Source of the DNA: Actinopolyspora saharensis
Lineage (GTDB): Bacteria > Actinomycetota > Actinomycetes > Mycobacteriales > Pseudonocardiaceae
DNA: 64,000 bases
Assembly (NCBI RefSeq): GCF_900100925.1
Contig: NZ_FNKO01000001.1
Span: 1,054,001 to 1,118,000 of the forward strand
Direction of reading: 5' to 3'
This document shows positions 1 through 64,000 of this stretch, one piece after another. A program made the position numbers and the translations under genes. Position 1 is the first letter of the stretch. Each line of letters opens with the position of its first letter. Under the pieces are notes generated by a model, which saw nothing but the letters and a program-made list of their open reading frames with translations, made no database searches and was not told the origin of the DNA.

Positions 1-2573
1 TGGAACTCCACCGCGTAGCGCGCGGTCCCGGAGAACTCGGACTCCGCGGTTCCCAGCTCCGTCCAGGACGCGAGGGAGTCGAGGGAACGGGGCCGCGGCA
101 GGGACGGTCCGCCCTCGAGGAACTCGATCCTCCACGGCCCGCCCACGCGCTGCCGTTGCCCGGTGGGAACGAGTGCTCGGTACTCCGCTGCGTCGATTCG
201 TTCTCGTCGGAAGGTCTTGAGGAACAGGCTTTCTCCGGGGGCGAGCCGGACCCGGACGTGGTCGTGGCCGTCCTTCCGGCGCATCCGGACGGTGCCGCGC
301 TCGTCCCGGAGCGGGTCGAGCGCGGCGGCAGAGGTGGCCAGGGTTCCGAGGGCGAACCAGTCGTCGACGAGCTCTCCGGTCAGGTTCGCCAGGAAGCGGT
401 ACTCGCCTTTCTCGTGCTTTCTGCGCAGCACTTTCAGGCCGGAGTCGGCTATGGGCTCACGCACGGATCCGGCATCGGCCAGGGCCTTTTCCAACCGGGC
501 GTCACTCGTCGTGACGACTGCGCGTCCGGCACCGACCCGGTGTTCGACCGAGTCGTCGCTCGGCCGGCTGGTCAACGTGTGGAGGATCCCCGCCAGCTGC
601 GTGCGGCGTTGGTCGAGACGTCCCAGTCCGGGGACGTCCCGTGGCAGCGCGCCTGCGAAGACGACCATCGCGCCTGCAGCGGCCAACCTGCGCAGCTGTC
701 GCACCGTCTCGAGGGGGACGAGTTCGGCCCCGGGCACGACCACGGCGGCGTAGGTGCAGTGCTGGTTGTGGATCCCGGACCGACTGCCGGAGAACTCGGC
801 CAGTTGCCGGTCGGACACCCAGTCGAACTGCCAGCCCCGTCTCGCCAGCTTGTCGGCGAGTTCGTCCGCTCCGGTCGGGTGCGAGTGCATCCAAGGGTCG
901 CCCTTCCACCCGTAGTCGGGTGTCAGCTCCGGTGCTTCCGAGGACTCGACACCTCCGTGGGGGGCGGCCCACAAGTCGTGCTGCGGCCAGTAGACGAGCA
1001 CGTCGTTGCCGTGCTCCCCACTCTGGAGGACCGACTGGCACCGGGTGATGTACTCGTTGAGTTCGGAGACCTGCTGCCACGCCGTGTTGGCCGGACGCAG
1101 TTCGGTGCTGGCGTAGAAGGACAGCCCCGGCCACGGTGCCTCCTCCGGTGAGTACGTCGTGCCGTGGAAGACCACGTGATTCACACCGGCGGAGAACAGC
1201 AGGTCCACTTCCGGTTTGGCCTGCGACAACGACACGTGGTAGTGCTCGTCGCGCCAGGTCATCGTCTCGGCTCCGACCAGGGACTTGCCCCGCAGGTGAG
1301 CCGCGGAGGAGGCCATCCGCCAGACCAGGGGTGTCGGTGAGTGCACCGGTTGCGCCCCGCCTCGCACACCGGGGACCGGGAGGACATCACCGCCGGTGTA
1401 CTCGGTTTCGGGGATGTCCGCGGCCGCGTAGACGTCGAGGAGGTTGGCCGGGGAGCCGTGCGCCTGGTTCCGGGTCAGCCAGCCGCGCTCGGCGCTCCAG
1501 TCGCTCCACTGGCGTGCGAAGCGCTCCAGGAACAGGTCCGAGAAGGTCTCGCGGAGGTCGGTCAGGACGCGTCTGCGCCTCTCCGAGGTGCTCCGCTCGT
1601 CGAACACTTCGGGCAGGTAGGGGGCCGGTGCGTAACCGCGCAATCGTGCGAAGTCCTCGAGGACACTGGCGGTCCAGTCCGTGCCCTGCAGCTCGAAGGA
1701 GTCGTGGAACAGCGCGCGTATGCCCTGTCCGCGCTCTCCGAGCGAGTCTCCGAAGTGGTCCAGGTGCTGGCGGATCGAGTGCTCGTCGAAGTAGTCGGCC
1801 AGCAGCCCCTTGCCGCCGGGGCCGGCCCGTTCGACCCTTTTCAGGACCCATCCGCTGAAGAGTCCCGTCAGTTCCCAGTCGCCGGAGGGCGCGGTCCAGT
1901 CGAGTTTCCGGTCCCCGTCGACGCGGTCGGTCAGGTCGATCGTTCGTCCCGTTCCGGAGTCACGGGCGATGAGCGCTGCCAGTGGTGGTTCGGGAATCGA
2001 TGGCCTCGGTGGCCGGAACTCGGGGCGGGCCAGTCGCTCCTCGTCCACGAGGTCCGGATGCGGTGGGTGTTCCGTGCGGACCTCGCCCTCCAACCGCTGT
2101 CCACCTCGGAGCCGCCACCGCTCGACCAGCACGCGTCCGGCGCTGAGTTCGGGCGGGATCCACGGTACACCGAAGGTCCATCCCGAACCGGTCGTCAGGT
2201 CGATGCCCAGGTTCCGACTTCCCGCGTGCTCGACGGTGACGTCGAGCGCCCGCATCCACTCCGCGCCGAGGTACTCCCGGATGGACTCCTCGTAACCATG
2301 AGGCTCGTAGATGGGTTGCACTTCCACCCCGCCGAATCCGTTGTCGGCGAGCCGGTCGAGTTCCCGGCGAAGCCCGTCCTCGGTCACGATGCTGCCGGGC
2401 CACCACCACCGGGTCCACGGGCGTGTCTGGTGGGTGAACTCGGGCCACCGCAGAGTGCGCACCTCGCCCGGGGAGGTGGTTCCGTCCGTCGCGGCGGCGG
2501 ATCGGCCGGAAACACTGGTCAGCGCCGCGCTCGCGAGGATGCCGCCGTGGATGAATTCTCTGCGGTTGATCAA
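1..2573 (-). CDS. GH106 alpha-L-rhamnosidase, secreted (C-terminus beyond window)
   Basis: Reading the minus strand from 2573 gives an open frame of 857 codons that runs off the left edge, so the C-terminus is missing. The TTG start is chosen because GGAGGT lies 7 nt upstream. It is followed at once by a twin-arginine signal (N-R-R-E-F at residues 3-7, then a hydrophobic stretch and Ala-rich cleavage region). Around residues 53-61 the protein has the W-W-W-P-G-S segment, followed by the G-F-G-G-V-E-V-Q-P-I-Y strand typical of GH106 rhamnosidases, and further on G-A-E-T-M-T. GH106 enzymes release terminal alpha-L-rhamnose from plant glycans, especially rhamnogalacturonan, outside the cell. A perfect LacI-type dyad 123 nt upstream matches sites at the rhamnose LacI gene and the lyase gene near 46.6 kb. 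Family assignment is by recognition of these segments and was not searched. Confidence 0.85.
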   Translation of the reverse strand, partial: MINRREFIHGGILASAALTSVSGRSAAATDGTTSPGEVRTLRWPEFTHQTRPWTRWWWPGSIVTEDGLRRELDRLADNGFGGVEVQPIYEPHGYEESIREYLGAEWMRALDVTVEHAGSRNLGIDLTTGSGWTFGVPWIPPELSAGRVLVERWRLRGGQRLEGEVRTEHPPHPDLVDEERLARPEFRPPRPSIPEPPLAALIARDSGTGRTIDLTDRVDGDRKLDWTAPSGDWELTGLFSGWVLKRVERAGPGGKGLLADYFDEHSIRQHLDHFGDSLGERGQGIRALFHDSFELQGTDWTASVLEDFARLRGYAPAPYLPEVFDERSTSERRRRVLTDLRETFSDLFLERFARQWSDWSAERGWLTRNQAHGSPANLLDVYAAADIPETEYTGGDVLPVPGVRGGAQPVHSPTPLVWRMASSAAHLRGKSLVGAETMTWRDEHYHVSLSQAKPEVDLLFSAGVNHVVFHGTTYSPEEAPWPGLSFYASTELRPANTAWQQVSELNEYITRCQSVLQSGEHGNDVLVYWPQHDLWAAPHGGVESSEAPELTPDYGWKGDPWMHSHPTGADELADKLARRGWQFDWVSDRQLAEFSGSRSGIHNQHCTYAAVVVPGAELVPLETVRQLRRLAAAGAMVVFAGALPRDVPGLGRLDQRRTQLAGILHTLTSRPSDDSVEHRVGAGRAVVTTSDARLEKALADAGSVREPIADSGLKVLRRKHEKGEYRFLANLTGELVDDWFALGTLATSAAALDPLRDERGTVRMRRKDGHDHVRVRLAPGESLFLKTFRRERIDAAEYRALVPTGQRQRVGGPWRIEFLEGGPSLPRPRSLDSLASWTELGTAESEFSGTARYAVEF

Positions 2574-2663
2574 GGTCCGAACCTCCAGATCCGCTGGGCG
2601 GTGTTTCCCGTCCGGTGCATCGGGACGAGCACTCGCACGCGCCCGTGGGGTGATCCTTCGCGC

Positions 2664-2707
2664 AATGTTCGAGGAGCGGCGTGAAAGATCAACGTTGAAA
2701 CGTTTCA
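2664..2707 (-). promoter_or_regulatory. Operator TGAAACGTTTCA and likely promoter of the GH106 gene
   Basis: TGAAACGTTTCA at 2696-2707 is a perfect 12-bp palindrome with the central CG typical of LacI-family operators. Directly downstream on the minus strand lie a possible -35 TTGATC (2687-2692) and, 17 nt later, AACATT (2664-2669). Near-identical dyads occur at 44686 and 46036. The operator is clear; the promoter hexamers are weaker. Confidence 0.65.
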
Positions 2708-3031
2708 TGGAAGTTAGCTGAGCGCCGCGGAAGCGTCAATGGCCGTCTTCTGAGGCAGTGGCCAGGTGCTTTCGCAGCAGTGCTGGCGGGATCGTGCTGG
2801 TGCGGGCGAAGGGCGCCTGCCGAGGCGCCGGTGCGGCTTCATGGTCGCGCGTTTGGCCGAAACGTTCGCTCAGCTGCTGCAGCAGCGTTCCGCGTTCCTT
2901 GCGGGCCTCTTGCTCAGGTGCAGCACCCGATGTTCCGGAGTGGACCAGAACGGTGGTGCTCGTTCCGCGGGACACTCCGGCGGAGTGATTGTCGCGGCCG
3001 GAAAAGCCCCGGTCGTGTCCCCCGGGCGTGC
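2708..3031. other. Intergenic, no gene seen
   Basis: Between the GH106 operator and the end of the ligase-like gene. Open frames here show no recognisable protein and look like GC-driven shadows. No strong hairpin was found. Confidence 0.5.
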
Positions 3032-4129
3032 TCACCGCTCGGTGGGCACCACCGTGGCGGCCTCCAGCACGTCGTGCAGGCTGTTCCGGGGGCGGAAGGC
3101 CGCGCGTTGCCGGCTCGCGCTCGTTCCGCTGCGCAGCAGGCGCGTGACCTGGTCCCGCACCGCTTCGCGGTCGCCGTAGGCCTCCAGCGTCGGATCGAGG
3201 TAGTCCAGCAGGCGGTGCACCTGCTCGGCGGCGGGGTGGGCCCGTGCCGTGGCCGGGTCGACCAGCTCGCCGGAGAGGCCGGAGCGGGCCGCGCGCCAGC
3301 GGGCGGCGCACTCCAGTTCCGGCGTGGTCCGCGACAGCGGGGTCCCGTGGCGTTCCTCGGCCACGCAGCGGGCGGTCAGCGCCCGCGCCAGTCCCGCCAG
3401 CATCACGGTGTGCTCCGGCCGCGGAACCACGTCGCAGATCCGGAACTCCACGGTGGCGAGGTGCTCGGAGGGGCGGACGTCCCAGTAGAGCATCCCGCGG
3501 TCCTGCAGCACCCCGACGTCGACCAGCTGCTGCGTCGTTGCCACGTACTCGGCGTAGGACTCGCAGATCCCCGGCATGCCCGAGCTGGGCCACTGCCACC
3601 AGATCTGCGCGCGGTAGCTGTCGTAGTTGGTGTCCTCGCCCCGCCAGAACGGCGAGTTCGCCGAGAGCGCCAGCAGCGTCGCCATCCACGGACGTGCCCG
3701 GTTCATCACGGCCACGGCGAGATCGGGATCGCTGACCCCCACGTGGATGTGACAGCCGCACACCACCTGTTCGCGGGCGACCACACCGAAGCGGGCGAGC
3801 ATTTCCTCGTAACGTTGCTTCGGGGTGATCACCGAGCGGTGCGAATCGGGGTAGGTGCCGCTGGCCACCAGGCGCTCCCCGCGCCGTCCCGCCGTCTCGA
3901 CGAGGTCATTCCGCAGCCGGACCAGCGCCGAGCGCAGCTCGTCCAGCTCGGAGCAGACCGGGGTGGACAGCTCGACCTGGGAGGACAGCAGTTCCGGGTC
4001 CACCTGTCCCGATCCGGTGATCCCCGACCGCTCGCGGGCCATCTGCGGCCCCGACTCGGAGGGCTTCCCGGTGGTGGAGTCGACGAGGTGGAACTCCTCT
4101 TCCACACCCAGGGTGTGTTTCTCGACCAC
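3032..4129 (-). CDS. Glutamate-cysteine ligase-like carboxylate-amine ligase (GCS2/YbdK family)
   Basis: The 365-residue protein begins with the family's opening motif T-L-G-V-E-E-E-F-H-L-V-D. It also carries the metal/substrate-site segment G-C-H-I-H-V-G and the stretch L-A-L-S-A-N-S-P-F-W. Length and motifs fit the ATP-dependent carboxylate-amine ligases of the GCS2 family, which form gamma-glutamyl-cysteine or related amides in the cytoplasm. In actinomycetes such paralogues are often annotated as EgtA/YbdK-like, and the true substrate is uncertain. GTG at 4129 is preferred over an upstream in-frame start because GGAG sits 7 nt upstream and homology begins there. It diverges from the aldo/keto reductase gene. 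Confidence 0.88.
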   Translation of the reverse strand: MVEKHTLGVEEEFHLVDSTTGKPSESGPQMARERSGITGSGQVDPELLSSQVELSTPVCSELDELRSALVRLRNDLVETAGRRGERLVASGTYPDSHRSVITPKQRYEEMLARFGVVAREQVVCGCHIHVGVSDPDLAVAVMNRARPWMATLLALSANSPFWRGEDTNYDSYRAQIWWQWPSSGMPGICESYAEYVATTQQLVDVGVLQDRGMLYWDVRPSEHLATVEFRICDVVPRPEHTVMLAGLARALTARCVAEERHGTPLSRTTPELECAARWRAARSGLSGELVDPATARAHPAAEQVHRLLDYLDPTLEAYGDREAVRDQVTRLLRSGTSASRQRAAFRPRNSLHDVLEAATVVPTER

Positions 4130-4305
4130 GGCATCACTCCCGGCGAGAGGGGGTGTTCCCCACCCCCATCCTTGCCGAGGGAGCTCCACAGCGCCAGGCC
4201 GATCCCCGTGGGAAGCTGCCGGAGCGGCGGGGAGTGTGGCAACGTGATCGTGTGTTGCTCGGCCGTTGCCGAGCACGTCGAACGCAGCGGGATAAGGAGC
4301 CGAAC
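4130..4305. promoter_or_regulatory. Divergent leader region with two hairpins
   Basis: Separates the ligase-like gene (minus) from the reductase gene (plus). GGGGGTG/CACCCCC (4149-4167, loop TTCCC) lies in the ligase leader. GCTCGGC/GCCGAGC (4257-4274, loop CGTT) lies 31 nt before the reductase start and could be an operator. Promoter hexamers are not obvious. Confidence 0.4.
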
Positions 4306-5343
4306 GTGGAATACCGGCAGCTGGGACGTTCCGGACTTCGGGTGTCGGCGTTGACGCTGGGCACCATGACCTTCGGCGGGGAGGGCATCTTCGGCAACCT
4401 GGGGGACACCGATCTCGCCGGGGCCAGGCGGCAGATCGACATGTGCCTGGACGCCGGAGTGAACCTCATCGACACGGCCAACATGTACTCCACGGGCACG
4501 GCCGAGGAGATCGTCGGGGCGGCGCTCGGGGACAAGCGCGACGACGTGTTGATCTCGACCAAGGTGCGCATGGCGATGGGGGACGGGCCGAACGACGCGG
4601 GGCTGTCCCGGCAGCACATCATCCGCCAGGCGGAGGCGAGCCTGCGCAGGCTGGGAACCGATCACATCGACCTGTACCACGTGCACGAGTGGGACGGGCA
4701 GACTCCGCTGGAGGAGACGCTCGAGGCGCTGGACACGCTGGTGCGCTCCGGCAAGGTCCGCTACCTGGGGGTGTCGAACTACTCGGGATGGCAGCTGATG
4801 AAGGCGCTGGCCACCGCCGACCGGCACGGGTACCAGCGCTTCGTGGCCAACCAGATCTACTACTCCCTGGAAAGCAGGGACGCCGAGTACGAGCTGGTCC
4901 CGGCCTCGGTGGACCAGGGGCTGGGGATCCTGGTGTGGAGCCCGCTGGCCGGTGGGCTGCTGTCCGGCAAGTACCGGCGCGGGCAGCAGAGCTCGGAGGG
5001 CAGGCACCTCACCGAGTGGAGCGAGCCGCCCGTGCGGGACGAGAGCAAGCTCTACGACACGATCGAGGAGGTCGTGGAGATCGCGCAGTCGCACGGCGCC
5101 TCCCCCGCGCAGATCGCGCTGGCCTACCTGCTGCGCAAGCCGGCCGTGTCCTCGCTGGTCATCGGGGCGCGCAAGGACGAGCAGCTGCGGGACAACCTGG
5201 GGGCGGCCGAGGTGCGGCTCTCCGACGAGGAGTTCGCCAGGCTCGACGAGATCAGCGCGCCGTGGTTGATCTACCCCCACTGGCACCAGGCCGCCGTGGC
5301 GGCGGATCGCTTCGGTCCGGCCGATCGGGCGCTGCACGGCTGA
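4306..5343 (+). CDS. Aldo/keto reductase (AKR superfamily, potassium-channel beta-subunit-like)
   Basis: A 345-residue (alpha/beta)8 barrel reductase of the NADPH-dependent AKR superfamily. The catalytic tetrad is visible as D56, Y61, K86 and H127, in the contexts N-L-I-D-T-A, A-N-M-Y, I-S-T-K and Y-H-V-H. The C-terminal segment S-S-L-V-I-G-A-R resembles the cofactor phosphate-binding loop. The GTG start at 4306 has AAGGAG upstream, and homology begins immediately with E-Y-R-Q-L-G-R-S-G-L. It stands alone, divergent from the ligase-like gene and convergent with the glucanase gene across two strong hairpins. Physiological substrate is unknown; members reduce aldehydes, ketones or sugars. Confidence 0.93.
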   Translation: MEYRQLGRSGLRVSALTLGTMTFGGEGIFGNLGDTDLAGARRQIDMCLDAGVNLIDTANMYSTGTAEEIVGAALGDKRDDVLISTKVRMAMGDGPNDAGLSRQHIIRQAEASLRRLGTDHIDLYHVHEWDGQTPLEETLEALDTLVRSGKVRYLGVSNYSGWQLMKALATADRHGYQRFVANQIYYSLESRDAEYELVPASVDQGLGILVWSPLAGGLLSGKYRRGQQSSEGRHLTEWSEPPVRDESKLYDTIEEVVEIAQSHGASPAQIALAYLLRKPAVSSLVIGARKDEQLRDNLGAAEVRLSDEEFARLDEISAPWLIYPHWHQAAVAADRFGPADRALHG

Positions 5344-5349
5344 GCTCCG

Positions 5350-5378
5350 CGGCACCGCTCTCCGCGGAAGCGGTGCCG
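5350..5378. terminator. Hairpin terminator between convergent genes
   Basis: CGGCACCGCT pairs with AGCGGTGCCG (10 bp, 9-nt loop) just after the reductase stop. No T-tract, as is common in actinomycetes. Confidence 0.7.
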
Positions 5379-5405
5379 TTGCCCCGCGCCCTCGCCTCCG
5401 GAGCG

Positions 5406-5436
5406 GGCCCTGCCGCGGACGGACCGCGGCAGGGCC
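5406..5436. terminator. Second hairpin terminator between convergent genes
   Basis: GGCCCTGCCGCGG pairs perfectly with its complement (13 bp) around the loop ACGGA. It lies 33 nt beyond the glucanase stop on the minus strand and should work in both directions. Confidence 0.75.
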
Positions 5437-5469
5437 TCGCGACAGGGCCCCGCGGCAGCGGCGGAGCGG

Positions 5470-6648
5470 TTACCAGGGGGTGAGGGTGAGCGTCACCGAG
5501 GTGGGAGCGGTGTCCTCGACGTAGGGGGCGAAGCCTGCGACGTCGTCGAACGCGAACCCGTAGGCCTTGCCGTCGACGGTGTTGGCGTGCATCACCTTCG
5601 CGTAGTGGTTGGTGATGTCGGTCCCGTAGAAGTCGCCCGCGCTGCTCGCGGGCTGGTCGGTGACGTTGTGCAGGGCGGAGCGGTTGAAGCCCGCGCCGAG
5701 GATGGCGGCGACCGGTCCGCGGGGGGCGGCTCCGGCGGCCAGCTCACCGTCGCAGAACAGCACGTCGCGGGTGCTGGGGCGGGCGAACTCCCCGACGTCG
5801 CCGTCGAAGACGAACTTGTCGCCGGAGACGCTGCCGGTGTAGACCCCGGTTCCGATGTCGACGCTCATGCTCGTCGAGCGGTACTTCTCCCAGACCCGGT
5901 CGATGTAGGAATCGAAGTAGGTTTCGGAGAAGTTGCCGAGGTCGAGCGCGTGCCCCGGGGCGACGACGCGGCGGTCGCCCTGCCGCAGGTTCTCGAAACC
6001 GGGGATGGAGCTGATCTCGGAGAAGATCCGCTGCCGTCCGCCCGCGGGGATCGTCCCGGTCGTCTGGTCCCGCGCACCGACCAGGTGGATGGCCGAGGGC
6101 ACGCTGAACATGTCCACCATGGTGGTGTTGCAGTGCATGCCCCTGTCGTTGAGGGTGAACTCGAAGGTGTCGTGCAGGACCGCGTTGCTCGCGTCGCTGG
6201 GAACCCAGCCCGCGGGGTACTGCAGCGCGGGCTCGCCCGTGCCGCTCTCGACGACCTTGAACTTCAGCTCCCCGTCCAGGGCGAAGTAGATCCGGCCGGA
6301 CATGGGCGGTATCGAGAGGGTGGTTTCCCCGCTGCCGTTGAGCGGGATGCCGTAGTGGGCGTAGCCGTCCGATCCGTTGTCGGACATGGCGACGGGCACC
6401 AGCCGGCCGTCCGCGGTGACGTGGCAGTGCTGGTTCGCCGAGTTGACGCCGACGATGTAGAGCGTGATCGACGTGTTGGCGAATTCGCCGGTGTTGTTGA
6501 CCACCGTCAGCGGCAGCGAGGCGGCCGCGGAGTTCTGGCTGCCGAGGGGCGCGCCGGAACGGGGGCTCGCGGACGCGGCCGCCCCGAGGGCGGGCACGGC
6601 CAGCGCGGCGGTCGACATTCCTCCGAGGAAGGCTCTCCTGTTGAACAC
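5470..6648 (-). CDS. Secreted GH64 beta-1,3-glucanase
   Basis: A 392-residue protein with a Tat signal (N-R-R-A-F-L-G-G at residues 3-10, cleavage likely near A-S-A about residue 27) and a GH64 thaumatin-like catalytic domain. E163 (in D-T-F-E-F) and D179 (in M-V-D-M-F) are 16 residues apart. That is the spacing of the acid/base pair in the laminaripentaose-producing GH64 enzyme. Such enzymes cut beta-1,3-glucans of fungal or oomycete walls into short oligosaccharides. The GTG start follows AAAGGAG by 5 nt; a much longer upstream open frame is non-coding. Monocistronic, with its own leader of about 240 nt after the preceding gene's terminator. Confidence 0.9.
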   Translation of the reverse strand: MFNRRAFLGGMSTAALAVPALGAAASASPRSGAPLGSQNSAAASLPLTVVNNTGEFANTSITLYIVGVNSANQHCHVTADGRLVPVAMSDNGSDGYAHYGIPLNGSGETTLSIPPMSGRIYFALDGELKFKVVESGTGEPALQYPAGWVPSDASNAVLHDTFEFTLNDRGMHCNTTMVDMFSVPSAIHLVGARDQTTGTIPAGGRQRIFSEISSIPGFENLRQGDRRVVAPGHALDLGNFSETYFDSYIDRVWEKYRSTSMSVDIGTGVYTGSVSGDKFVFDGDVGEFARPSTRDVLFCDGELAAGAAPRGPVAAILGAGFNRSALHNVTDQPASSAGDFYGTDITNHYAKVMHANTVDGKAYGFAFDDVAGFAPYVEDTAPTSVTLTLTPW

Positions 6649-6885
6649 GGTGTCTCCTTTGGGGGCCGTGTGTCGGGTACGACCCGAAGGGGTCCAGACC
6701 AGTCTGGTGGCGGCCTGACCGATCAAGCATTCCGCTGTTCTTCCGCATCCGATGAACCGTTCGGGGTGTTGTTCAGCCGCAGCGGTGCGGACGTCGCGCC
6801 CGTTCCGGACGATTCGCCCGAGGGCGGGCGGCTGCTTCGGCTGCCCGGAGGAGTTCACCGCGCTGCCGTGGAACAGCCGTTCCCC
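6649..6885. other. Glucanase promoter region, no gene seen
   Basis: Upstream region of the GH64 gene on the minus strand. It probably holds that gene's promoter, but no convincing -35/-10 pair or operator palindrome was found. Confidence 0.4.
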
Positions 6886-6920
6886 GCGGGAAGAACGGGA
6901 GAAATCCCGCTCCTTCCCGC
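6886..6920. terminator. Nested stem-loop with GAAA tetraloop
   Basis: Outer stem GCGGGAAG/CTTCCCGC (8 bp) encloses an inner stem CGGGA/TCCCG capped by GAAA. It is 72 nt past the esterase stop on the minus strand, so it is a likely terminator of the quercetinase-esterase operon. Confidence 0.6.
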
Positions 6921-6992
6921 GAGAGAGCCGGGGTTCCCCCGGAGGAGCGGCGCGGTCAGCTGTGGCGTGCTTTCCGGCGCGGTCGGAGGAGG

Positions 6993-7931
6993 TCACGGTT
7001 CGGTCGTGGACCGGGGCGGTCGGTGTGCCGCTTCCCGGGGGCTCGTGCCGAACACGAGACGTTCGGCGAAGCCGAGCGAGTGCTCGAAGATGTCGTCGAC
7101 CACCGCCGCGGAGGCGCCGAGCCAGACGTGCTCGGTGTCCGGAACCGTCCGCAGTTCGGCTCGCGCCCCGCTGGCCTCCAGGGAGGCGGCCAGCTCCGTG
7201 CTGTGCGAGCACGCCACCACGGTGTCCTGCTCGCCGTGCACGAGCAGGAACGGCGGAGCGCTGGCGTGGACGTGCGCGACGGGGCTGGCCGCGCGGGCCC
7301 GCTCGGGATCCGCGGCGGGAGCGGAGCCGAGCAGTCGGGCCTCGGGCGTGCGCGGATCGTGCGGGGAGTAGCCCTCGCGGGCCGTGCCCAGGTCGCTGGG
7401 CCCGTACCACACGACGGCGCCGGCCAGGGGCGGGTCCGCGTGCGTGAGGGCCAGCAGCGCGGCCAGGTGCCCACCCGCCGACTCGCCCCAGGCCACGGTT
7501 CGCGCGGTGTCGACGCCGAGCTGCGCGGAGCGGAGTACGAGCCACCGCAGCGCGCAGCGCAGGTCGTCCAGCTGGGCGGGGAAGGTGGATTCGCCGCTGA
7601 GCCGGTAGTCCACGCAGGCCACGGCGAAGCCCGCCGCGGCGATGCGGGCGAACGGGCCGGGGGACCAGTTGCGGGTGTGCACCCCCATGTCGTCGCGCCG
7701 TCCGCGCTGCCAAGCGCCTCCGTGCAGGAACAGCACCAGCGGCGCCGGCTCGTTCGGGCGGCCGGGCAGCCACAGGTCGAGCTCCGGTGGCCGGGTGCCT
7801 TCCGGCTCGGCGTAGGGCACTCCGCGCAGCAGGCGCACCTCCGGAGTCGGGAAGGCGGGCGGTGGCAGGGCGGCCTCGTCCGGGTGCGGGGCGGCGATCG
7901 ACTCCTGCGGTGTCGGTCCGGTGCCGGTCAT
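6993..7931 (-). CDS. Alpha/beta hydrolase (esterase/lipase, HGGAW type)
   Basis: A 312-residue serine hydrolase. It shows the oxyanion motif H-G-G-A-W (70-74), nucleophile elbow G-E-S-A-G-G with S151, acid D236 (G-E-Q-D) and H268 (T-E-H-V-W). This is the pattern of BD-FAE/hormone-sensitive-lipase-like carboxylesterases. No signal peptide is evident, so it is probably cytoplasmic. Its ATG overlaps the quercetinase stop as ATGA, so the two are translationally coupled. Quercetinase yields a depside ester (protocatechuoyl-phloroglucinol carboxylic acid), so hydrolysis of that depside is an attractive inferred role. Sequence alone shows only an esterase. Confidence 0.9.
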   Translation of the reverse strand: MTGTGPTPQESIAAPHPDEAALPPPAFPTPEVRLLRGVPYAEPEGTRPPELDLWLPGRPNEPAPLVLFLHGGAWQRGRRDDMGVHTRNWSPGPFARIAAAGFAVACVDYRLSGESTFPAQLDDLRCALRWLVLRSAQLGVDTARTVAWGESAGGHLAALLALTHADPPLAGAVVWYGPSDLGTAREGYSPHDPRTPEARLLGSAPAADPERARAASPVAHVHASAPPFLLVHGEQDTVVACSHSTELAASLEASGARAELRTVPDTEHVWLGASAAVVDDIFEHSLGFAERLVFGTSPREAAHRPPRSTTEP

Positions 7932-8485
7932 GCCGTGTCCCAGCGGTGCTCGGGCAGGAAGCGCACGTCGTGGCGGTGGGCCACCTCGGCGAAGCGCTCC
8001 GCAGGGGGAACGACGGGCTCGTGGGGCAGCCCGTGCTGCTCGGTGGGGGCGCCGAGGTTCTCGAAGAACCGCTCGTAGGTTCCCGCCGGGCCCGCCGCGA
8101 CTCCGACGACCTGGCTGTGGTGGCGCTCCATGCGGTAGGCGTGCGGGCAGTTCTTGGGCACGAAGCCGAAGTCGCCCGGTGTCAGCAGTTTCTCCTGCTG
8201 GACGCCTTCGGTGTCCTCGACGAACAGGCGCACGGCTCCCGCGGTGATGTAGAAGACCTCGTAGGTGTCGGGGTGCACGTGTGCCGGGATGATGTCGCCC
8301 TTGGGGCCCTCGCAGGTGAAGAAGTTGAAGGTGTTCTCGGTCTGCTCGCCGCCTGCGTAGATGGTGAACATGTCGCCGAACAGGTGCGCCCGGTCGCCTT
8401 CGCCCTTCTCCAGGAAGTAGGGCTTGTCCGGTTCGGGCGGGATGCCCGAGGCCTGCCGGTGGCGGGTGGCGTACTCGATGGTCAT
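7928..8485 (-). CDS. queD: Quercetin 2,3-dioxygenase, monocupin type
   Basis: A 185-residue single-cupin protein, nearly the length of the nickel-dependent QueD of Streptomyces sp. FLA and very similar to it as remembered. The metal ligands fall at the same numbers: H69, H71, E76 and H115. The fold motif G-D-F-G-F-V-P-K-N precedes the last histidine. QueD opens the flavonol C ring with dioxygen, releasing CO and a depside. ATG at 8485 has GAGGAG 5 nt upstream; a longer upstream frame crosses the operator and is rejected. The gene diverges from the MarR regulator over a perfect dyad and is coupled to a downstream esterase, suggesting flavonoid-induced expression. Confidence 0.95.
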   Translation of the reverse strand: MTIEYATRHRQASGIPPEPDKPYFLEKGEGDRAHLFGDMFTIYAGGEQTENTFNFFTCEGPKGDIIPAHVHPDTYEVFYITAGAVRLFVEDTEGVQQEKLLTPGDFGFVPKNCPHAYRMERHHSQVVGVAAGPAGTYERFFENLGAPTEQHGLPHEPVVPPAERFAEVAHRHDVRFLPEHRWDTA

Positions 8486-8511
8486 GATGCTCCTCGGAGA
8501 ACGAACACCTT

Positions 8512-8528
8512 TGTCAGGTAGCCTGACA
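8512..8528. promoter_or_regulatory. Perfect MarR-type operator TGTCAGG-TAG-CCTGACA
   Basis: A 17-bp inverted repeat with 7-bp perfect arms. It lies 26 nt upstream of queD and 60 nt upstream of the marR-type gene, so one bound dimer could repress both. Confidence 0.75.
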
Positions 8529-8588
8529 CAAGTTGTGGTGACCGGCAAACCCCGGTCGCCGTCGTCGTCGGCTCGTCGGGAGGAACTG

Positions 8589-9038
8589 ATGCACACCACC
8601 GGCCGCAACCTCCCCGGACTGCTCGGCGAGGCCCGGCGCTGGTTCGAGGAGGCGCTGTCGCAATCCCTGGAGCGCAGCGGGGAGGTCCCCGTCTCGCCGC
8701 CCCAGATCCAGTTGTTCGCCGTGCTCGACGAGCAGGGCGCCACGGTGTCCGAACTGGCGCAGCGCACGGGGGTGACCAGGCAGACGGTCCACCAGGCGGT
8801 GCACGGGCTGGTGGACGCCGGGCTGCTGGAGCAGGGCCCGCACCCGAGCTCGGCCCGCCAGCGGTTGATCCGCCGCACCGCGGAGGGGGAGCGCGTGCAC
8901 CGCAGGGCGAGCGCGCTCCTGGAGGAGCTGGAGGAACGGCTCGCCGAGCGGATCGGTCGTGGTGCCGTAGCGGCGTTGCGGGAGGCGCTGGAAGCGCCCT
9001 GGGGCGAGCCTCCCGCGGTGGGGCCCGCGCCGGAGTAG
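8589..9038 (+). CDS. MarR-family transcriptional regulator
   Basis: A 149-residue winged-helix repressor. The helix-turn-helix lies at about residues 48-70 (V-S-E-L-A-Q-R-T-G-V-T-R-Q-T-V-H), followed by a basic wing with R-Q-R-L-I-R-R and a C-terminal dimerisation helix. ATG at 8589 is chosen because GGGAGGAA lies just upstream; earlier in-frame starts would run through the operator and queD start. The divergent arrangement with queD and a shared palindrome implies local autoregulated repression. Inducer is presumably a flavonol or its product, by analogy with QdoR/FdeR-like systems. Confidence 0.9.
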   Translation: MHTTGRNLPGLLGEARRWFEEALSQSLERSGEVPVSPPQIQLFAVLDEQGATVSELAQRTGVTRQTVHQAVHGLVDAGLLEQGPHPSSARQRLIRRTAEGERVHRRASALLEELEERLAERIGRGAVAALREALEAPWGEPPAVGPAPE

Positions 9039-9254
9039 GGCACGGGGGCGCTGGTCGGGCGGGGTGGCGGAAGCGCCGAGGTGCGCTGGATCGGCCCGCG
9101 GGGCGGGTTGTAATGTCACGGGTGACGTTCCGGGGCAGCGGGCTCTCGCTGCTCGGCCGTCCGTCGCACGACGCCACGCACCGACCGTCCCGCGGGGCGC
9201 GGTCCGGGCGGTTTCGTGGTCGCGCGGGCCCTCTGTCGTTCGGGAAAGGTCGTG

Positions 9255-10247
9255 ATGCGGGGACTCGATTTCGTCGCCTTCGACGTGGAGACCGCCAACG
9301 CGCGACGCGGTTCCGTCTGCGCTCTCGGCGTGGCCGTGGTGCGCGACGGGCGGCTCGTGGGCACGCACTCCTGGTTGTGCCGGCCGCCCGAACCGCTCGA
9401 TCACTTCGACCCGCACAACGTCGCCATCCACGGGATCACTCCCGAGCACGTGGCCGGGCAGCCGTCGTTCCAGCACTGCCTGGGCGAGGCGCTCGACGTG
9501 GTCGGTGACCAGCCCGTGGTGGCGCACAACGCGGCCTTCGACACGGCAGCGGTGCGGGAGGGCTGTGACGCGGAGGGGCTGATGTGGCCCACGCTGCGGT
9601 ACGGCTGCACCCTCGTGTGGTCGCGGCGCGAGCTGAAGGGCCTGGCCAATCACAGGCTGCCCACGGTGGCCGCGGCGCTCGACGTCCCGCTCGACCGGCA
9701 CCACGAGGCCGCCGCGGACGCCGAGGTGTGCGCCGGGATCCTGGTGGGGCTGGCGGGCAGGCGGGGCAGCCGCACGGTCGAGGACTTCGCCGCCGCGACG
9801 GGAACCAGGCTCGGGTTCGTCGGCACCGACACGTGGCAGGGGTGTCGCACGGTCTCCGGCGGCCGCGGCGGCGGTGGTGGTTTCCGCGAGGAGCTGACCG
9901 CGCCCGCGGTCAACATCGCCGCCGATCCCGAGCACCCGCTCTGCGGCGGGGTCGTGGTGGTCACCGGTTCCCTGTCCGTGTCCCGGCAGCGGGCCTGGGA
10001 CCTCGCCGCCGAGTGCGGGGCCACGCCGAACAAGGACGTCACCAAGCGCAGCACGCACCTGGTCGTCGGGGACGGTTTCACCGGTGACCTCTCGCCCGGG
10101 TTCACCACGGGCAAGGTGGCCAAGGCGTTGCGCCGCCGCGAGAAGGGGCAACGCCTCGAGATCCTCACCGAGGCGGAGTTCACGGCCCTGGTCACCGGGG
10201 AGCGGAGCTCGTCGGTGACCGAGGTCGGTCCGAGCGCGTCGCCGTGA
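9255..10247 (+). CDS. DEDDh 3'-5' exonuclease with C-terminal BRCT domain (DnaQ-like)
   Basis: A 330-residue protein. The exonuclease domain shows D10-V-E12, D96 (H-N-A-A-F-D) and H150-x4-D155, the DEDDh set seen in Pol III epsilon-type proofreading enzymes. After a Gly-rich linker (near residue 210) comes a BRCT fold with G-G-V-V-V-V-T-G-S-L and T-H-L-V-V-G-D. The fusion is frequent in actinomycetes and resembles exonucleases linked to DNA repair. ATG at 9255 follows GGGAAAGG; GTG at 9252 is a possible alternative. A small dyad GTCAC-GG-GTGAC lies upstream (9115-9126). Substrate and partner proteins are unknown. Confidence 0.92.
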   Translation: MRGLDFVAFDVETANARRGSVCALGVAVVRDGRLVGTHSWLCRPPEPLDHFDPHNVAIHGITPEHVAGQPSFQHCLGEALDVVGDQPVVAHNAAFDTAAVREGCDAEGLMWPTLRYGCTLVWSRRELKGLANHRLPTVAAALDVPLDRHHEAAADAEVCAGILVGLAGRRGSRTVEDFAAATGTRLGFVGTDTWQGCRTVSGGRGGGGGFREELTAPAVNIAADPEHPLCGGVVVVTGSLSVSRQRAWDLAAECGATPNKDVTKRSTHLVVGDGFTGDLSPGFTTGKVAKALRRREKGQRLEILTEAEFTALVTGERSSSVTEVGPSASP

Positions 10248-10437
10248 CCGCTCTCGTCGCCGGGGAACGTGTCACGCTTCCGGTCGAAGCGCCGGGACGG
10301 TTCCGCGAGAGGGCCCGCGCGCTCTGCCGCCGGCGTCGTTGTGGTGTATCCATGCGGGAGCGGGTCGGCGGCGGTGGCCGGGGGTGGCGTGGCCACTGCC
10401 GGGGATCCGGTGGGACCGGACGTGGAGAGGAGTCGTG

Positions 10438-11553
10438 GTGTTCGAGACCCGAGCAGCAGTGGCCCGCCCCGGAGCCGGGGCTTTCACCTGGGAGAGCGTC
10501 CGACTGGAGGATCCGCGTCCGGACGAGGTGCTCGTGCGCGTCGTGGGGGCGGGCATCTGCCACACCGATCTGGCCAGCCGGGACGAGCAGCTGCACACCT
10601 CGTTGCCCGCCGTGCTCGGACACGAGGGAGCGGGGGTGGTCGAGGCAGTGGGCGAGTCCGTCACCGGAGTCGCCGTCGGCGACACGGTGCTGCTGTCCTT
10701 CGACTCCTGCGGAGGTTGTCCCGCCTGTCTGCACGGCCACCCGGCCTACTGCCGGAGCTTCATCCCCCGCAACTTCGACGCGGCTCGTCCCGACGGAACG
10801 ACACCGATCCGGTCGGTCGACGATTCCCCGATCGGTGGGCGCTTCTTCGGGCAGTCCTCCTTCGCCGAGCACTGCGTGGCTCACGAGCGTGGCGTCGTGC
10901 CGGTGAAGGCCGCCGACGAGGATGAGCTGGCGTTGCTCGCCCCGATCGGATGCGGCGTCCAGACCGGTGCGGGCGCCGTGCTCAACGAGCTCTCCGTCCG
11001 GCCGGGGGACAGCGTCGCCGTCTTCGGGGCGGGCGCGGTAGGTCTGTCGGCCGTCATGGCCGCGGCGCTCACCACGGCGACCAGGGTCGTGGTCGTCGAC
11101 ATCATCGCCTCCCGACTGGAACTCGCGAAGGAGATGGGCGCCACCGACGTGATCAACGGTGCCGAGGAGGACGTCGCGGCCCGGCTCGGGGAGGTGACCG
11201 GTGGCAGGGGAGTCGACCACGCGTTGGAGAGCAGCGGGGTTCCCGCGTTGCTGCGCCAGGCCGTCGACGCCCTGTCGGTGGGGGGAACTGTGGCGGTGGC
11301 GGGGGCTCCTCCGGTGGGCACGGATGCCTCCTTCGACGTCAACTTCCTGCTCAACGGCCGTGGCATCCGAGGTGTGACCGAGGGAGACAGTGATCTGACG
11401 AGCTTCGTGCCCAGTCTGGTCGAGCTGTACCGGAGGGGGCGGCTGCCCTTCGACCGGATGGTCCGCACCTACTCACCGGAACGGATCGAGGAGGCGGCTG
11501 CCGATGCCGGGGCCGGTGAGGTGCTCAAACCGGTGCTGCGTTTTCCCTCCTGA
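10438..11553 (+). CDS. Zinc-dependent NAD(P) alcohol dehydrogenase (MDR, aryl-alcohol type)
   Basis: A 371-residue medium-chain dehydrogenase. Catalytic zinc ligands are C41, H62 and C172. The structural zinc lobe has C91, C94, C97 and C105. The nucleotide-binding G-A-G-A-V-G occurs near residue 200, followed by an acidic strand end (V-V-D), which favours NAD. Overall pattern resembles benzyl/aryl-alcohol dehydrogenases (XylB/AreB-like), which oxidise aromatic alcohols to aldehydes. GTG at 10438 is preferred over GTG at 10435 because AGGAG is then 5 nt upstream. No operon partner; it is convergent with the ABC operon across two hairpins. Confidence 0.9.
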   Translation: MFETRAAVARPGAGAFTWESVRLEDPRPDEVLVRVVGAGICHTDLASRDEQLHTSLPAVLGHEGAGVVEAVGESVTGVAVGDTVLLSFDSCGGCPACLHGHPAYCRSFIPRNFDAARPDGTTPIRSVDDSPIGGRFFGQSSFAEHCVAHERGVVPVKAADEDELALLAPIGCGVQTGAGAVLNELSVRPGDSVAVFGAGAVGLSAVMAAALTTATRVVVVDIIASRLELAKEMGATDVINGAEEDVAARLGEVTGGRGVDHALESSGVPALLRQAVDALSVGGTVAVAGAPPVGTDASFDVNFLLNGRGIRGVTEGDSDLTSFVPSLVELYRRGRLPFDRMVRTYSPERIEEAAADAGAGEVLKPVLRFPS

Positions 11554-11570
11554 ACCGGCCGAGCCGGTTC
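11552..11570. terminator. Short hairpin at the dehydrogenase stop
   Basis: GAACCGGC/GCCGGTTC (8 bp, loop CGA) begins within the stop codon context. Probably assists termination together with the next hairpin. Confidence 0.45.
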
Positions 11571-11597
11571 CGAGCGGGCAGTGCTGCCCAGCGGGCG

Positions 11598-11628
11598 CCT
11601 CCCGCCCGGACGGTTCGCGGGCGGGAGG
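11598..11628. terminator. Bidirectional hairpin terminator
   Basis: CCTCCCGCCC pairs perfectly with GGGCGGGAGG (10 bp, 11-nt loop) immediately after the ABC permease stop on the minus strand. It lies between convergent genes. Confidence 0.7.
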
Positions 11629-12327
11629 TCAGGGAACGGCCCGGCGCAGGGTCAGATAGCCCGTCGCGGCGATGACCACCGCCAGCGCCAGCGGGTAGCC
11701 ACCGAGCAGGGCCGTCGGCGGCTGCTCGACGAAGAAGCGCCCGATCGAGGGCCACCACCCCTGCCAGCTCGCCACGACCGCGAGCGTTCCGGCCAGCAGC
11801 CCGATGCCGAACACCAGCGTGTACACCCCGGGCTGGCCCCAGCGCTTGAACACGATGCCCACCCACACGCCGAGGAACGCCAGCAGCAGGAACGGGGCCG
11901 TGTAGGTGAGCAGCTGTGCCGGGGCGCTGTCCTGGGGCAGGAAGGGCAGCGTGAAGAACCGCAGCCGCAGGCCCCAGCCCGATGTGGCCCGTTCGAGCAG
12001 GCTCAGCAGGTACAGCAGCACCCCGTAGCCGATCGACTGGCCCACCACGACCAGGGCGGTGGCGCCGTAGAAGGTTCGTCGGGTGACGCTGAGCCCGGCC
12101 GCGAAGGGGAAGACTTGGGTGATGGTCTGCAGGTGCACGGCCAGCATGACGCAGTAGATCGACATCAGGGCCCCGCTGATCACCTCCCCCTGCGCGGAGG
12201 GGGAGCTCAGCACGGTGTAGGAGGCCATGTTGATCAGGAACACGGCTGCCAGCACGAGCAGCGGCATTCCCAGGACCGCGAACTTGTTGACGAGTTGGAT
12301 GCGGGCGACTGTGAGCAGACGTGTCAT
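11629..12327 (-). CDS. ABC transporter permease (six-helix type)
   Basis: A 232-residue hydrophobic protein with about six membrane segments and no recognisable solute-binding features. Its ATG overlaps the stop of the ATPase gene by 4 bp, making it the membrane partner of that ATPase. The GntR-ATPase-permease arrangement is that of YtrA-type exporters/bacitracin-like or membrane-stress ABC systems, where a small GntR repressor controls a transporter responding to cell-wall antibiotics. The substrate cannot be deduced. Confidence 0.8.
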   Translation of the reverse strand: MTRLLTVARIQLVNKFAVLGMPLLVLAAVFLINMASYTVLSSPSAQGEVISGALMSIYCVMLAVHLQTITQVFPFAAGLSVTRRTFYGATALVVVGQSIGYGVLLYLLSLLERATSGWGLRLRFFTLPFLPQDSAPAQLLTYTAPFLLLAFLGVWVGIVFKRWGQPGVYTLVFGIGLLAGTLAVVASWQGWWPSIGRFFVEQPPTALLGGYPLALAVVIAATGYLTLRRAVP

Positions 12328-13226
12328 CGGTGCGCTCTCCCGTCGTTCGTGGCACCGGGCGCGGTGCGTTCGTCGGCTGCCTGCTGGGTGGTTCGGATGA
12401 CGAGCTGCTGCAGTGAGACCGGTTCCACGTGCAGCTCGTCCGGGACGTGCTCGGGGGCGGCTCCGCTCAGGGTCACGCGGAGGAACCCGCCGAGCTGCTC
12501 GCGGTGCAGTTCGGTGCGCCCGGCCGCGAACTCCTCGACGGACCGGGCCGGGCCGGTGACCGTGACGGCGCGGGAGCGCAGGTTCTCGGTGTCCTCGTCG
12601 AGCAGGACCTGTCCGGCGTCGATCAGCGTGACGTGCTCGATCAGGTCACTGACCTCGTCGATGAGGTGCGTGGACAGCACGATGGTGCGCGGGTGCTCGG
12701 CGTAGTCGGCCAGCAGCCGGTCGTAGAACCGCTGGCGGGCCACCGCGTCCAGCCCGAGGTAGGGCTCGTCGAAGAAGGTCAGCGGGGCGCGGGAGGCGAG
12801 TCCGATGATGACGCCGAGCGCGGACAACTGCCCCCGGGACAACTTCTTGATGCGTCGTTTGAGCGGAAGTTGGAATTCCTCGATCAGCGATTCGGCGAAT
12901 TCCGGGTCCCAGTTCTCGTAGAGCAGGCTCGCCGCGGTCAGCGCGTGGTGCACCGAGAACGTCTCCGGGTATTTCTGGGACTCCTTGACGAAGCAGACGT
13001 GGCTGAGCACGTCGGCGTTCTCGTAGGGGCGCTGCCCGAACACCTCGACGTTTCCCGAGCTCTCGAACTCCTGACCGGTCAGGATGCGCATGATCGTCGT
13101 CTTGCCCGCTCCGTTGCGCCCGAGCAGCCCGTGGATCCGGTTCTCGGTGAAGTCCAGCGAGACGTCGTCGAGCGCGACCACGTTCCGGTATTTCTTGTTC
13201 ACTCCGCGCGTGCTGACCGCTGTCAT
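12324..13226 (-). CDS. ABC transporter ATP-binding protein
   Basis: A 300-residue ATPase. It shows Walker A G-R-N-G-A-G-K-T-T, a variant signature L-S-R-G-Q (usual L-S-G-G-Q), Walker B L-T-F-F-D-E-P and the switch histidine in S-T-H. About 80 further residues after the nucleotide-binding domain are typical of exporter ATPases. ATG at 13226 overlaps the GntR stop (ATGA), and its own stop overlaps the permease start, so the three genes form a tight operon. Substitution in the signature loop is common in YtrB-like ATPases. Confidence 0.9.
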   Translation of the reverse strand: MTAVSTRGVNKKYRNVVALDDVSLDFTENRIHGLLGRNGAGKTTIMRILTGQEFESSGNVEVFGQRPYENADVLSHVCFVKESQKYPETFSVHHALTAASLLYENWDPEFAESLIEEFQLPLKRRIKKLSRGQLSALGVIIGLASRAPLTFFDEPYLGLDAVARQRFYDRLLADYAEHPRTIVLSTHLIDEVSDLIEHVTLIDAGQVLLDEDTENLRSRAVTVTGPARSVEEFAAGRTELHREQLGGFLRVTLSGAAPEHVPDELHVEPVSLQQLVIRTTQQAADERTAPGATNDGRAHR

Positions 13227-13594
13227 GTTTCGTCGCTCCAGGCGTCGATCATCTTTTTCAGGTCCTCGGCGTTCATTCCCAGTTTGTGCGCCTCGTCGAG
13301 CAGGGGGGCGATGAATTTCTCCCCGAAGGTCTGCCTGCGTCGTTCGAGCAGCTGCTCGCGCGCCCCGCTGGCCACGAACATCCCGATTCCTCTCCGCTTG
13401 TAGAGCACCCCGTCGGTGACCAGCTTGTTGATGCCGTTGGCCGCTGTGGCCGGGTTGATCCGGTGGAAGGTGGCGAGTTCGTTGGTCGAGGGCGCCCGTG
13501 ACTCCTCGGGCAGCGAGCCGTCGATGACCGAGCTTTCGACCTGCTCGGCGATCTGGAGGAACAGCGGGCGGCCGTCGTCCGTCACGGCCACCAC
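13223..13594 (-). CDS. GntR-family regulator, YtrA subfamily
   Basis: A 123-residue protein. It has the GntR winged helix (P-L-F-L-Q-I-A-E-Q-V-E-S-S-V near the N-terminus, then T-N-E-L-A-T-F-H-R-I-N-P-A-T-A) and only a short C-terminal helical tail, the hallmark of the YtrA subfamily. These repress their own operon and adjacent ABC transporter. Starts at GTG 13594 (a second GTG follows directly); the ribosome-binding site is weak. An exact tandem octamer just upstream is a candidate operator. Confidence 0.85.
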   Translation of the reverse strand: MVAVTDDGRPLFLQIAEQVESSVIDGSLPEESRAPSTNELATFHRINPATAANGINKLVTDGVLYKRRGIGMFVASGAREQLLERRRQTFGEKFIAPLLDEAHKLGMNAEDLKKMIDAWSDET

Positions 13595-13603
13595 CGCCGC
13601 CCG

Positions 13604-13619
13604 AGTTGGTTAGTTGGTT
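13604..13619. repeat. Exact tandem octamer AGTTGGTT x2
   Basis: Two adjacent copies of AGTTGGTT (13604-13611, 13612-13619), 10 nt upstream of the GntR start. Possible repressor site or leader element; it stands out in the GC-rich surroundings. Confidence 0.5.
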
Positions 13620-13871
13620 CATTAGTCATGTGGGTAACCATGCCAGTGGTGGACCGGGGAGTCAACTCCCGTGACGCGCTGCCGGAGCCGTGCGGGGAGA
13701 CCGATACCCGTCTCGGGTGGGCAGCGAGGCAGCGCGGGGCGCTCGGGCGGGGTCGGGCGCTCAGGAGCGCGTGGGCCGGGGCGCGCTCCGGTCGGCGCCG
13801 CGGAGGGGAACCGGACGGGTGCGGCTGGTGGGGCAGTGCCGCACCGCCGCCGGGAAGAACGCGCACGAACG
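13620..13871. other. Intergenic, upstream of GntR operon
   Basis: No gene recognised. It should contain the promoter of the GntR-ABC operon, but no convincing hexamer pair was found. Confidence 0.35.
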
Positions 13872-13891
13872 CGGGGAGGGTGCCCTCCCCG
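13872..13891. terminator. Hairpin terminator after lipoate-ligase-like gene
   Basis: CGGGGAGGG/CCCTCCCCG inverted repeat, 15 nt past the stop of the upstream minus-strand gene. The two central bases leave an effective four-base loop. Confidence 0.65.
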
Positions 13892-13905
13892 GCGGGAACG
13901 TCGCG

Positions 13906-14667
13906 CTAGCTCCGCGGCGTGCTCAGGCGGTGCTCGTCGAGCAGCTTTCCGGTGTCGTCGAGCAGCTCCTCGTCGACGTCGGCGGGCACCAGCCCGAAAC
14001 GCTCGTCGTAGGCGTTTATCACGGCCTGTTCGAGCTCGTCGAGGGCGACGTTCGGCGCCTCCTCGCGCACGGAGCCCACCGACTCCGGGTCGAACGGCAG
14101 GTCGAGGTGGCGGTAGACCTCGGCCAGCACCGGTCGCAGCAGCTCGGCGTCGTCGACGACGGCGACCGCGCTGAACAGCCAGGCCCCGCGGATCATCCGC
14201 TGGGCGGTCCCGACGAGCTTGACCCGGCCGCCCGCGTTCACGCTGTGCTCACCGGGGCAGTACTCGCCGGGCACCGCGCCGACGCGGGCGTCCACGCCCC
14301 GCCTGCGCAGCACCTCGGTCCACAGCTCGGCGTAGCCGCGGAAGCGCTCGTCCATGCCGGACAGGAACCCGGGGTCCTGCCCGATGTGGTCGACGACCAG
14401 CGAGTTGGCGGTGTAGGCCACGGCGCGTCCTCCCGGGGCGCGCACCACCGGGGTGAAGCCGGCGTCGCGGACGGCGCGCAGCGCGGCGTCGAATCCGGGC
14501 CGCAGGGTGTCCCTCCTGCCGAAGGCGACCACGGGGGCGCTCGGCCGATAGATCCGCACAGCGGGTCCGGCCGCTCCGCGGCCGACGCGACGCACCAGCG
14601 CGTGGGCGAGCCCGACTTCCGTGGCTTGGTCGTCGGTCGTCTCGAGCGCTCCACGCAGCAGGTCCAC
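13906..14667 (-). CDS. Lipoate-protein ligase A-like acyltransferase (BPL/LPL domain)
   Basis: A 253-residue protein of the biotin/lipoate protein ligase fold. The motif R-A-P-G-G-R-A-V is followed by a hydrophobic strand, and the catalytic-lysine segment R-V-K-L-V-G-T-A-Q-R resembles K-[IVL]-x-G-[ST]-A-Q-R of LplA/LipM/LipL enzymes. A Y-C-P-G-E-H-S-V segment lies between them. It may attach or transfer lipoyl/octanoyl groups to carrier domains, but the usual lipoylation genes are absent here, so exact activity is open. GTG start at 14667. It lies 54 nt upstream of the following permease gene's end on the same strand and need not share a promoter with it. Confidence 0.8.
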   Translation of the reverse strand: MDLLRGALETTDDQATEVGLAHALVRRVGRGAAGPAVRIYRPSAPVVAFGRRDTLRPGFDAALRAVRDAGFTPVVRAPGGRAVAYTANSLVVDHIGQDPGFLSGMDERFRGYAELWTEVLRRRGVDARVGAVPGEYCPGEHSVNAGGRVKLVGTAQRMIRGAWLFSAVAVVDDAELLRPVLAEVYRHLDLPFDPESVGSVREEAPNVALDELEQAVINAYDERFGLVPADVDEELLDDTGKLLDEHRLSTPRS

Positions 14668-14721
14668 GTTTCCGCATCCTACTGGTGCGGGGACGGGCCC
14701 GTGACCGCGGAGCCGTTCGGT

Positions 14722-16146
14722 TCACCGGGTCTCGTCCGGGTGGGCGGAGTGCGTGGTCGCGGTCGGGGCCGGGTGGCCATGCTGGGCGGTGGTCCGGGGG
14801 AGCCCGAGCAGCCACACCGCTCCCAGCAGCGCCCAGCCGCCGAGGATGATCCACTCGGCCGGCCAGTCGAGTCCGCTGGGCATGCCGGGCAGGAACAGCA
14901 CGGCCAGCCCGAGGCTCAGCGTCAGGGCCAGCCCGCCGACGGTTCTTCCGCAGCGAACCCGGAACGGGCGGGGCATGTCCGGCTCGCGGTGCCGCAGCAC
15001 CAGAAAGCTGCTCGCCACCATCAGGTAGGCGACCACGATGGCGAACCCGCCCGCGTCGATCAGCCAGGTGAGCATCTTCTCGCCGAACAGCGGGGCGATC
15101 AGGGACAGTCCGCCGACGAACAGGATCGCGTTGCTCGGCGTGCCGAACCGGGGGTGGATCCTGGCGAACCAGCTCGGCAGCATTCCCGAGCAGGCCATGG
15201 CGTGGACCAGTCGGCTCGCGCCGAGCAGGAAGCCGTTCCAGCTGGTGAGGATGCCGGCTATGCCGCCGAGCACGAGCAGGGTGCCCATCGTCGGACTGTT
15301 CCACAGCGCGCTCATGCCGTCGCCTGCCGCGAGCTCGGACCGGGCGAGGTCCTCGGCCGGGAGTCCGGAACCGACCGTGAGCACGATCAGCACGTACCAG
15401 GCCGTGGCGGTGCAGGTGGCCAGCACGAGCAGTTTGCCGATGCGGCGGAAGGGCAGTCCGATCTCCCCCGCGGACTGGGGGATCACGTCGAAGCCCACGA
15501 ACAGGAACGGCACGGCCACCAGCACGCTCAGCACGCCTGCCGGGGCGGCGGAGACCAGCGGGCGCATGTTCGCGGGATCACCGCCGAGGAAGGAGCCCAG
15601 CAGCAGTGTGGCACCGACCGCGAGCAGGAACAGCACGGCCAGGCTCTGCAGCACGGCGGCCGGGCGCACCCCGACGTAGTTCACCGCGGTCATCACCGCG
15701 GCCCCGAGCACGCCCACCCCCGCCCAGGTGGCGAACACGTCCTCGCCGGCCACCGACCACAGCTGACCGGCGGGCAGCTCGGGAAAGACGTAGCTCAGGC
15801 TCTGCGGCAGCGCCACGGCCTCGAAGGCGACCACCGAGACGTAGCCCAGCACCAGCATCCACGAGGTGATGAAGGCGGGACGCGTTCCGAGCGCGCGCAG
15901 CACGTAGTTGTGCTCGCCACCGGCGTGCGGCATGGCCGAGACCAGCTCGGCGTAGGTCAGCCCGACGAGACCGACGACGACACCGCCGAGCAGGAAGGCC
16001 GCGGCGGCCCCCAGAGTTCCCGCTCGGGTGATGAACTCCCCGGTGCGGACGATCCAGCCGAAACCGATCATGGCTCCGAAGGCGATCGCGAGCACTTCCC
16101 ACCGGCCGAGCACGCGCGCGAAGGAGCGCTGTTCGTCGTCGATCAT
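14722..16146 (-). CDS. APC-family amino acid permease
   Basis: A 474-residue integral membrane protein with about 12 helices. The first helix carries the family signature A-I-A-F-G-A-M-I-G-F-G-W, the APC substrate-site glycine-rich break. Later come P-H-A-G-G-E-H-N-Y and F-V-G-F-D-V-I-P-Q-S-A-G-E. Proteins of this type import amino acids or small amines by proton or substrate exchange. ATG at 16146 with GGGAGAG upstream fixes the start; a longer upstream frame is discarded. Substrate not deducible. Confidence 0.88.
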   Translation of the reverse strand: MIDDEQRSFARVLGRWEVLAIAFGAMIGFGWIVRTGEFITRAGTLGAAAAFLLGGVVVGLVGLTYAELVSAMPHAGGEHNYVLRALGTRPAFITSWMLVLGYVSVVAFEAVALPQSLSYVFPELPAGQLWSVAGEDVFATWAGVGVLGAAVMTAVNYVGVRPAAVLQSLAVLFLLAVGATLLLGSFLGGDPANMRPLVSAAPAGVLSVLVAVPFLFVGFDVIPQSAGEIGLPFRRIGKLLVLATCTATAWYVLIVLTVGSGLPAEDLARSELAAGDGMSALWNSPTMGTLLVLGGIAGILTSWNGFLLGASRLVHAMACSGMLPSWFARIHPRFGTPSNAILFVGGLSLIAPLFGEKMLTWLIDAGGFAIVVAYLMVASSFLVLRHREPDMPRPFRVRCGRTVGGLALTLSLGLAVLFLPGMPSGLDWPAEWIILGGWALLGAVWLLGLPRTTAQHGHPAPTATTHSAHPDETR

Positions 16147-16573
16147 GGTCTCTCCCGCCGGGAACCGTGTTCGGGTTTTCCGGGCACGGGGACATCCTGA
16201 TCCCGCGGGTGCGGACGGAACCAGCACCGAAACGGATGACAGCAGCGGGCAGCGCTCGGACGGGGCGAGAGGTGTGCTCGCGGGCTCCGGCCTCGTGCGG
16301 CGGGGAGTCGGGGCCCGCCGGTTTCGGTCACCGGGGTTGGCCGCCCGGAATGATTCGGTCCCGGAATTGGGAGGAGGCCGCGCGAAGGCCCGCGGGCGCC
16401 GTCGCGTCGAGCGCGGCCGGGCAGAACCGGGCAGAAGAGTCTCGTTCTCGGGAAAGGCGGAAACATCGCGGTTCCGCAGAAGTGGAAACATCGCGCCGCG
16501 AGGCGCGGTGCGGGCGCGCCGCCGCTCGTCCAGCGGGGTGGGAGAAGTGCTTTTCGGTGCGTGCTCCGGGGTG
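16147..16573. other. Intergenic, permease promoter region
   Basis: No gene recognised. Overlapping frames on both strands are low-complexity Arg/Pro/Ala. It holds the leader of the permease gene. Confidence 0.4.
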
Positions 16574-16603
16574 ACCGAGCAGACGGTGGGGCGTCTGCTC
16601 GGT
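16574..16603. terminator. Hairpin terminator of the Hsp20 gene
   Basis: ACCGAGCAGACG pairs perfectly with CGTCTGCTCGGT (12 bp, 6-nt loop), 36 nt after the Hsp20 stop on the minus strand. Confidence 0.7.
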
Positions 16604-16638
16604 TTACCTGCTGCCGCGTGCGGAATGCGCGTGGGTCG

Positions 16639-17241
16639 TCAGGCGGACTCCACGGAGACCCGTCGTGGGTGCTCCTCGGAGTGCTCCGCGGTGTGGGCGC
16701 GAATGCTCAACGTTCCATTGCTCATGCTCGCGGTGACGCTGTCCGCGTCCACTCCGGGAGGCAGGCTCACCTCACGGTGGAAAACCCGTCCTGCGCTGAT
16801 GCCCGAAACGGTCATCAGGACCCGCCGCCGCAGGCCCACGTCCACTTCGCTCGCCGTGACACCGGGCAGGGAGACGTCGATGTTGACGTTTCCCGCCGGG
16901 TTCACCGAAGTGCTCGCCGTCGGTTCCCAGGAGTTCTCCGGGGAGGCCTCGGAGGGAAGGTCCCGTCCCATGAGCCACTGCTGCTTCTGGCGCAGCGGCT
17001 TGGAACGAGTCTGCCGGAGTTCCGCACTGTTCCGGGCTTCCCACTGCTCCGGGATGACGGAGCTGGGGGCTTCGGCCAGTGATTGCTGTTCGTGTTGCGA
17101 ATGATCGACCGTCGTTCTGCCGCGCTTCATGTCGCGCAGCAGCAACGCCAGGGAAGCGACCAACGGCCGGATCGGATTGCTCAATCCCACCATCTCCCAG
17201 GACCCGCGTGGCGAGTTGTTCGAGGACAACCCGTTTATCAT
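16639..17241 (-). CDS. Hsp20/alpha-crystallin family small heat-shock protein
   Basis: A 200-residue protein. The C-terminal half (about residues 112-190) is an alpha-crystallin domain: N-I-D-V-S-L-P-G-V then L-P-P-G-V-D-A-D-S-V and the late strand S-N-G-T-L-S-I. These proteins bind unfolding clients without ATP. The N-terminal about 100 residues, rich in Gln/Ser/Glu, are unlike the usual short actinobacterial Hsp20 N-terminus; the domain itself is diverged. ATG at 17241 is supported by a promoter whose start site falls on its A (leaderless) rather than by a ribosome-binding site. An internal ATG start is possible. Confidence 0.75.
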   Translation of the reverse strand: MINGLSSNNSPRGSWEMVGLSNPIRPLVASLALLLRDMKRGRTTVDHSQHEQQSLAEAPSSVIPEQWEARNSAELRQTRSKPLRQKQQWLMGRDLPSEASPENSWEPTASTSVNPAGNVNIDVSLPGVTASEVDVGLRRRVLMTVSGISAGRVFHREVSLPPGVDADSVTASMSNGTLSIRAHTAEHSEEHPRRVSVESA

Positions 17242-17246
17242 GAACC

Positions 17247-17274
17247 AATGTAGCTATACAGGCCTGTACAGCAA
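17247..17274 (-). promoter_or_regulatory. Hsp20 promoter with palindrome between -35 and -10
   Basis: On the minus strand TTGCTG (17269-17274) and TACATT (17247-17252) are 16 bp apart. The spacer is filled by an imperfect 20-bp palindrome (17253-17272) whose core TACAGGCCTGTA is perfect. The expected start site is the A of the ATG at 17241. It differs from CIRCE, HAIR and the RheA site as remembered, so the repressor is unknown. Confidence 0.65.
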
Positions 17275-17878
17275 AGGGCGTTCCGGACAACACGTGCGGC
17301 GGTGCGCAGAGCCCTCCGCAGGCCACTTCGGAGTGAGCCGGAGGGCACTCACATTGCCGGAAGTGGAGCCGCAGCCCCACGACTGTTGAGCCGTTCGGGT
17401 GATCTTGAATCGGGGCTCCCGTTCTGAACGCGCTCACGATTCCACAGGCTCGCGCACGAGGCAGACGGGTTTGTCCCATTCAGCGGATTCCGCTGCCCGT
17501 ATTTCATCACGCCTCCGGGACGGATCGTGTAGCAGGGGGGTGTAGTCGACGCCGCGTCCGCAAGCGGGGTGCCTGAAGGGTGAACTCCCGGGCTGAGCTG
17601 GGCGTCGTCCCCGGACACGTGGGTGACGGTGCGCGGTCGCGCTCCCCGGGTGAGTAGCGGATTCCTCCGGTTCGGCGCCCCGGCCGCGACCGGGTCGACC
17701 CACGCGGGTTCGGCCCGGTCGGATCCGCGCCGGCGCCGCGCCGTTGCCGGTCGTTGTTTTTCGCCGAACGGTTGTTTTTCGGTGGCGCGGGCGCCGGCGG
17801 CGAATTTTTTCCTCGGGGGTGTTCCTGAATCGGGCAAGATTCGTGGTGATGGGGCGGGCCCCTTCCCGCGGCGTGCGT
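17275..17878. other. 600-nt intergenic region without a recognised gene
   Basis: Upstream of Hsp20 and downstream of the aldehyde dehydrogenase gene (both minus). Candidate frames encode unrecognised Arg/Pro-rich peptides. It contains two copies of GTTGTTTTTCG (17753-17763 and 17771-17781, 18-nt pitch) and a T6 run near 17805. It may hold the terminator of the dehydrogenase operon, but no clear stem was found. Confidence 0.4.
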
Positions 17879-19363
17879 TCACAGCGGTCGTTGCCGTTGG
17901 GAGTGCTGCACGCTGACCCAGTGGTCGGTGGTGAACTCCTCGATCGCCCACTCGCCGCCGAACCGGCCGATTCCGGAGGCCTTCTCCCCGCCGAAGGCGG
18001 TGTTCGGCTCGTCGTTGATCGTGGTGTCGTTGATGTGGGTCATCCCCGCCTGCACCCGCAGGGCGAAGCGCAGCCCGCGCTCTTCGTTGCGGGTGAAGAC
18101 ACCGCTGGACAGCCCGTATTCCGTGCTGTTGGCCAGCTGCAGGGCGTGCTCCTCGTCCTCGGCGCGCACGACCGTGGCCACGGGGCCGAACACCTCCTCG
18201 GCGGCCGTGGGGGTCTCGTTGTTGCCGGTGAGCACGTGCGGCGGCAGCACCTGCCCGGTCGGGCCCTGCGGTTGCCCGGAGCACAGCGTGCGCGCGCCGT
18301 CGGAACTCGCCCGGGAGAGCTTGTCCAGCACGGAATCGAGCTGGCCGGAGTTGATGATCGGGCCGATGCTGGTCCCGGGATCGGCGGGGTCGCCGCAGCG
18401 CAGCTGCTCGGCACGGGCCCTCATGCGTTCGGCCACCTCGTTGTGCACGTCCCGGTGCGCGATCACCCGGTTGGTGGCCATGCAGACCTGTCCCTGGTGG
18501 AAGAAGGAGCCGAACATCGCCGCGTCCACGGCCTGCTCGAGATCGGCGTCGTCGAGCACGACCAGCGGGCCGTTGCCGCCGAGTTCGAGACCGAGCTTCT
18601 TGAGCGGCGCCTTCCGGCCGAGGTCACGTCCCACCTCGGTGGAGCCGGTGAACGAGACCACCGGAGAGCGGGGATCGGTGACCAGCGGGTCCCCGATCTC
18701 GCCGCTTTTGCCGATGAGCACGTTGAGCACTCCCTCGGGAAGGCCGGCCTCCTGGTAGATCGCGGCCAGGAGCAGGCCCCCGGTCACCGGTGTGTCCCCC
18801 GCCGGTTTGAGGACCACCGCGTTGCCGACGGCCAGCGCGGGGGCCACCGAGCGGTTGGACAGCTGCATCGGGAAGTTCCACGGGCTGATCACGGCCACGG
18901 TGCCGACCGGCTGCCGATACACCCGGTTCTCCTTGCCCTCGATGAGGGCGGCGGGCAGGAGTCTGCCCTCCACGTGGGCGGGATAGGAGGCCGCTTCGAG
19001 CATGACGGCGCGCACCGCCATCCACTCCCACTCCGCTCGGGCGCGGACGGCGCCTGCCTCGGCGACCAGCCAGTCGATGATCTCCTGCTTGCGGCGCGAC
19101 ATGATCTCGGCGGCCCGGACGAACACCTCGACCCGTTCCGCGGCCGTCGTGGAGGCCCAGTCTCCCCGGGCCCGTTCGGCCGCCCGGTAGGCGGCGTCCA
19201 CATCGGTGGCGTCCGCGTGGGGGATCTCGGTGAGCTGCCTGCCGGTGTAGGGATTGACGTCGGTGTTGACCGAGCTCGCCTTCCCGGAGCGCCACCGCCC
19301 GTCGACGGGCATCCGGTCGAAACCACCGTAGGCGGGAGAGGGTGACTGCGCGTCGGTGCTCAT
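17879..19363 (-). CDS. Aldehyde dehydrogenase (benzaldehyde/vanillin dehydrogenase-like)
   Basis: A 494-residue NAD(P)-dependent aldehyde dehydrogenase with the oxyanion N163 (P-W-N-F), general base E260 (L-E-L-G-G) and nucleophile C294 (G-Q-V-C). The F-T-G-S-T cofactor motif lies at about 238-242. The sequence style (H-Q-G-Q-V-C-M, G-I-G-R-F-G-G-E at the C-terminus) matches aromatic-aldehyde dehydrogenases. AAGGAG precedes the ATG. It follows the MFS gene by 61 nt on the same strand, suggesting an operon for uptake and oxidation of an aromatic or similar aldehyde precursor. Confidence 0.93.
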   Translation of the reverse strand: MSTDAQSPSPAYGGFDRMPVDGRWRSGKASSVNTDVNPYTGRQLTEIPHADATDVDAAYRAAERARGDWASTTAAERVEVFVRAAEIMSRRKQEIIDWLVAEAGAVRARAEWEWMAVRAVMLEAASYPAHVEGRLLPAALIEGKENRVYRQPVGTVAVISPWNFPMQLSNRSVAPALAVGNAVVLKPAGDTPVTGGLLLAAIYQEAGLPEGVLNVLIGKSGEIGDPLVTDPRSPVVSFTGSTEVGRDLGRKAPLKKLGLELGGNGPLVVLDDADLEQAVDAAMFGSFFHQGQVCMATNRVIAHRDVHNEVAERMRARAEQLRCGDPADPGTSIGPIINSGQLDSVLDKLSRASSDGARTLCSGQPQGPTGQVLPPHVLTGNNETPTAAEEVFGPVATVVRAEDEEHALQLANSTEYGLSSGVFTRNEERGLRFALRVQAGMTHINDTTINDEPNTAFGGEKASGIGRFGGEWAIEEFTTDHWVSVQHSQRQRPL

Positions 19364-19424
19364 GAACGCTCCTTCCGGGCAGTGGGGTTCGGTGCCCCTC
19401 GGGTACCCGGTGCGGCGTTCGCGG

Positions 19425-20834
19425 TCACGTCGGTCCGGAGTGTTTTTGCTTCTCGGGCGGGGGGAATTCAGCGTTGCCGGAGTCCGGTGTCGCCGTGGGG
19501 GTGGGATCGGAGTTCTCGGAGGAGCGGGACCTGGTGCGCAGCAGGGTCCGCAGGCCGAAGGTGCCCGCCAGTCCGAGCAGCGAGACGAGGATCAGGAAGA
19601 CCAGTCCCGCGTGCGTGGATCCGGTCAGGTCCACCAGCGCGGCGATTCCCATGGGGCCGAAGCCGCCGCCGAGGTTGCCGATGCCGTTGATCGCGCCGAT
19701 TCCGGCCGCTGCCGCCGCGCCGCTCAGGAAGCGCGGCACGAGCCCCCACATGATCGGCTGGGCCGCGAAGCCGCCCACGGAGGCCAGGCAGAGTCCGAAC
19801 ATCTGCATCCAGGCGGGCTCGGAGGCGACGGTGATCGCGAATCCGAGCGCGGCCAGCGCCAGCATGCCCGCTATCCAGTCGAGCGGTCGGCCGCCGCGCG
19901 CGGCGAGCCGGGGGACCAGCAGCAGGCCGGCCATCACGCACAGGTAGGGGGTGGCCGAGATCAGCCCGATGGCCGTTCCGGAGAGTCCGCCGAATCCGTC
20001 GATGATGGTGGGCAGCCAGAACGAGAGCCCGTACGTGGCCAGTGGGAAGCACAGGAAGAACGCGGCCAGTGCCAGCACGCGGGGGTCGGCCAGCGCCCGC
20101 AGCGGGTTGTGCGGTTGTTGGCCCGTCCGCGACTCCTCGGCGGCGAGGAGGGTGTGGATGCGCTCCTTCTCGCCCGTGGTCAGCCACCTCGCCTGCTCCG
20201 GGGAGGAGGGCAGCAGCCAGAGGACGAGCGGGGTCGTCAGCACGGCCGGGATTCCGGTGCACAGGAAGATCCACTGCCAGCCTTCGAGTCCCCAGACGCC
20301 GTGCAGGTCGCTCAGCGCGCCCATGGCGGGGTTGCCGATGATGAAGGAGACGGGGCCTGCCAGCATGAACAGTCCGACCGCCGCCTCGCGGCGGGCGGCC
20401 GGGTACCAGCGCGTGAGGTAGTAGATCACGCCGGGGAAGAAGCCCGCTTCGGCGGCGCCGAGCAAGAACCGCGCCAGGTAGAAGTGCCACGGCTGGGAGA
20501 CCAGGGCCGTGGCCATGGTGATCAGTCCCCAGGTGAGCATGATCCGCGCTATCCACCGGTCGGCCCCGAACCTGTGCAGCGCCAGGTTGCTGGGCACTTC
20601 CAGCAGCGCGTAGGCGACGAAGAAGAAGACCTGACCCAGGGTGAAGGCCGTGGCCGACATGCCCAGCTCGTCCTGCAGCGTCAGCTTGGCGAAGCCGAGG
20701 TTGGAGCGGTCGACGTAGGCGATCACGTACAGCAGACCCAGCAGGGGGAGCAGACGCAGGGTGACCTTGCGGAACAGCGAGCGGTCGGTGTTCGGCGCGT
20801 CGGGCACGTTGCTCACCGCGGTGTGCGGCCCCAT
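19425..20834 (-). CDS. MFS transporter, anion:cation symporter (ACS) family
   Basis: A 469-residue, 12-helix major facilitator. The first helix region has Y-V-I-A-Y-V-D-R-S-N-L-G-F-A-K, the signature of the ACS family that takes up aromatic acids such as phthalate, 4-hydroxyphenylacetate or hexuronates. ATG at 20834 is selected because GGAG lies 6 nt upstream. A start 30 nt earlier would fall inside the 22-bp operator dyad. Upstream of the aldehyde dehydrogenase gene in a likely two-gene operon. Confidence 0.9.
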   Translation of the reverse strand: MGPHTAVSNVPDAPNTDRSLFRKVTLRLLPLLGLLYVIAYVDRSNLGFAKLTLQDELGMSATAFTLGQVFFFVAYALLEVPSNLALHRFGADRWIARIMLTWGLITMATALVSQPWHFYLARFLLGAAEAGFFPGVIYYLTRWYPAARREAAVGLFMLAGPVSFIIGNPAMGALSDLHGVWGLEGWQWIFLCTGIPAVLTTPLVLWLLPSSPEQARWLTTGEKERIHTLLAAEESRTGQQPHNPLRALADPRVLALAAFFLCFPLATYGLSFWLPTIIDGFGGLSGTAIGLISATPYLCVMAGLLLVPRLAARGGRPLDWIAGMLALAALGFAITVASEPAWMQMFGLCLASVGGFAAQPIMWGLVPRFLSGAAAAAGIGAINGIGNLGGGFGPMGIAALVDLTGSTHAGLVFLILVSLLGLAGTFGLRTLLRTRSRSSENSDPTPTATPDSGNAEFPPPEKQKHSGPT

Positions 20835-20843
20835 GAAAACTCC

Positions 20844-20865
20844 AGTGTTCGTAATTTCGGACACT
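20844..20865. promoter_or_regulatory. 22-bp operator dyad before the MFS-ALDH operon
   Basis: AGTGTTCG and CGGACACT arms (one mismatch) around a TAATTT centre, 10 nt upstream of the MFS start. A possible -35 TTGAAC lies just beyond on the minus strand. The cognate regulator is not in the window's vicinity. Confidence 0.55.
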
Positions 20866-21240
20866 GTTCAATTTTTCGTGACGGGGACGTTAAGCAGGGC
20901 GTGGCACGCTGTCAACGGTTCGTTTCATCGAGCCGGAAGTGCTCATCCGGTGAGCGGAAATGTCCGCGAGCTCCGTGGGCGGCCCGCCCACGGTGCCCGC
21001 GAAGGTGGCGTGGACACGAGCGGGTGCCGGCCGGAGCGTTTCCGTGACGTGGACGCCCTTCGGGGCGTGAGCCTCCACTGTGCTCGGCCGGGCCAGGTGC
21101 CGCCGGGAGAACCAGTCGTGGGGAACCAACCGACGGAGTCCGGCCGACGGGGCAGCCGACCGTCGGTGGTGGGCGCGCACCGGCCGCGCGGGCAGTGCCG
21201 TGACGTCCTTTCCGGGCAGCGCGCGCCGCTCGGAAGGGGA
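20866..21240. other. Intergenic, no gene seen
   Basis: Between the MFS operator and the symporter stop. Open frames are unconvincing. A weak imperfect stem (CCTTTCCG/CGGAAGGG, about 21207-21240) may terminate the symporter transcript. Confidence 0.35.
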
Positions 21241-22761
21241 TTACCCGGAGTGGGCCTGGTCGAGGGGGCGCTGCGCGGTGCCGGGCTCGGCGGCGTGCTC
21301 GGTGCGCTCGCGCGGGCGAAGCAGTGAGCCGAGCACGCAGATGCCGAGGTTGAGCACGAGGCCGAGCATCCCGCCGTGCACTCCGTAGAGGGCGTCGACC
21401 CCGACGACGGCCATCCCGCCTGCCAGGAGCACACCGGCCAGCATCCCCCAGAAGACGGGCCCCGCCGCGAGGCGCTTCCAGTACAGTCCCACCACGAAGG
21501 CCGGGGCCAGCTGGATCAGCAGCTCGATCTTGAGCGTGAATATCTCCACCAGGGTGCTCGGTGGGTTCCAGGCGAGCAGCAGGATGCCGAACACGGCGAC
21601 CACGCCCACGGCCTTGCCCACCCGAACCTGGTGCTGCGGGGTGGCCTCCGGCCGGATGTAACGGGCGTAGACGTTGGTGGAGACGATCGAGGAAAAGCTC
21701 AGCAACGCCGAGTCGGCCGTGGACACGACCGCGGCCACGACACCGCCGAACAGCAGGATCATCATGACGTAGAAGAAGACGTTCAGCCCGGCGACCTCGT
21801 TGGCGATCATGCCCACGAGTCGCTCGGAGTCCTGAGCGGACAGATCGGGGAAGAGCTCCAGCCCGAGCAGCCCGATCGCGAACACCGCACCGGCGGTGAG
21901 CAGCGGCATCCACACCATGGGCAGCAGGGAGCGCTTCAGGGTGCGTGCGCTGCGTGCCGCGTAGACGCGCTGTATCGCGTGCGGGTACATCGCGATCCCG
22001 ATGCCGACCATGAGGATCATCGACACCCAGTTGACCGAGTCGACCGTGGACGGAACGGCCATGGCCTCCGGGTGGTGGCTCAGCACGGTGGGGCCGTTGC
22101 CCGCGGGGAGGTCGTTGACGAGGACGACGGCTCCCGCCAGCAGGGTTCCGACGCCCAGCAGCAGCGCGACCCCCTGCATGATGTCGGTCATGGCGACCGC
22201 GCGCATCCCACCGCTCCACGAGTAGGCGAGCATGACGAGCACGAACGCGGTCACGCCCACCTGGTAGGGGATCGTGCTGCCGGTCAGGCCGGTGATCGCC
22301 TGGCCCATGGCGATGAGCTGCTCCAGCAGGTAGTTCGCCAGCGCCCACAGCATCAGCAGCGCGGCGAGCACGGTGAGCGGGGTGGAACCGAAGCGGTGAC
22401 TCACCCAGTCGGTGGGGGTCACGAAGGAGTGCTTCTTCGCGATCGCGTGCATGCGGGGGGCGAACAGCATGTAGCCCGCCACGATCATGCTGAAGAAGGT
22501 CACCGACTGCCACCAGGCGAATCCCTCGCGGAAGGCCTGCGGGGCGTAGCCGATCACCGTGTTCCCGCTGTACTGCGTGGCGTACAGCGTGAAGAACAGG
22601 GTGACCACCCCGAGGTTGCCGCCCGCGAGGTAGTGGCCCTTCGGGCTGTGCTTCGCCCCGGAGCCGCCGCGCCCGGCGAAGAAACCGATGATCAGCATCA
22701 GCGCGGCGTAGGAGGCCAGGACGAGCACGCCCGATCGGCCGCTGAAGTTCAGCGTGTCCAT
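21241..22761 (-). CDS. Sodium:solute symporter (SSS family)
   Basis: A 506-residue membrane protein with about 13 helices. It carries typical SSS features such as T-L-Y-A-T-Q-Y-S-G-N-T-V-I-G in the first helices and the conserved V-S-T-A-D-S-A-L-L-S-F-S-S sodium-site segment (around residues 349-361). It starts 1 nt after the stop of the small DUF3311-like gene (TGACATG), a coupled pair known from B. subtilis YhjC-YhjB and from monocarboxylate symporters. Likely imports an organic acid, sugar or amino acid with sodium; substrate unknown. Confidence 0.9.
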   Translation of the reverse strand: MDTLNFSGRSGVLVLASYAALMLIIGFFAGRGGSGAKHSPKGHYLAGGNLGVVTLFFTLYATQYSGNTVIGYAPQAFREGFAWWQSVTFFSMIVAGYMLFAPRMHAIAKKHSFVTPTDWVSHRFGSTPLTVLAALLMLWALANYLLEQLIAMGQAITGLTGSTIPYQVGVTAFVLVMLAYSWSGGMRAVAMTDIMQGVALLLGVGTLLAGAVVLVNDLPAGNGPTVLSHHPEAMAVPSTVDSVNWVSMILMVGIGIAMYPHAIQRVYAARSARTLKRSLLPMVWMPLLTAGAVFAIGLLGLELFPDLSAQDSERLVGMIANEVAGLNVFFYVMMILLFGGVVAAVVSTADSALLSFSSIVSTNVYARYIRPEATPQHQVRVGKAVGVVAVFGILLLAWNPPSTLVEIFTLKIELLIQLAPAFVVGLYWKRLAAGPVFWGMLAGVLLAGGMAVVGVDALYGVHGGMLGLVLNLGICVLGSLLRPRERTEHAAEPGTAQRPLDQAHSG

Positions 22762-22762
22762 G

Positions 22763-23089
22763 TCACACCGCTCCGCCGTGTCCGCTCGTGTCCTCGTTGG
22801 TCTCGCGCCGCGTTCCCCGCGGGGGTTCCTGCGGTGGTTCCTGCGGGGAATCCGCGTGCTGTTCGGGGGTTTCCCAGCGGGACAGCAGCATCCAGGACAG
22901 GTATCCGCACAGCGCCAGGGACGAGAGAACCGCGATCAGTGTCCACAGGGGAAAACCGAGCAGCACCGGCCCGATCGTTCCCGCGGGCAGGTACCACGGG
23001 ACGCCGACCAGGACCAGAAGCAGCAATCCCGCCCAGGCCAGGGGAGCGCGTATCGGTTCACGCGGCTCGAGGCCACCCTCCTGCGGCAT
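22763..23089 (-). CDS. DUF3311-like small membrane protein
   Basis: A 108-residue protein with two membrane helices: residues about 16-38, and about 42-70 with L-G-F-P-L-W-T-L. This is the pattern of DUF3311 partners of SSS symporters. The C-terminus is a hydrophilic Pro/Glu/Arg tail. ATG at 23089 has CGGAG 5 nt upstream; a longer frame adds residues with no support. Coupled to the symporter gene, probably a subunit or assembly partner. Confidence 0.8.
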   Translation of the reverse strand: MPQEGGLEPREPIRAPLAWAGLLLLVLVGVPWYLPAGTIGPVLLGFPLWTLIAVLSSLALCGYLSWMLLSRWETPEQHADSPQEPPQEPPRGTRRETNEDTSGHGGAV

Positions 23090-23274
23090 GTCCACTCCGT
23101 TCCCGTCGAAGCTCGCCCGTCCGGGGGATGATCGAACCAGTGGCAACGCGCGGGTGGCAACACCTTCCCGATCGGTGGAACGAGGAATGCCCCGAACGGA
23201 GGCTTGTGTCGTGCGGAGTCGATCGGAGAGAACGGTCGAGGGGAGTTTTTTCCCGGATCGTAAGAGGTGTGCCG

Positions 23275-23880
23275 ATGGGACAGTGGTTCAACGGGCCCGG
23301 CGAGGACCTGGCCACCGTCGCCCGCGCGACGGGATATCCGGTCGTCGAGGTTCCCGGCTGGAGGGGACGTGGGCACGGTCCGCTCGACGACTACGTCGGC
23401 GTGGTCGTGTGCCACCACACCGCGGGTCCGGAGCCGGAGGAGACCGCGGAGAACTTTCCCTCACTGGCGCTGGTCCGGGACGGTCGGCAAGATCTTGCCG
23501 GGCCGCTGGCGCACTACGGCATCGGCTACGACGGGACCGTCTACGTCGTCGCGGCCGGTCTCGCCTATCACGCCGGGGCGGGGAGCTGGGCCGGGCTGTC
23601 GGGGAACTCGGTGGCGCTGGGGATCGAGGCCGAGGATTCCGGTGACGGGGACTGGACCGGGCAGCAGCGGGACGTCTACCCGAGGCTGGTCGCCCGGCTG
23701 TGCCTGTTCCTGGGAATCGAGTCCTCGCGGGTGTGCGCGCACCGCGAGTGGGCCCCCGAGCGCAAGGAGGACCCGGCCGGTATCGACATGCGGCGGTTGC
23801 GCGCGCGGGTGGCCCACTACCTGCGCTCCCCGGACGAGATTCCCCGCGGGGCGGCCTCGACCTTCGAGGATCACGGTTGA
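23275..23880 (+). CDS. N-acetylmuramoyl-L-alanine amidase (amidase_2/PGRP type)
   Basis: A 201-residue single-domain zinc amidase. Zinc-site histidines are visible in C-H-H-T-A-G (about residues 46-51) and C-A-H-R-E-W (about 157-162), with the conserved Y-D-G-T-V-Y strand between. It resembles compact actinobacterial/phage endolysin-like amidases that cleave the bond between N-acetylmuramic acid and L-Ala. No signal peptide or wall-binding domain is visible, so export or a lytic release route is unclear. No other phage genes are nearby. ATG at 23275 follows AGAGG; GTG at 23269 is an alternative. Confidence 0.9.
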   Translation: MGQWFNGPGEDLATVARATGYPVVEVPGWRGRGHGPLDDYVGVVVCHHTAGPEPEETAENFPSLALVRDGRQDLAGPLAHYGIGYDGTVYVVAAGLAYHAGAGSWAGLSGNSVALGIEAEDSGDGDWTGQQRDVYPRLVARLCLFLGIESSRVCAHREWAPERKEDPAGIDMRRLRARVAHYLRSPDEIPRGAASTFEDHG

Positions 23881-23905
23881 CGACCGCGCGGGCGGGGCGC
23901 CCGGT

Positions 23906-25390
23906 TCACTCCACCGGGTCCGCCTGCGGGGTGGAGGCGTTCAACCGCGACCTGCGCATCCCGTAGGAGAAGTAGAGCACCAGTCCGGCCGTCATCCAGC
24001 CGAGGAAGACCAGCCAGGTGTCCGCGCCGAGGCTGGCCATCATGTACAGGCAGAATCCGGCTCCGAGCAGCGGGGTCACCGGGGACAGCGGCACCCGGAA
24101 ACCGCGGGGCAGCTCGGGGCGGCTCCGGCGCAGCACGAGCACGGCCACGTTGACGAGCCCGAAGGCGAACAGGGTGCTGATGCTGGTCGCGTCCGCGAGG
24201 GAACCCAGCGGGACCGCGGCGGAGAGCACGGCCACGGCCAGCGAGACGATCACGACGTTCTTGCGCGGGGTTCCGGTCCGCTCGTCGACGCGGGAGAACA
24301 CGCGGGGGATCAGCCCGTCGCGGGACATGGAGAACAGGATCCTGGTCTGCCCGTACAGCACGGCGAGCACCACGCTGGAGATCGCCACGAGCGCGCCCAC
24401 CGACAGCAGCACCGACCAGAGCACGCCCGCCCCCGTGGCCTGCGTCAGCACCTGGCTGAGCACCGCCTCGGCGTCGGCGAAGCGACTCCAGGGCATGGCC
24501 CCGACCGCGGCCAGCGCCACCAGGCAGTACAGGGCGGTGACCACGAGCAGCGACAGCACGATCGCCCGGGGGAGGTCCTTCCTGGCGTCGCGGGCCTCCT
24601 CGCCCGCGGTGGAGGCGGCGTCGAAGCCGATGTAGGAGAAGAACAACGTCGCCCCCGCCGCGCTGACTCCGGCCATGCCGAGCGGCATGAAGGGGGTGAA
24701 GTTGCCGTCGCGCACGGCGGTGAAGGCCACCGCGCAGAACACCAGCAGCGTGGCGACCTTGATCACCACCATCACCGCGTTGGCCCGTGCGCTTTCCCTG
24801 GCCCCGCCGAGCAGCAGGAACATGGCCAGCAGCACCACGACCACGGCCGGGATGTTGATCAGGCCTCCCTCGCCCGGTGGCTGGCTGAAGACCTGGGGAA
24901 TGGTCACGCCGACGGTCAGGTGCAGCAGCTCGTTCAGGTACTGGCCCCAGCCGACCGCCACCGCGGCCACGGACACCCCGTACTCCAGGATCAGACACCA
25001 GCCGCACACCCAGGCGACCAGTTCGCCCAGCGTGGCGTAGGTGTAGGAGTACGAGGACCCGGAGGCCGGGATCATGCCTGCCAGCTCGGCGTAGGACAGC
25101 GCGGAGAACAGCGCGGTGAGCCCCGCGAGCACGAAGGACAGCACCACGGCCGGACCCGCCTTGGGGACGGCTTCGCCGAGGACGACGAAGATGCCGGTTC
25201 CCAGCGTCGCCCCGATGCTGATCATGGTGAGTTGGGCCAGCCCGAGCGAGCGGCGCAGCTGTCCGGTCTCAGCGGTCAGCTGCTCGACCGGTTTGCGGCG
25301 GACGAGTCGGGAAGCCACCCCCGCCGCTGCCGACCGGCCGGGGGAGGTCGGTGCGTTGCGGGGCGTTTCCGGGGTGCGTCGGTCTTCCAC
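23906..25390 (-). CDS. Cationic amino acid transporter-type APC permease
   Basis: A 494-residue permease with a 55-residue cytoplasmic N-terminus and about 12-13 helices. Helix 1 reads M-I-S-I-G-A-T-L-G-T-G-I-F, followed by S-Y-A-E-L-A-G-M-I-P-A-S-G-S-S-Y and F-I-G-F-D-A style residues (F-S-Y-I-G-F-D-A-A). This is the CAT/YfnA pattern for basic or other amino acids. The GTG start has GAGGAG 7 nt upstream. It is convergent with the amidase gene, only 25 nt apart. Confidence 0.9.
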   Translation of the reverse strand: MEDRRTPETPRNAPTSPGRSAAAGVASRLVRRKPVEQLTAETGQLRRSLGLAQLTMISIGATLGTGIFVVLGEAVPKAGPAVVLSFVLAGLTALFSALSYAELAGMIPASGSSYSYTYATLGELVAWVCGWCLILEYGVSVAAVAVGWGQYLNELLHLTVGVTIPQVFSQPPGEGGLINIPAVVVVLLAMFLLLGGARESARANAVMVVIKVATLLVFCAVAFTAVRDGNFTPFMPLGMAGVSAAGATLFFSYIGFDAASTAGEEARDARKDLPRAIVLSLLVVTALYCLVALAAVGAMPWSRFADAEAVLSQVLTQATGAGVLWSVLLSVGALVAISSVVLAVLYGQTRILFSMSRDGLIPRVFSRVDERTGTPRKNVVIVSLAVAVLSAAVPLGSLADATSISTLFAFGLVNVAVLVLRRSRPELPRGFRVPLSPVTPLLGAGFCLYMMASLGADTWLVFLGWMTAGLVLYFSYGMRRSRLNASTPQADPVE

Positions 25391-25488
25391 GGGACGTCTC
25401 CTCGGCGGCCTTCCGGTCGTGGGCGCAAGGCCGCGCTGTCAACAGGTTGTGAACGAGGTTGTGGGGTGGTGGGCAACACTAGGAGGTG
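25391..25488 (-). other. Leader of the cationic amino acid permease gene
   Basis: Contains TTGACA on the minus strand (near 25438-25443) without a matching -10 hexamer. No gene recognised. Confidence 0.3.
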
Positions 25489-25521
25489 TGCTGTTGCGCA
25501 CGAACCCGGATGCTGTTGTGC
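25489..25521. repeat. Direct repeats TGCTGTTGYGC, two helical turns apart
   Basis: TGCTGTTGCGC (25489-25499) and TGCTGTTGTGC (25511-25521) start 22 bp apart, about 100 nt upstream of the permease start. Spacing on one DNA face suggests a binding site pair. Confidence 0.4.
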
Positions 25522-25636
25522 GAATCAGCGGCTCCGTTTTCGATCCTTGTGTCCGGCACGCCGGTGTGCGCAGGCCCCGGCCCGCGCCGAGGCGTGGTGC
25601 TCACCGGGATCGGTGCTGTCGGGGCGTGAAAGGAGT

Positions 25637-25665
25637 GCGCGGCCGCTCGAGTCGAGCGGCCGCGC
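25637..25665. terminator. Strong 14-bp hairpin after the drug MFS gene
   Basis: GCGCGGCCGCTCGA and its exact complement flank a single G, giving an effective 12-bp stem. It lies 147 nt past the MFS stop on the minus strand. The surrounding 25522-25812 contains no recognised gene; a 20-codon frame at 25680-25742 is not supported. Confidence 0.6.
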
Positions 25666-25812
25666 GGAACGGGTCGGGATGAGCACGTTGTTGTCCGAGT
25701 CGTTCGAGTCGTCGTTGGTGGTTTCCGCTTTCCGAGGTTAGGACAGTGCTGCGCCGAACGGAGCAACAGGTTGCTCCGGCCGCGGTCGAGGCCGGGGCTC
25801 GGACGTCGAGGC

Positions 25813-27288
25813 TCAGGAGGACGCGGGGGCGTTCTCCGAGGGCGCGGTGGACTCCCCCGAACCGGTGGCCTCGCCGGGGGCGCGCCTGCCGGGCAGGAAG
25901 GCCGCGATCGCCAGGGCGGCCAGGGAGGCGAACACGGCTATGCCCATGATCACGCGGAATCCGGTCTGCGAGGGGACGGCGACGGGCCCGATCGTGACGG
26001 TCAGCTGCGCGAGGACCACACCGGCGACCGCGCTGGAGATCGAGGTGCCGATGGAGCGCATGAGGGTGTTGAGGCTGTTGGCCGCTCCGGTCTCGGACAC
26101 GGGGACGGCGGCCGTGATGAGCGCGGGCATGGCTCCGTAGGCCAGGCCGATCCCGGCCCCGATCACGCCCGAGACCAGGACGAGTTGCCAGATCTGCGAC
26201 ATCAGCACCGTGTTGAGCCCGTAGCCGGCCGCGACGACCACTGCGCCGACCATCAGGGTCACCTTGGGGCCGCCGAGCTTCGAGATGCGTGCCGAGACCG
26301 GGGCCATGGCCATCATCACCAGCCCCGAGGGGGCCATCACCATGCCCACGACCAGCATGCTGTGCCCCATCCCGTAGTCGAGGGACTCGGGCAGTTGCAG
26401 CAGCTGCGGCAGGATCAGCGACATCGCGAACATCGCGAAGCCGAACACCGTCGAGGCGAGGTTGGTGAGCAGGACCTGGCGGTGTGCGCTGACGCGCAGG
26501 TCCACCAGCGGGTGGGGAGTGCGCAGCTCCCACCGGCCCCACAGCACCAGCACGAGCACCGCGGCACCGAGCAGGCCGAGGGTGGTTCCGCTGGTCCAGC
26601 CCCAGTCGCCGCCCTTGGAGATCGCCAGCAGCAGGCAGACCAGCCCGGTCGACAGCCCGATCGCTCCCGGCAGGTCGAATCGTCCTCCGGTGCGCACCGC
26701 GGACTCCGGGACGACCGCGAGCACGAGCGCGGTGGCGCAGGCCCCCAGCGCGGCGGAGGCCCAGAACAGCACGTGCCAGTCGGTGTACTCGGCCAGGAAG
26801 GCGGCCGCGGGCAGCCCGAGCGCTCCGCCCACTCCCAGCGAGGCGCTCATCATCGCGATCGCCGAGCCGAGGCGCTCGGCGGGGAGCTCGTCGCGCATGA
26901 TGCTGATGCCCAGCGGGATGACACCGGCGGCCAGTCCCTGCAGTGCGCGTCCGACGATCATGGGCACGAGCGAGTTGCTCAGCCCGCCCGTGATCGAGCC
27001 GAGCACCATCAGCGCCAGGCTGAGCACGAGCATGCGCCGCTTGCCGTACATGTCTCCCAGGCGGCCCGCCGCCGGGGTCGCGACCGCTCCGGCGAGCAGG
27101 GTGGCGGTGACCACCCAGGCTGTGCCCGTGGCGGAGGCGTGGAGCAGTTCGGGCAGCTCGGGAACCAGCGGAATCACCAGGCTCTGCATCAACGAGACCA
27201 CGATTCCGGCCATGGCCAGCACCACGACGACGGCCGACGTTCGGGGTGGGCCGGTCTCGTCGGGTGGGGTGGCGTTGTCGTGTGACAC
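25813..27288 (-). CDS. MFS drug-efflux transporter, DHA2 (14-helix) type
   Basis: A 491-residue exporter with 14 predicted helices. Motif A appears as G-R-L-G-D-M-Y-G-K-R-R after helix 2, motif B around V-G-R-A-L-Q-G, and motif C-like G-V-G-G-A-L-G-L-P. Such pumps expel drugs or secondary metabolites by proton antiport. The GTG start has GGAGGA upstream. It diverges from the P450 operon over a perfect dyad, implying that the P450 products or substrates and this exporter are co-controlled by the neighbouring TetR protein. Confidence 0.9.
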   Translation of the reverse strand: MSHDNATPPDETGPPRTSAVVVVLAMAGIVVSLMQSLVIPLVPELPELLHASATGTAWVVTATLLAGAVATPAAGRLGDMYGKRRMLVLSLALMVLGSITGGLSNSLVPMIVGRALQGLAAGVIPLGISIMRDELPAERLGSAIAMMSASLGVGGALGLPAAAFLAEYTDWHVLFWASAALGACATALVLAVVPESAVRTGGRFDLPGAIGLSTGLVCLLLAISKGGDWGWTSGTTLGLLGAAVLVLVLWGRWELRTPHPLVDLRVSAHRQVLLTNLASTVFGFAMFAMSLILPQLLQLPESLDYGMGHSMLVVGMVMAPSGLVMMAMAPVSARISKLGGPKVTLMVGAVVVAAGYGLNTVLMSQIWQLVLVSGVIGAGIGLAYGAMPALITAAVPVSETGAANSLNTLMRSIGTSISSAVAGVVLAQLTVTIGPVAVPSQTGFRVIMGIAVFASLAALAIAAFLPGRRAPGEATGSGESTAPSENAPASS

Positions 27289-27333
27289 GGGGTCCTCCGT
27301 TTCGGTGTGTCGGGTCTTCGCGTCGAAGAATAT

Positions 27334-27349
27334 TCAATCAGTCGATTGA
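27334..27349. promoter_or_regulatory. Perfect dyad TCAATC-AGTC-GATTGA
   Basis: A 16-bp inverted repeat between the divergent MFS gene (start 27288) and P450 gene (start 27411). Probable TetR operator controlling both. The flanks (TATTC, TTAA) are notably AT-rich. Confidence 0.65.
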
Positions 27350-27410
27350 CTTAACGCGGTGAACCGGGTTGACTGGGGATGCACTGAAGATCGGCTCGGA
27401 GGAGGTCGCG

Positions 27411-28631
27411 GTGGAGCGTGACGACGGTGAGCAGCTGCTGGACTACCCGTTCTCGGTGCGGGGCGCTCTGGACCCGCCGGAGGAGTGGCAGCGGTTGCGG
27501 CAGCAGTGCCCGGTTGCCGGGGTGCGGCTGCCGAGCGGGGACGAGGCGTCGCTGGTGACCAGGCACGAGGACGTCAAACAGGTGCTGTCCGATCCGCGCT
27601 TCACCAGGGACCTCGGGGCGCGGGGGGCGGCCAGGATCTCGGCCGACGAGTCGGGCGGGGTGTTCAACACCTCCATGGCCTCCGCGCTTCCGCAGAGCGG
27701 GGAGGCGCACCAGCGTTGGCGGCGCATGGTCAGCAAGTGGTTCACGGCCAAGCGCATGGCCGCGATGCGTCCCGGGATCGAGTCCACGGCCGAGCGGCTG
27801 CTCGACGAGATGGTCGAGAAGGGCAGCCCCGCCGACCTCAAGGCGGCCCTGGGGTTTCCGCTGCCGGTGTGGGTGATCTGCGACATGCTCGGCGTGCCCG
27901 AAGCGGACCGGGACAGGTTCGCCCACTGGTCCGACACCCTGCTCAACCTGACCCGCTACGGGCAGGATGAGATCGACGCGGCCCAGCGCGAGTTCGCCGC
28001 CTACATGGCCGGTCACGTCGAGGCCAAGCGGGCCGAGCCCGGCGACGACCTGCTCAGCGCGTTGACTACCGAGACCGACTCGGCCGGTGAGCGGTTGTCG
28101 GACGCGACCCTGGTGGCCACCGGGCAGGGGCTGCTGGTGGCCGGGCACGAGACGACGGCGAACATGATCGGCAAGATGGTGGCCATGCTGCTGTCCGACA
28201 GGCGGCGCTGGCAGCAGCTGCTGGAGGACGGTTCCCTGGTGCGCACCGCCGTCGAGGAAGCACTGCGCTACGACGCCAACCCCGGATTCGGCATGCCGCG
28301 CTACATCGGTGAGCAGGCCCACCTCGCCGACGCGACCCTGCCGGAGGGAACCACCGTGGTGTGCAGCATGGCCGCGGCCAACCGGGACGAGAGCGTGTTC
28401 GACAATGCGGAGGACATGACCCTGGGGCGCAGTCCGAACCCCCACCTGGCGTTCGGTGTCGGTGCGCACTCGTGCCTGGGCCAGGCGCTGGCCCGCACCG
28501 AGCTGCAGACCGTGCTCGAAGTGCTGCTGCGGCGGCTGCCTTCCCTGGAACTCGCCGTGCCCGTGGACGAGCTGCGGCGGGTCGACGGGCTCGTGGTGGG
28601 AGGGCTGCGCGAAGTACCGGTTCGGTGGTGA
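27411..28631 (+). CDS. Cytochrome P450 (class I)
   Basis: A 406-residue P450 mono-oxygenase. The I-helix oxygen-binding motif is A-G-H-E-T-T-A, the K-helix E-x-x-R is E-A-L-R, and the haem loop reads F-G-V-G-A-H-S-C-L-G with the cysteine thiolate. The GTG start follows GGAGGAGG by 5 nt; an upstream TTG in frame is ignored. It opens a four-gene set (P450, TetR, ferredoxin, P450), and the ferredoxin probably supplies electrons. The usual P-x-F-x-x-R meander is altered. Substrate unknown; the family designation needs alignment. Confidence 0.93.
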   Translation: MERDDGEQLLDYPFSVRGALDPPEEWQRLRQQCPVAGVRLPSGDEASLVTRHEDVKQVLSDPRFTRDLGARGAARISADESGGVFNTSMASALPQSGEAHQRWRRMVSKWFTAKRMAAMRPGIESTAERLLDEMVEKGSPADLKAALGFPLPVWVICDMLGVPEADRDRFAHWSDTLLNLTRYGQDEIDAAQREFAAYMAGHVEAKRAEPGDDLLSALTTETDSAGERLSDATLVATGQGLLVAGHETTANMIGKMVAMLLSDRRRWQQLLEDGSLVRTAVEEALRYDANPGFGMPRYIGEQAHLADATLPEGTTVVCSMAAANRDESVFDNAEDMTLGRSPNPHLAFGVGAHSCLGQALARTELQTVLEVLLRRLPSLELAVPVDELRRVDGLVVGGLREVPVRW

Positions 28632-28633
28632 CC

Positions 28634-29278
28634 ATGACCGAGAGAACTGTCCGGAGTGAGCAGATCCGCACCACGCGGGAGAGCATTCTGACCACCGCGG
28701 AGCGCCTGTTCGCCGAGCACGGGGTGTTCGCCGTGTCCAACCGCCAGATCAGCGAGGCGGCGGGGCTGGGCAACAACACCGCGGTCAGCTACCACTTCGG
28801 CGCCAAGGCCGATCTGGTGCGGGCCATAGTGCGCGAGCACTCCGGGCGGATCGAGCAGCTGCGCAGGCAGCTGCTGGCGGATGTCGGGGACGAGCCCAGC
28901 GTTCGGGACTGGGTGGGCTGCCTGGTACGCCCGAGCGCCGAGCACCTGGCCACGCTCGGGTGTCCCACCTGGTACGCCCGCTTCGCGGCGCAGGTGATGA
29001 CGGAGCCCGCGTTGCACGGGATCATGGTCGAGGAGTCGCTGACCTCGCCGGACCTGCACCGGATCATCGACGGGTTCGACCGCTCGCTGCCCGACTTGCC
29101 GCCGCAAGTGCGCTCCGAGCGCTTCGCCATGAGCCGACAGCTGATGGCGCACATGTACGCCGAGCGCGAGCGTGCCCTGGCCGAGGGCGTTGCCACGCCC
29201 AGGGCGAGTTGGCACGACGCAGCGACCGGCTTGGTCGACGCGGTGACCGGGCTGTGGCTGGCTCCGGTCACCGGTTGA
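28634..29278 (+). CDS. TetR-family transcriptional regulator
   Basis: A 214-residue regulator with an N-terminal helix-turn-helix (A-V-S-N-R-Q-I-S-E-A-A-G-L-G-N-N-T-A-V-S-Y-H-F split over residues about 31-53) and a helical ligand-binding C-terminal domain. The ATG lies 2 nt after the P450 stop, so it is co-transcribed and possibly coupled. Its most likely operator is the perfect dyad at 27334-27349 between the P450 operon and the efflux gene, making it an autoregulated repressor. Confidence 0.92.
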   Translation: MTERTVRSEQIRTTRESILTTAERLFAEHGVFAVSNRQISEAAGLGNNTAVSYHFGAKADLVRAIVREHSGRIEQLRRQLLADVGDEPSVRDWVGCLVRPSAEHLATLGCPTWYARFAAQVMTEPALHGIMVEESLTSPDLHRIIDGFDRSLPDLPPQVRSERFAMSRQLMAHMYAERERALAEGVATPRASWHDAATGLVDAVTGLWLAPVTG

Positions 29279-29332
29279 ACGGGTCGGAAACGGAACGCGA
29301 GGAAGTACTCAGCGACGGAAGGACGAGATCCG

Positions 29333-29527
29333 ATGCAGGTCAGTGTCGACGAGGACAAGTGCTGCGGGGCGGGACAGTGCGTGATGACCGCTCCCGAGGT
29401 GTTCGACCAGCGCGACGAGGACGGGATCGTGGTGCTGCTGGATTCCCGGCCCTCCGAGCAGCTGCACGAGGCGGTGCGCGAGGCCGCCGACATGTGCCCG
29501 GCCGCGGCCATCGAGGTGAACGAGTGA
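29333..29527 (+). CDS. [3Fe-4S] ferredoxin
   Basis: A 64-residue acidic ferredoxin. Cluster ligands are C10, C16 and C55 (C-C-G-A-G-Q-C and M-C-P). The position that would bind a fourth iron is a small residue, as in the single [3Fe-4S] ferredoxins paired with CYP105 P450s in Streptomyces. It sits between the TetR gene and the second P450 gene and should donate electrons to one or both P450s. No ferredoxin reductase is present nearby, so a housekeeping reductase would be needed. Confidence 0.92.
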   Translation: MQVSVDEDKCCGAGQCVMTAPEVFDQRDEDGIVVLLDSRPSEQLHEAVREAADMCPAAAIEVNE

Positions 29528-29576
29528 GCGGCCCGCTCGGACGGAGAGCGCGGCACGACGTTCCGTGGAGGAGTTG

Positions 29577-30818
29577 ATGAGCAGTACGGTGGATTCCGCC
29601 GACGGCGGCGTGGCCGACGTCCCGGAATACCCGATGACCAGGGCGGCCGGGTGTCCTTTCGACCCGCCGCCCGAGCTGCGGGAGAAGCAGCACCAAGCCC
29701 CGCTTGCCCGGGTCAGGCTGTGGGACGGCAGCACGCCGTGGCTGGTGACCCGGCACGCGGAGCAGCGGAAGTTGTTGGCCGACCCGCGGGTCAGCGCCGA
29801 TCCGACCAACCCCGGATACCCGAGTCCGGCGCCGGTTTCCTCCGCGGAGCGCGCGAGCGGTTCGCCGCTGAGCTTCATCCTGATGGACGATCCGGAGCAC
29901 GCCCGTCTTCGGCGCATGGTGACCGGCCCCTTCTCCGTCAAACGGGTGGAGGCGCTGAGACCGAAGGTGCAGCGAATCGTCGACGAGGCGATCGAGGCCA
30001 TGCTGGCCGGGCCGAATCCGGTGGATCTGGTGGAGTCCTTCGCGCTGCCGGTTCCCTCGCTGGTGATCTGCGAGCTGCTCGGGGTGCCCTACTCCGATCA
30101 CGACTTCTTCCAGCGCAACAGCAGGGTCATCGTCAACCGGAACTCGAGCCAGGAGGACCGTTCGGCCGCGACCGGCAGGCTGACCGAGTACTTGGACGGT
30201 CTGGTCGGGGACAAGCTGGTCGACCGGGGCGAGGACCTGCTGTCCGATCTGGCGGAGCGGGTCGAGGCCGGGGAGCTGCCTCGGGACGAGGCGGCCAGGA
30301 TGGGGGTGCTGCTGCTGATCGCCGGGCACGAGACCACGGCGAACATGATCGCGCTCGGCACGCTGGCCCTGCTCGAGCACCCCGATCAGTTGGAGGCGCT
30401 GCGCGAGACCGACGATCCCGAGCTGGTCTCCTCGGCGGTGGAGGAGCTGTTGCGCTACCTCCACATCACGCACAACGGGCGGCGCCGGGTGGCCCTGGAC
30501 GACATCGACATCGCCGGCGAGACCATCCGCGCCGGCGAGGGGCTGATCGTGGCCAACGACATCGGCAATCGCGATCCCGAGGTCTTCGACGAGCCCGACA
30601 GCCTCGACATCCGGCGCGGTAATCGTCGTCACATGGCCTTCGGCTTCGGAGTGCACCAGTGCTTGGGACAACCGCTGGCCAGGCTGGAGCTGCAGGTCGT
30701 CTACGGCACGCTCTACCGGCGCGTGCCCACCCTGCGGTTGGCCGTCGATCCGGAGGAGATCCCGTTCAAGCACGACGGGTCCGTGTACGGCGTCTACGAG
30801 TTGCCGGTGACCTGGTGA
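29577..30818 (+). CDS. Cytochrome P450, CYP105-like
   Basis: A 413-residue P450. Key motifs are A-G-H-E-T-T-A in helix I, E-E-L-L-R in helix K, and the haem loop F-G-F-G-V-H-Q-C-L-G-Q-P-L-A-R typical of CYP105-type enzymes. These act on drugs, macrolides, vitamin D and fatty-acid-like compounds. ATG at 29577 has GGAGGAG 4 nt upstream. It lies 49 nt after the ferredoxin gene, its probable redox partner, and ends in a 21-bp terminator hairpin shared with the bacterioferritin gene. Confidence 0.93.
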   Translation: MSSTVDSADGGVADVPEYPMTRAAGCPFDPPPELREKQHQAPLARVRLWDGSTPWLVTRHAEQRKLLADPRVSADPTNPGYPSPAPVSSAERASGSPLSFILMDDPEHARLRRMVTGPFSVKRVEALRPKVQRIVDEAIEAMLAGPNPVDLVESFALPVPSLVICELLGVPYSDHDFFQRNSRVIVNRNSSQEDRSAATGRLTEYLDGLVGDKLVDRGEDLLSDLAERVEAGELPRDEAARMGVLLLIAGHETTANMIALGTLALLEHPDQLEALRETDDPELVSSAVEELLRYLHITHNGRRRVALDDIDIAGETIRAGEGLIVANDIGNRDPEVFDEPDSLDIRRGNRRHMAFGFGVHQCLGQPLARLELQVVYGTLYRRVPTLRLAVDPEEIPFKHDGSVYGVYELPVTW

Positions 30819-30843
30819 CCGCTTCCGGAGCGGAAGCGAGTGC

Positions 30844-30890
30844 GGCGGTGGTGTCTCCGCACGGACCGCCCGTGCGGAGACACCACCGCC
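30844..30890. terminator. Perfect 21-bp hairpin between P450 and bfr
   Basis: The 21-nt arms at 30844-30864 and 30870-30890 are exact complements around the loop ACCGC. Placed between convergent genes, 7 nt from the bfr stop. The longest perfect stem noted in the window. Confidence 0.85.
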
Positions 30891-30897
30891 TCCCCGG

Positions 30898-31383
30898 TCA
30901 CGCGCTCGTCGGCGGGCTTTCCACGAGCTGGCTCAGGTAGAGCTGCGTGCCCAGGGTCTCGATCAGTTCGAGCTGGGTCTCGAGGTAGTCGATGTGGTGC
31001 TCCTCGTCGCGGAGGATGCCCTCGAAGAGGTTCGCCGTGGTGATGTCGTTCTTCTCGCGGCACAGCGCGATGCCCGGTTTGAGCCGATCGAGGACCTCGC
31101 GTTCGATCGCGAGGTCGGACTCGAACTGCTCCTTGAGCGTCTGACCGATCCGCAGGGTGAACAATCGCTGGTAGTTCGGGAGGGCCTCGAGGAAGAGGAT
31201 GCGGTCGCTGAGCCATTCGGCGTGCCGCATTTCCTCGAACGACTCGGTGCGGGTGTGTTCGGCCAGCCTGGTCAGGCCCCAGTTGGCCTGCATCTTCGAG
31301 TGCAGGAAGTATTGGTTGATGGCGGTCAGCTCGCTGGTGAGCTGTTCGTTGAGCAGTGAGATGACCTCTGAGTCGCCTTGCAT
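30898..31383 (-). CDS. bfr: Bacterioferritin
   Basis: A 161-residue subunit of the 24-mer iron-storage protein. All di-iron ligands are present at canonical numbers (E18, E51, H54, E94, E127, H130), as is the haem axial M52. It oxidises Fe(II) and stores it as a mineral core. The start has GGAGGA just upstream. Upstream on the same strand is bfd, whose product releases this iron; a 121-nt gap leaves room for a separate bfr promoter. Confidence 0.97.
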   Translation of the reverse strand: MQGDSEVISLLNEQLTSELTAINQYFLHSKMQANWGLTRLAEHTRTESFEEMRHAEWLSDRILFLEALPNYQRLFTLRIGQTLKEQFESDLAIEREVLDRLKPGIALCREKNDITTANLFEGILRDEEHHIDYLETQLELIETLGTQLYLSQLVESPPTSA

Positions 31384-31504
31384 GAGTCCTCCGCCGGTAG
31401 CCGTGGGTCGAACCGCACGTCGGACACGTTACGAGCAGCGCGGCATCGTGTGCGCAACCGCGACGGGCGTGTCCGGCAACCGGTGGAGGCACCGGCGGCC
31501 ACGG

Positions 31505-31708
31505 TCAGACGCCGCTGGACAGCGGGCAGGAGGGGGTCGTGCTCGCCGCTCGGTTCTCCTCCAGGAGCTCCTCGAGTCGTTCCACGCACGTGCCGCAGCC
31601 GGTTCCGGCCAGGCAGCGGTCGCCGATCTCCTCGACGCTGTCGGCTCCGGCGTGGATGCACGCCCGCACTTCCGGTTCGGTCACGCCGGCGCAGATGCAC
31701 GTGTACAT
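31505..31708 (-). CDS. bfd: Bacterioferritin-associated ferredoxin
   Basis: A 67-residue [2Fe-2S] protein from ATG 31708. Ligands are C4, C6, C38 and C41 in the BFD arrangement C-x-C ... C-x-x-C. It delivers electrons to bacterioferritin to mobilise stored iron. An in-frame GTG five codons earlier is possible but homology begins at M-Y-T-C-I-C. Two IdeR/DmdR-type iron boxes lie just upstream, so expression should rise when iron is scarce. Confidence 0.93.
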   Translation of the reverse strand: MYTCICAGVTEPEVRACIHAGADSVEEIGDRCLAGTGCGTCVERLEELLEENRAASTTPSCPLSSGV

Positions 31709-31739
31709 GGGACGGGGCTCCACAACTCCACGACGCTCA

Positions 31740-31758
31740 TTAGGTAAGGCTGAGCTAA
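31740..31758 (+). promoter_or_regulatory. Iron box 1 (IdeR/DmdR site)
   Basis: TTAGGTAAGGCTGAGCTAA matches the actinobacterial consensus TTAGGTTAGGCTAACCTAA at 16 of 19 positions. It is 31 nt upstream of bfd. Confidence 0.85.
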
Positions 31759-31760
31759 CT

Positions 31761-31779
31761 TTCGCTTAGCCTTGCCTAA
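31761..31779 (-). promoter_or_regulatory. Iron box 2 (opposite orientation)
   Basis: On the minus strand TTAGGCAAGGCTAAGCGAA matches 15 of 19 consensus positions. It is spaced 2 bp from box 1, giving two regulator dimer sites over the bfd promoter. Confidence 0.8.
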
Positions 31780-32023
31780 GTAAACTAGTGGGGGTGGGGT
31801 GCGCGCAACCCCCGGTAACCGAGTTCACACGGTGGTCGGGGGCTCCGCTGCGGTGGTGGAAGAGGAACGGCGAGAACATGAGGGTCGGCGTGTACGAAGA
31901 ATTCCTCGGCCTGGGGTGAGCCCCGCTGCGCGCGGCCAGCACCTCGAGCTCGTCCCGCCCGCAGGGCGTGCTCGCCCGCGACGGGGGCCGCGAGAGCGGT
32001 GTCCCCGCCTCGTCGGGACACTG
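31780..32023. other. Intergenic, no gene seen
   Basis: Between the iron boxes and the methyltransferase promoter. No recognisable coding sequence and no divergent gene that the iron boxes could also control. Confidence 0.4.
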
Positions 32024-32053
32024 TTGCCCTCGTGGCGCGGGGCGCCCTAACGT
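32024..32053 (+). promoter_or_regulatory. Promoter for a leaderless methyltransferase transcript
   Basis: TTGCCC (32024-32029) and TAACGT (32048-32053) are 18 bp apart. The expected start site falls at about 32060-32062, on or next to the GTG/ATG start, and no ribosome-binding site is visible. Confidence 0.55.
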
Positions 32054-32064
32054 TCACACCCGTG

Positions 32065-32934
32065 ATGAACACGAGAACCACTGCGGAGCCCTACACGTTC
32101 GCCCCCGAGTGGCACGCCGAGCGGGAACGGCTCGGTTCCCTGGAGGGGCTCTGGGATCCGTCCTCCTGGCGGGCCCTGTGCAAGATCGGGGTCAGCGCGG
32201 GCAGTTCCTGCCTGGACGTCGGTGCCGGAGGGGGTTCGGTCAGCCGGATGCTGGCCGACCTCGTAGGCCCGCGAGGACGTGTCGTGGCCCTCGACAGCGA
32301 CACCGGATTCCTGGAACGGGCCGAGCTGCCCGAGCAGGTCGAGATCCGCACTCACGATCTGCTGTCCGACGAACCCCTCTCCGAGACCTTCGACCTGGTG
32401 CACGCGCGGATGACGCTGTCGCACCTGCCGCAGCGGGAGGAGGTGCTGGACCAGCTCGTGCAGCTGTGCGCCTCGGGAGGCCGGGTGCTGCTGTCCGAGT
32501 TCGACGCCGAGGGGGCGTCCCTGGCCGAGCCGGGACCCGCCCGGGACGACGCGGAGCGGTTCCAACGCGTGCACGACGCGGTGGTGGCGGCACTGGCCCG
32601 CAACGGGTGCGACTCGCGTTTCGCGCACCGGATGCCCGCGGAGCTCGCCGCGCGCGGGCTCACCGAGATCGACGCCTCGCCGGACGGTGAACTGGTGCGT
32701 GGCGGCAGCGCGGCAGCCGAGTTCTACCGGCACACCTTCCTGCGCCTGCGTGAGCCGATCCTGGCGCACACCCCGGTGGACGCGGACACCTTCGACCGGG
32801 TGCGGGAACGGCTCAAGGACCCGGAGTTCGTCGTTCTGTCCGCTCCGCTGGTGTCGGTGTGGGGGAAGCGGGACGAGAGCTCCGACGCCGTTGATCGGTC
32901 CGCTCGGCGGCGACCCGGGCGTTCTGCCGGGTGA
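32065..32934 (+). CDS. SAM-dependent methyltransferase (class I)
   Basis: A 289-residue Rossmann-fold methyltransferase. SAM motif I is L-D-V-G-A-G-G-G-S (about residues 49-57), the acidic end of strand 2 is A-L-D-S-D, and motif II/III reads F-D-L-V-H-A-R-M-T-L-S-H-L. Such proteins methylate small molecules; the type resembles ubiquinone/polyketide-style methyltransferases. ATG 32065 or GTG 32062 would be leaderless. The last about 40 codons overlap the convergent PrnB-like gene by 122 bp. The C-terminal tail beyond the core is Arg/Ser-rich and low complexity. Substrate unknown. Confidence 0.88.
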   Translation: MNTRTTAEPYTFAPEWHAERERLGSLEGLWDPSSWRALCKIGVSAGSSCLDVGAGGGSVSRMLADLVGPRGRVVALDSDTGFLERAELPEQVEIRTHDLLSDEPLSETFDLVHARMTLSHLPQREEVLDQLVQLCASGGRVLLSEFDAEGASLAEPGPARDDAERFQRVHDAVVAALARNGCDSRFAHRMPAELAARGLTEIDASPDGELVRGGSAAAEFYRHTFLRLREPILAHTPVDADTFDRVRERLKDPEFVVLSAPLVSVWGKRDESSDAVDRSARRRPGRSAG

Positions 32935-33976
32935 GCAGCAGCACGCGCTGCAGCAGGTCGACTCCTGCTCCGCCGCTTCCCCGCGGATACAGCCGAACCT
33001 CCTCCTGGTAGGCCTGCCTGGCGATCCGGTAGTGCCGACCGCGGAAGGTGACGATCGTGCTCAGCACACCGGCCAGGGCGTTGGCCCCGTCCCGTAATCG
33101 GTGGCCGGCGCGGTCGTGGCCTCCCGCCGCGTCGAAGGCCTCGACGAGTCTGGTCACGACCGAGGGGCGGCCGCGCCAGCCCGCGTGCAGCTCGCGCCAG
33201 CGCGGCAGTCCGTAGGGCACGGAGTCGAGCAGGAAGTTCTCGTACTCGGCCACACCCCGGTCGGACAGCCACAGGACCTCGTCGACGAGCCACAGCGGTA
33301 CCTGCGCGGCGGCCGGACCGAGGTAAGTCCGCCCCCGCAGGGTTATCTCCTCGAAGTAGGGGCGCAGCGTGCGGGCGAAGAACACCGGGCTGACCTCGGC
33401 CATCACCGCGTTGATGGACTCGAGCATGGCGCCGACGCTCTCTTCGAGCTCCCGCGCGAGCGCGGCGAAGCGCTCCGCGGCCGGGTCGGTGCGGGTGAGT
33501 TCGTCGCAGATCCGCAGCCCGGTGTTCAGCCGGGGGAAGGCGTGGCGCACGGAGTCCTGCAGGATCCGCTCCTGCGGATCACCGGTGTACATCCGACGGC
33601 GCGGGCCCTCCGGGTTCCACACGCAGTAGTGCAGCACCGTGTCCCGCGGGACCATGTCGGTGCGGCGGCCCAGTTCGGTCAGCACGGGCAGGGATTCGGG
33701 CACCGCCTCGGCGGGTTCGGTTCCGTGGCGCTTGATCGAGCCCAGAAACATCCCCAGGTCGCGCATCGCCGCGAGGCACTCGTCTGTCGACAGCTCAGCG
33801 ATCTGGCCGGGATCGGGCAGCAAGGCGCGCAGCGACTCGGCCAGGGCCGCCACGTCGGCGTCGTCGTTCATGCCTCTGAGACGTGCGCAGAGCTCGTCCG
33901 CGCGCAGTGGATCGGCCGAGCGGACCGCTTCGAGCTGTGCGGGGCAACCGTATTCGAGGCCTTCGAGTGTGCTCAA
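32813..33976 (-). CDS. PrnB-like haem protein (indoleamine 2,3-dioxygenase superfamily)
   Basis: A 387-residue protein resembling monodechloroaminopyrrolnitrin synthase PrnB. Shared segments recalled from PrnB include A-M-R-D-L-G-M-F-L-G-S-I-K-R-H-G-T-E-P-A (read in two parts), V-L-H-Y-C-V-W-N-P, T-Y-L-G-P-A-A and V-D-E-V-L-W-L-S. The C-terminal R-G-R-H-Y-R-I-A-R-Q-A-Y aligns with the PrnB stretch containing its proximal haem histidine. PrnB rearranges 7-chloro-tryptophan in pyrrolnitrin synthesis. No halogenase or PrnC/PrnD partner is present here, so the substrate may be unhalogenated tryptophan or something else. TTG at 33976 has GGGAGG 4 nt upstream; GTG 33988 is an alternative. The tail overlaps the convergent methyltransferase gene. 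Confidence 0.75.
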   Translation of the reverse strand: MSTLEGLEYGCPAQLEAVRSADPLRADELCARLRGMNDDADVAALAESLRALLPDPGQIAELSTDECLAAMRDLGMFLGSIKRHGTEPAEAVPESLPVLTELGRRTDMVPRDTVLHYCVWNPEGPRRRMYTGDPQERILQDSVRHAFPRLNTGLRICDELTRTDPAAERFAALARELEESVGAMLESINAVMAEVSPVFFARTLRPYFEEITLRGRTYLGPAAAQVPLWLVDEVLWLSDRGVAEYENFLLDSVPYGLPRWRELHAGWRGRPSVVTRLVEAFDAAGGHDRAGHRLRDGANALAGVLSTIVTFRGRHYRIARQAYQEEVRLYPRGSGGAGVDLLQRVLLLTRQNARVAAERTDQRRRSSRPASPTPTPAERTERRTPGP

Positions 33977-34344
33977 CTTGCCTCCCACGGGGCGAGGGCA
34001 CGGTGGCGGGGCTCGGAAAGCGCTGGCTCCGCAGCGCTCGGCCGAGCCGGCTCACCGCGGATGAGTCCGGACGTGCCGCGCGGACGGGAGTGGCGGGCGG
34101 GGGTGGGCCGTGTCCGGCGCCGGGGGCGGAGAACGACCCCGGCGCGCGGGTGCGCCGCGGGCGGCACGGTGGTCGGTTCGTGGGCAGACGTGCGCGAAAG
34201 CAGCAGCGCCCCTCCTCCGCGTCGCCCGCCGCGGGGCGTGGTGGCGTTCTCGTGCATCCGACGGTGATCCTAAACGCGGACAACCGGAATGTACGAGTGT
34301 GATCGTGACTATAATTCGCGTTTTATCGGCGGATTTACCCGCCC
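33977..34344. other. Intergenic with AT-rich segment upstream of the PrnB-like gene
   Basis: No gene recognised. Around 34290-34345 the base composition drops in GC, and TATAGT occurs on the minus strand (about 34308-34313) as a possible -10 for the PrnB-like gene. No good -35 was found. Confidence 0.4.
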
Positions 34345-34373
34345 AAAAACAGCAATACGAATTTCGTTTGCTG
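34345..34373 (-). terminator. Rho-independent terminator with T-tract after FUSC gene
   Basis: CAGCAA-t-ACGAA and TTCGT-TTGCTG (11 bp with one bulge) form a stem that is followed on the minus strand by TTTTT. It is 17 nt past the FUSC stop, and the only classical stem-plus-U-tract terminator noted here. Confidence 0.75.
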
Positions 34374-34390
34374 CTTTTGTGGCGAATTGG

Positions 34391-36483
34391 TCAACGCCGG
34401 GCTCCGTGCGGGGGATTGACCGTGCTGTCCTGGTCCGAAGTCGACGGGGTGAGCGGATTTCCCGATTCGGAACGTGGCGGGCCGATCACCCGTGCGGATT
34501 CCGGGTGCGCGGATTCCCGTCCGGGCGAGGTGTCCTCCGGCCGCAGCCACGAGGAGGAAGCCAGCTCGCTTTCGATCTCGGAGAGCCGCTCGCTGACGCA
34601 CGCGGGGGAGGGAGTGGCGTTCTCGGAGGTCTCACACCGCAACCACCGGGCCAGCGACCGCATGTTCGACACGATCAGCTGGGCGCGCTGCAGACTGATC
34701 CCGGTGTTGCCGCCTTCGATGCGGATCGCGCGCTCGGTGGCTCCGTCGACGAGTCGTTCGAGCACGACGATCGACGGCCACCACTGCTCGGCCGTCCTGC
34801 TCGCCGAGCTCGGCTCCACGAGCCGCTGGCGCAGCGTGGTGCGCAGCTCGGCGAGCTCCCGGTAGCTGCGCCGCCGCAGGGCGGGCCGTTCCCGTGCCAT
34901 TCCCGTCAGGGACAGCGCGACGTACTCGGAGACGGTCAGCACCGCGTCGGCGAAGCTCCGTTCCAGCGGGGGACGGCGGTGCAGCGGGGAGAGCACGTAG
35001 CCGATGACCAGGACGACGGCGCAACCGATGAGCGAGTCGACCAGCCGCACCGCGGGAGGCGCGGGGATGGACTCCACCTGGTTCATCTTCAGCAGCACCA
35101 GGCACGTCACCACGCCGGTGAACAGACCGTAGTGTCGGCTCAACGTGTCGGGAACCAGGGCGGCCAGCAGCACCGTGAAGGGCAGCATCCACCAGCCGTG
35201 GGCGATCCCGGCCAGCAGCGCGCTCGCCACGATCACCCCCAGCACGCTTCCCAGCCCGCGCAGCACGGTGCGCGCGAACAACGAGCCCGAGTTCGGCTTG
35301 AGCACCAGCGCCACGGTCAGCGCGACCCAGTAGGGCTGTTCCAGCGGAAGCAGCAGCCCGACCGTTTCCGCCACGGCCAGGCACAGCGCCATGCGGGCCG
35401 CCAGCAGCCACCCGGTCCTGCCGACCGCGAGTCCCTCGCGCCAGACCCGGAAGCGTGCGCGGCGGTCGCGTCCGGCGTCGAACTCGCCCGGATCGGCGAG
35501 TTTCGCCGTGCGCAGCGAGGCGACCAGCCTGCCGAGGGCGTCGTCCAGGGCGCGCAGGGGCGTCGGGTCGGTGGAGGTGGTGGTCGGTGCGTGCTGCGGG
35601 GGCAGGGCTCCGGAGCGCAGGCAGCGGGCCAGCGCGCGCATCGCCTCCACCAGCGGTTCGGGCACCCTCGTGCCTGCGTGGGCGAGTGCGACCGAGGCCT
35701 CCACCATCGGCGTGGCCTGGGAGAGCGCCACGTAGAGCCTGTCGTGGACGCGACTGCGTGCCGTGGAGCCCGCGGCCACGCTGATCAGCACGTCGTGGGC
35801 CTCGTTCAGCGCCCTGGTCAGGTGCTGCCTGACTTGGGTGCGCGCTTCCCCGCACTCGGTGCTGAGCATGCGTGCGGTGGTCTCGAAGACCCGTGCCACG
35901 GCGTGCCTGGCCGGGGCGGTGCGCCGGAAGGGCCAGGTGGCCGCGATCAGCGTGAAGGCGAGCAGTTCCCCGCCGAGGAACCACGCGAGTTGTTGTCCAC
36001 TGTGCATGGTTTCCACGGGGTGCCCGGTGGCCACGATGCAGAAAGTCAGCATCTGGGTGCCGGCCGCGCCCCACAGGTCGCCCATTCTGCTGGCCAGAAC
36101 CGACAGCACGGAAATGATCACGACCACGCACGCGCCCGTCCACGGTGACGGCGCGGCTATTCCGAGGCCGAATCCGACGGTTCCCAGCAGTACGGTCAGT
36201 CCGACGCGACGCAATCGGTACCGGTAGGAGCTGACCGGATCCGAGAAAGCGATGCACAAAGCCCCGAGGGAGATCAGGATCGCTTCCCGATCCTTCCCGT
36301 GGCGAGTCCCGCCGCGGGGGTGAGGCCGACGGCCAGCGCCGCCACCACGATCCGGCTCCAGTCCACGGGGATGGGAGCCGGGCGCAGCATCCGGCGGAGC
36401 CAGGCGGGAAAGGCCGTGCGCAGCAGCCGTGACAGTGCGGTCGACCACGTGTGTCGAACGGAAAACGTGTCGACGGGAAACAC
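34391..36483 (-). CDS. FUSC-family membrane transporter, apparent N-terminal frameshift
   Basis: About 697 residues if one base is restored. The protein has two membrane blocks of about five to six helices each, separated and followed by cytoplasmic helical domains. This is the FUSC (fusaric acid resistance/aromatic acid exporter) layout, with the second block L-L-L-P-L-E-Q-P-Y-W-V-A-L-T-V-A-L-V. The GTG at 36483 after GGGAGG opens a frame encoding D-W-S-R-I-V-V-A-A-L-A-V-G, which ends at 36274. The continuation E-A-I-L-I-S-L-G-A-L is one frame away. One missing G in the GGG at 36286-36288 would join them. Either a recent mutation or a sequencing error in a homopolymer; the downstream frame is fully intact. 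Confidence 0.75.
36286..36288 (-). other. Frameshift point in the FUSC gene
   Basis: Adding one G to this run converts G-K-R-S-stop into G-E-A-I-L-I-S and gives a continuous protein. Homopolymer context is typical of indel error or slippage. Confidence 0.65.
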
Positions 36484-36935
36484 CCGACCTCCCGGTGATC
36501 TTTCGCCGTGCGCGGTCTGTCGCAGCACGCCGCGGCGCGTCGCGGCGTGCTGATTCGTCCTGCCCCGACCCGTTTTCCATTATTACGCGGCGATGCGGGC
36601 AGGAGTCCCGCGGACAACACAGATCACACCTTGTCGTGTGTCACCTTTCAGGGGGCATGAATGCCGGATTAAAATGCGGTGTAGAGATTTTCGCCATGTT
36701 TCCGGTGTTTTTCCGAAACACCGGATGAAGATCTTCCGCGTTTTTCCCGTGGGGGAGGTCACTTTCTCGGCGCGGCCGCTCCTGCCGCGCTCAACCGCAC
36801 CTCGTGGGCGGTGACTCGTGGCCGAGCTCCGCGCGGGTGGCGCGGGCGGCCGCCGCGCGCGGCGGCGCCGCGCGCGACGTCGAGCCCGTTCCCAGCGGAG
36901 GAGAACCGGCGGACGGCGCCTCGTCGATTCCTCCT
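36484..36935. other. Intergenic with AT-rich stretch and 10-bp hairpin
   Basis: Between the FUSC start and the formamidase stop (both minus). About 36570-36760 is clearly less GC-rich than the rest of the window. TCCGGTGTTT/AAACACCGGA (36701-36725, loop TTCCG) is a perfect 10-bp stem, possibly the formamidase terminator or a regulatory RNA element. No convincing gene. Confidence 0.45.
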
Positions 36936-38186
36936 TTAGCTCGCGCGGGCGCAGTCTCCCCGGTCGACGGCCACGGGCCCGTCGGCATCGGGACGGATGT
37001 CGAAGTCGAAGATCTCGGTGGGCAGGTACAGCGAGCAGCAGGCGTTGGGGATGTCGACGATGCCGCTGATCCGCCCCTCCACCGGTGCCGCGCACAGGAT
37101 CAGGTACGCCTGCCTGCCGGTGTAGCCGAACTGCTCGAGGTGGGCGATGGCCTGCAGGCAGGCGCGGCGGTAGGCGACCGTGGCGTTCATGTAGTGCTGA
37201 TCGCCCGACTCGTCGACCGAGATGCCGACGAAGGAGACGAACTCGGTGTAGCGCGGCTCCTGCCGTCCCGGGCGGAAGATCGGCGTGGTCGCGTTGTACG
37301 CGCGCATCCCGCCCTTGATGAGGTCGACCCCGATGTCGACGTGTCCGCCCATCTCCACAGCGCCGCAGAAGCTGATCTCACCGTCGCCCTGGGCGAAGTG
37401 CAGGTCCCCGATGGAGAACTTGGCTCCGGGCACGTAGACCGGGTAGTAGACGCGCGATCCGATGCCGAGGTTCTTGATGTCGACGTTGCCGCCGTGCTCG
37501 CGCGGCGGGACCGTGCGAGCCCCTTCCCGGGCCGCGCGGTCGCGTTCCGCGCCGGTGAGCGAACCGAGCAGGCTGTTCGTCTCCAGCGGTGGCAGCGCCA
37601 GCGGGGGAACCCGGTGCGGGTCGGTGTCGATCAGCGCCTGCTCCCGGCGGTTCCACGTGGCCAGCAGCTCCGCCGACGGTGCGCACCCGGCCAGCCCCGG
37701 GTGGATGTTGGAGGCGATGCGCACTCCGGGAAGGTGCCGGGAGGTCGCGAAGCGGCCGTGGAAGTCCCAGACCGCCTTGCCCGCCTCCGGGTAGTGGTCG
37801 GTGAGGAAACCGCCTCCGTTGTCGCGGGCGAAGATGCCGGTGTAGCCCCAGCCCTGGCCCGCCTGCTCGCCCTTGCCGCGGTCGACGGTGTGCGCGGGGC
37901 CGATGTCGAGGTAGTCGACCACGAGCAGGTCACCCGGTTCCGCTCCGGCCACGGCGATGGGACCGCTGAGCATGTGGTTGTGGTCGAGGACCATGTCCCT
38001 GATGTCGTCGGCCGAGTCGTCGTCGCGGACCTGCCCGTCGGTCCAGTCCTTGCACTCGACGCGGAACTCCTCGCCGGGACGCACCTCGGCCACGGCGGGA
38101 ATGTCCGGGTGCCACCGGTTGTGCCCGGGCATTGCCTGCTCGCGCATCGATTTCGCCTGGTCGACGTGGAAGACGGTCCGCGGCAT
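36936..38186 (-). CDS. fmdA: Formamidase (acetamidase/formamidase family)
   Basis: A 416-residue amidohydrolase close in length to FmdA of Methylophilus (about 407). Characteristic segments include the N-terminal W-H-P-D-I-P, Y-L-D-I-G-P, N-I-H-P-G-L-A-G, the G-D-L-H-F-A-Q-G-D-G-E metal-site region and the C-terminal I-V-D-I-P-N-A-C-C-S-L-Y-L-P. It hydrolyses formamide (or short amides) to formate and ammonia in the cytoplasm. ATG at 38186 follows AGGGG. No amide porin or regulator gene adjoins it; the FUSC gene lies downstream beyond a 450-nt gap. Confidence 0.92.
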   Translation of the reverse strand: MPRTVFHVDQAKSMREQAMPGHNRWHPDIPAVAEVRPGEEFRVECKDWTDGQVRDDDSADDIRDMVLDHNHMLSGPIAVAGAEPGDLLVVDYLDIGPAHTVDRGKGEQAGQGWGYTGIFARDNGGGFLTDHYPEAGKAVWDFHGRFATSRHLPGVRIASNIHPGLAGCAPSAELLATWNRREQALIDTDPHRVPPLALPPLETNSLLGSLTGAERDRAAREGARTVPPREHGGNVDIKNLGIGSRVYYPVYVPGAKFSIGDLHFAQGDGEISFCGAVEMGGHVDIGVDLIKGGMRAYNATTPIFRPGRQEPRYTEFVSFVGISVDESGDQHYMNATVAYRRACLQAIAHLEQFGYTGRQAYLILCAAPVEGRISGIVDIPNACCSLYLPTEIFDFDIRPDADGPVAVDRGDCARAS

Positions 38187-38292
38187 GTCGATCCCCTTCG
38201 CGCGTTGGTCCCGTGCGTTCTGCTGCGACCGTCGTAGCACCGAACGGGCTCGCGCGCTCGGGCAGTGATCGCGAACGGCCCGACCGGGAAGG

Positions 38293-38328
38293 CCGCCGGC
38301 GGGCTCCCGACCGGGAGCCCGCCGGCGG
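38293..38328. terminator. Hairpin terminator of the beta-helix gene
   Basis: CCGCCGGCGGGCTCCC pairs perfectly with its complement (16 bp, loop GACC), 17 nt after the beta-helix stop. Confidence 0.8.
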
Positions 38329-38345
38329 TGTGATCGCGCGGGAGG

Positions 38346-39572
38346 TCAGCACACGTCGCGCGGGGTGTTATTCAACGTGTTGTTCGCGATGGTGATGTTC
38401 TCCCCGCAGGGGCTTTCCACGATTTCCGAATCGGTGACCGTCAGATTGTGCAGGGTCACGTCCCTGGTCACGGGGAAGTCCGAACGGGCCGCGATCCGCA
38501 CCGTTCCCGGTCCGGTCACCTGGCCTCCCTCGGAGGCGATTTCCACGTTGTAGCAGTTCTCCACGAGGATGGCGTTGCTGCCGGTGTTGGCGATGTCCAC
38601 GTTGTCGATCACGGCGCCGCCGCTTTCCGAGACGCAGAAGACTCCGCGGCCACCGCCGCGTGCGATCACCTCACCGACGTGGACGTTGGTCGGGTAGGCG
38701 CCGTCCACGCGGCCGTTCCTGTTCGCCATCCGGAAGGCCGCGTATCCGGTTCCCGAGCCCGCGTTCTCGGCGTCGACCGTTCCCACGGTGGCGTTGGTGG
38801 TGTCGTTGAGCAGCAGCCCGGAGTAGGCGACGTCGCGTGCCACCACGGTGCCGATCGTCAGCCCGTCCACGCCGTAGGTCTCCACCCCGTGGTTGCTGGT
38901 GCCGGACACGTAGACGTCGTCGATTCGCACGTCGGTGGTGGGCTCGTCGCGGTTGGCGTGGTTGTCGATGCGAACTCCCAGCCCGCCGGACAGCCGCAGG
39001 TCGATCTGGCCGAGGTGGATGTCGCTGCCGCTGCGGAAGAAGACCCCGTAGGAGGGGGATCCGGTCACGTTGAGGTGCTGTATCTCCACGCCGGTCACGT
39101 GCCGTCCGTGCACCACCGCGTTGTTGCCGGTGCTGTCCGTGCCGGTCACGTCGATGGTGCCGCACACGTCCAGCGCGGTGTGGCTGGGCATCTCCAGCGA
39201 GTTGTCGGCGCTCATGCTCCCGGAGCCGCGGACGACGACCCGTTCCTTGCTCTGCCTGCCCGCGGTGAGGCTGTCCATGGCGGCCTGTATCGCCGCGCGC
39301 ATGTTCGGTCCGGTGTGCACGGTCTCGCTCCCGTTGCGGGCCGTCCAGGTCCCGCCGTCGACGACGACCTCGGCGTCGAACGAGCCGCTCCCGCACTCCT
39401 GCGCGGTTCGGCTCGCCGCGCTCGGCTCGCCACCGGAGCTTCGCGCGGTGGGTGTGTCGGTGTTGTCCGCGCCGTGGGCGAGCGGGGTCAGTGCCAGCGT
39501 CGTCAGCACGGCCGTGGACAGCATGGTGAGCGACTTTCGAACGCTCCCGGCGGGAAATAATCGGGTTTCCAT
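38346..39572 (-). CDS. Secreted right-handed beta-helix protein (pectin-lyase-like fold)
   Basis: A 408-residue protein with a Sec signal (Arg/Lys at 4-13, hydrophobic core 15-31, likely cleavage after A-H-G-A near residue 35). The rest is a series of about 22-residue parallel beta-helix coils, each with V/I-x-I-x-N/D patterns, and a Cys-rich end. The fold is that of pectate lyases, polygalacturonases and their relatives. No catalytic triad could be assigned, so it could be a lyase, hydrolase or binding protein. A perfect 20-bp LacI-type operator lies 112 nt upstream, and the adjacent rhamnose/pectin genes support a role in pectin use. Confidence 0.75.
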   Translation of the reverse strand: METRLFPAGSVRKSLTMLSTAVLTTLALTPLAHGADNTDTPTARSSGGEPSAASRTAQECGSGSFDAEVVVDGGTWTARNGSETVHTGPNMRAAIQAAMDSLTAGRQSKERVVVRGSGSMSADNSLEMPSHTALDVCGTIDVTGTDSTGNNAVVHGRHVTGVEIQHLNVTGSPSYGVFFRSGSDIHLGQIDLRLSGGLGVRIDNHANRDEPTTDVRIDDVYVSGTSNHGVETYGVDGLTIGTVVARDVAYSGLLLNDTTNATVGTVDAENAGSGTGYAAFRMANRNGRVDGAYPTNVHVGEVIARGGGRGVFCVSESGGAVIDNVDIANTGSNAILVENCYNVEIASEGGQVTGPGTVRIAARSDFPVTRDVTLHNLTVTDSEIVESPCGENITIANNTLNNTPRDVC

Positions 39573-39684
39573 GTTTTCCCTTCGTGTCGCGAAATGGGGG
39601 ACGGTGCTGCGTCCCCTTTTTCGAGGCGGTGGAGCGTCGGGCGCACCACCGGTTCGTTATTGCTCCGTGAACGGGCGAACAATG

Positions 39685-39704
39685 CTTGGTAAGCGCTTAC
39701 CAAG
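39685..39704. promoter_or_regulatory. Perfect 20-bp LacI-type operator CTTGGTAAGCGCTTACCAAG
   Basis: Fully symmetrical with the central CG of LacI-family sites, upstream of the beta-helix gene. It shares the AAGCGCTT core with sites at 52521 and 63123 but has different flanks, so a different LacI protein may bind. The rest of 39573-39888 contains no recognised gene. Confidence 0.8.
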
Positions 39705-39888
39705 TGGAAATGAAGTGTGACTCGCGTCCTGTGGCGCTGTCAAGGGATTCTGCGCGAATTCGGATTGGGAATTCGTTTTCGAGAATTCGGTGGAAATGAT
39801 TCCCCCGGCCGGTCCATTCGCTGCTCGACGTCGTGCGCCCGCGGGTGCGTCGAGGGCTCGCCGGCGGGGAGGTCCGAAAAGCGCGGAG

Positions 39889-39919
39889 CGCGCCCGCCCG
39901 GAGGAGGCGGGCGGGCGCG
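39889..39919. terminator. Hairpin terminator after DUF5313 gene
   Basis: CGCGCCCGCCC/GGGCGGGCGCG (11 bp, 9-nt loop), 26 nt past the stop on the minus strand. Confidence 0.65.
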
Positions 39920-39945
39920 AAGCATCGGGACGCGATGTCTGCCGG

Positions 39946-40347
39946 TTACTGCTGCTCCGGCTGGTTGTTCCGGTACAGGGCGGCGTAGCGGGCCTCCTGC
40001 GCGGCCAGCAGCTCCGCGTTGGCCTCGGCCCGTTTCGCCTTGCCCGTGCCGACCGGGTAGCCGTGCTTGGCGAGGCGGTGCTCGCAGGTTTCCACCATCG
40101 CCGAAACGGAGTACCACACCGCCATGATCACTCCGCCGAGCAGGGACATGGCGCTGATCCAGAGCGGGCCCGGCAGCAGCAACAGCAGCAGGCCGGGCGA
40201 GACCTGGACGAGCGCGCGGGCGACGTGCCGCAGCGCCCAGGTGCGACACGTGATGTCGTGCAGTACCCACTCCCGGCACCGCGCGGGCAGGCGGCCGCCG
40301 TAGGCGTACCACAGCCACTGCAGGGGGTTGGGGCGTTCTCGGCTCAT
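39946..40347 (-). CDS. DUF5313 membrane protein
   Basis: A 133-residue protein resembling DUF5313, a family confined to mycolata and related actinobacteria. The N-terminus has R-P-N-P-L-Q-W-L-W-Y-A-Y-G-G-R-L-P. Two membrane segments (about residues 46-60 and 63-84) follow, then a charged tail with E-x-R-Y-A-A-L-Y-R-N-N. Function unknown. ATG at 40347 with a distant GGAG. It lies 164 nt downstream of the rhamnulokinase gene but is probably unrelated to sugar use. Confidence 0.8.
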   Translation of the reverse strand: MSRERPNPLQWLWYAYGGRLPARCREWVLHDITCRTWALRHVARALVQVSPGLLLLLLPGPLWISAMSLLGGVIMAVWYSVSAMVETCEHRLAKHGYPVGTGKAKRAEANAELLAAQEARYAALYRNNQPEQQ

Positions 40348-40511
40348 GCGGGCAGGCTCCGTTCCGTCCGGCGTCCAGCTGCGCCCGAGTGGAAAAGATA
40401 CTGCCCGCGGTGCGGGCGCGGGGAGTCCCCCCCGGAGGGGTCGGTCCTCTGGACGTGGTTCGCCGGGCCGGTCCCGGCGGCCTCGCGTCTCCGGGACCGG
40501 GCGAGAGCGGA

Positions 40512-42014
40512 TCACCCCGAGGTGGTGGCCGCGTCGTGGTCACGGGGGCGGTGGCCGTGCACCCGGGCTTCGACCGCGTTCCACTCGCGCGCCGCCCCGG
40601 TGGGGTCGAAGCGCCGCAGGGGCTGGGTCTCGGCCACGAGCTCCCGCGCCGCGGCCCGGTCCCCGGCCGCGCCGTGGGCGCGGGCCTGGACCAGCACGTT
40701 GCCCAGGGCCGTGGCCTCGGCCGGTCCCGCGATCACGGGGAGTCCGCAGGCATCGGCCGTCAGCCTGCACAGCAGCTCGTTGCGGCTGCCCCCGCCGACC
40801 ATGTGCACCACCTCGACCTCGTGGTCGGCCAGCCGCGCGGCGTCGCGCACGGTGATCCGGTGGGCCAGGGCCAGGCTCTCGAGCACGCAGCGCACGGTCT
40901 GCTCCGGGGTCTCCGGGACCGGCTCGCCCGCGTTCGCGCAGGCAGTGGCTATGGCCGCGGGCATGTCCTGGGAGGCGATGAAGGCCGGATCGTCGGTGTC
41001 GAGCACGCTGCGGAAGGCGGGCAGGCGGGCGGCCCCGTCGAGCAGCTCGCCCAGTTCGCGGCGCATCCCCTGCTCCCGCCAGCAGCGCAGGCACTCCTGC
41101 AGCAGCCACAGCCCCATCGTGTTGCGCAGGTAGCGGGTGGTGCCCTCGACACCGCGTTCGTTGGTGAAGTTCGCCGCGCGTGATCGCTCGGTGAGCACCG
41201 GCGAGTCGAGTTCGAGGCCGACCAGCGACCAGGTTCCGCAGGAGATGTAGGCGAAGCGCTCGGTCCTGGCGGGCACCGCCACGACGGCGGAGGCCGTGTC
41301 GTGCGAGGCCACGGAGGTGACCGGGAGCCCGGCGGCGAGCCCGGTCCGGGTGCCCACCTCCGCGAGCAGCGCTCCCGCGCGCAGCCCGGGGGCGTGGGGT
41401 CGGGGGAACAGGTGGGTCGGCAGCCCCAGGCGGCGGATGAGGTCGTGCGCCCAGTCCTCGCCCAGCACGTCGAACAGCTGCGTGGTCGAGGCGTTGGTGA
41501 TCTCGGCGCCGATCTCACCGGTGAGCCAGTAGTTCAGCAGGTCGGGCAGCAGCAGCATGGTCCGCGCCGCCGCGAGCTGTTCGCTCTCCTGGGAGGCGAG
41601 AAGCTGGTACAGGGTGTTGATGGGCAACCGCTGCAGCCCGGTGGTGCGGTAGAGCTCCTCGTCGGAGACCAGCTCGCGCACCCGCTCCATCATGCCTGCG
41701 GTCCTGATGTCGCGGTGGTGGTACGGGTCGGCGAGCAGGTTTCCCGCCTCGTCCAGCAGACCGTGATCCACGGCCCAGCTGTCGATGCCCACCGAGGCCG
41801 GGGAGTAGGCGGCCGCGGCCTCGAGCCCGGTGAGGATCTCCCGGTGGAGTCGGGAGACGTCCCAGCGCAGTCCCGCTTGCGTGTGCGAGGGGCTGTTCGG
41901 GAACCGGTGCAGTTCGGTCAGCTCGAGCTTGCCGGCAGCCACCTCACCCGCCACCACGCGCCCGCTCGAGGCGCCCAGGTCGACAGCCGCGCAGGTGAAA
42001 TCCGTCCTCGTCAT
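40512..42014 (-). CDS. rhaB: L-rhamnulokinase
   Basis: A 500-residue FGGY-family kinase. The N-terminal phosphate loop is D-L-G-A-S-S-G-R, the substrate domain has G-I-D-S-W-A-V-D-H-G, and the C-terminal ATP domain carries H-M-V-G-G-G-S-R-N and G-L-P-V-I-A-G-P-A-E-A-T-A. These features are typical of rhamnulokinase, which phosphorylates L-rhamnulose at O1. Its product is split by the RhaEW protein encoded 173 nt upstream on the same strand. No rhamnose isomerase gene is in the window, so the preceding step must be encoded elsewhere. Confidence 0.93.
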   Translation of the reverse strand: MTRTDFTCAAVDLGASSGRVVAGEVAAGKLELTELHRFPNSPSHTQAGLRWDVSRLHREILTGLEAAAAYSPASVGIDSWAVDHGLLDEAGNLLADPYHHRDIRTAGMMERVRELVSDEELYRTTGLQRLPINTLYQLLASQESEQLAAARTMLLLPDLLNYWLTGEIGAEITNASTTQLFDVLGEDWAHDLIRRLGLPTHLFPRPHAPGLRAGALLAEVGTRTGLAAGLPVTSVASHDTASAVVAVPARTERFAYISCGTWSLVGLELDSPVLTERSRAANFTNERGVEGTTRYLRNTMGLWLLQECLRCWREQGMRRELGELLDGAARLPAFRSVLDTDDPAFIASQDMPAAIATACANAGEPVPETPEQTVRCVLESLALAHRITVRDAARLADHEVEVVHMVGGGSRNELLCRLTADACGLPVIAGPAEATALGNVLVQARAHGAAGDRAAARELVAETQPLRRFDPTGAAREWNAVEARVHGHRPRDHDAATTSG

Positions 42015-42187
42015 GGCAACCTTGTCCGTGAGTGTGTCGGCCCACCGGGTCGGGGACCGGATCGCACGTCCGGCCCGGTGGGAAGGGACTCGTCGACGGT
42101 GGTGGCAGCACCGTCCGCCACCCGGGGCCGGCCGGATGTCGCGATCCGGCCGGCCCGTGCGGGTGGATCGGCGCCTCCGCGGAGGCG

Positions 42188-44236
42188 TCAGCGCAGGAAG
42201 GCGGCCGGGACACCGCTGTCGACGGGCACGTGCGTTCCCGTCGTGTGCGTCAGGTCGCCACCGACCAGGGCGAACACCGCGGCGGCCACGTTCTCGGGAA
42301 GCACTTCCCGCTTGAGCAGGGTGCGCTGGGCGTAGAACTCGCCGAGCTCGCTTTCCCTGACCCCGTAGTGGGCCGCGCGCTGGGCGCCCCAGCCTCCCGC
42401 GAAGATGCCGGAGCCGCGCACCACCCCGTCGGGGTTGACGCCGTTGACCCGGATGCCGTGCTCACCGAGCTCGGCGGCCAGCAGCCGCACCTGGTGCGCC
42501 TGGTCGGCCTTGGCGGAGCCGTAGGCCACGTTGTTCTGCCCGGCGAACACGGAGTTCTTGCTGGCGACGTAGACGATGTCGCCTCCGCGCCCCTCGAAGG
42601 TCATCACCCGGGCGGCCTCCCTGGACACGAGGAAGGAGCCGCGGGCCATCACGTCGTGCTGGGTGTCCCAGTCGGCGGTGCTGGTCTCCAGCAGCGGTTT
42701 GGAGACGGACAGCCCGGCGTTGTTGACCACCAGGTCGACCCCGCCGAAGGAGAGCGCGGCCGTGCGGAACGCGGCCGATACCTCGTCCTCGTCGGTGAGG
42801 TCGGCGGCGACCGCCACGGCCCTGTCCGAGCCGCCCAGCTCGTCGACGATCTGCCGGGCGGACTCGACGTCGCGGTCGACCACCACGACGCAGGCCCCCT
42901 CGGCGCAGAGCCGGTGCGCGGTGGCCCTGCCGATTCCCGAGGCACCGCCCGTGACGAGGGCGACGCGCGTGGCCAGCGGCTTCGGCGCGGGCATGCGGGC
43001 GAGCTTGGCCTCCTCGAGGCTCCAGTACTCGATCCGGAACTTCTCGGATTCCTCGATCGGCTGGTAACGGGAGACGGACTCCGCGCCGTGCATCACGTTG
43101 ATCGCGTTGACGTAGAACTCGCCCGCCACGCGGGCGGTCTGCTTGTCCTTGCCGAAGGAGAACATCCCCACCCCGGGCACGAGCACGATCGTCGGGTCGG
43201 CTCCGCGCATGGCGGGGGAGTTCTCGTCCGCGTGGCGCTGGTAGTACTCGCGGTAGCGCTGCCGGTAGGCCGAGTGCAGCTCCCGCAGCCGTTCGACGGC
43301 CTCCTCCAGCGGTGCGGTGGGGGGAAGGTCCAGCACCAGGGGGCGCACCTTGGTGCGCAGGAAGTGATCGGGGCACGAGGTGCCCAGGTCGGTCAGCTGC
43401 GGGTGGTTCTCGCCGGCGAGGAACTCCAGCACCGCGTCCCGGTCGTCGTAGTGGCCCACCTGGGGGTTGTCGGTCGAGACCAGCCCGCGGATCACCGGGG
43501 CGAGCGCGGCGGCGCGCTCGTGCCGCTGCTCCGCGGGCAGCGCCGCGTTCGCGCTCACCGGAGGGCCGAAGGGCTCGGGACGGCCGCGTTCGCGCAGGAA
43601 CTGCTCGGCGGTGCGGATGATCCACAGCGAGTTCTCCTGGCACTGCGCGCTCGTCTCGCCCCAGGCGGTGATCCCGTGCCCGCCGAGGACCACTCCGACC
43701 GCGTTCGGGTTCTCCCGGCGCACGGCGGCGATGTCCAGCCCCAGCTGGAATCCCGGCCGCCGCCACGGGACCCACACCACCTTGTCGCCGAAGCACTCCC
43801 GGGTCAACTGCGGCCCGTCCGCGGCCGTGGCCAGGGCGATTCCCGCGTCGGGGTGCAGGTGGTCGACGTGCTCGGCTTCGACGAGCCCGTGCATGGCGGT
43901 GTCGATCGAGGGCGCGGCCCCGCCCTTGCCGTACAGGCAGTGGTCGAGGGCCTCGACCATCTCGTCCTCGCGCTCGACTCCCGGGTACACCTCGGTCAGC
44001 GAGCGCATGCGGTCCAGGCGCAGCACGGCCAGCCCGGACTCCTTGAGCGTGCCGAGATCCCCGCCGGAGCCCTTGACCCACATCAGACGTTCCGGTCGCG
44101 CGGTGACCGGATCGGTTCCGGTGGCCTTGGCGGAGGCGTTGCCGCCCGCGTAGTTGGTGTTGCGCGGGTCGGACCCGAGCTGGTGCGCGCGGTCCAGCAG
44201 CTCGGATACCGCCTGCTCGGGGGTTGGTTCGTTCAT
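42188..44236 (-). CDS. rhaEW: Bifunctional rhamnulose-1-phosphate aldolase / lactaldehyde dehydrogenase
   Basis: A 682-residue two-domain enzyme. The N-terminal class II aldolase/adducin domain (about 1-410) has metal-binding histidines in D-H-L-H-P-D and G-G-H-G-I-T. It cleaves L-rhamnulose-1-phosphate to DHAP and L-lactaldehyde. The C-terminal short-chain dehydrogenase domain has T-G-G-A-S-G-I-G-R, N-N-A-G and Y-G-S-A-K (Y-x-x-x-K), and oxidises lactaldehyde to lactate. This fusion (RhaEW) replaces separate RhaD and AldA in many soil bacteria. ATG at 44236 with AAAGG upstream. Likely operon with rhaB; transcription is probably controlled by the divergent LacI gene. Confidence 0.93.
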   Translation of the reverse strand: MNEPTPEQAVSELLDRAHQLGSDPRNTNYAGGNASAKATGTDPVTARPERLMWVKGSGGDLGTLKESGLAVLRLDRMRSLTEVYPGVEREDEMVEALDHCLYGKGGAAPSIDTAMHGLVEAEHVDHLHPDAGIALATAADGPQLTRECFGDKVVWVPWRRPGFQLGLDIAAVRRENPNAVGVVLGGHGITAWGETSAQCQENSLWIIRTAEQFLRERGRPEPFGPPVSANAALPAEQRHERAAALAPVIRGLVSTDNPQVGHYDDRDAVLEFLAGENHPQLTDLGTSCPDHFLRTKVRPLVLDLPPTAPLEEAVERLRELHSAYRQRYREYYQRHADENSPAMRGADPTIVLVPGVGMFSFGKDKQTARVAGEFYVNAINVMHGAESVSRYQPIEESEKFRIEYWSLEEAKLARMPAPKPLATRVALVTGGASGIGRATAHRLCAEGACVVVVDRDVESARQIVDELGGSDRAVAVAADLTDEDEVSAAFRTAALSFGGVDLVVNNAGLSVSKPLLETSTADWDTQHDVMARGSFLVSREAARVMTFEGRGGDIVYVASKNSVFAGQNNVAYGSAKADQAHQVRLLAAELGEHGIRVNGVNPDGVVRGSGIFAGGWGAQRAAHYGVRESELGEFYAQRTLLKREVLPENVAAAVFALVGGDLTHTTGTHVPVDSGVPAAFLR

Positions 44237-44345
44237 GGGGATGCCTTTCGGTTCCGGGCCGTCTTGTGCTGGGGCTTCGCTGTCGGTTCTGTGAGCGAGG
44301 GGTGCTCGTCGGTGCTGCTGCGCTTCCCGGACGGAGAACTCCGGG

Positions 44346-44609
44346 TCACGTGTTCCGCGCCGCTCGCGCTGCGCGCGAGCACGCGGTGGCGGGCCTCGCC
44401 GGTGTCCGGGGGACCGGCGAGGCCGCCTGCGGTGGGGTCGTGGGGGCGTGCTCCCGCGTGTTGCGCGCCGAGCGGAGCACGGCCGGGTTCCCGGTTTCGG
44501 TGTCGTGGTGCCGGTCGCGCACGAACGCGGCTCCGAAGTCCTGACCGATGCCGCCTCCCCGGGACGAGGGACTGCTGGGGATCGCCTGGACGGCGTCTTC
44601 GTTCGGCAT
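44346..44609 (-). CDS. Possible 87-residue small protein (doubtful)
   Basis: ATG 44609 has GGAG about 9 nt upstream, and third codon positions are strongly GC-biased, as in real genes here. The product (M-P-N-E-D-A-V-Q-A-I start, Arg/Pro/Ala-rich end) is unlike anything recognised, and its 3' part coincides with strong hairpins. GC-rich DNA often gives such frames by chance. Low confidence. Confidence 0.15.
   Translation of the reverse strand: MPNEDAVQAIPSSPSSRGGGIGQDFGAAFVRDRHHDTETGNPAVLRSARNTREHAPTTPPQAASPVPRTPARPATACSRAARAARNT
44362..44424. other. Two adjacent hairpins in the rhaEW-lacI intergenic region
   Basis: GCTCGCGC/GCGCGAGC (44362-44380, loop TGC) and GGCCTCGCCGGT/ACCGGCGAGGCC (44392-44424, 9-nt loop). 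They lie 126-188 nt upstream of rhaEW, where no gene ends, so they may be leader structures. The rest of 44237-44685 shows no confident gene. Confidence 0.5.
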
Positions 44610-44685
44610 TGCCTGGGGCTCCGTTGCGGGGCGTGCGCGCTGTCGGACACGACGGCCACCGGCTTGCAGGGGACCGGCGAGTCGT

Positions 44686-44697
44686 TGAAACGTTTTA
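44686..44697. promoter_or_regulatory. LacI-type operator TGAAACGTTTTA
   Basis: Matches the perfect site before GH106 at 11 of 12 bases. It lies 45 nt upstream of the LacI gene, just before a possible -10 TAAGAT (44711-44716), and within the region shared with divergent rhaEW. Confidence 0.65.
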
Positions 44698-44742
44698 TTT
44701 CCCGGAAGGATAAGATGGGGGTGTATCCGAGTCAAGGGAGGC

Positions 44743-45789
44743 GTGGTGCCAGCCGGGGGAAGCAGTCGCAACGCGGGAGAGGTCAGCATCAAGGACGTCG
44801 CCCACCGGGCCGGCGTGTCGATCGGGACCGTCTCCAACGCGCTGAACCGTCCCGATCGGGTCTCGGCCGACACCCGATCCCGGGTTCGCGCGGTCATCGA
44901 CGAACTCGGTTACGTGCGCAGCGAGTCGGCCAGACAACTTCGCTCGGGCAACAGCCGCATGGTCGCGCTGCTGGTGCTCGACATGGGCAATCCGTTCTTC
45001 GTGGACCTGTCCCGCGGGGCCGAGCGCGCCGCGCGCAACCACGGGCTCGGGGTGATGCTGTGCCACAGCGCTCAGGATCCCGAGGCCGAATCGCTGTATC
45101 TGTCCATGTTCGCCGAACAGCGAGTGCACGGGGTGCTGGTCACTCCCGCGGAGACCTCGGGCGAGAACCTGCTGTCCTTCCGGCGGCACGGGATCCCGTA
45201 CGTGTTCGTCGACCGGGTGGTCGACAGCGACGACGCCTGTTCCGTGTCGGTGGACGACGTGGCCGGCGGTGAGCTGGCGATGCGGCACCTGCTGGAGAAC
45301 GGCCACGAGCACGTGGCCCACGTCAGCGGTCCTCCCGAGCTGGCGCAGTGCGCGGACAGGCTCGTCGGGGCGCGGCGGGCCGTCGCGGAGGCGGGGCTTC
45401 CCCCCGAGGCGATGACGGTGCTGGACACGGGGCGGTTGGACGTCCAGGCCGGACGGGACGCGGGAGCGCGGTTGCTGGGACTGCGTCCGCGCCCCACCGC
45501 GGTGTTCTGCGCCAACGACCTGCTGGCGCTGGGGCTGCTGCAGGCCACGTTCGACGCCGGGGTCCGGGTGCCCGAGGACCTGGCCCTGATCGGGTACGAC
45601 GACATCGAGTTCGCCGAGGCCGCGGCCGTCCCGCTGACCTCGGTGCGGCAGCCCGCGGCGCGAATGGGTGCCACCGCCACCGAGCTGTTGCTGCGCGAGA
45701 CGGAGGGCGAACCGGGGCACGAGCACGAGAGCGTGGTCTACAGCCCGGAGCTCATCGTTCGGCGGTCCACACTGCACCGACGGGACTGA
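44743..45789 (+). CDS. LacI-family regulator of the rhamnose genes
   Basis: A 348-residue repressor. The DNA-binding domain is at about residues 15-40 (V-S-I-K-D-V-A-H-R-A-G-V, then recognition helix S-I-G-T-V-S-N-A-L-N). A periplasmic-binding-protein-like sugar domain follows (V-A-L-L-V-L-D-M-G-N-P-F-F). The GTG start at 44743 is preceded by GGGAGG. It diverges from rhaEW-rhaB. Sites TGAAACGTTTTA in its own leader, the mirror copy before the lyase gene and the perfect version before GH106 make it the best candidate for a rhamnose-responsive repressor of all three. Confidence 0.88.
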   Translation: MVPAGGSSRNAGEVSIKDVAHRAGVSIGTVSNALNRPDRVSADTRSRVRAVIDELGYVRSESARQLRSGNSRMVALLVLDMGNPFFVDLSRGAERAARNHGLGVMLCHSAQDPEAESLYLSMFAEQRVHGVLVTPAETSGENLLSFRRHGIPYVFVDRVVDSDDACSVSVDDVAGGELAMRHLLENGHEHVAHVSGPPELAQCADRLVGARRAVAEAGLPPEAMTVLDTGRLDVQAGRDAGARLLGLRPRPTAVFCANDLLALGLLQATFDAGVRVPEDLALIGYDDIEFAEAAAVPLTSVRQPAARMGATATELLLRETEGEPGHEHESVVYSPELIVRRSTLHRRD

Positions 45790-45824
45790 GTTCTCCGCCG
45801 CTGCCGCCGCGGGTTCGCCCCGCG

Positions 45825-45843
45825 ACCCCCTTCCTCCGGGGGT
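45825..45843 (+). terminator. Short hairpin after the LacI gene
   Basis: ACCCCC/GGGGGT (6 bp, 7-nt loop), 35 nt past the stop; modest strength. Confidence 0.4.
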
Positions 45844-46035
45844 GTCGTCCTCCGGGGGCGGCCCGGTGGAGGGGAGCTCCGGGTCGCGGTGGCGGAACCC
45901 GTCTGAGGGGGCGTTATCGGTGGCGGCGCTTCCGGTGTCGCTCCGCCGCCGGGAGGTGGGGCGGGCGGGTGCTCTTCGCGCGTTGTGGCCGCGGGTGTTG
46001 ACTGGGCCACACTTCGGATCTACGGTCTCGGTTCA

Positions 46036-46047
46036 TAAAACGTTTCA
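46036..46047. promoter_or_regulatory. LacI-type operator TAAAACGTTTCA
   Basis: Exact reverse complement of the site at 44686. TTGAAT directly follows as a possible -35 on the plus strand, echoing the GH106 layout (operator then TTGATC). It is 534 nt upstream of the lyase start. Confidence 0.65.
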
Positions 46048-46580
46048 TTGAATCGGTTTCACGAAGGCCGTGACGGTTCTTCGTGCCGATTTCTCCCCCG
46101 TGCTCGTTCGGTCGGGGGAAAACGGGATCGGAGAGGGCGCAGCATGACGTCGTCCGAGTCGCAGGTGACGAAGCGTTCGCGAGCAGCCGTTTCCGGGCGC
46201 TTCCGCGGGGAAGCGCCCGGCACTTCCCTCCTCGGCAGCGCGGCCGCGGGCTCTCGCGTGGTGGGGCCGGTGGGGCCGACTCCGCGGGAATTCGGCCGCG
46301 GGCGGCGTTGCCCACGTGATCGGGGCGTTCGGGACGGTGCCGGCTGCGTTCCCGGTCCTGCGGTCGCGCGGACGGCCGGTCCCGGAATTTTCGAACGCAT
46401 TCTGCCCGAAGAACCAGAGGACTCCGCGTGCGGAGCGGAAGTGCTTTCCCCGCCCGGGTGTATCCGGTTGCCGGTTTCGGCGGGTCTTCCGCCCGTTCCG
46501 AACCGCAGAACCGGAAATGAGCACGTCCGGCTGGAAAAAGCCGCGACGGTATTCGACGAGTCACTGTCCGGAGGCCACCC
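46048..46580. other. 530-nt leader region of the lyase gene, no confident gene
   Basis: A plus frame from ATG 46144 to 46590 has a ribosome-binding-like GAGAGGG but an unrecognised product and mixed codon use, so it is not called. The region may be a long untranslated leader or contain a degenerate gene. Confidence 0.35.
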
Positions 46581-49325
46581 ATGCCCTTGAATCCATCGTT
46601 CGGTCGTCGTGGTTTTCTGGCCGGGGCCAGTGCCGCGGCAGCGGTCACTTTCCTCGGCAACGAAGTCGCCGCGGCAGCCCCGGCCGCGGGGGAGACCGCG
46701 AAACCGGAGAGGACGGAACTGCACTGGCTGGAGGGGACTCCGGCCGCCCCGGCCGCTGCCACGTGGGGGGTGCCGTGGCCGCGGGGAGCGGTTTCCGCGG
46801 ACACCTCGTTCGCCCTGGCCGGCAAGGACGGTGCGGCGGTTCCCCTGCAGTCCTGGCCGCTGGCCTACTGGCCGGACGGGACGCTGAAGTGGAGCGGTCA
46901 CGCGATGGCAGCCGGCGCCCCGGCGGATTCCTATCACCTGACCGAGGGAAAACCGGCCGAGCCGGAGAACGCGGTCGGCGTTTCCGAGGAGTCCGGTCGG
47001 ATCAGGCTGAGCAACGGGATCGTGGACGTCGCCCTGGCCCGGGGCGGTACCGAGGTGATCGGTTCGGTCGGGCGCGACGGTCGCGCGACCGCGAGCACGG
47101 GAAGACTGGTGCTGCTGACCCAGGACCAGCCGGACGGGGAGGACGCCGAACCCCGGCGGTTCGAGTGGTCGGGGGTGGTGGAAAGCGCCGAGGTCGAGCA
47201 GCGCGGCCCGGTGCGGGCCGTGGTCAAGCTCTCCGGGCGGTACAAGCAGGACCACGGCAAGCGGCGCGGTGCGGGCGGCAGGGGGATCCTGCCCTGGACG
47301 CTGCGGGTGTACCTGTCCGCGGGGGACGAGTCCGTGGGTCTGGTGCACAACTTCGTCTGGGACGCCGACGTCGACAAGGACCACGTGCGCGGGCTGGGAC
47401 TGCGCCTGTCGGTGCCCATGGCCGACGAGGCCCACAACCGCCACGTGCGCTTCGGCACCGATTCCGGGGGCGTGTGGTCGGAACCGGTTCGGGTGCTGAC
47501 CGGCCTCCGGCGAGATCCGGGTGAGGAGGTCCGCAACGCGCAGTACGCGGGAACGCGCACTCCCGATCCGCAGGAGTGGTCCGCGGAGGTGCGCGAGGGC
47601 TACCAGGAGTTGGCGCTGTGGAACGACTTCGTGCTGTTCCAGGAGTCCTCCGAGCACTTCTCGGTCCGCAAGCGCACTTCCTCCGCGGCGAGCTGGCTCA
47701 AGAACGCAGGCCGGGGCTCCCGGGCCGCCGGGTTCGGTTACTTCGGCGGTGTCAGCGGAGGACTCGGCGTGGGGCTGCAGGACTTCTGGCGGCGCTTCCC
47801 GCGGTCGCTCGACATCAGCGGTGCCGCGACCGATTCCGCGACGGTGACGCTGTGGTCGTACTCCCCGCACGCCGAGGCCATGGATCTGCGGCACTACGAC
47901 ACCGAGGCGCACGGGCTCGGCCTGGCCTACGAGGACGTGCAGGAGGGGTTCAGCACCCCGGAGGGCATCGCGCGGTCCACCGAGATGCGGTTGTGGACGT
48001 TGCCCGCCACGCCGACGCGGAAGCGCGTGGCCGAGCTGTCCGCGGAGGTGGACGCGCCCGCGCAGCTGGTCGCGCAGCCCTCCCGGTACCACGGTGCGGG
48101 GGTGTTCGGCAGGTGGAGCCTGCCGGATCGCAGCACGTCGGGGCGGGCCGAGCTGGAGCGCTCCATCGAACGGGACATCGAGTTCTACAAGGGCCAGATC
48201 GACCAGCGGGAGTGGTACGGCTTCTGGGACTACGGCGACGTCATGCACACCTACGACTCGGACCGCCACGAGTGGCGCTACGACGTGGGTGGCTACGCCT
48301 GGGACAACGGTGAGCTCGGCACCGACGCGATGCTCTGGTACGTCTTCCTGCGCTCCGGGGACCCGACCGCCTTCCGGATGGCGCGGGCGATGACGCAGCA
48401 CCTCAGCGAGGTCGACACCCACCACAGCGGGCGCTTCGCCGGTCTGGGGGCCCGGCACAACGTCTCGCACTGGGGAGGCGGGGCCAAGGAGGCGCGCGTC
48501 TCCGAGTCGTTCACCAAGCGCTTCTGCTACTACCTCACCGCCGACGAGACCCTCGGCGACCTGATGCGCTCCTCGCTGAAGGCCGACGAGACCATGGTGC
48601 GGGTGCCGCCGCTGCGCAACGCGCTGCCCCCGCAGGACGAGGTTCCCACCAGGTTGCGCATCGGCCCCGACTGGTACGCGCTGGTCAGCAACTGGCTGAC
48701 CGAGTGGGAACGCACGGGCGACACGCGCTGGCGGGACCGGATCGTCACGGGGATGCGCGACATCGCCGGTTTCCCGGCCGGGTTGTTCACCGGGGAGGCC
48801 GGTGGCGCGGTCGGTTTCGACCCGGACAGCGCCCATCTGACCAATCTCGACAAGGGCGACTACGAGGGCGGCTACAACCTGTCGATGGCCTTCTGCGGGG
48901 AGCAGATCCTCTGGGAGACGCTCGAGCTGGTCGACGTGCCCGAGTTCCGCCGGACCTTCCTGGACTTCGCGCGGTACGCGCAGGCCCCGTCGGAGGAGAA
49001 GATCGACCGGTTCGGCTTCGACTTCGACCCGGGGCTGTTCGCCACCATCTACTCGCGGGTGACCGCCTGGGCGGGTGAGCAGCTCGACGATCCCGGGTTG
49101 CGGCGGCGCGGTTGGGAGAAGTTCACTTCGGACCCCAACGGTCGTCCGTGGCCGGACCCGGTTCGGGTCGACGGCGCGGCGGTGGCCACTCCGGTGGACG
49201 AGATCCCCGTGGACCGCTCCAGCAACCAGTCCGGTGACTTCGTCACCTGCGGGACCAACGATGCCGCGCAGCGCACGCTGGCCATCGTGTCGCTGCTGGC
49301 GATAGCCCCGGACGAGGCTCCCTGA
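46581..49325 (+). CDS. Secreted exo-rhamnogalacturonan lyase (PL26/YetA-like)
   Basis: A 914-residue protein. A Tat signal (F-G-R-R-G-F-L-A-G at residues 7-15, hydrophobic core to about 33) precedes a beta-rich N-terminal barrel domain and a large alpha/alpha-barrel region with Y-D-V-G-G-Y-A-W-D-N and H-N-V-S-H-W-G-G-G. This order matches the PcRGLX/YetA-like proteins whose characterised fungal member is an exo-acting rhamnogalacturonan lyase. It would release unsaturated galacturonosyl-rhamnose from rhamnogalacturonan I outside the cell. GGAGG lies 6 nt before the ATG. Neighbouring rhamnose genes and the shared LacI site support this substrate. Confidence 0.85.
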   Translation: MPLNPSFGRRGFLAGASAAAAVTFLGNEVAAAAPAAGETAKPERTELHWLEGTPAAPAAATWGVPWPRGAVSADTSFALAGKDGAAVPLQSWPLAYWPDGTLKWSGHAMAAGAPADSYHLTEGKPAEPENAVGVSEESGRIRLSNGIVDVALARGGTEVIGSVGRDGRATASTGRLVLLTQDQPDGEDAEPRRFEWSGVVESAEVEQRGPVRAVVKLSGRYKQDHGKRRGAGGRGILPWTLRVYLSAGDESVGLVHNFVWDADVDKDHVRGLGLRLSVPMADEAHNRHVRFGTDSGGVWSEPVRVLTGLRRDPGEEVRNAQYAGTRTPDPQEWSAEVREGYQELALWNDFVLFQESSEHFSVRKRTSSAASWLKNAGRGSRAAGFGYFGGVSGGLGVGLQDFWRRFPRSLDISGAATDSATVTLWSYSPHAEAMDLRHYDTEAHGLGLAYEDVQEGFSTPEGIARSTEMRLWTLPATPTRKRVAELSAEVDAPAQLVAQPSRYHGAGVFGRWSLPDRSTSGRAELERSIERDIEFYKGQIDQREWYGFWDYGDVMHTYDSDRHEWRYDVGGYAWDNGELGTDAMLWYVFLRSGDPTAFRMARAMTQHLSEVDTHHSGRFAGLGARHNVSHWGGGAKEARVSESFTKRFCYYLTADETLGDLMRSSLKADETMVRVPPLRNALPPQDEVPTRLRIGPDWYALVSNWLTEWERTGDTRWRDRIVTGMRDIAGFPAGLFTGEAGGAVGFDPDSAHLTNLDKGDYEGGYNLSMAFCGEQILWETLELVDVPEFRRTFLDFARYAQAPSEEKIDRFGFDFDPGLFATIYSRVTAWAGEQLDDPGLRRRGWEKFTSDPNGRPWPDPVRVDGAAVATPVDEIPVDRSSNQSGDFVTCGTNDAAQRTLAIVSLLAIAPDEAP

Positions 49326-49372
49326 CGGTCTGCCGCCGACCGAGGAGACCTGCGAGGCGCGGTCCGGCGACG

Positions 49373-49411
49373 AGAGGGCGGGCGGGGACGGTCGGTCCCC
49401 GCCCGCCCTCT
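49373..49411. terminator. 17-bp hairpin between convergent genes
   Basis: AGAGGGCGGGCGGGGAC pairs perfectly with its complement around GGTCG, 48 nt past the lyase stop and 51 nt from the glycerate kinase stop. Confidence 0.8.
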
Positions 49412-49439
49412 GCTCGGGTCCGGATCGGTCGTCGGACTC

Positions 49440-49477
49440 GGATCAGTCGCGCCTCCGGGGATCAGTCGCGCCTCCGG
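49440..49477. repeat. Perfect 19-bp tandem duplication at the glxK stop
   Basis: GGATCAGTCGCGCCTCCGG occurs twice back to back (49440-49458, 49459-49477). The second copy carries the final codons R-R-D and the stop of the kinase gene; the first repeats the same end outside the gene. Confidence 0.9.
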
Positions 49478-50472
49478 TGGGCCAGGTGCTCGGCGAGGCT
49501 CTGCCGGACGCACTCGGTGGTGTTGGAAAAGGACTCGGCCCTGCCGAACTCCGCCGACAGGTCCCGGACCTCGATCCGCCCGCTCGCCGCGGGGTCCGCC
49601 GTTCCCACCACGGCGAGCACGTCCACGCCGCGCTCTTCGGCCGCGCGGGTGACCCCGCCGACCACCTTGCCGGTGAAGGACTCCGGGTCGAGCTTGCCCT
49701 CCCCGGTGACCACCAGATCGGCGGAGTCCAGGGCGGTGCCCAGCCCGAGCTCCTCGGCGATGGTCCCGAAACCGGACACCGGACGGGCGCCCAGCGCGGC
49801 GAGTCCACCGGCCAGTCCACCGGCCGCCCCGCTGCCGGCGAGGCCGGTCACGTCGACGCCGAAGCGGTCCCGGTAGTGCGCGGCGAGCCGCTCCAGCCGT
49901 TCGGTCAGCCGGGCACGCTGGAGCGCGTTCGCACCCTTCTGGGGGCCGAACACCGCGGCGGCCTCGGTGAAAACGGTGTCCACATCGCAGCACAGGAGCA
50001 CTTCGGGGTGGCCCGCTCGTCCGTCGAGCGGGGCGAAGTCCTCCAGCGCCTCGACGGCGCCGAGCCCCCCGTCCGTGGTGGCGGAACCACCCAGGCCGAC
50101 CAGGACCCGGCCGGCCCCGGCCCGCAGGGCCGCGGCGATCAGCTCGCCCGTTCCCCGGGTGGTGGCCTCCTCCGGAGCGTTGTGCTCGGGGCCTCCGGCC
50201 AGCGCCAGCCCCGAGGCGGTGGCCATCTCGACCACGGCGCGACCGTCGGTGGTCAACCGCCATCCCGCCGCCACGTTCCCGTGGAGCGGTCCGGTGACCG
50301 TGGTTCGGCGGTTCGCCCCGCCGAACGCCTCCAGCGTGCCCTCCCCGCCGTCGGCCATCGGCAGCTCGACGCACTCCGCGCCGCGCGCGGTGGCCGCGCT
50401 CGCGACAGCGGCGGCGACATCACGGGCACTCGCCGAGCCGCGGAACTTGTCCGGGGCGGCCACTACGCGCAT
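49462..50472 (-). CDS. glxK: Glycerate 2-kinase (GlxK/GarK family)
   Basis: A 336-residue type I glycerate kinase. It shows the N-terminal A-P-D-K-F-R-G-S-A-S-A substrate loop, A-D-G-G-E-G-T, G-L-G-G-S-A-T-T-D-G-G-L-G, and the C-terminal V-T-G-E-G-K-L-D-x-x-S-F-T-G-K-V motif. It converts D-glycerate to 2-phosphoglycerate for glycolysis. GGGAGGG precedes the ATG. It starts 28 nt after the isomerase gene in the DUF993 operon, suggesting that glycerate is the end product of that pathway. A 19-bp duplication spans its stop. Confidence 0.93.
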   Translation of the reverse strand: MRVVAAPDKFRGSASARDVAAAVASAATARGAECVELPMADGGEGTLEAFGGANRRTTVTGPLHGNVAAGWRLTTDGRAVVEMATASGLALAGGPEHNAPEEATTRGTGELIAAALRAGAGRVLVGLGGSATTDGGLGAVEALEDFAPLDGRAGHPEVLLCCDVDTVFTEAAAVFGPQKGANALQRARLTERLERLAAHYRDRFGVDVTGLAGSGAAGGLAGGLAALGARPVSGFGTIAEELGLGTALDSADLVVTGEGKLDPESFTGKVVGGVTRAAEERGVDVLAVVGTADPAASGRIEVRDLSAEFGRAESFSNTTECVRQSLAEHLAHRRRD

Positions 50473-50500
50473 CCGTGCTTCCCTCCCGGGAGTGTCGGGG

Positions 50501-51343
50501 TTACCGGGGATGTACCAAGCGGCGGTACCTGTCGACGGTCGTTTCCACGACCTCGCGGGCCGGTCGCGACCACACGTCCTCGTTGAAGATCTCGACCTCC
50601 ACGTCTCCGGAGTATCCGGTCCGGCGGACGGCGGTGTCGATCGGGGCGAAGTCGATGTGCCCGTCGCCCATCATGCCCCTGCCGAGCAGGACGTCGGCGG
50701 GCAGCGGGGTCAGCCAGTCGCACACCTGGTAGGAGGCGATGCGCGACCCGGCCCGTTCGATCTGCTCGAACAGGCGCGGGTCCCACCAGACGTGGAAGGT
50801 GTCGACCACGACTCCGACCTGTTCCACGGGGAACGGTTCGGCCAGCTCGAGGGCCTGGTCGAGGGTGGACAGCACGGCCCGGTCGGCGCAGTACATGGGG
50901 TGCAGCGGTTCGAGGGCCAGGCGCACGCCGTAGTGCTCGGCGAGGGGGGCCAGTTCCGCCAGCGCCTCGGCGACCCCGCGGCGTGCCGCCGCCAGGTCCT
51001 TCGAGCCCTCGGGGAGGCCGCCCACGACCAGCACCAGGCACGGGGCCTCGAGCTCGGCCGCCTCCTCGAGGGCCCGCCGGTTCTCCGCGATCGCCTCGCG
51101 GCGGCGCTCGGGGGTGTCGGCGGTGAGGAACCCGCCCCGGCACAGCGAGGAGACCCGCAACCCCGCCGATTTCACCAGGCGGGCTGCTTCGCGCACGCCG
51201 ACTTCGTGGACGGGCTCGCGCCAGAGCCCCACGGCGGGCACGCCCGCTGTCAGGCACTCGTCGACGACCTCGGGCAGCGAGCTGTTGTTCAGCGTCTTCT
51301 GGTTGAGGGAGAGGTCGGCGGGTGTGGTGTTTCCGTCGGTCAA
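50501..51343 (-). CDS. Sugar phosphate isomerase/epimerase (AP endonuclease 2-type TIM barrel)
   Basis: A 280-residue TIM-barrel protein of the xylose-isomerase-like superfamily. Metal-site style segments include L-A-L-E-P-L-H-P-M-Y (E and H), V-V-V-D-T-F-H-V-W-W-D (D and H), G-D-G-H-I-D-F (D and H) and V-E-V-E-I-F-N-E (E). Members isomerise or epimerise keto-sugars and inosose-type compounds. The TTG start overlaps the DUF993 stop as TTGA, so translation is coupled; alternative upstream starts lie within DUF993. Expected to act between the oxidoreductases and the aldolase of this cluster. Confidence 0.85.
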   Translation of the reverse strand: MTDGNTTPADLSLNQKTLNNSSLPEVVDECLTAGVPAVGLWREPVHEVGVREAARLVKSAGLRVSSLCRGGFLTADTPERRREAIAENRRALEEAAELEAPCLVLVVGGLPEGSKDLAAARRGVAEALAELAPLAEHYGVRLALEPLHPMYCADRAVLSTLDQALELAEPFPVEQVGVVVDTFHVWWDPRLFEQIERAGSRIASYQVCDWLTPLPADVLLGRGMMGDGHIDFAPIDTAVRRTGYSGDVEVEIFNEDVWSRPAREVVETTVDRYRRLVHPR

Positions 51344-52503
51344 CGAGGTACCCCCGCAACGTCGAGCAGTTGCCGCATTCGCGTCGCGGCCAGTTCCGGG
51401 TCGGGGAACAGGCCGGCCCGGTCGGCCAGCCGGAAGGTCTCGGCGAGGTGGGGGATGCTGCGTCCGCTCTGCAGCCCACCGACCATGGTGAAGCCGGGCT
51501 GGTGCCCGCTGAGCCACGACAGGAAGGCGATTCCGGTCTTGTAGTAGTAGGTGGGCGTGGAGAACAGGTGCCTGGCCAGCGGCACCGTCGGGACCAGCAC
51601 CTCGTCGAAGGTGGTCTCGTCCCCGTTGTCCAGCGCGCGCAGCGCGGCGGAGGCCGCGGGGGCGATCGCGGCGAACACCCCGAGCAGCGCGTCGCTGTGG
51701 CTCCCGCCCTCGCCCTTGATCAGGCGCGGGTAGTTGAAGTCGTCGCCGGTGTACAGGCGCACTCCCTCGGGAAGCCGGGAACGCAGCTGGATCTCGTGCT
51801 CGAGGTCCAGCAGCGAGACCTTGACCCCCTCGATCCGGTGGGCGTGCGCGTGCAGGATCTCCAGCAGCGTCTCGGTGGCCGCGGCGATGTCGGTCGAGCC
51901 CCAGTAGCCCTCCAGCGCGGGGTCGAAGGCCGGTCCGAGCCAGTGCAGGATCGCCGGGTGCTGCACCTCGGACAGCAGGCGGTCGTAGACCTTGTGGTAA
52001 TCGGCGGCGTCGCGAGCCCCGGCGGCGAGCTGCCTGCTCGCCATCAGGATCACCCGCGCGCCTGCCTGCTGGGTGACCTCGAGCTGCTCGGCGTAACCCG
52101 CGGTGATCTCGTCCGGATCGGTGACATCGGCGGGCAGGTGGTCCGTTCCGACGCCTGCCGCGACGCGTCCGCCGACCTCGGCGGCTTCGGCGGCGCTGCG
52201 GTGGATCAGCTCGCGGGTGGCGGCCCAGTCCAGTCCCATGCCGCGTTGTGCGGTGTCCATGGCCTCGGCGACTCCGAGGCCGTGGCTCCAGAGGTGCCTG
52301 CGGAAGGCCATCGTGGACTCCCAGTCGACCTCGGCGGGGGATCCCGGCGCGTTGGTGCCGCAGGGGTCGCCGACGACGTGGGCGGCCGCGTAGGCGACGC
52401 GGCTCTCGGGTGGGGTGGACTCGGTCAGGCGGGGGATCGGTTCGCTCATGCGGTGGGTGTTGAGCGAACCGTCCGCATCGGGCAGTTGGATGGTGTGCGA
52501 CAC
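51340..52503 (-). CDS. DUF993 dihydrodipicolinate synthase-like TIM-barrel protein
   Basis: A 387-residue protein of DUF993, predicted to share the class I aldolase/DHDPS fold. The opening T-I-Q-L-P-D-A-D-G and S-R-V-A-Y-A-A-A-H-V-V are family hallmarks. E-G-V-K-V-S-L-L provides a candidate Schiff-base lysine, and Y-T-G-D-D-F-N-Y a possible partner. No member is firmly assigned a reaction to my knowledge. GTG 52503 with GAGG 5 nt upstream is chosen; an ATG 54 nt inside would drop the conserved N-terminus. A LacI operator sits 18 nt upstream. First gene of an operon with an isomerase and glycerate kinase, consistent with an aldol-cleavage role. Confidence 0.85.
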   Translation of the reverse strand: MSHTIQLPDADGSLNTHRMSEPIPRLTESTPPESRVAYAAAHVVGDPCGTNAPGSPAEVDWESTMAFRRHLWSHGLGVAEAMDTAQRGMGLDWAATRELIHRSAAEAAEVGGRVAAGVGTDHLPADVTDPDEITAGYAEQLEVTQQAGARVILMASRQLAAGARDAADYHKVYDRLLSEVQHPAILHWLGPAFDPALEGYWGSTDIAAATETLLEILHAHAHRIEGVKVSLLDLEHEIQLRSRLPEGVRLYTGDDFNYPRLIKGEGGSHSDALLGVFAAIAPAASAALRALDNGDETTFDEVLVPTVPLARHLFSTPTYYYKTGIAFLSWLSGHQPGFTMVGGLQSGRSIPHLAETFRLADRAGLFPDPELAATRMRQLLDVAGVPR

Positions 52504-52520
52504 GGAAACCTCGAAAACGT

Positions 52521-52536
52521 CGGAAAGCGTTTTCCG
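52521..52536. promoter_or_regulatory. LacI-type operator CGGAAAGCGTTTTCCG
   Basis: A 16-bp palindrome with one mismatch near the centre, 18 nt upstream of the DUF993 start and within the region divergent to the second LacI gene. It resembles the site at 63123. Confidence 0.7.
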
Positions 52537-52792
52537 GAGCTTAGGTGGCAGGGTAGCGTGAACGCAAGAAAACAGCGGGAGCTTTCCCGGAGAGGTTCCC
52601 GCCGAGCAGGTAGCATCGGAGCGCTTCGAGTTGAGACGTCCAACAGGAATCCGTTCGGCTCGGGGCTGTGCGTCCCCCGAGCGGGGCGCGTGACTCCGGT
52701 GCTGGGGGCGGACGCCTTGCGGGCGTCGCTCCCACGGGCCGGGTAACCGGCCATCCGGACGGAGTTCTGCTACGAGTCCCCAGGGAGGACTG

Positions 52793-53824
52793 ATGCCGCG
52801 CGGTTCCGGCAAGGTGAATCTGGTCGACGTGGCGCGCCAGGCCGGTGTGTCGTTGGCGACCGCGTCGCGGGTTCTCAACGGAAGTACCCGCAGCGTCGGG
52901 ACCGACCTGCGGGAACGCGTCCGGCAGGCCGCGGCCAGACTGGACTACTCGCCGAGTGCGCCCGCACAGGCCATGGCCCGGGGCGGAACGGACGTCGTGG
53001 GTCTGGTGGTTCCCGACATCGCCGATCCGTACTTCTCGACGATCGCCGCCAGCATCGTCCGCACCGCCGAACCCCACGGTCTGATCATCAACCTGTCCAC
53101 GACCGAGCGTCGCTTCGAGCGCGAGGCCGAGTACGTGGCCTCGCTGCGCAGGCAGCAGGCGCGCGGCATCGTCCTCGTCGGCAGCAGAACCACCAACCAC
53201 GAGGACCTGGAGTCGTTGCGCGCGGAGGTCGAGGCCTACACGGCCGCGGGCGGGCGGGCCGCCGCCATCGGACAGCACAAGCTGCCCGCCGACACGGTGG
53301 TGGTGGAGAACCGCGCCGGGGCGAGCGCGCTGGCCGAGAAGCTCGTGGAGCTGGGCTATCGCGAGTTCGCGGTCCTGGCCGGCCCCACCGACCTGATCAC
53401 GGCGCGGGACAGGCTGGCCGGATTCCGGCAGGGGCTGCGCGATAGGGGGATCGAGCTGCCGCGCCGGAACGTGCTCAACGGTGCTTTCACCCGGGACGGG
53501 GGCCACGCGGCGGCCCAGGAGCTGCTCGACCGGGGCGGCGGTGTGGAGTGCGTGTTCGCGGTCAACGACGTCATGGCGGTGGGCGCCCTGTCCGCGTTCC
53601 GCGAGCGGGGGGTGCGCCTGCCCGAGGAGCTGGCCGTGGCCGGTTTCGACGACATCGCCAGTCTGCGGGACGTGTGGCCCTCGTTGACGACGGTGCGCAT
53701 TCCGCTGGAACGCCTCGGGGAGGAGGCGCTCGGTTTCCTGCTCGACGAGCCCGCCGACCGGGCGAGGGTGCGTCGTTTCCGGGGAGAGGTGGTCGTGCGG
53801 GCCAGCACGCCGGGGATCGGCTGA
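52793..53824 (+). CDS. LacI-family regulator (second)
   Basis: A 343-residue repressor with an N-terminal helix-turn-helix (V-N-L-V-D-V-A-R-Q-A-G-V, recognition helix S-L-A-T-A-S-R-V-L-N) and a sugar-binding domain (V-V-G-L-V-V-P-D-I-A-D-P-Y-F). GGGAGG is 6 nt upstream of the ATG. Its recognition helix differs from that of the first LacI protein, consistent with a different operator. The GGAAAGCGyTTTCC-like sites before the DUF993 operon (divergent, 257 nt away) and before the Gfo/Idh-ABC operon are its likely targets. The inducer is presumably the sugar acid or ketosugar handled by those genes. Confidence 0.88.
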   Translation: MPRGSGKVNLVDVARQAGVSLATASRVLNGSTRSVGTDLRERVRQAAARLDYSPSAPAQAMARGGTDVVGLVVPDIADPYFSTIAASIVRTAEPHGLIINLSTTERRFEREAEYVASLRRQQARGIVLVGSRTTNHEDLESLRAEVEAYTAAGGRAAAIGQHKLPADTVVVENRAGASALAEKLVELGYREFAVLAGPTDLITARDRLAGFRQGLRDRGIELPRRNVLNGAFTRDGGHAAAQELLDRGGGVECVFAVNDVMAVGALSAFRERGVRLPEELAVAGFDDIASLRDVWPSLTTVRIPLERLGEEALGFLLDEPADRARVRRFRGEVVVRASTPGIG

Positions 53825-53935
53825 GCGCCGGGCCGTCTCGGCGCGGCGCGCGCAGGACCGCCGTGGAGCGGGGCTGCCGTCCGGTGGGCGTCGTCTCGGC
53901 TTCCGGGCCGCAGCCCCTCCGCGGTGCCGTCGGGA

Positions 53936-55030
53936 TCAGCTCACCAGCCTTTCTCCGCTTCCGGCGTCGAACAGGTGGATCTCGTCGAGATCGCGCACGG
54001 CCACGTTCACGGTCTCGCCCGGTGTGGGCGGCTTGCGGCCGTCCCCGCGGATGATCAGCGGGTCCTTGTGCGCACCCGAGACCGTCCGACCGTGTATCAG
54101 GCAGTCAGCCCCCAGCTCCTCGACGAGTTCCACCTGCAGCGGCAGGCTGTTCTCCGCGGAGGAGACCAGGTGCAGCGACTCGGGGCGGATGCCGATGGTG
54201 ATCTCGGAGTCGTCGGACGGTCCGGAGGTCGCCGAGCGGGGAACCGGGATGGAGACCTCGTCCAGTTCCGCTCCTTCCGGGGTCAGCGGCACCGTGCGGA
54301 GGTTCATCGCGGGCGAGCCGATGAACCCGGCCACGAAGGAGTTGGCCGGGCGTTCGTAGAGCTCCCGCGGGGTTTCGCACTGCTGCAGGACCCCGTCGGC
54401 GAGGACGGCGACCCGGTGTCCCATGGTCATGGCTTCCACCTGGTCGTGGGTGACGTAGATGGTCGTGGTGCCGAGCCGACGTTGCAGCGAGGCGATGTTG
54501 GCCCGGGTCTCCACCCGCAGTTTGGCGTCCAGGTTGGACAGGGGCTCGTCCATGAGGAACACCGACGGTTCGCGGACGATGGCGCGCCCCATGGCCACGC
54601 GTTGGCGCTGTCCCCCGGACAGCGCTTTCGGCTTGCGGTCGAGGTAGCCGGTCAGGTCCAGCAGTTCGGCCGCCTCCTCCACCCGGCGCCGCACCTCCTG
54701 CTTGGGAATGCGGCGCAGTTTCAGGGCGAAGCCCATGTTCTCGGCCACGGTCATGTGGGGGTACAGCGCGTAGGACTGGAACACCATCGCGATGTCCCTG
54801 GACTTCGGCGGCATCGTGGTCACGTCCACGTCACCGATCCGCACGCCGCCCTCGTCGATCTCCTCCAGCCCGGCGAGCATGCGCAGCGCGGTCGACTTGC
54901 CCGAGCCGGAGGGGCCGACCAGAACCAGGAACTCCCCGTCCTCGACCGTCAGGTCCAGACCGTCGACCGCGCGGACGGGTGGGGTCCCGCCGAAAACCCG
55001 CGCGGCCTTGTTGTACGCGACCTGTGCCAT
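53936..55030 (-). CDS. Sugar ABC transporter ATPase, MsmK/UgpC/MsiK type
   Basis: A 364-residue ATPase of the CUT1 importer family. It shows Walker A G-P-S-G-S-G-K-S-T, signature L-S-G-G-Q-R-Q-R, Walker B V-F-L-M-D-E-P, Y-V-T-H-D-Q switch, and a C-terminal regulatory domain with I-G-I-R-P-E-S-L. Such ATPases energise several sugar permeases at once. The upstream operon encodes a binding protein and two permeases but no ATPase, so this protein is the likely partner. It has its own leader after a 14-bp terminator hairpin, allowing constitutive or shared use as for MsiK of Streptomyces. Confidence 0.92.
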   Translation of the reverse strand: MAQVAYNKAARVFGGTPPVRAVDGLDLTVEDGEFLVLVGPSGSGKSTALRMLAGLEEIDEGGVRIGDVDVTTMPPKSRDIAMVFQSYALYPHMTVAENMGFALKLRRIPKQEVRRRVEEAAELLDLTGYLDRKPKALSGGQRQRVAMGRAIVREPSVFLMDEPLSNLDAKLRVETRANIASLQRRLGTTTIYVTHDQVEAMTMGHRVAVLADGVLQQCETPRELYERPANSFVAGFIGSPAMNLRTVPLTPEGAELDEVSIPVPRSATSGPSDDSEITIGIRPESLHLVSSAENSLPLQVELVEELGADCLIHGRTVSGAHKDPLIIRGDGRKPPTPGETVNVAVRDLDEIHLFDAGSGERLVS

Positions 55031-55104
55031 CGTTCCTCCTTCTGAGGTTTTTGCCGTTCGTTCAGTTGTTCGAGGTCGGTCTCCTGCTGCGCTGCCGGCC
55101 TCGA

Positions 55105-55141
55105 GCGGCCCCCGGGCGGGTGGTGCTCGCCCGGGGGCCGC
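55105..55141. terminator. 14-bp hairpin between Gfo/Idh and ATPase genes
   Basis: GCGGCCCCCGGGCG pairs perfectly with its complement (9-nt loop), 39 nt past the Gfo/Idh stop on the minus strand. Confidence 0.75.
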
Positions 55142-55179
55142 CGAGTGATCCCCCTGGCGATCGGGTCAACGAGCGCCGG

Positions 55180-56331
55180 TCACCTGTCGATGCGTTCCAG
55201 CGGGATCCGCTGTCCACTCGCGGAGGAACGCAGCCCGGCTTCGGCGAGCTGGATCCCCCTGGCTCCGGCGAAGAAGTCGTAGCGGTGCTTCGTCCCGCCG
55301 ACCACGTCCCGCAGGAACTGCTCCCACTGGGCCTTGAACCCGTTGTCGAACTCCGCGTTGTCGGGAACCTCGGACCACTGGTCGCGGAAGGGCTCGGTGA
55401 CGGGCTGATCCGGGTTCCACACCGGTTTCGGGGTCATGGTGCGGTGCTGCAACCTGCACCCGCGCAATCCGGCCACCGCGCTTCCCTCGGTGCCGTCGAC
55501 CTGGAACTCGACCAGTTCGTCGCGGTTGACCCGCACCGCCCACGAGGAGTTGATCTGGGCTATCGCCCCGTCTTCGAGCTCGAAGATTCCGTAGGCCGCG
55601 TCATCGGCGGTGGCCTCGTAGGGCCGGCCCTGCTCGTCCCAGCGCCGGGGGACGTGCGTGGTGGCCTTGGCCGTGACCGAATCGACCCGCCCGAACAGGT
55701 TCTCCAGCACGTAGTGCCAGTGGCAGAACATGTCGGACACGATCCCGCCGCCGTCCTCGGAGCGGTAGTTCCAGCTGGGGCGTTGGGCGGACTGCCAGTC
55801 CCCTTCGAAGACCCAGTATCCGAACTCGCCTCGCACGGACAGCACGCGACCGAAGAATCCGCCTTCCAGCAGGCGGTGCAGCTTCAGCAGACCGGGCAGG
55901 AACAGCTTGTCGTGCACCACGCCGTGGCACACTCCGGCGCCCTCGGCCAGCCGGGCCAGTTCGAGGGCCTGTTCCGCGGTTTCCGAGACCGGTTTTTCGG
56001 AGTAGACGTGCTTGCCCGCTTCCACGGCCGAGCGAATCGCCTTCTGCCGGGCCGCGGTGATCTGGGAGTCGAAGTACACGTCCACGGAATCGTCGGAGAG
56101 CACGGTGTCCGGTTCCGTGCTCCACTCGGAGATGTCGTGCCGGCGCGCTATTTCCGCGAGCTTCTCGGGCCTGCGGCCGATCAGCACGGGTTCCACGGTC
56201 ACCCGGTCGCCCCCGGCGGTTTCGACGCCTCCCTGATCCCGGATGGCCAGCACGGACCTGAGCAGGTGCTGGCGGTACCCCATTCGTCCCGTGACTCCGT
56301 TGAGCGCGATGCGCAGCGTTTTCGTGGTCAT
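55180..56331 (-). CDS. Gfo/Idh/MocA-family oxidoreductase (first)
   Basis: A 383-residue NAD(P)-dependent dehydrogenase. The N-terminal Rossmann fold begins I-A-L-N-G-V-T-G-R-M-G-Y, a divergent cofactor loop, and the hallmark S-E-K-P-V follows at about residue 111. A C-terminal alpha/beta dimer domain has H-D-K-L-F-L-P-G and D-M-F-C-H-W-H-Y, likely the active-site region. It probably oxidises or reduces a sugar, inositol or sugar-acid hydroxyl. ATG 56331 with GAGG upstream; it trails the DUF624 gene by 142 nt and may be co-transcribed with the ABC operon or have its own promoter. Confidence 0.85.
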   Translation of the reverse strand: MTTKTLRIALNGVTGRMGYRQHLLRSVLAIRDQGGVETAGGDRVTVEPVLIGRRPEKLAEIARRHDISEWSTEPDTVLSDDSVDVYFDSQITAARQKAIRSAVEAGKHVYSEKPVSETAEQALELARLAEGAGVCHGVVHDKLFLPGLLKLHRLLEGGFFGRVLSVRGEFGYWVFEGDWQSAQRPSWNYRSEDGGGIVSDMFCHWHYVLENLFGRVDSVTAKATTHVPRRWDEQGRPYEATADDAAYGIFELEDGAIAQINSSWAVRVNRDELVEFQVDGTEGSAVAGLRGCRLQHRTMTPKPVWNPDQPVTEPFRDQWSEVPDNAEFDNGFKAQWEQFLRDVVGGTKHRYDFFAGARGIQLAEAGLRSSASGQRIPLERIDR

Positions 56332-56473
56332 GCGAACAGTGCCTCGATTTCGACAGTGCTGTTTCTCGGTCGGGACTCCCGCGCGGCGAAGCGCGTTCGC
56401 ACGCAGGGGAGTCCGGCGTGCTTTTCGGTTTTTCCGCGCCCGGTTCACCCGGAGCGGGAACTCGTGCTGCGGC

Positions 56474-57109
56474 TCAACCCGGTGAGCTCTCCGAGCCACG
56501 GCGGGGTCTGCGCTCCTCGACGGCCGCGGCGGCCAGGCTGAGCGGGCCCAGGATCAGCACTGCCAGCACGGGCAGCATCCACACGCACAGGGCGGACACG
56601 GCCACGGCCCCGAACAGCAGCAGGCTGCCGACGGGGTCGGTGGCGGTGGTGCGGGAGGCCGTGGTCAGCGCCGCGCGCCAGTCGTGCTCGGACTCGGGCA
56701 GGGCCACGGCGCGCAGTCCGATCGGAACCAGTGCCAACGCCACGAGCAGGAGAATCACCGTGACGAATTCCTGCCCGGGGAAACCGTTGCTCGTGCGCGT
56801 CAGCAACAGGTCGAGCGCCAGCAGTGCTCCCGTGCTCAGCGCGAGCACTCCCGCGGTGAGGTCGGGCAGGGCTCGTTCGCCGCGCAGTCTCCGGAGGAAC
56901 TGGCGCGCGTACCCGAGCCCTCCGGGACCACGCCCTCCCCGGGACCGCTCCCGCAGTTGCCCGCAGGCCGTGGAGACCGCGGCGGGGGCGGTGACCACGG
57001 GCAGCGAGGCCAGCGTGGTGGCCACCCCGATGCCCAGCATGTCGGCGAACAGTTCGAAGCTCGGTCCGAACGGGCCGCGGTGTTCCTTCGGCTGTGATGT
57101 GGCGGTCAT
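56474..57109 (-). CDS. DUF624 (YesL-like) membrane protein
   Basis: A 211-residue protein with about five membrane helices. The opening pattern F-E-L-F-A-D-M-L-G-I-G-V-A-T-T-L-A-S-L-P and T-A-P-A-A-V-S-T-A resembles DUF624, whose members (YesL of B. subtilis) sit in operons with sugar ABC importers for rhamnogalacturonan or other plant oligosaccharides. Function unknown, perhaps transporter-associated. It starts 9 nt after the permease stop, so it belongs to the transporter operon. Confidence 0.75.
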   Translation of the reverse strand: MTATSQPKEHRGPFGPSFELFADMLGIGVATTLASLPVVTAPAAVSTACGQLRERSRGGRGPGGLGYARQFLRRLRGERALPDLTAGVLALSTGALLALDLLLTRTSNGFPGQEFVTVILLLVALALVPIGLRAVALPESEHDWRAALTTASRTTATDPVGSLLLFGAVAVSALCVWMLPVLAVLILGPLSLAAAAVEERRPRRGSESSPG

Positions 57110-57118
57110 CGAAAGAGC

Positions 57119-57985
57119 TCACCCCTTCACGCCGGAACTGGCCATGCCCTGGACGAGGAATCGTTGGAAGGCCATGAAGAACAGCACGATGGGCAGCAGG
57201 GCGATCACCGACATGGCGAACATCGGACCGTAGGCCGACTGGCTGGATGTGTCCACGAAGGACCGCAGTGCCAGGGTGATGGTGAACTTCTCCGGCTCGA
57301 ACAGGTAGATCAGCTGCAGGAAGAAGTCGTTCCACGTCCAGATGAAGGTGAAGATGGCCGTGGTGATCAGCGCGGGCCTGCTCAGCGGCAGGATGATCCG
57401 GAAGAACGTGCGGAAGGGGCCGCACCCGTCGAGCGTGGCGGCCTCGTCGAGCTCCTTGGGGATCCCGCGCATGAACTGGACGGTCAGGAAGACGAAGAAC
57501 GCGTCGGTGGCGAGGAACTTCGGCAGGACCAGTGGCCAGAAGGTGTTCACCAGCCCGAGCTGGTTGAACACGATGTACTGGGGGATCAGTATCGCGTGCT
57601 GCGGGAGCATGATCGTGGCCAGCATCAGCGCGAACAGCGGTCCCCGCAGCGTGAAGCGCAGGCGGGCGAACGCGTAGGCGGCCAGGGAGCAGCTGAGCAC
57701 GTTGCCCAGCACGGAACCGACGGAGATGATCAGCGAGTTGCCGATCAGCCTGAGGACGCTGACCCCGCCGACGCCCTCCAGGGCCGTGGCGTAGTTGCCC
57801 AGCTCGAGCCTGCTCGGCAGCAGGCGCAGGCTCGAGATCACCTCGTCGGCGGGTTTGAACGAGGTCGCGATCAGCCAGGCCAGCGGGTAGAGCATGACCA
57901 GCAGGACGGCCAGGCAGCCGACGTGCAGTCCGATGCGGCCCCAGTCGGGTCCGCGACCGGTGATAGATCCTCTGACGGCTACCAT
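57119..57985 (-). CDS. Sugar ABC transporter permease 2 (MalG type)
   Basis: A 288-residue permease with six helices and the cytoplasmic EAA loop E-A-A-T-L-D-G-C-G-P-F (about residues 188-198) that docks to the ATPase. CUT1 family, homologous to MalG. ATG 57985 is 2 nt after the stop of permease 1 and follows AGGGG; a GTG two codons earlier is possible. Works with permease 1, the lipoprotein and an MsiK-like ATPase to import an oligosaccharide or sugar derivative. Confidence 0.92.
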   Translation of the reverse strand: MVAVRGSITGRGPDWGRIGLHVGCLAVLLVMLYPLAWLIATSFKPADEVISSLRLLPSRLELGNYATALEGVGGVSVLRLIGNSLIISVGSVLGNVLSCSLAAYAFARLRFTLRGPLFALMLATIMLPQHAILIPQYIVFNQLGLVNTFWPLVLPKFLATDAFFVFLTVQFMRGIPKELDEAATLDGCGPFRTFFRIILPLSRPALITTAIFTFIWTWNDFFLQLIYLFEPEKFTITLALRSFVDTSSQSAYGPMFAMSVIALLPIVLFFMAFQRFLVQGMASSGVKG

Positions 57986-57987
57986 CG

Positions 57988-58965
57988 TCACCCCTTATCG
58001 TTGTAGAAGACCCAGGAGCGTGAACTGCGGAAGAGCAGCGCGGTCACGATGCCGATGACCACGAGCAGCACCCAGGCCATCGCCGAGGCGTATCCCATGT
58101 GCGATGCGGTGAATCCCCGGTCGTACAGGTAGAGTGTGTAGAACAGCGTCGAGTCCGCGGGGCCACCGCGGCCCCCGCTGACGGTGAAGGCGGGCGTGAA
58201 GACCTGGAAGGCCTGGATGGTCTGCAGCACCAGGTTGAAGAACAGCACCGGCGAGAGCATCGGCAGGGTCACCGCGCGGAAGCGCCGCAACCGTCCGGCA
58301 CCGTCCACTTCGGCCGCTTCGTACAGCTCGCCCGGGATCTGCTGCAGCCCCGCGAGGAAGATGACCATGGGGGCGCCGAACTGCCAGATCGTCAGCAGGG
58401 CCACCACCAGCAGGGCCCAGCCCGGCTGGTTGACCCAGCCGCCCATGTTCACCCCGAACGAGGACAGCAGGTCGTCCACGGTGCCGCCGTCGTTGAACAG
58501 GGCGCGCCAGACCAGCGCGATGCTCATGCTCGCGCCGAGCAGCGAGGGGGCGTAGAAGGCCGAGCGGTAGAAGCCCTTGCCGCGTCCGATGGAGTTCAGC
58601 GCCAGGGCCGCGGCCAACGCGGCCGCGAGTTGCAGTGGCACGGCCACCACCACGTACACCAGGGTGTTCACCGCCGACCGCCAGTAGCGGGGATCCTCGG
58701 TGAACATGCGCACGTAGTTGTCCAGGCCCACCCACTCCGGGGCGGTGAACAGGTCGTACTTGGTGAACGACAGGTACAGCGAGGCCAGCATCGGGGTCAG
58801 CGTCAGCACCGCGGCCCCGAGCAGCCACGGTGAGAGGAAGACCCAGGCGGCGCCCTCGCGGTTTCGCTTCCGCCGCGTTGCCTGCTCTTCTCGGGGCGCA
58901 CCCGCTGGTTGTTCGATCCCCCGGGGCGTGCTCGGCTTCTTCTGGTCAGGGGCTTCGACGTTCAT
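57988..58965 (-). CDS. Sugar ABC transporter permease 1 (MalF type)
   Basis: A 325-residue permease with a hydrophilic 38-residue N-terminus, six helices and the EAA motif E-A-A-E-V-D-G-A-G-R-L. F-L-S-P-W-L-L-G at the first helix is typical of CUT1 MalF-like subunits. Its ATG overlaps the binding-protein stop by 4 bp, so subunits are translated together. Confidence 0.93.
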   Translation of the reverse strand: MNVEAPDQKKPSTPRGIEQPAGAPREEQATRRKRNREGAAWVFLSPWLLGAAVLTLTPMLASLYLSFTKYDLFTAPEWVGLDNYVRMFTEDPRYWRSAVNTLVYVVVAVPLQLAAALAAALALNSIGRGKGFYRSAFYAPSLLGASMSIALVWRALFNDGGTVDDLLSSFGVNMGGWVNQPGWALLVVALLTIWQFGAPMVIFLAGLQQIPGELYEAAEVDGAGRLRRFRAVTLPMLSPVLFFNLVLQTIQAFQVFTPAFTVSGGRGGPADSTLFYTLYLYDRGFTASHMGYASAMAWVLLVVIGIVTALLFRSSRSWVFYNDKG

Positions 58966-60272
58966 TGCTGCAACTCCGATCTCACGCTGGTGAGGAACTG
59001 CTCGGCCATCCGCCGCGGCGATCGGAGTTCGAAGCCCACGTGGTCGTAGTCGCGTTGGAAGGTCGTCTGCAGCGCGAGGTCACCGGCGGGGGGAGCGCTC
59101 GGCGGGTCGAGCAGTTTGCCCTCGAGACGCTGCTGGAAGTCGGCGATCCGCTTGTCCAGGCCGCTCAGGGAGGGGGTGATGTCGTCACGGATGTCCTGGT
59201 TGACCGGCATTCCGCGGCTCACCCCGAGAACGTCGCCCGCGGCCGGATCGTTGATCAGGAAGTCCACGAGCTGGGATGCTTCCTCCGGGTGGGGGCTGTT
59301 GGAGGAGACGCCGACGAGCATCGAGGGCTTAAAGTACTGCCCCGGTGTGCCGTCCGGACCGGAGGGCAACGGGGCGAGCCGCAGGCTGTCACCGATCAGG
59401 GCCTGGAAGCCGCCGACGGCGGAGTCCCAGGTGATGCCGGAGGCGGCGTTGCCGCGGCCGAACGGCATGTTCGCCGCCGAGCCGTCTATCTGCGTCGTCT
59501 GGCGAGCCGGGCTGACCGCGCCCTGCTGGCTGAGCCCGTTGGTGAAGCTCCAGAACTTGGCGAGATCGCTCTCGGTGAAGCCGAGCTCACCGCTGTCGGT
59601 GTAGAGGCTCTTGCCCCTGCCGCGCAGCCACACCTCGAACCAGTCCTCGCTCCATCCCGGATCGGTGGAGCCGGCCTGGTCGGTGTTCTCGTTGAGCTTG
59701 CGCATGGCCGCGCTCCAGTCCTGCCACGTCCAGTCGAAACGCGGTTCGGACACGCCGGCGCGCTGCCACGCGGCGGAGTCGTAGACCAGCACCTGCGAGG
59801 TGCGCCCCATCGGGATCGCGTACTGCGTTCCGCGGACCTGTCCGGTGCGCAGCATGCCCGAGTCCACCTCCTCGGTGCTCACCTCGGGGCGGTCCCCGAG
59901 CGGGAGCAGCAGCCCGGAGGAGGCGTACTGGCTGATCTGCCGGTAGTCCAGCTGCATCACGTCGGGGGCGTTGCCCCCGGCGGCCTGGGTGGCCAGCTTC
60001 TGGATGTAGGAGTTGTAGCTGGAGAACGAGGTCTGCACCTCGATGTTCGGGTGGCGCTGCTCGAAGAGGTCGACGGCCTCGTTGGTGGCGGCGGCCCTGT
60101 CGGCGTTGCCCCACCAGCTGAACTGCAACTCGACCTTGCCGCCGGTGGATCCGCTCGTCCCCGCGCCGCAGCCCGCCAGCAGGCCGCACAGCGTCAGCAC
60201 CGCGAAGGTCAGCGCCGAGACCTTGAGCCCGGTGCGGGGCGGAGTCGGTGACTTCTGGGGCTTGTCCGGCAT
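58962..60272 (-). CDS. Extracellular sugar-binding lipoprotein
   Basis: A 436-residue solute-binding protein. The signal peptide has a lipobox L-L-A-G-C near residues 31-35, after which the mature protein starts with a Cys anchor and a Gly/Ser linker. The body has the CUT1 binding-protein layout (L-Q-F-S-W-W-G, A-P-D-V-M-Q-L-D). It captures the sugar for the two permeases. GGAGG precedes the ATG, and the start overlaps the cupin stop by 1 nt (TGATG). Confidence 0.92.
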   Translation of the reverse strand: MPDKPQKSPTPPRTGLKVSALTFAVLTLCGLLAGCGAGTSGSTGGKVELQFSWWGNADRAAATNEAVDLFEQRHPNIEVQTSFSSYNSYIQKLATQAAGGNAPDVMQLDYRQISQYASSGLLLPLGDRPEVSTEEVDSGMLRTGQVRGTQYAIPMGRTSQVLVYDSAAWQRAGVSEPRFDWTWQDWSAAMRKLNENTDQAGSTDPGWSEDWFEVWLRGRGKSLYTDSGELGFTESDLAKFWSFTNGLSQQGAVSPARQTTQIDGSAANMPFGRGNAASGITWDSAVGGFQALIGDSLRLAPLPSGPDGTPGQYFKPSMLVGVSSNSPHPEEASQLVDFLINDPAAGDVLGVSRGMPVNQDIRDDITPSLSGLDKRIADFQQRLEGKLLDPPSAPPAGDLALQTTFQRDYDHVGFELRSPRRMAEQFLTSVRSELQQ

Positions 60273-61024
60273 CACTCGCCTCCGTAGGGAAGGGTCGCAC
60301 CGGGGATCTCGTACTCGTCGCGCAGCCCGCACACGCCGTAGCCGTCCCGTCGTGACGGGTGGGCCAGGCAGACCTCGGAGCTCTCCAGGTCGGCGGGATC
60401 GCCCTCGGCCAGGCGGTCCAGGCGGGCACCGGTGTGCTCGGCGGCGGCCAGCGCGCCGTGCCGCCACAGCTTCCTCCAGTGGTCCACCTTGGGCGCCACC
60501 AGTCGCGCGGCCGCCCGGAGGAACTCGCGCAGCGGCCCGGCATCGTCCGCGCGCAGCGCCTCGCGCAGGGTCAGGTACCCGGACACGGCCAGGTCCCTGC
60601 GTCGCTGGGCGGCGGCTCGTTTCTCCTGCTCGTCGGCCTGGCGCGGGATGCTCGCGGCGGCGGCGTAGGAGTCCGGGTCGGCGAGCACCTCGGGCGGGAA
60701 GGTGAACACCGCGTCGCCTGCCTCGGGCAGGCCGCTGTTCTGCATCAGCACCGTGACCCGCAGGTCCTCGTGCTGCACCATCCGGTGCACCGTGCCGGGG
60801 GCGAACCAGGCCACGGCACCGGGCTCGAGCTCGTGCTCGCGGTATCCATCCGTGCTCAGCGTCTGCACCGCACCGCGGCCGTGGGTGACCACGTAGGCCT
60901 CGGTGCAGGCCAGGTGCACGTGCGGGCTACCACCGGCGAGTCCGTCCTCGGTCGGCCAGTCGTAGGAACGCACGTGTGAGAGCCCGATCGATCCCGGGAG
61001 GGAAGGGCCGGGGGATTCGGTCAT
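60272..61024 (-). CDS. Cupin-domain protein of the sugar operon
   Basis: A 250-residue protein. The N-terminal half is a cupin with H-V-H-L-A-x-T-E-A-Y-V-V (metal-ligand-like H35, H37, E42) and P-G-T-V-H-R-M (H80). The C-terminal half is helical with no recognised domain (two A-A-x-R-R segments, then C-L-A-H). It could be a sugar-sensing or isomerase-type cupin; no DNA-binding helix is seen. It is 9 nt after the PmoA-like gene and overlaps the binding-protein gene, so it clearly belongs to the operon. Confidence 0.75.
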   Translation of the reverse strand: MTESPGPSLPGSIGLSHVRSYDWPTEDGLAGGSPHVHLACTEAYVVTHGRGAVQTLSTDGYREHELEPGAVAWFAPGTVHRMVQHEDLRVTVLMQNSGLPEAGDAVFTFPPEVLADPDSYAAAASIPRQADEQEKRAAAQRRRDLAVSGYLTLREALRADDAGPLREFLRAAARLVAPKVDHWRKLWRHGALAAAEHTGARLDRLAEGDPADLESSEVCLAHPSRRDGYGVCGLRDEYEIPGATLPYGGE

Positions 61025-61033
61025 GACGGTCTC

Positions 61034-61951
61034 CTACCAGGGATGTTCGTCGAGAGTCCTGTCGATTCGTTCGTGGTCCAGCGCGCCGTCGGCGATCAGG
61101 ATTCGGTAGGTGTACTCGAAGCTCTCCCCGGCGGGGAGTTCGAATTCCTCGAAGAAGGCCCAGGAGATCGCCACGGCCGGTGTGGGGTCCGAACGCACGA
61201 ACCAGTGCGATTCGTGCACGGACTCGGCGTTGCTCGGACCGTGCTCGAACACGACGGTGGAGTGGCCGTCGACTTCGTCGTGCTCGCCCGTGAAGGCCAG
61301 CCAGCGCCCCTGCGCACCCATCATCGCGTCGGCCCCGGTGGCGCCCGGCCCGCGCACCGTGCCGCCGGTGAACTCCCGCGGGCCGCGCCAGTGCAGCCCC
61401 GTGTAGCCGGCCATCTCGCGGCCCTCGGTCGTGGGGCTGCCGAAGCGCAGCGGCTCGGCGCAGGTGTTGGTCAACCGGATGGACCAGTCCAGCGCCCAGG
61501 TGCCGTTGGCCGGGTTCACGGAGTGCGCGCGCAGCCCGCGCCGCTCGAAGGCCCACGGGTCGCCGCCGTTGTTCAGCCAGCGCAGGTTCTCGACGAAGCG
61601 CAGTTCGTCCGGGTCCACGTCGAAGGTCTCGAAACCCTCGTGGCGCATGGAGCCGACCCGCTCGGGCAGAGCGAGATAGCCCTCACCGCGCACGTAGGTG
61701 TTCCCGCCCCAGAAGTTCTGCCCGGACACGTGGCTGGCGGTCATCTGCAGCCCCTTGTGCCAGCGGTGGTCGTTGGGCCGGTAGCCGGTCACCGCGTTGC
61801 CGGCGAGGGTGCGCAGGGGGTGCAGGTAGGGTTTCCTGGACTCGAACTCGACCGGATCCGGTTTGTACACGTAGGTCATGAGCTCGGTGTGCTCGGATTC
61901 GACGGTGATGCTCTCGCCGTGCCGGTGCGTCACCGTGATGGGATGACTCAT
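61034..61951 (-). CDS. PmoA-like (DUF6807) protein
   Basis: A 305-residue beta-rich protein matching the DUF6807/PmoA-like family in segments such as K-P-Y-L-H-P-L, N-D-H-R-W-H-K-G-L (His/Asp/His cluster), W-G-G-N-T-Y, and H-S-V-N-P-A-N-G near the centre. The family frequently neighbours Gfo/Idh oxidoreductases and may act on sugar derivatives such as 3-keto compounds. Despite its name it is not a methane mono-oxygenase subunit. ATG overlaps the upstream Gfo/Idh stop by 4 bp. Confidence 0.8.
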   Translation of the reverse strand: MSHPITVTHRHGESITVESEHTELMTYVYKPDPVEFESRKPYLHPLRTLAGNAVTGYRPNDHRWHKGLQMTASHVSGQNFWGGNTYVRGEGYLALPERVGSMRHEGFETFDVDPDELRFVENLRWLNNGGDPWAFERRGLRAHSVNPANGTWALDWSIRLTNTCAEPLRFGSPTTEGREMAGYTGLHWRGPREFTGGTVRGPGATGADAMMGAQGRWLAFTGEHDEVDGHSTVVFEHGPSNAESVHESHWFVRSDPTPAVAISWAFFEEFELPAGESFEYTYRILIADGALDHERIDRTLDEHPW

Positions 61952-63069
61952 GTGGTGCTCGCCTTTCCCCGTCGAGTCAGTTTCTCCGGGTGTCCGCCGT
62001 GGATCACCGTGTAGTGGGGGTCGTCCGGGTCGATCTCCGTGGCGGAGACCGCGCGGCCGGTGGCCGCCGATTTGTAGAGCGCGGTGAGCAGTTCGAGCAC
62101 GCGGCGTCCGTCCCGCCCGCTGCAGGGGGGTCGCTTTCCCGCGCGCATCGCGGTGACCAGCTCGCGCAGCATCCAGCGGTGCGAGCTCGGTTCGTCGCGT
62201 TCGGGGGTGCGCCAGCGGGCGATCCGCTCCTGGTCGGTGACGTGCGGGGCCGGGGTGTAGTGCCAGTTCTCGTTGCCGTGCCCGTAGAGGTGGATCAGGT
62301 CGAGCGTGGCCTCCGAGCAGTCCAGGCGGATCCGGCTGGACTCGTCCGGGGAGAGCACGCTGTTGACGATGGTGGCCAGCGCCCCGGAGGAGAACCGCAC
62401 CAGCGCGGTGGAGACGTCCTCGGTGTCGATGTCGTGCTGCAGGCGTCCGGTCATGGCCTGCACTTCCGTCCACGGCCCGAGCAGGTGCAGCAGCAGGTCG
62501 ATCTGGTGGATGCCGTGTCCCATCGCCGGGCCACCGCCTTCGGTCTCCCACTTGCCGCGCCAGGGCACGGAGAAGTACCGGGAGTCGCGGTACCAGGTGG
62601 TCTGGCAGTGCGCGACCAGCGGAGTGCCGAGTTCACCGCTGGACAGCAGCGTGCTCGCGTGCTCGGCTCCCGAGCCGAAGCGCTGTTGGAAGACGAAGGA
62701 GGCGTAGGGCCCGTTCGTGCCTTCCGCGTCGACCATCTCGTCGTAGCCGGCCAGGGAGAGGCAGGGAGGTTTCTCGCACCACACCCAGGCGCCGGCCCGC
62801 AACGCCTGCTTGACCTGTTCCACGTGGAGGGCGGGCGGGGTGCACACGGACACGAGATCCGGTTTCTCGGTGTTGAGCATCTCGTGCAGGTCGGTGTAGC
62901 CCCGCATCGTCGGGTTCCCCGCGCGGAAGGTCTCCAGGCGCGCCGGGTCGACGTCGACCGCGGCGACGAGGTCGATCTCGTCGTGTTCGGACAGTGCGGA
63001 CAGGTGGTGTGTCGCCACGGCGCCGGTTCCGATGACGGCGGCGCGGAGGCGAGTGTTCGCGGGGGACGT
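61948..63069 (-). CDS. Gfo/Idh/MocA-family oxidoreductase (second), apparent ACG start
   Basis: A 373-residue NAD(P)-dependent oxidoreductase. The Rossmann motif is V-I-G-T-G-A-V-A-T-H-H (about residues 12-22), then C-E-K-P-P for the usual E-K-P, and G-G-G-P-A-M-G-H-G-I-H-Q-I-D, the conserved catalytic H-x-x-D region. The frame has no ATG/GTG/TTG between the motif and a TTG at 63210, which would place a LacI operator inside the gene and add an Arg-rich 47-residue tail. ACG at 63069 has AGAGGAG ending 6 nt upstream and yields a normal N-terminus. First gene of the long sugar operon. Confidence 0.8.
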   Translation of the reverse strand, partial: TSPANTRLRAAVIGTGAVATHHLSALSEHDEIDLVAAVDVDPARLETFRAGNPTMRGYTDLHEMLNTEKPDLVSVCTPPALHVEQVKQALRAGAWVWCEKPPCLSLAGYDEMVDAEGTNGPYASFVFQQRFGSGAEHASTLLSSGELGTPLVAHCQTTWYRDSRYFSVPWRGKWETEGGGPAMGHGIHQIDLLLHLLGPWTEVQAMTGRLQHDIDTEDVSTALVRFSSGALATIVNSVLSPDESSRIRLDCSEATLDLIHLYGHGNENWHYTPAPHVTDQERIARWRTPERDEPSSHRWMLRELVTAMRAGKRPPCSGRDGRRVLELLTALYKSAATGRAVSATEIDPDDPHYTVIHGGHPEKLTRRGKASTT

Positions 63070-63122
63070 GGCTTTCTCCTCTCGTGTGCGTCGAGACGCC
63101 CTTCGCCTCGAACGAAACGTTG

Positions 63123-63134
63123 GAAAGCGCTTTC
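63123..63134. promoter_or_regulatory. LacI-type operator GAAAGCGCTTTC
   Basis: Perfect 12-bp palindrome, 53 nt upstream of the ACG start. It resembles the DUF993 operator, pointing to common control by the second LacI protein. The remainder of 63135-63372 shows no gene. Confidence 0.7.
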
Positions 63135-63372
63135 TCGTGCGGGAGACATTAACCCGCTTGTAACGCTCGCCACAAGAGGAGTTCGCGGGTTGCTTCGCGC
63201 TCGGGAGCAAGTGCTCGGCAGCGCTTCGGGGTCGTGCTGGTGAGCGGGTCGGTGGGCAGCGGTGGCCCGCTCCGGTGCCGCGCCGGTGTTTCCACCCGGA
63301 TAAGGCGCGGTTGCGGTGGGGTTTCCCGGAGAGAACGCGGGATGCGGAGATCGTTCGCCGCGGAGGGGGAGG

Positions 63373-64000
63373 TTATTCCTCCGGGGTGGCAGCGGCGTAG
63401 TAACCCCTGATGTGGGCGGCCACGCGCTCACCGGCAAGGTCCGCGGTGCCGTCGCGCACGGCGGCGGCGATCGCCCTGTGCTCGGCGCGCAGCCGGTTCG
63501 CGGTGTCCTCCCAGGAGTCCAGCGCGGCCGCGATCCGCCCGGTGTAGGTTTCGATCGAGTCCCGCAGTCCGCTCATCATCGCGGTCACCACCTGGTTGCC
63601 CGCCGCTCGCGTCAGCGCGAGGTGGAACTGCGCGTCGAGCACGAGGAACTCCTGCCGGGACAGCTCGGGGGCGTCCATCGCGTCGAGCAGTCCGTCGACC
63701 TCGGACAGGTCCACCGGTTCGGTCCGGGCGGCCAGTTCGGACACCGAGGAGGTCTCCAGGATCACCCTGGTGCGGACCACGTCCGGAACCGGGAAACCCC
63801 GCCCGGCCACCTGCAGACGCATCAGGGCGCTCATCCCACCGGTCGGGCGGGTGAGGATGATCGCTCCCGCCTCCGGGCCGGACCCGGTCTGCGCGCGCAG
63901 CACTCCCAGCGCCTCCAGCACGCGCATCGCCTCGCGCACCGAGGAGCGCCCGACGTTGAGCTCGCCCGCCAGGGCGCGTTCGCCGGGGATCCGCTGTCCG
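63373..64000 (-). CDS. FadR-type GntR regulator (N-terminus beyond window)
   Basis: The gene enters from the right edge; 208 residues are visible. The start of the visible part (P-G-E-R-A-L-A-G-E-L, G-R-S-S-V-R-E-A-M-R-V-L-E-A-L-G) is the GntR winged helix. The remainder is an all-helical FCD domain with metal-ligand-like residues in D-A-Q-F-H, E-H-R-A-I and a late A-A-H-I-R. FadR-type regulators sense organic or sugar acids. It precedes the sugar operon on the same strand and may regulate it or genes further right. Confidence 0.9.
   Translation of the reverse strand, partial: GQRIPGERALAGELNVGRSSVREAMRVLEALGVLRAQTGSGPEAGAIILTRPTGGMSALMRLQVAGRGFPVPDVVRTRVILETSSVSELAARTEPVDLSEVDGLLDAMDAPELSRQEFLVLDAQFHLALTRAAGNQVVTAMMSGLRDSIETYTGRIAAALDSWEDTANRLRAEHRAIAAAVRDGTADLAGERVAAHIRGYYAAATPEE

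Follow-up and report, generated by a model that had tools for sequence, protein, structure and literature searches.

The window, that is, the whole 64,000-nucleotide stretch of Actinopolyspora saharensis DNA analyzed here, carries two operons that encode two enzyme sets, referred to below as the hub and the peripheral module. Also in the window are rhamnose genes and a rhamnogalacturonan lyase of family PL26. The features are:

40512..42014, minus strand: rhamnulokinase-like FGGY kinase, pectin setting (TIGR02627, 464 bits, below the cut-off of 528)
42188..44659, minus strand: RhaEW-type rhamnulose-1-phosphate aldolase/dehydrogenase, pectin setting (NF006188, 1296 bits, above cut-off)
46581..49325, plus strand: PL26-type exo-rhamnogalacturonan lyase, adjoining the DUF993 operon (PF19501, PF21345, PF21346; PcRGLX 5xq3, E 7.5e-170)
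49462..50472, minus strand: glycerate kinase (GlyK), closing the DUF993 operon (PF02595, 265 bits)
50501..51343, minus strand: ISO, TIM-barrel isomerase/epimerase-like, hub (PF01261, Xylose isomerase-like TIM barrel, 140 bits; solved relatives 7vpf, 3ju2, 3qc0; TTG start)
51340..52503, minus strand: DUF993, DHDPS-fold protein, hub (PF06187, 601 bits, 382/382 positions; 4dnh; conservation)
52522..52535, no strand assigned: LacI-type operator GGAAAGCGTTTTCC, DUF993 operon (operator search)
52793..53824, plus strand: LacI-family regulator (PF00356, PF13377)
53936..55030, minus strand: ABC importer ATPase, MalK/MsmK-like (PF00005, PF17912, PF08402)
55180..56331, minus strand: GFO1, hub Gfo/Idh oxidoreductase (PF22725, PF02894, PF01408; solved relative 3oqb, E 1.4e-147)
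56474..57109, minus strand: small membrane protein, weakly MusI-like (NF052431, 44 bits, below the cut-off of 160)
57119..57991, minus strand: ABC importer permease B (PF00528)
57988..58965, minus strand: ABC importer permease A (PF00528)
58962..60275, minus strand: ABC importer solute-binding protein (PF01547; start at 60275 or 60272)
60272..61024, minus strand: cupin, peripheral module (weak Cupin_2 match, below the Pfam cut-off)
61034..61951, minus strand: DUF6807 ("PmoA-like") beta-sandwich protein, peripheral module (PF14100, 271 bits; model and fold matches)
61948..63069, minus strand: GFO2, peripheral Gfo/Idh oxidoreductase (PF22725, PF01408, PF02894; start uncertain, ACG at 63069 being one candidate)
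63122..63135, no strand assigned: LacI-type operator GGAAAGCGCTTTCT, long operon (operator search)

Pfam profile matches place every gene named in the preliminary description where it had put them, and its account of gene content, overlaps and operators is borne out; the 4-bp overlaps are those of DUF993 with ISO and of GFO2 with DUF6807. For GFO2 the start is uncertain: from its operator to its Rossmann motif there is no ATG, GTG or TTG codon. Read by eye, two of the window's genes may be cytochrome P450-like.

The DUF993 operon and the long operon have a putative LacI-type operator in common. GGAAAGCGTTTTCC, the best-scoring site genome-wide, lies 18 bp ahead of the DUF993 start, and GGAAAGCGCTTTCT precedes GFO2. 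The two, described earlier as matching, are the only sites in the whole window within one mismatch of GGAAAGCGNTTTCC. With up to three mismatches the window contains 38 matches, palindromes being scored on both strands; 100 shuffles gave 12.45 on average and 25 at most. Of 92 related loci, 83 have a site of this operator (at most one mismatch to GAAARCGYTTTC) in the 500 bp upstream of GFO1, compared with 94 of 1840 random windows from the same loci; the 92 are those, out of 100 supplied, with a GFO1 match and sufficient upstream sequence. Two PL3 pectate lyases in the genome are also preceded by similar operators.

Comparison with other loci divides this gene set into two modules. GFO1, DUF993 and ISO are contiguous in 78 of 80 relatives, these being the best 80 of at least 591 confirmed stretches, and in the same set GFO1 and ISO are tied to DUF993, not to GFO2. 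(One Gfo/Idh profile combined the window's two Gfo/Idh proteins with four taken from the searched regions.) The peripheral module, namely GFO2, DUF6807, the cupin and a CUT1-type importer, is distinct from this hub, and in many genomes its GFO2, DUF6807 and cupin genes sit at a great distance from it. Thus, the genes and operators of the single pathway proposed earlier are real, but they make up two modules, in which the constant partners of DUF993 are GFO1 and ISO while GFO2, DUF6807 and the cupin stand apart. In relatives GFO1 adjoins DUF993; in Actinopolyspora it lies within the long operon, so that a single operon contains both Gfo/Idh proteins. Because this hub gene is housed in the peripheral operon, one predicted regulon carries both modules here. 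GlyK had also been counted as a pathway member. It does end the DUF993 operon, but it is only an occasional hub partner, close to the hub in 6 of the same 80 relatives and present at 7 of 14 plasmid loci annotated with gene tables (17 were opened; the tables are incomplete).

The predicted model and fold matches of DUF993 indicate a TIM barrel of the dihydrodipicolinate-synthase (DHDPS) fold; the nearest solved structure, 4dnh, is annotated 'hypothetical protein'. Lys228, in the sixth strand (224-230), is assigned to the Schiff-base place by motif and fold, and is a lysine in 143/143 rows of an alignment that, like the 136-row alignment of ISO, takes in the window's own copy. The aldolase fold and candidate Schiff-base lysine suggested at the outset are therefore upheld in the model and the alignment. 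Members of the DHDPS/N-acetylneuraminate lyase (NAL) superfamily carry their catalytic tyrosine where the fifth strand ends. This tyrosine is absent from DUF993, which has His187 at the aligned place, also in 143/143 rows. Our claim is thus limited to the fold and a lysine-type mechanism, with imine formation and C-C cleavage predicted, and does not extend to DHDPS, NAL or KDG aldolase activity. DUF993 differs from known members of that superfamily (such as 3flu and 7lvl) also in its identity, 13-18% among the matches listed, and in about 34 additional N-terminal residues, the alignment beginning at residue 35. Relative to a KdgD-like protein set, His187 faces Tyr133 in a local alignment, and the D-T-A-Q-R motif at 83-87 corresponds, as read by eye, to G-T-G-E; a profile alignment of DUF993 with this set covered only 55 columns. 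In ISO, E145, D181 and E251 are invariant (136/136 rows), and Q206 is present in 123/136.

DUF6807 has 305 residues, and its predicted model is a beta-sandwich, probably of the mutarotase/PL26 type, with a fold match covering residues 128-501 of the 5xqg chain. The three-domain PL26 architecture (beta-sandwich plus alpha/alpha toroid) is not found in DUF6807. A relationship to PL26 by sequence was rejected, since profile comparison gave no signal. The identity implied by the database name, PmoA, a methane monooxygenase membrane protein, was likewise rejected: PF14100 is the sole Pfam match and the model is a beta-sandwich.

The Actinopolyspora genome gave no match to GH88/GH105 (PF07470) in a search that detects B. 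subtilis and two other controls, and this family was therefore rejected as the missing hydrolase. Among 41 genomes with a PL11 rhamnogalacturonan lyase, DUF6807 occurs in 35 and GH88/105 in 7; the 34 without GH88/105 raise the question of how such bacteria complete rhamnogalacturonan breakdown. That the hub replaces KduI/KduD is rated low, since KduI (393 bits, above cut-off) and a gene resembling KduD (347 bits versus 369) are both encoded in the genome.

We propose that these two linked enzyme sets, built around two uncharacterized families, probably break down plant pectin fragments. More specifically, and with a confidence evenly balanced between acceptance and doubt, we propose one regulon of two catabolic modules, in which oxidation-assisted cleavage of pectin disaccharides feeds a Schiff-base aldolase hub. 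The substrate, the order of steps, every reaction and the glycerate product are what we infer in this scheme. The importer would take up a pectin-derived oligosaccharide, most likely the product of a rhamnogalacturonan-I lyase. GFO2 would turn one hydroxyl group on the terminal sugar into a ketone, DUF6807 would cleave the glycosidic bond thus activated, and the cupin would work on the product. The resulting keto-sugar (acid) would be oxidized or reduced by GFO1 and isomerized by ISO; DUF993 would then bind it through Lys228 as a Schiff base and, by retro-aldol cleavage, release small pieces, probably of three carbons. One piece would reach glycerate, to be phosphorylated by GlyK. The sequence put forward in the preliminary description, in which oxidation would precede isomerization, then cleavage to glycerate or tartronate semialdehyde, and finally phosphorylation, is likewise a proposal.

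DUF993, Gfo/Idh and the partner families co-occur far above chance. Among 296 Actinomycetes genomes, 89 have GFO1; every one of the 64 genomes with DUF6807 belongs to these, and so does every one of the 48 with the cupin, the latter count being built on the DUF6807 places minus the twelve weakest. The preliminary description had staked itself on such co-occurrence and on a lysine in the DUF993 pocket; it stands on both, because co-occurrence is above chance and the lysine is invariant. A less probable reading, which we nonetheless place first among the alternatives, is that the hub degrades an acid sugar unrelated to pectin: GFO1 would oxidize an aldonate-like acid, DUF993 would cut the 2-keto acid so that hydroxypyruvate (or pyruvate) forms together with an aldehyde, ISO would act like a hydroxypyruvate isomerase and GlyK would phosphorylate glycerate, the pectin-type regulator in Actinopolyspora being incidental. 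Consistent with this are the 25 of 89 genomes that have the hub without DUF6807, the TTT and MFS transporters that adjoin proteobacterial hubs, GlyK at the plasmid loci above, and the weak similarity of ISO to IolO, at 57 bits, and to hydroxypyruvate isomerase, at 37 bits, each score lying far below cut-off. It leaves unexplained, however, why every DUF6807 and cupin genome among the 296 has GFO1.

It is more doubtful still that co-occurrence merely reflects lifestyle, with large soil actinomycete genomes gathering sugar modules and the two modules sharing a regulator here but no intermediates. Many genomes have the two modules unlinked, and GH88/105, used as a control, is somewhat associated too, with DUF993 in 22/42 (p 9e-4) and with DUF6807 in 19/42 (p 2e-4), p values that ignore descent. 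Yet nesting within the GFO1 set is complete for DUF6807 and the cupin and incomplete for this control; DUF6807 lies within 30 kb of DUF993 in 17 genomes, and one operator type is common to both operons of the window. Least probable is a classical oxidation-elimination-hydration-reduction deglycosylation, in which GFO2 oxidizes, ISO serves as eliminase or hydratase, the keto sugar is reduced by GFO1 and free sugar is released, DUF993 being no aldolase on that sugar: one regulon with two Gfo/Idh proteins and an isomerase-fold protein resembles the levoglucosan and AtOGE systems as presented in the accessible parts of their reports (PMC7676230, PMC10628242), but GFO1 and ISO go with DUF993 rather than GFO2, and occur without GFO2 and DUF6807.

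DUF993 (at least 7996 homologues) and DUF6807 (1909) are large families; in the open-access literature searched, no paper names DUF993 and none gives DUF6807 a function. In the accessible parts of two papers, the Sinorhizobium tags SMc04132 and SMc04133 appear just where PhaR-responsive genes are tabulated (PMC12542648), and DUF6807 is mentioned merely as a Pfam number (PMC10971088). That DUF6807 and the cupin nest within the hub set gives DUF993 and DUF6807 a concrete, testable pathway. A broader generalization is tentative, and we would not expect it to hold: that in Actinomycetes the rhamnogalacturonan-lyase disaccharide is as a rule opened oxidoreductively, not by GH105, with GFO2 as the oxidant, DUF6807 as a new glycoside-cleaving class and DUF993, with His for Tyr, as a lysine-dependent lyase splitting the oxidized sugar. 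If true, this route would assign functions to DUF993 and DUF6807 together and name the missing step in pectin use.

The open-access literature search turned up no matching pathway, only known systems. Among the nearest known systems, the non-phosphorylative Entner-Doudoroff pathway combines a DHDPS-fold aldolase with glycerate kinase. The two operons also have a DHDPS-fold protein and a glycerate kinase, but include no sugar-acid dehydratase family and have an additional isomerase and Gfo/Idh protein. Rhamnogalacturonan catabolism with RhiN, an unsaturated galacturonyl hydrolase, and the LacI-type RhaR regulons of Actinomycetales, as far as set out in the part of the report available (PMC3870299), has features also present in the window, namely a rhamnogalacturonan lyase, LacI regulators, and genes of the rhamnulokinase-like and RhaEW types; in place of GH88/GH105, Actinopolyspora has two oxidoreductases, DUF6807 and the cupin. 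The levoglucosan LgdA/B1/B2/C and Agrobacterium AtOGE/AtHYD systems likewise pair Gfo/Idh proteins with isomerase-fold partners, and oxidize a sugar before the glycoside is cleaved, as proposed here. In the accessible portions of their descriptions (PMC7676230, PMC10628242), DUF993, DUF6807 and the cupin are not among the parts, and glucose is released, whereas here a second, lysine-type hub would come after.

The genes named in the preliminary description are all present, with Pfam matches from 49462 to about 63087. The window corresponds to C1:1054001-1118000 of a two-contig, 4.68 Mb assembly, whose only DUF993 gene has its closest named homologue, among the matches listed, in Actinopolyspora biskrensis (88%). 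A plus-strand LacI gene sits between two minus-strand operons, whose boundaries we infer from gene overlaps and strand. A window motif scan places a near-identical palindromic operator immediately 5' of each:

52522-52535, operator of the short operon (minus strand): DUF993, ISO (TIM-barrel isomerase-like protein), GlyK (glycerate kinase)
63122-63135, operator of the long operon (minus strand): GFO2 (Gfo/Idh oxidoreductase), DUF6807 ('PmoA-like'), cupin, binding protein, permeases, weakly MusI-like protein, GFO1 (second Gfo/Idh oxidoreductase), ABC ATPase

Around the start of GFO2 (63033-63210, minus strand), no ATG, GTG or TTG lies between the operator and the Rossmann motif, and an ACG at 63069 follows AGGAGAAAGCC. 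GFO2 may start at this ACG, or else the operator may be located within the gene. At residue 206 of ISO (50501-51343, minus strand), a putative metal ligand, Gln is found in 123 of 136 rows and His in 13.

GFO1, DUF993 and ISO constitute a hub, which is divided in the window, GFO1 belonging to the long operon. Among the best 80 of at least 591 named relatives, fetched by DUF993, the three genes adjoin in the same order in 78; the exceptions are L025, with a 2 kb gap, and L031, with neither of the DUF993 partners. The operator is kept 5' of GFO1 in 83 of 92 loci, versus 94 of 1840 random windows from the same loci. Across 296 Actinomycetes genomes, DUF993 occurs in 88, GFO1 in 89, and both in 87. 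ISO was found in 56 of 197 drawn genomes, all but one of which (G016) also carry DUF993. G016, without GFO1 or DUF993 matches, holds a partial ISO match (G016:C24:10359-10964, residues 83-274), which may be what is left of a lost hub or else reflect the assembly. In several Streptomyces loci (L013, L027, L048 and others), a ribose-type cluster stands shortly 3' of the hub, at about 12-19 kb of the locus, with ribokinase-like, fused permease/binding protein, ATPase and LacI genes, as assigned from translations alone.

The distribution of the peripheral genes is nested within that of the hub. DUF6807 is present in 64 and the cupin in 48 of the 296 genomes, and every one of these carries GFO1; DUF993 accompanies DUF6807 in 62 of 64 (exceptions G200 and G209). 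At genus level, all 24 DUF6807 genera fall inside the 32 hub genera, out of 115. As a control, GH88/105 occurs in 42 genomes, 22 of them with DUF993 (p 9e-4) and 19 with DUF6807 (p 2e-4; these p values ignore descent), an association weaker than the DUF6807/cupin nesting, yet not nil. The cupin match starts less than 1.5 kb from DUF6807 at 34 of 54 places, in 33 genomes, the weakest twelve DUF6807 places being set aside, and of 20 fetched regions, 17 have a Gfo/Idh gene no more than 400 bp from DUF6807 (the exceptions are L168, L181 and L186). At L183, the peripheral genes resemble those of the window (GFO2 62%, DUF6807 67%, binding protein 58%, permease 80% identity) and lie 2.5 Mb away from that genome's own hub. 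DUF6807 is less than 30 kb from DUF993 in 17 genomes, that of Actinopolyspora counted. DUF993 is single-copy in 87 of 88 genomes, and DUF6807 occupies two to four places in 31 of 64, the pattern of a single hub served by several feeders.

DUF993 is also found in 147 plasmid records. We inspected 17 of these loci, which come from actinobacteria and from Alpha-, Beta- and Gammaproteobacteria; annotation was present for 14. A Gfo/Idh gene adjoins or lies within the DUF993 cluster in six of the 14, and glycerate kinase is nearby in seven (L112, L115, L116, L117, L118, L125, L127). The Gfo/Idh place is filled as follows:

L111, L112, L115, L116, L126, L123: Gfo/Idh (L123 named only 'oxidoreductase')
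L113: ThiF-type gene
L114, L117, L118, L119, L127: '3-ketoacyl-ACP reductase'

In L117, L118 and L127 (Paracoccus, Sinorhizobium), the DUF993 and isomerase genes belong to a run that also encodes an acyl-CoA dehydrogenase, a CoA transferase, an enoyl-CoA hydratase and a glycerate kinase; electron-transfer-flavoprotein genes follow. These runs may represent a different feeder chemistry into the DUF993/isomerase pair. In L120 (Streptomyces sp. NBC_00557 plasmid, 9007-19188), DUF993 directly precedes a type I polyketide synthase gene; a malonyltransferase and an SDR are encoded close by, and no hub partners are annotated. This may be a biosynthetic use of the family.

The surroundings in the window point to pectin. 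The DUF993 operon neighbours a full-length PL26 homologue, whose gene has a weak operator-like site (46436-46449, 3 mismatches), and RhaEW-type and rhamnulokinase-like genes lie further left. Left of these rhamnose genes are a formamidase (NF045496, 652 bits; 36936-38240, minus strand) and, at 38346-39572 on the minus strand, a protein that weakly matches a beta-helix. With at most one mismatch, the operator occurs at 10 distinct places genome-wide, two being the window's own:

one place: beside a PL3 pectate lyase
one place: beside a GDSL hydrolase, whose pectin role is a guess
one place: between LacI and GH28 genes, a TRAP transporter close by
five places: in or near genes without visible link

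The called open frames of this PL3 gene and the GDSL gene begin upstream of the operator, and we take their true starts to lie downstream of it. A two-mismatch site starts 19 bp upstream of a second PL3 gene. Some of these sites may belong to paralogous LacI proteins.

Neither GH88/105, by profile search, nor PL11 was found in the A. saharensis genome. Elsewhere, the 41 genomes with PL11 rhamnogalacturonan lyases include 35 with DUF6807, 37 with GFO1 and 7 with GH88/105, the last overlap being not above chance (p 0.63). PL11 and DUF6807 remain associated when the count is restricted to the 89 GFO1 genomes: 35 have both, 2 PL11 alone, 29 DUF6807 alone and 23 neither (p 3.5e-5, descent again ignored). 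At L179, PL11 and GH42 genes stand between the hub and GFO2/DUF6807; at L180, from another family, genes that fall in the clusters of those PL11 and GH42 genes accompany GFO2, DUF6807 and GFO1. Other DUF6807 regions contain GH51-, GH43- and GH3-type genes, and that of L168 holds KDG-kinase-like and KDPG-aldolase-family genes; DUF6807 paralogues may thus handle a number of plant-wall oligosaccharides. Of the 20 regions, 9 contain an enolase-superfamily gene cluster and 6 a KdgD-like one, with one member of each identified.

A search of 5.39 million open, non-subscription papers did not find 'DUF993'; it found DUF6807 in a single paper, solely as a number. Searches of the open literature by locus tags, PDB codes and pathway words found no description of the pathway. 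We read the system as sugar catabolism of the oxidoreductive kind that includes a class I type lyase; it would be more than that if DUF6807 turns out to be a new glycoside-cleaving enzyme. The parts list and the linkage are observed; the best-supported chain for them would be importer, GFO2, DUF6807, cupin, GFO1/ISO, DUF993, GlyK. That is, the importer would take up a glycoside, GFO2 would oxidize it, and DUF6807 would then cleave the activated glycoside; the cupin would follow, then GFO1 and ISO, ahead of a DUF993 cleavage via Lys228 and a last step by glycerate kinase. Oxidation ahead of glycoside cleavage has precedent in the levoglucosan (PMC7676230) and AtOGE (PMC10628242) systems.
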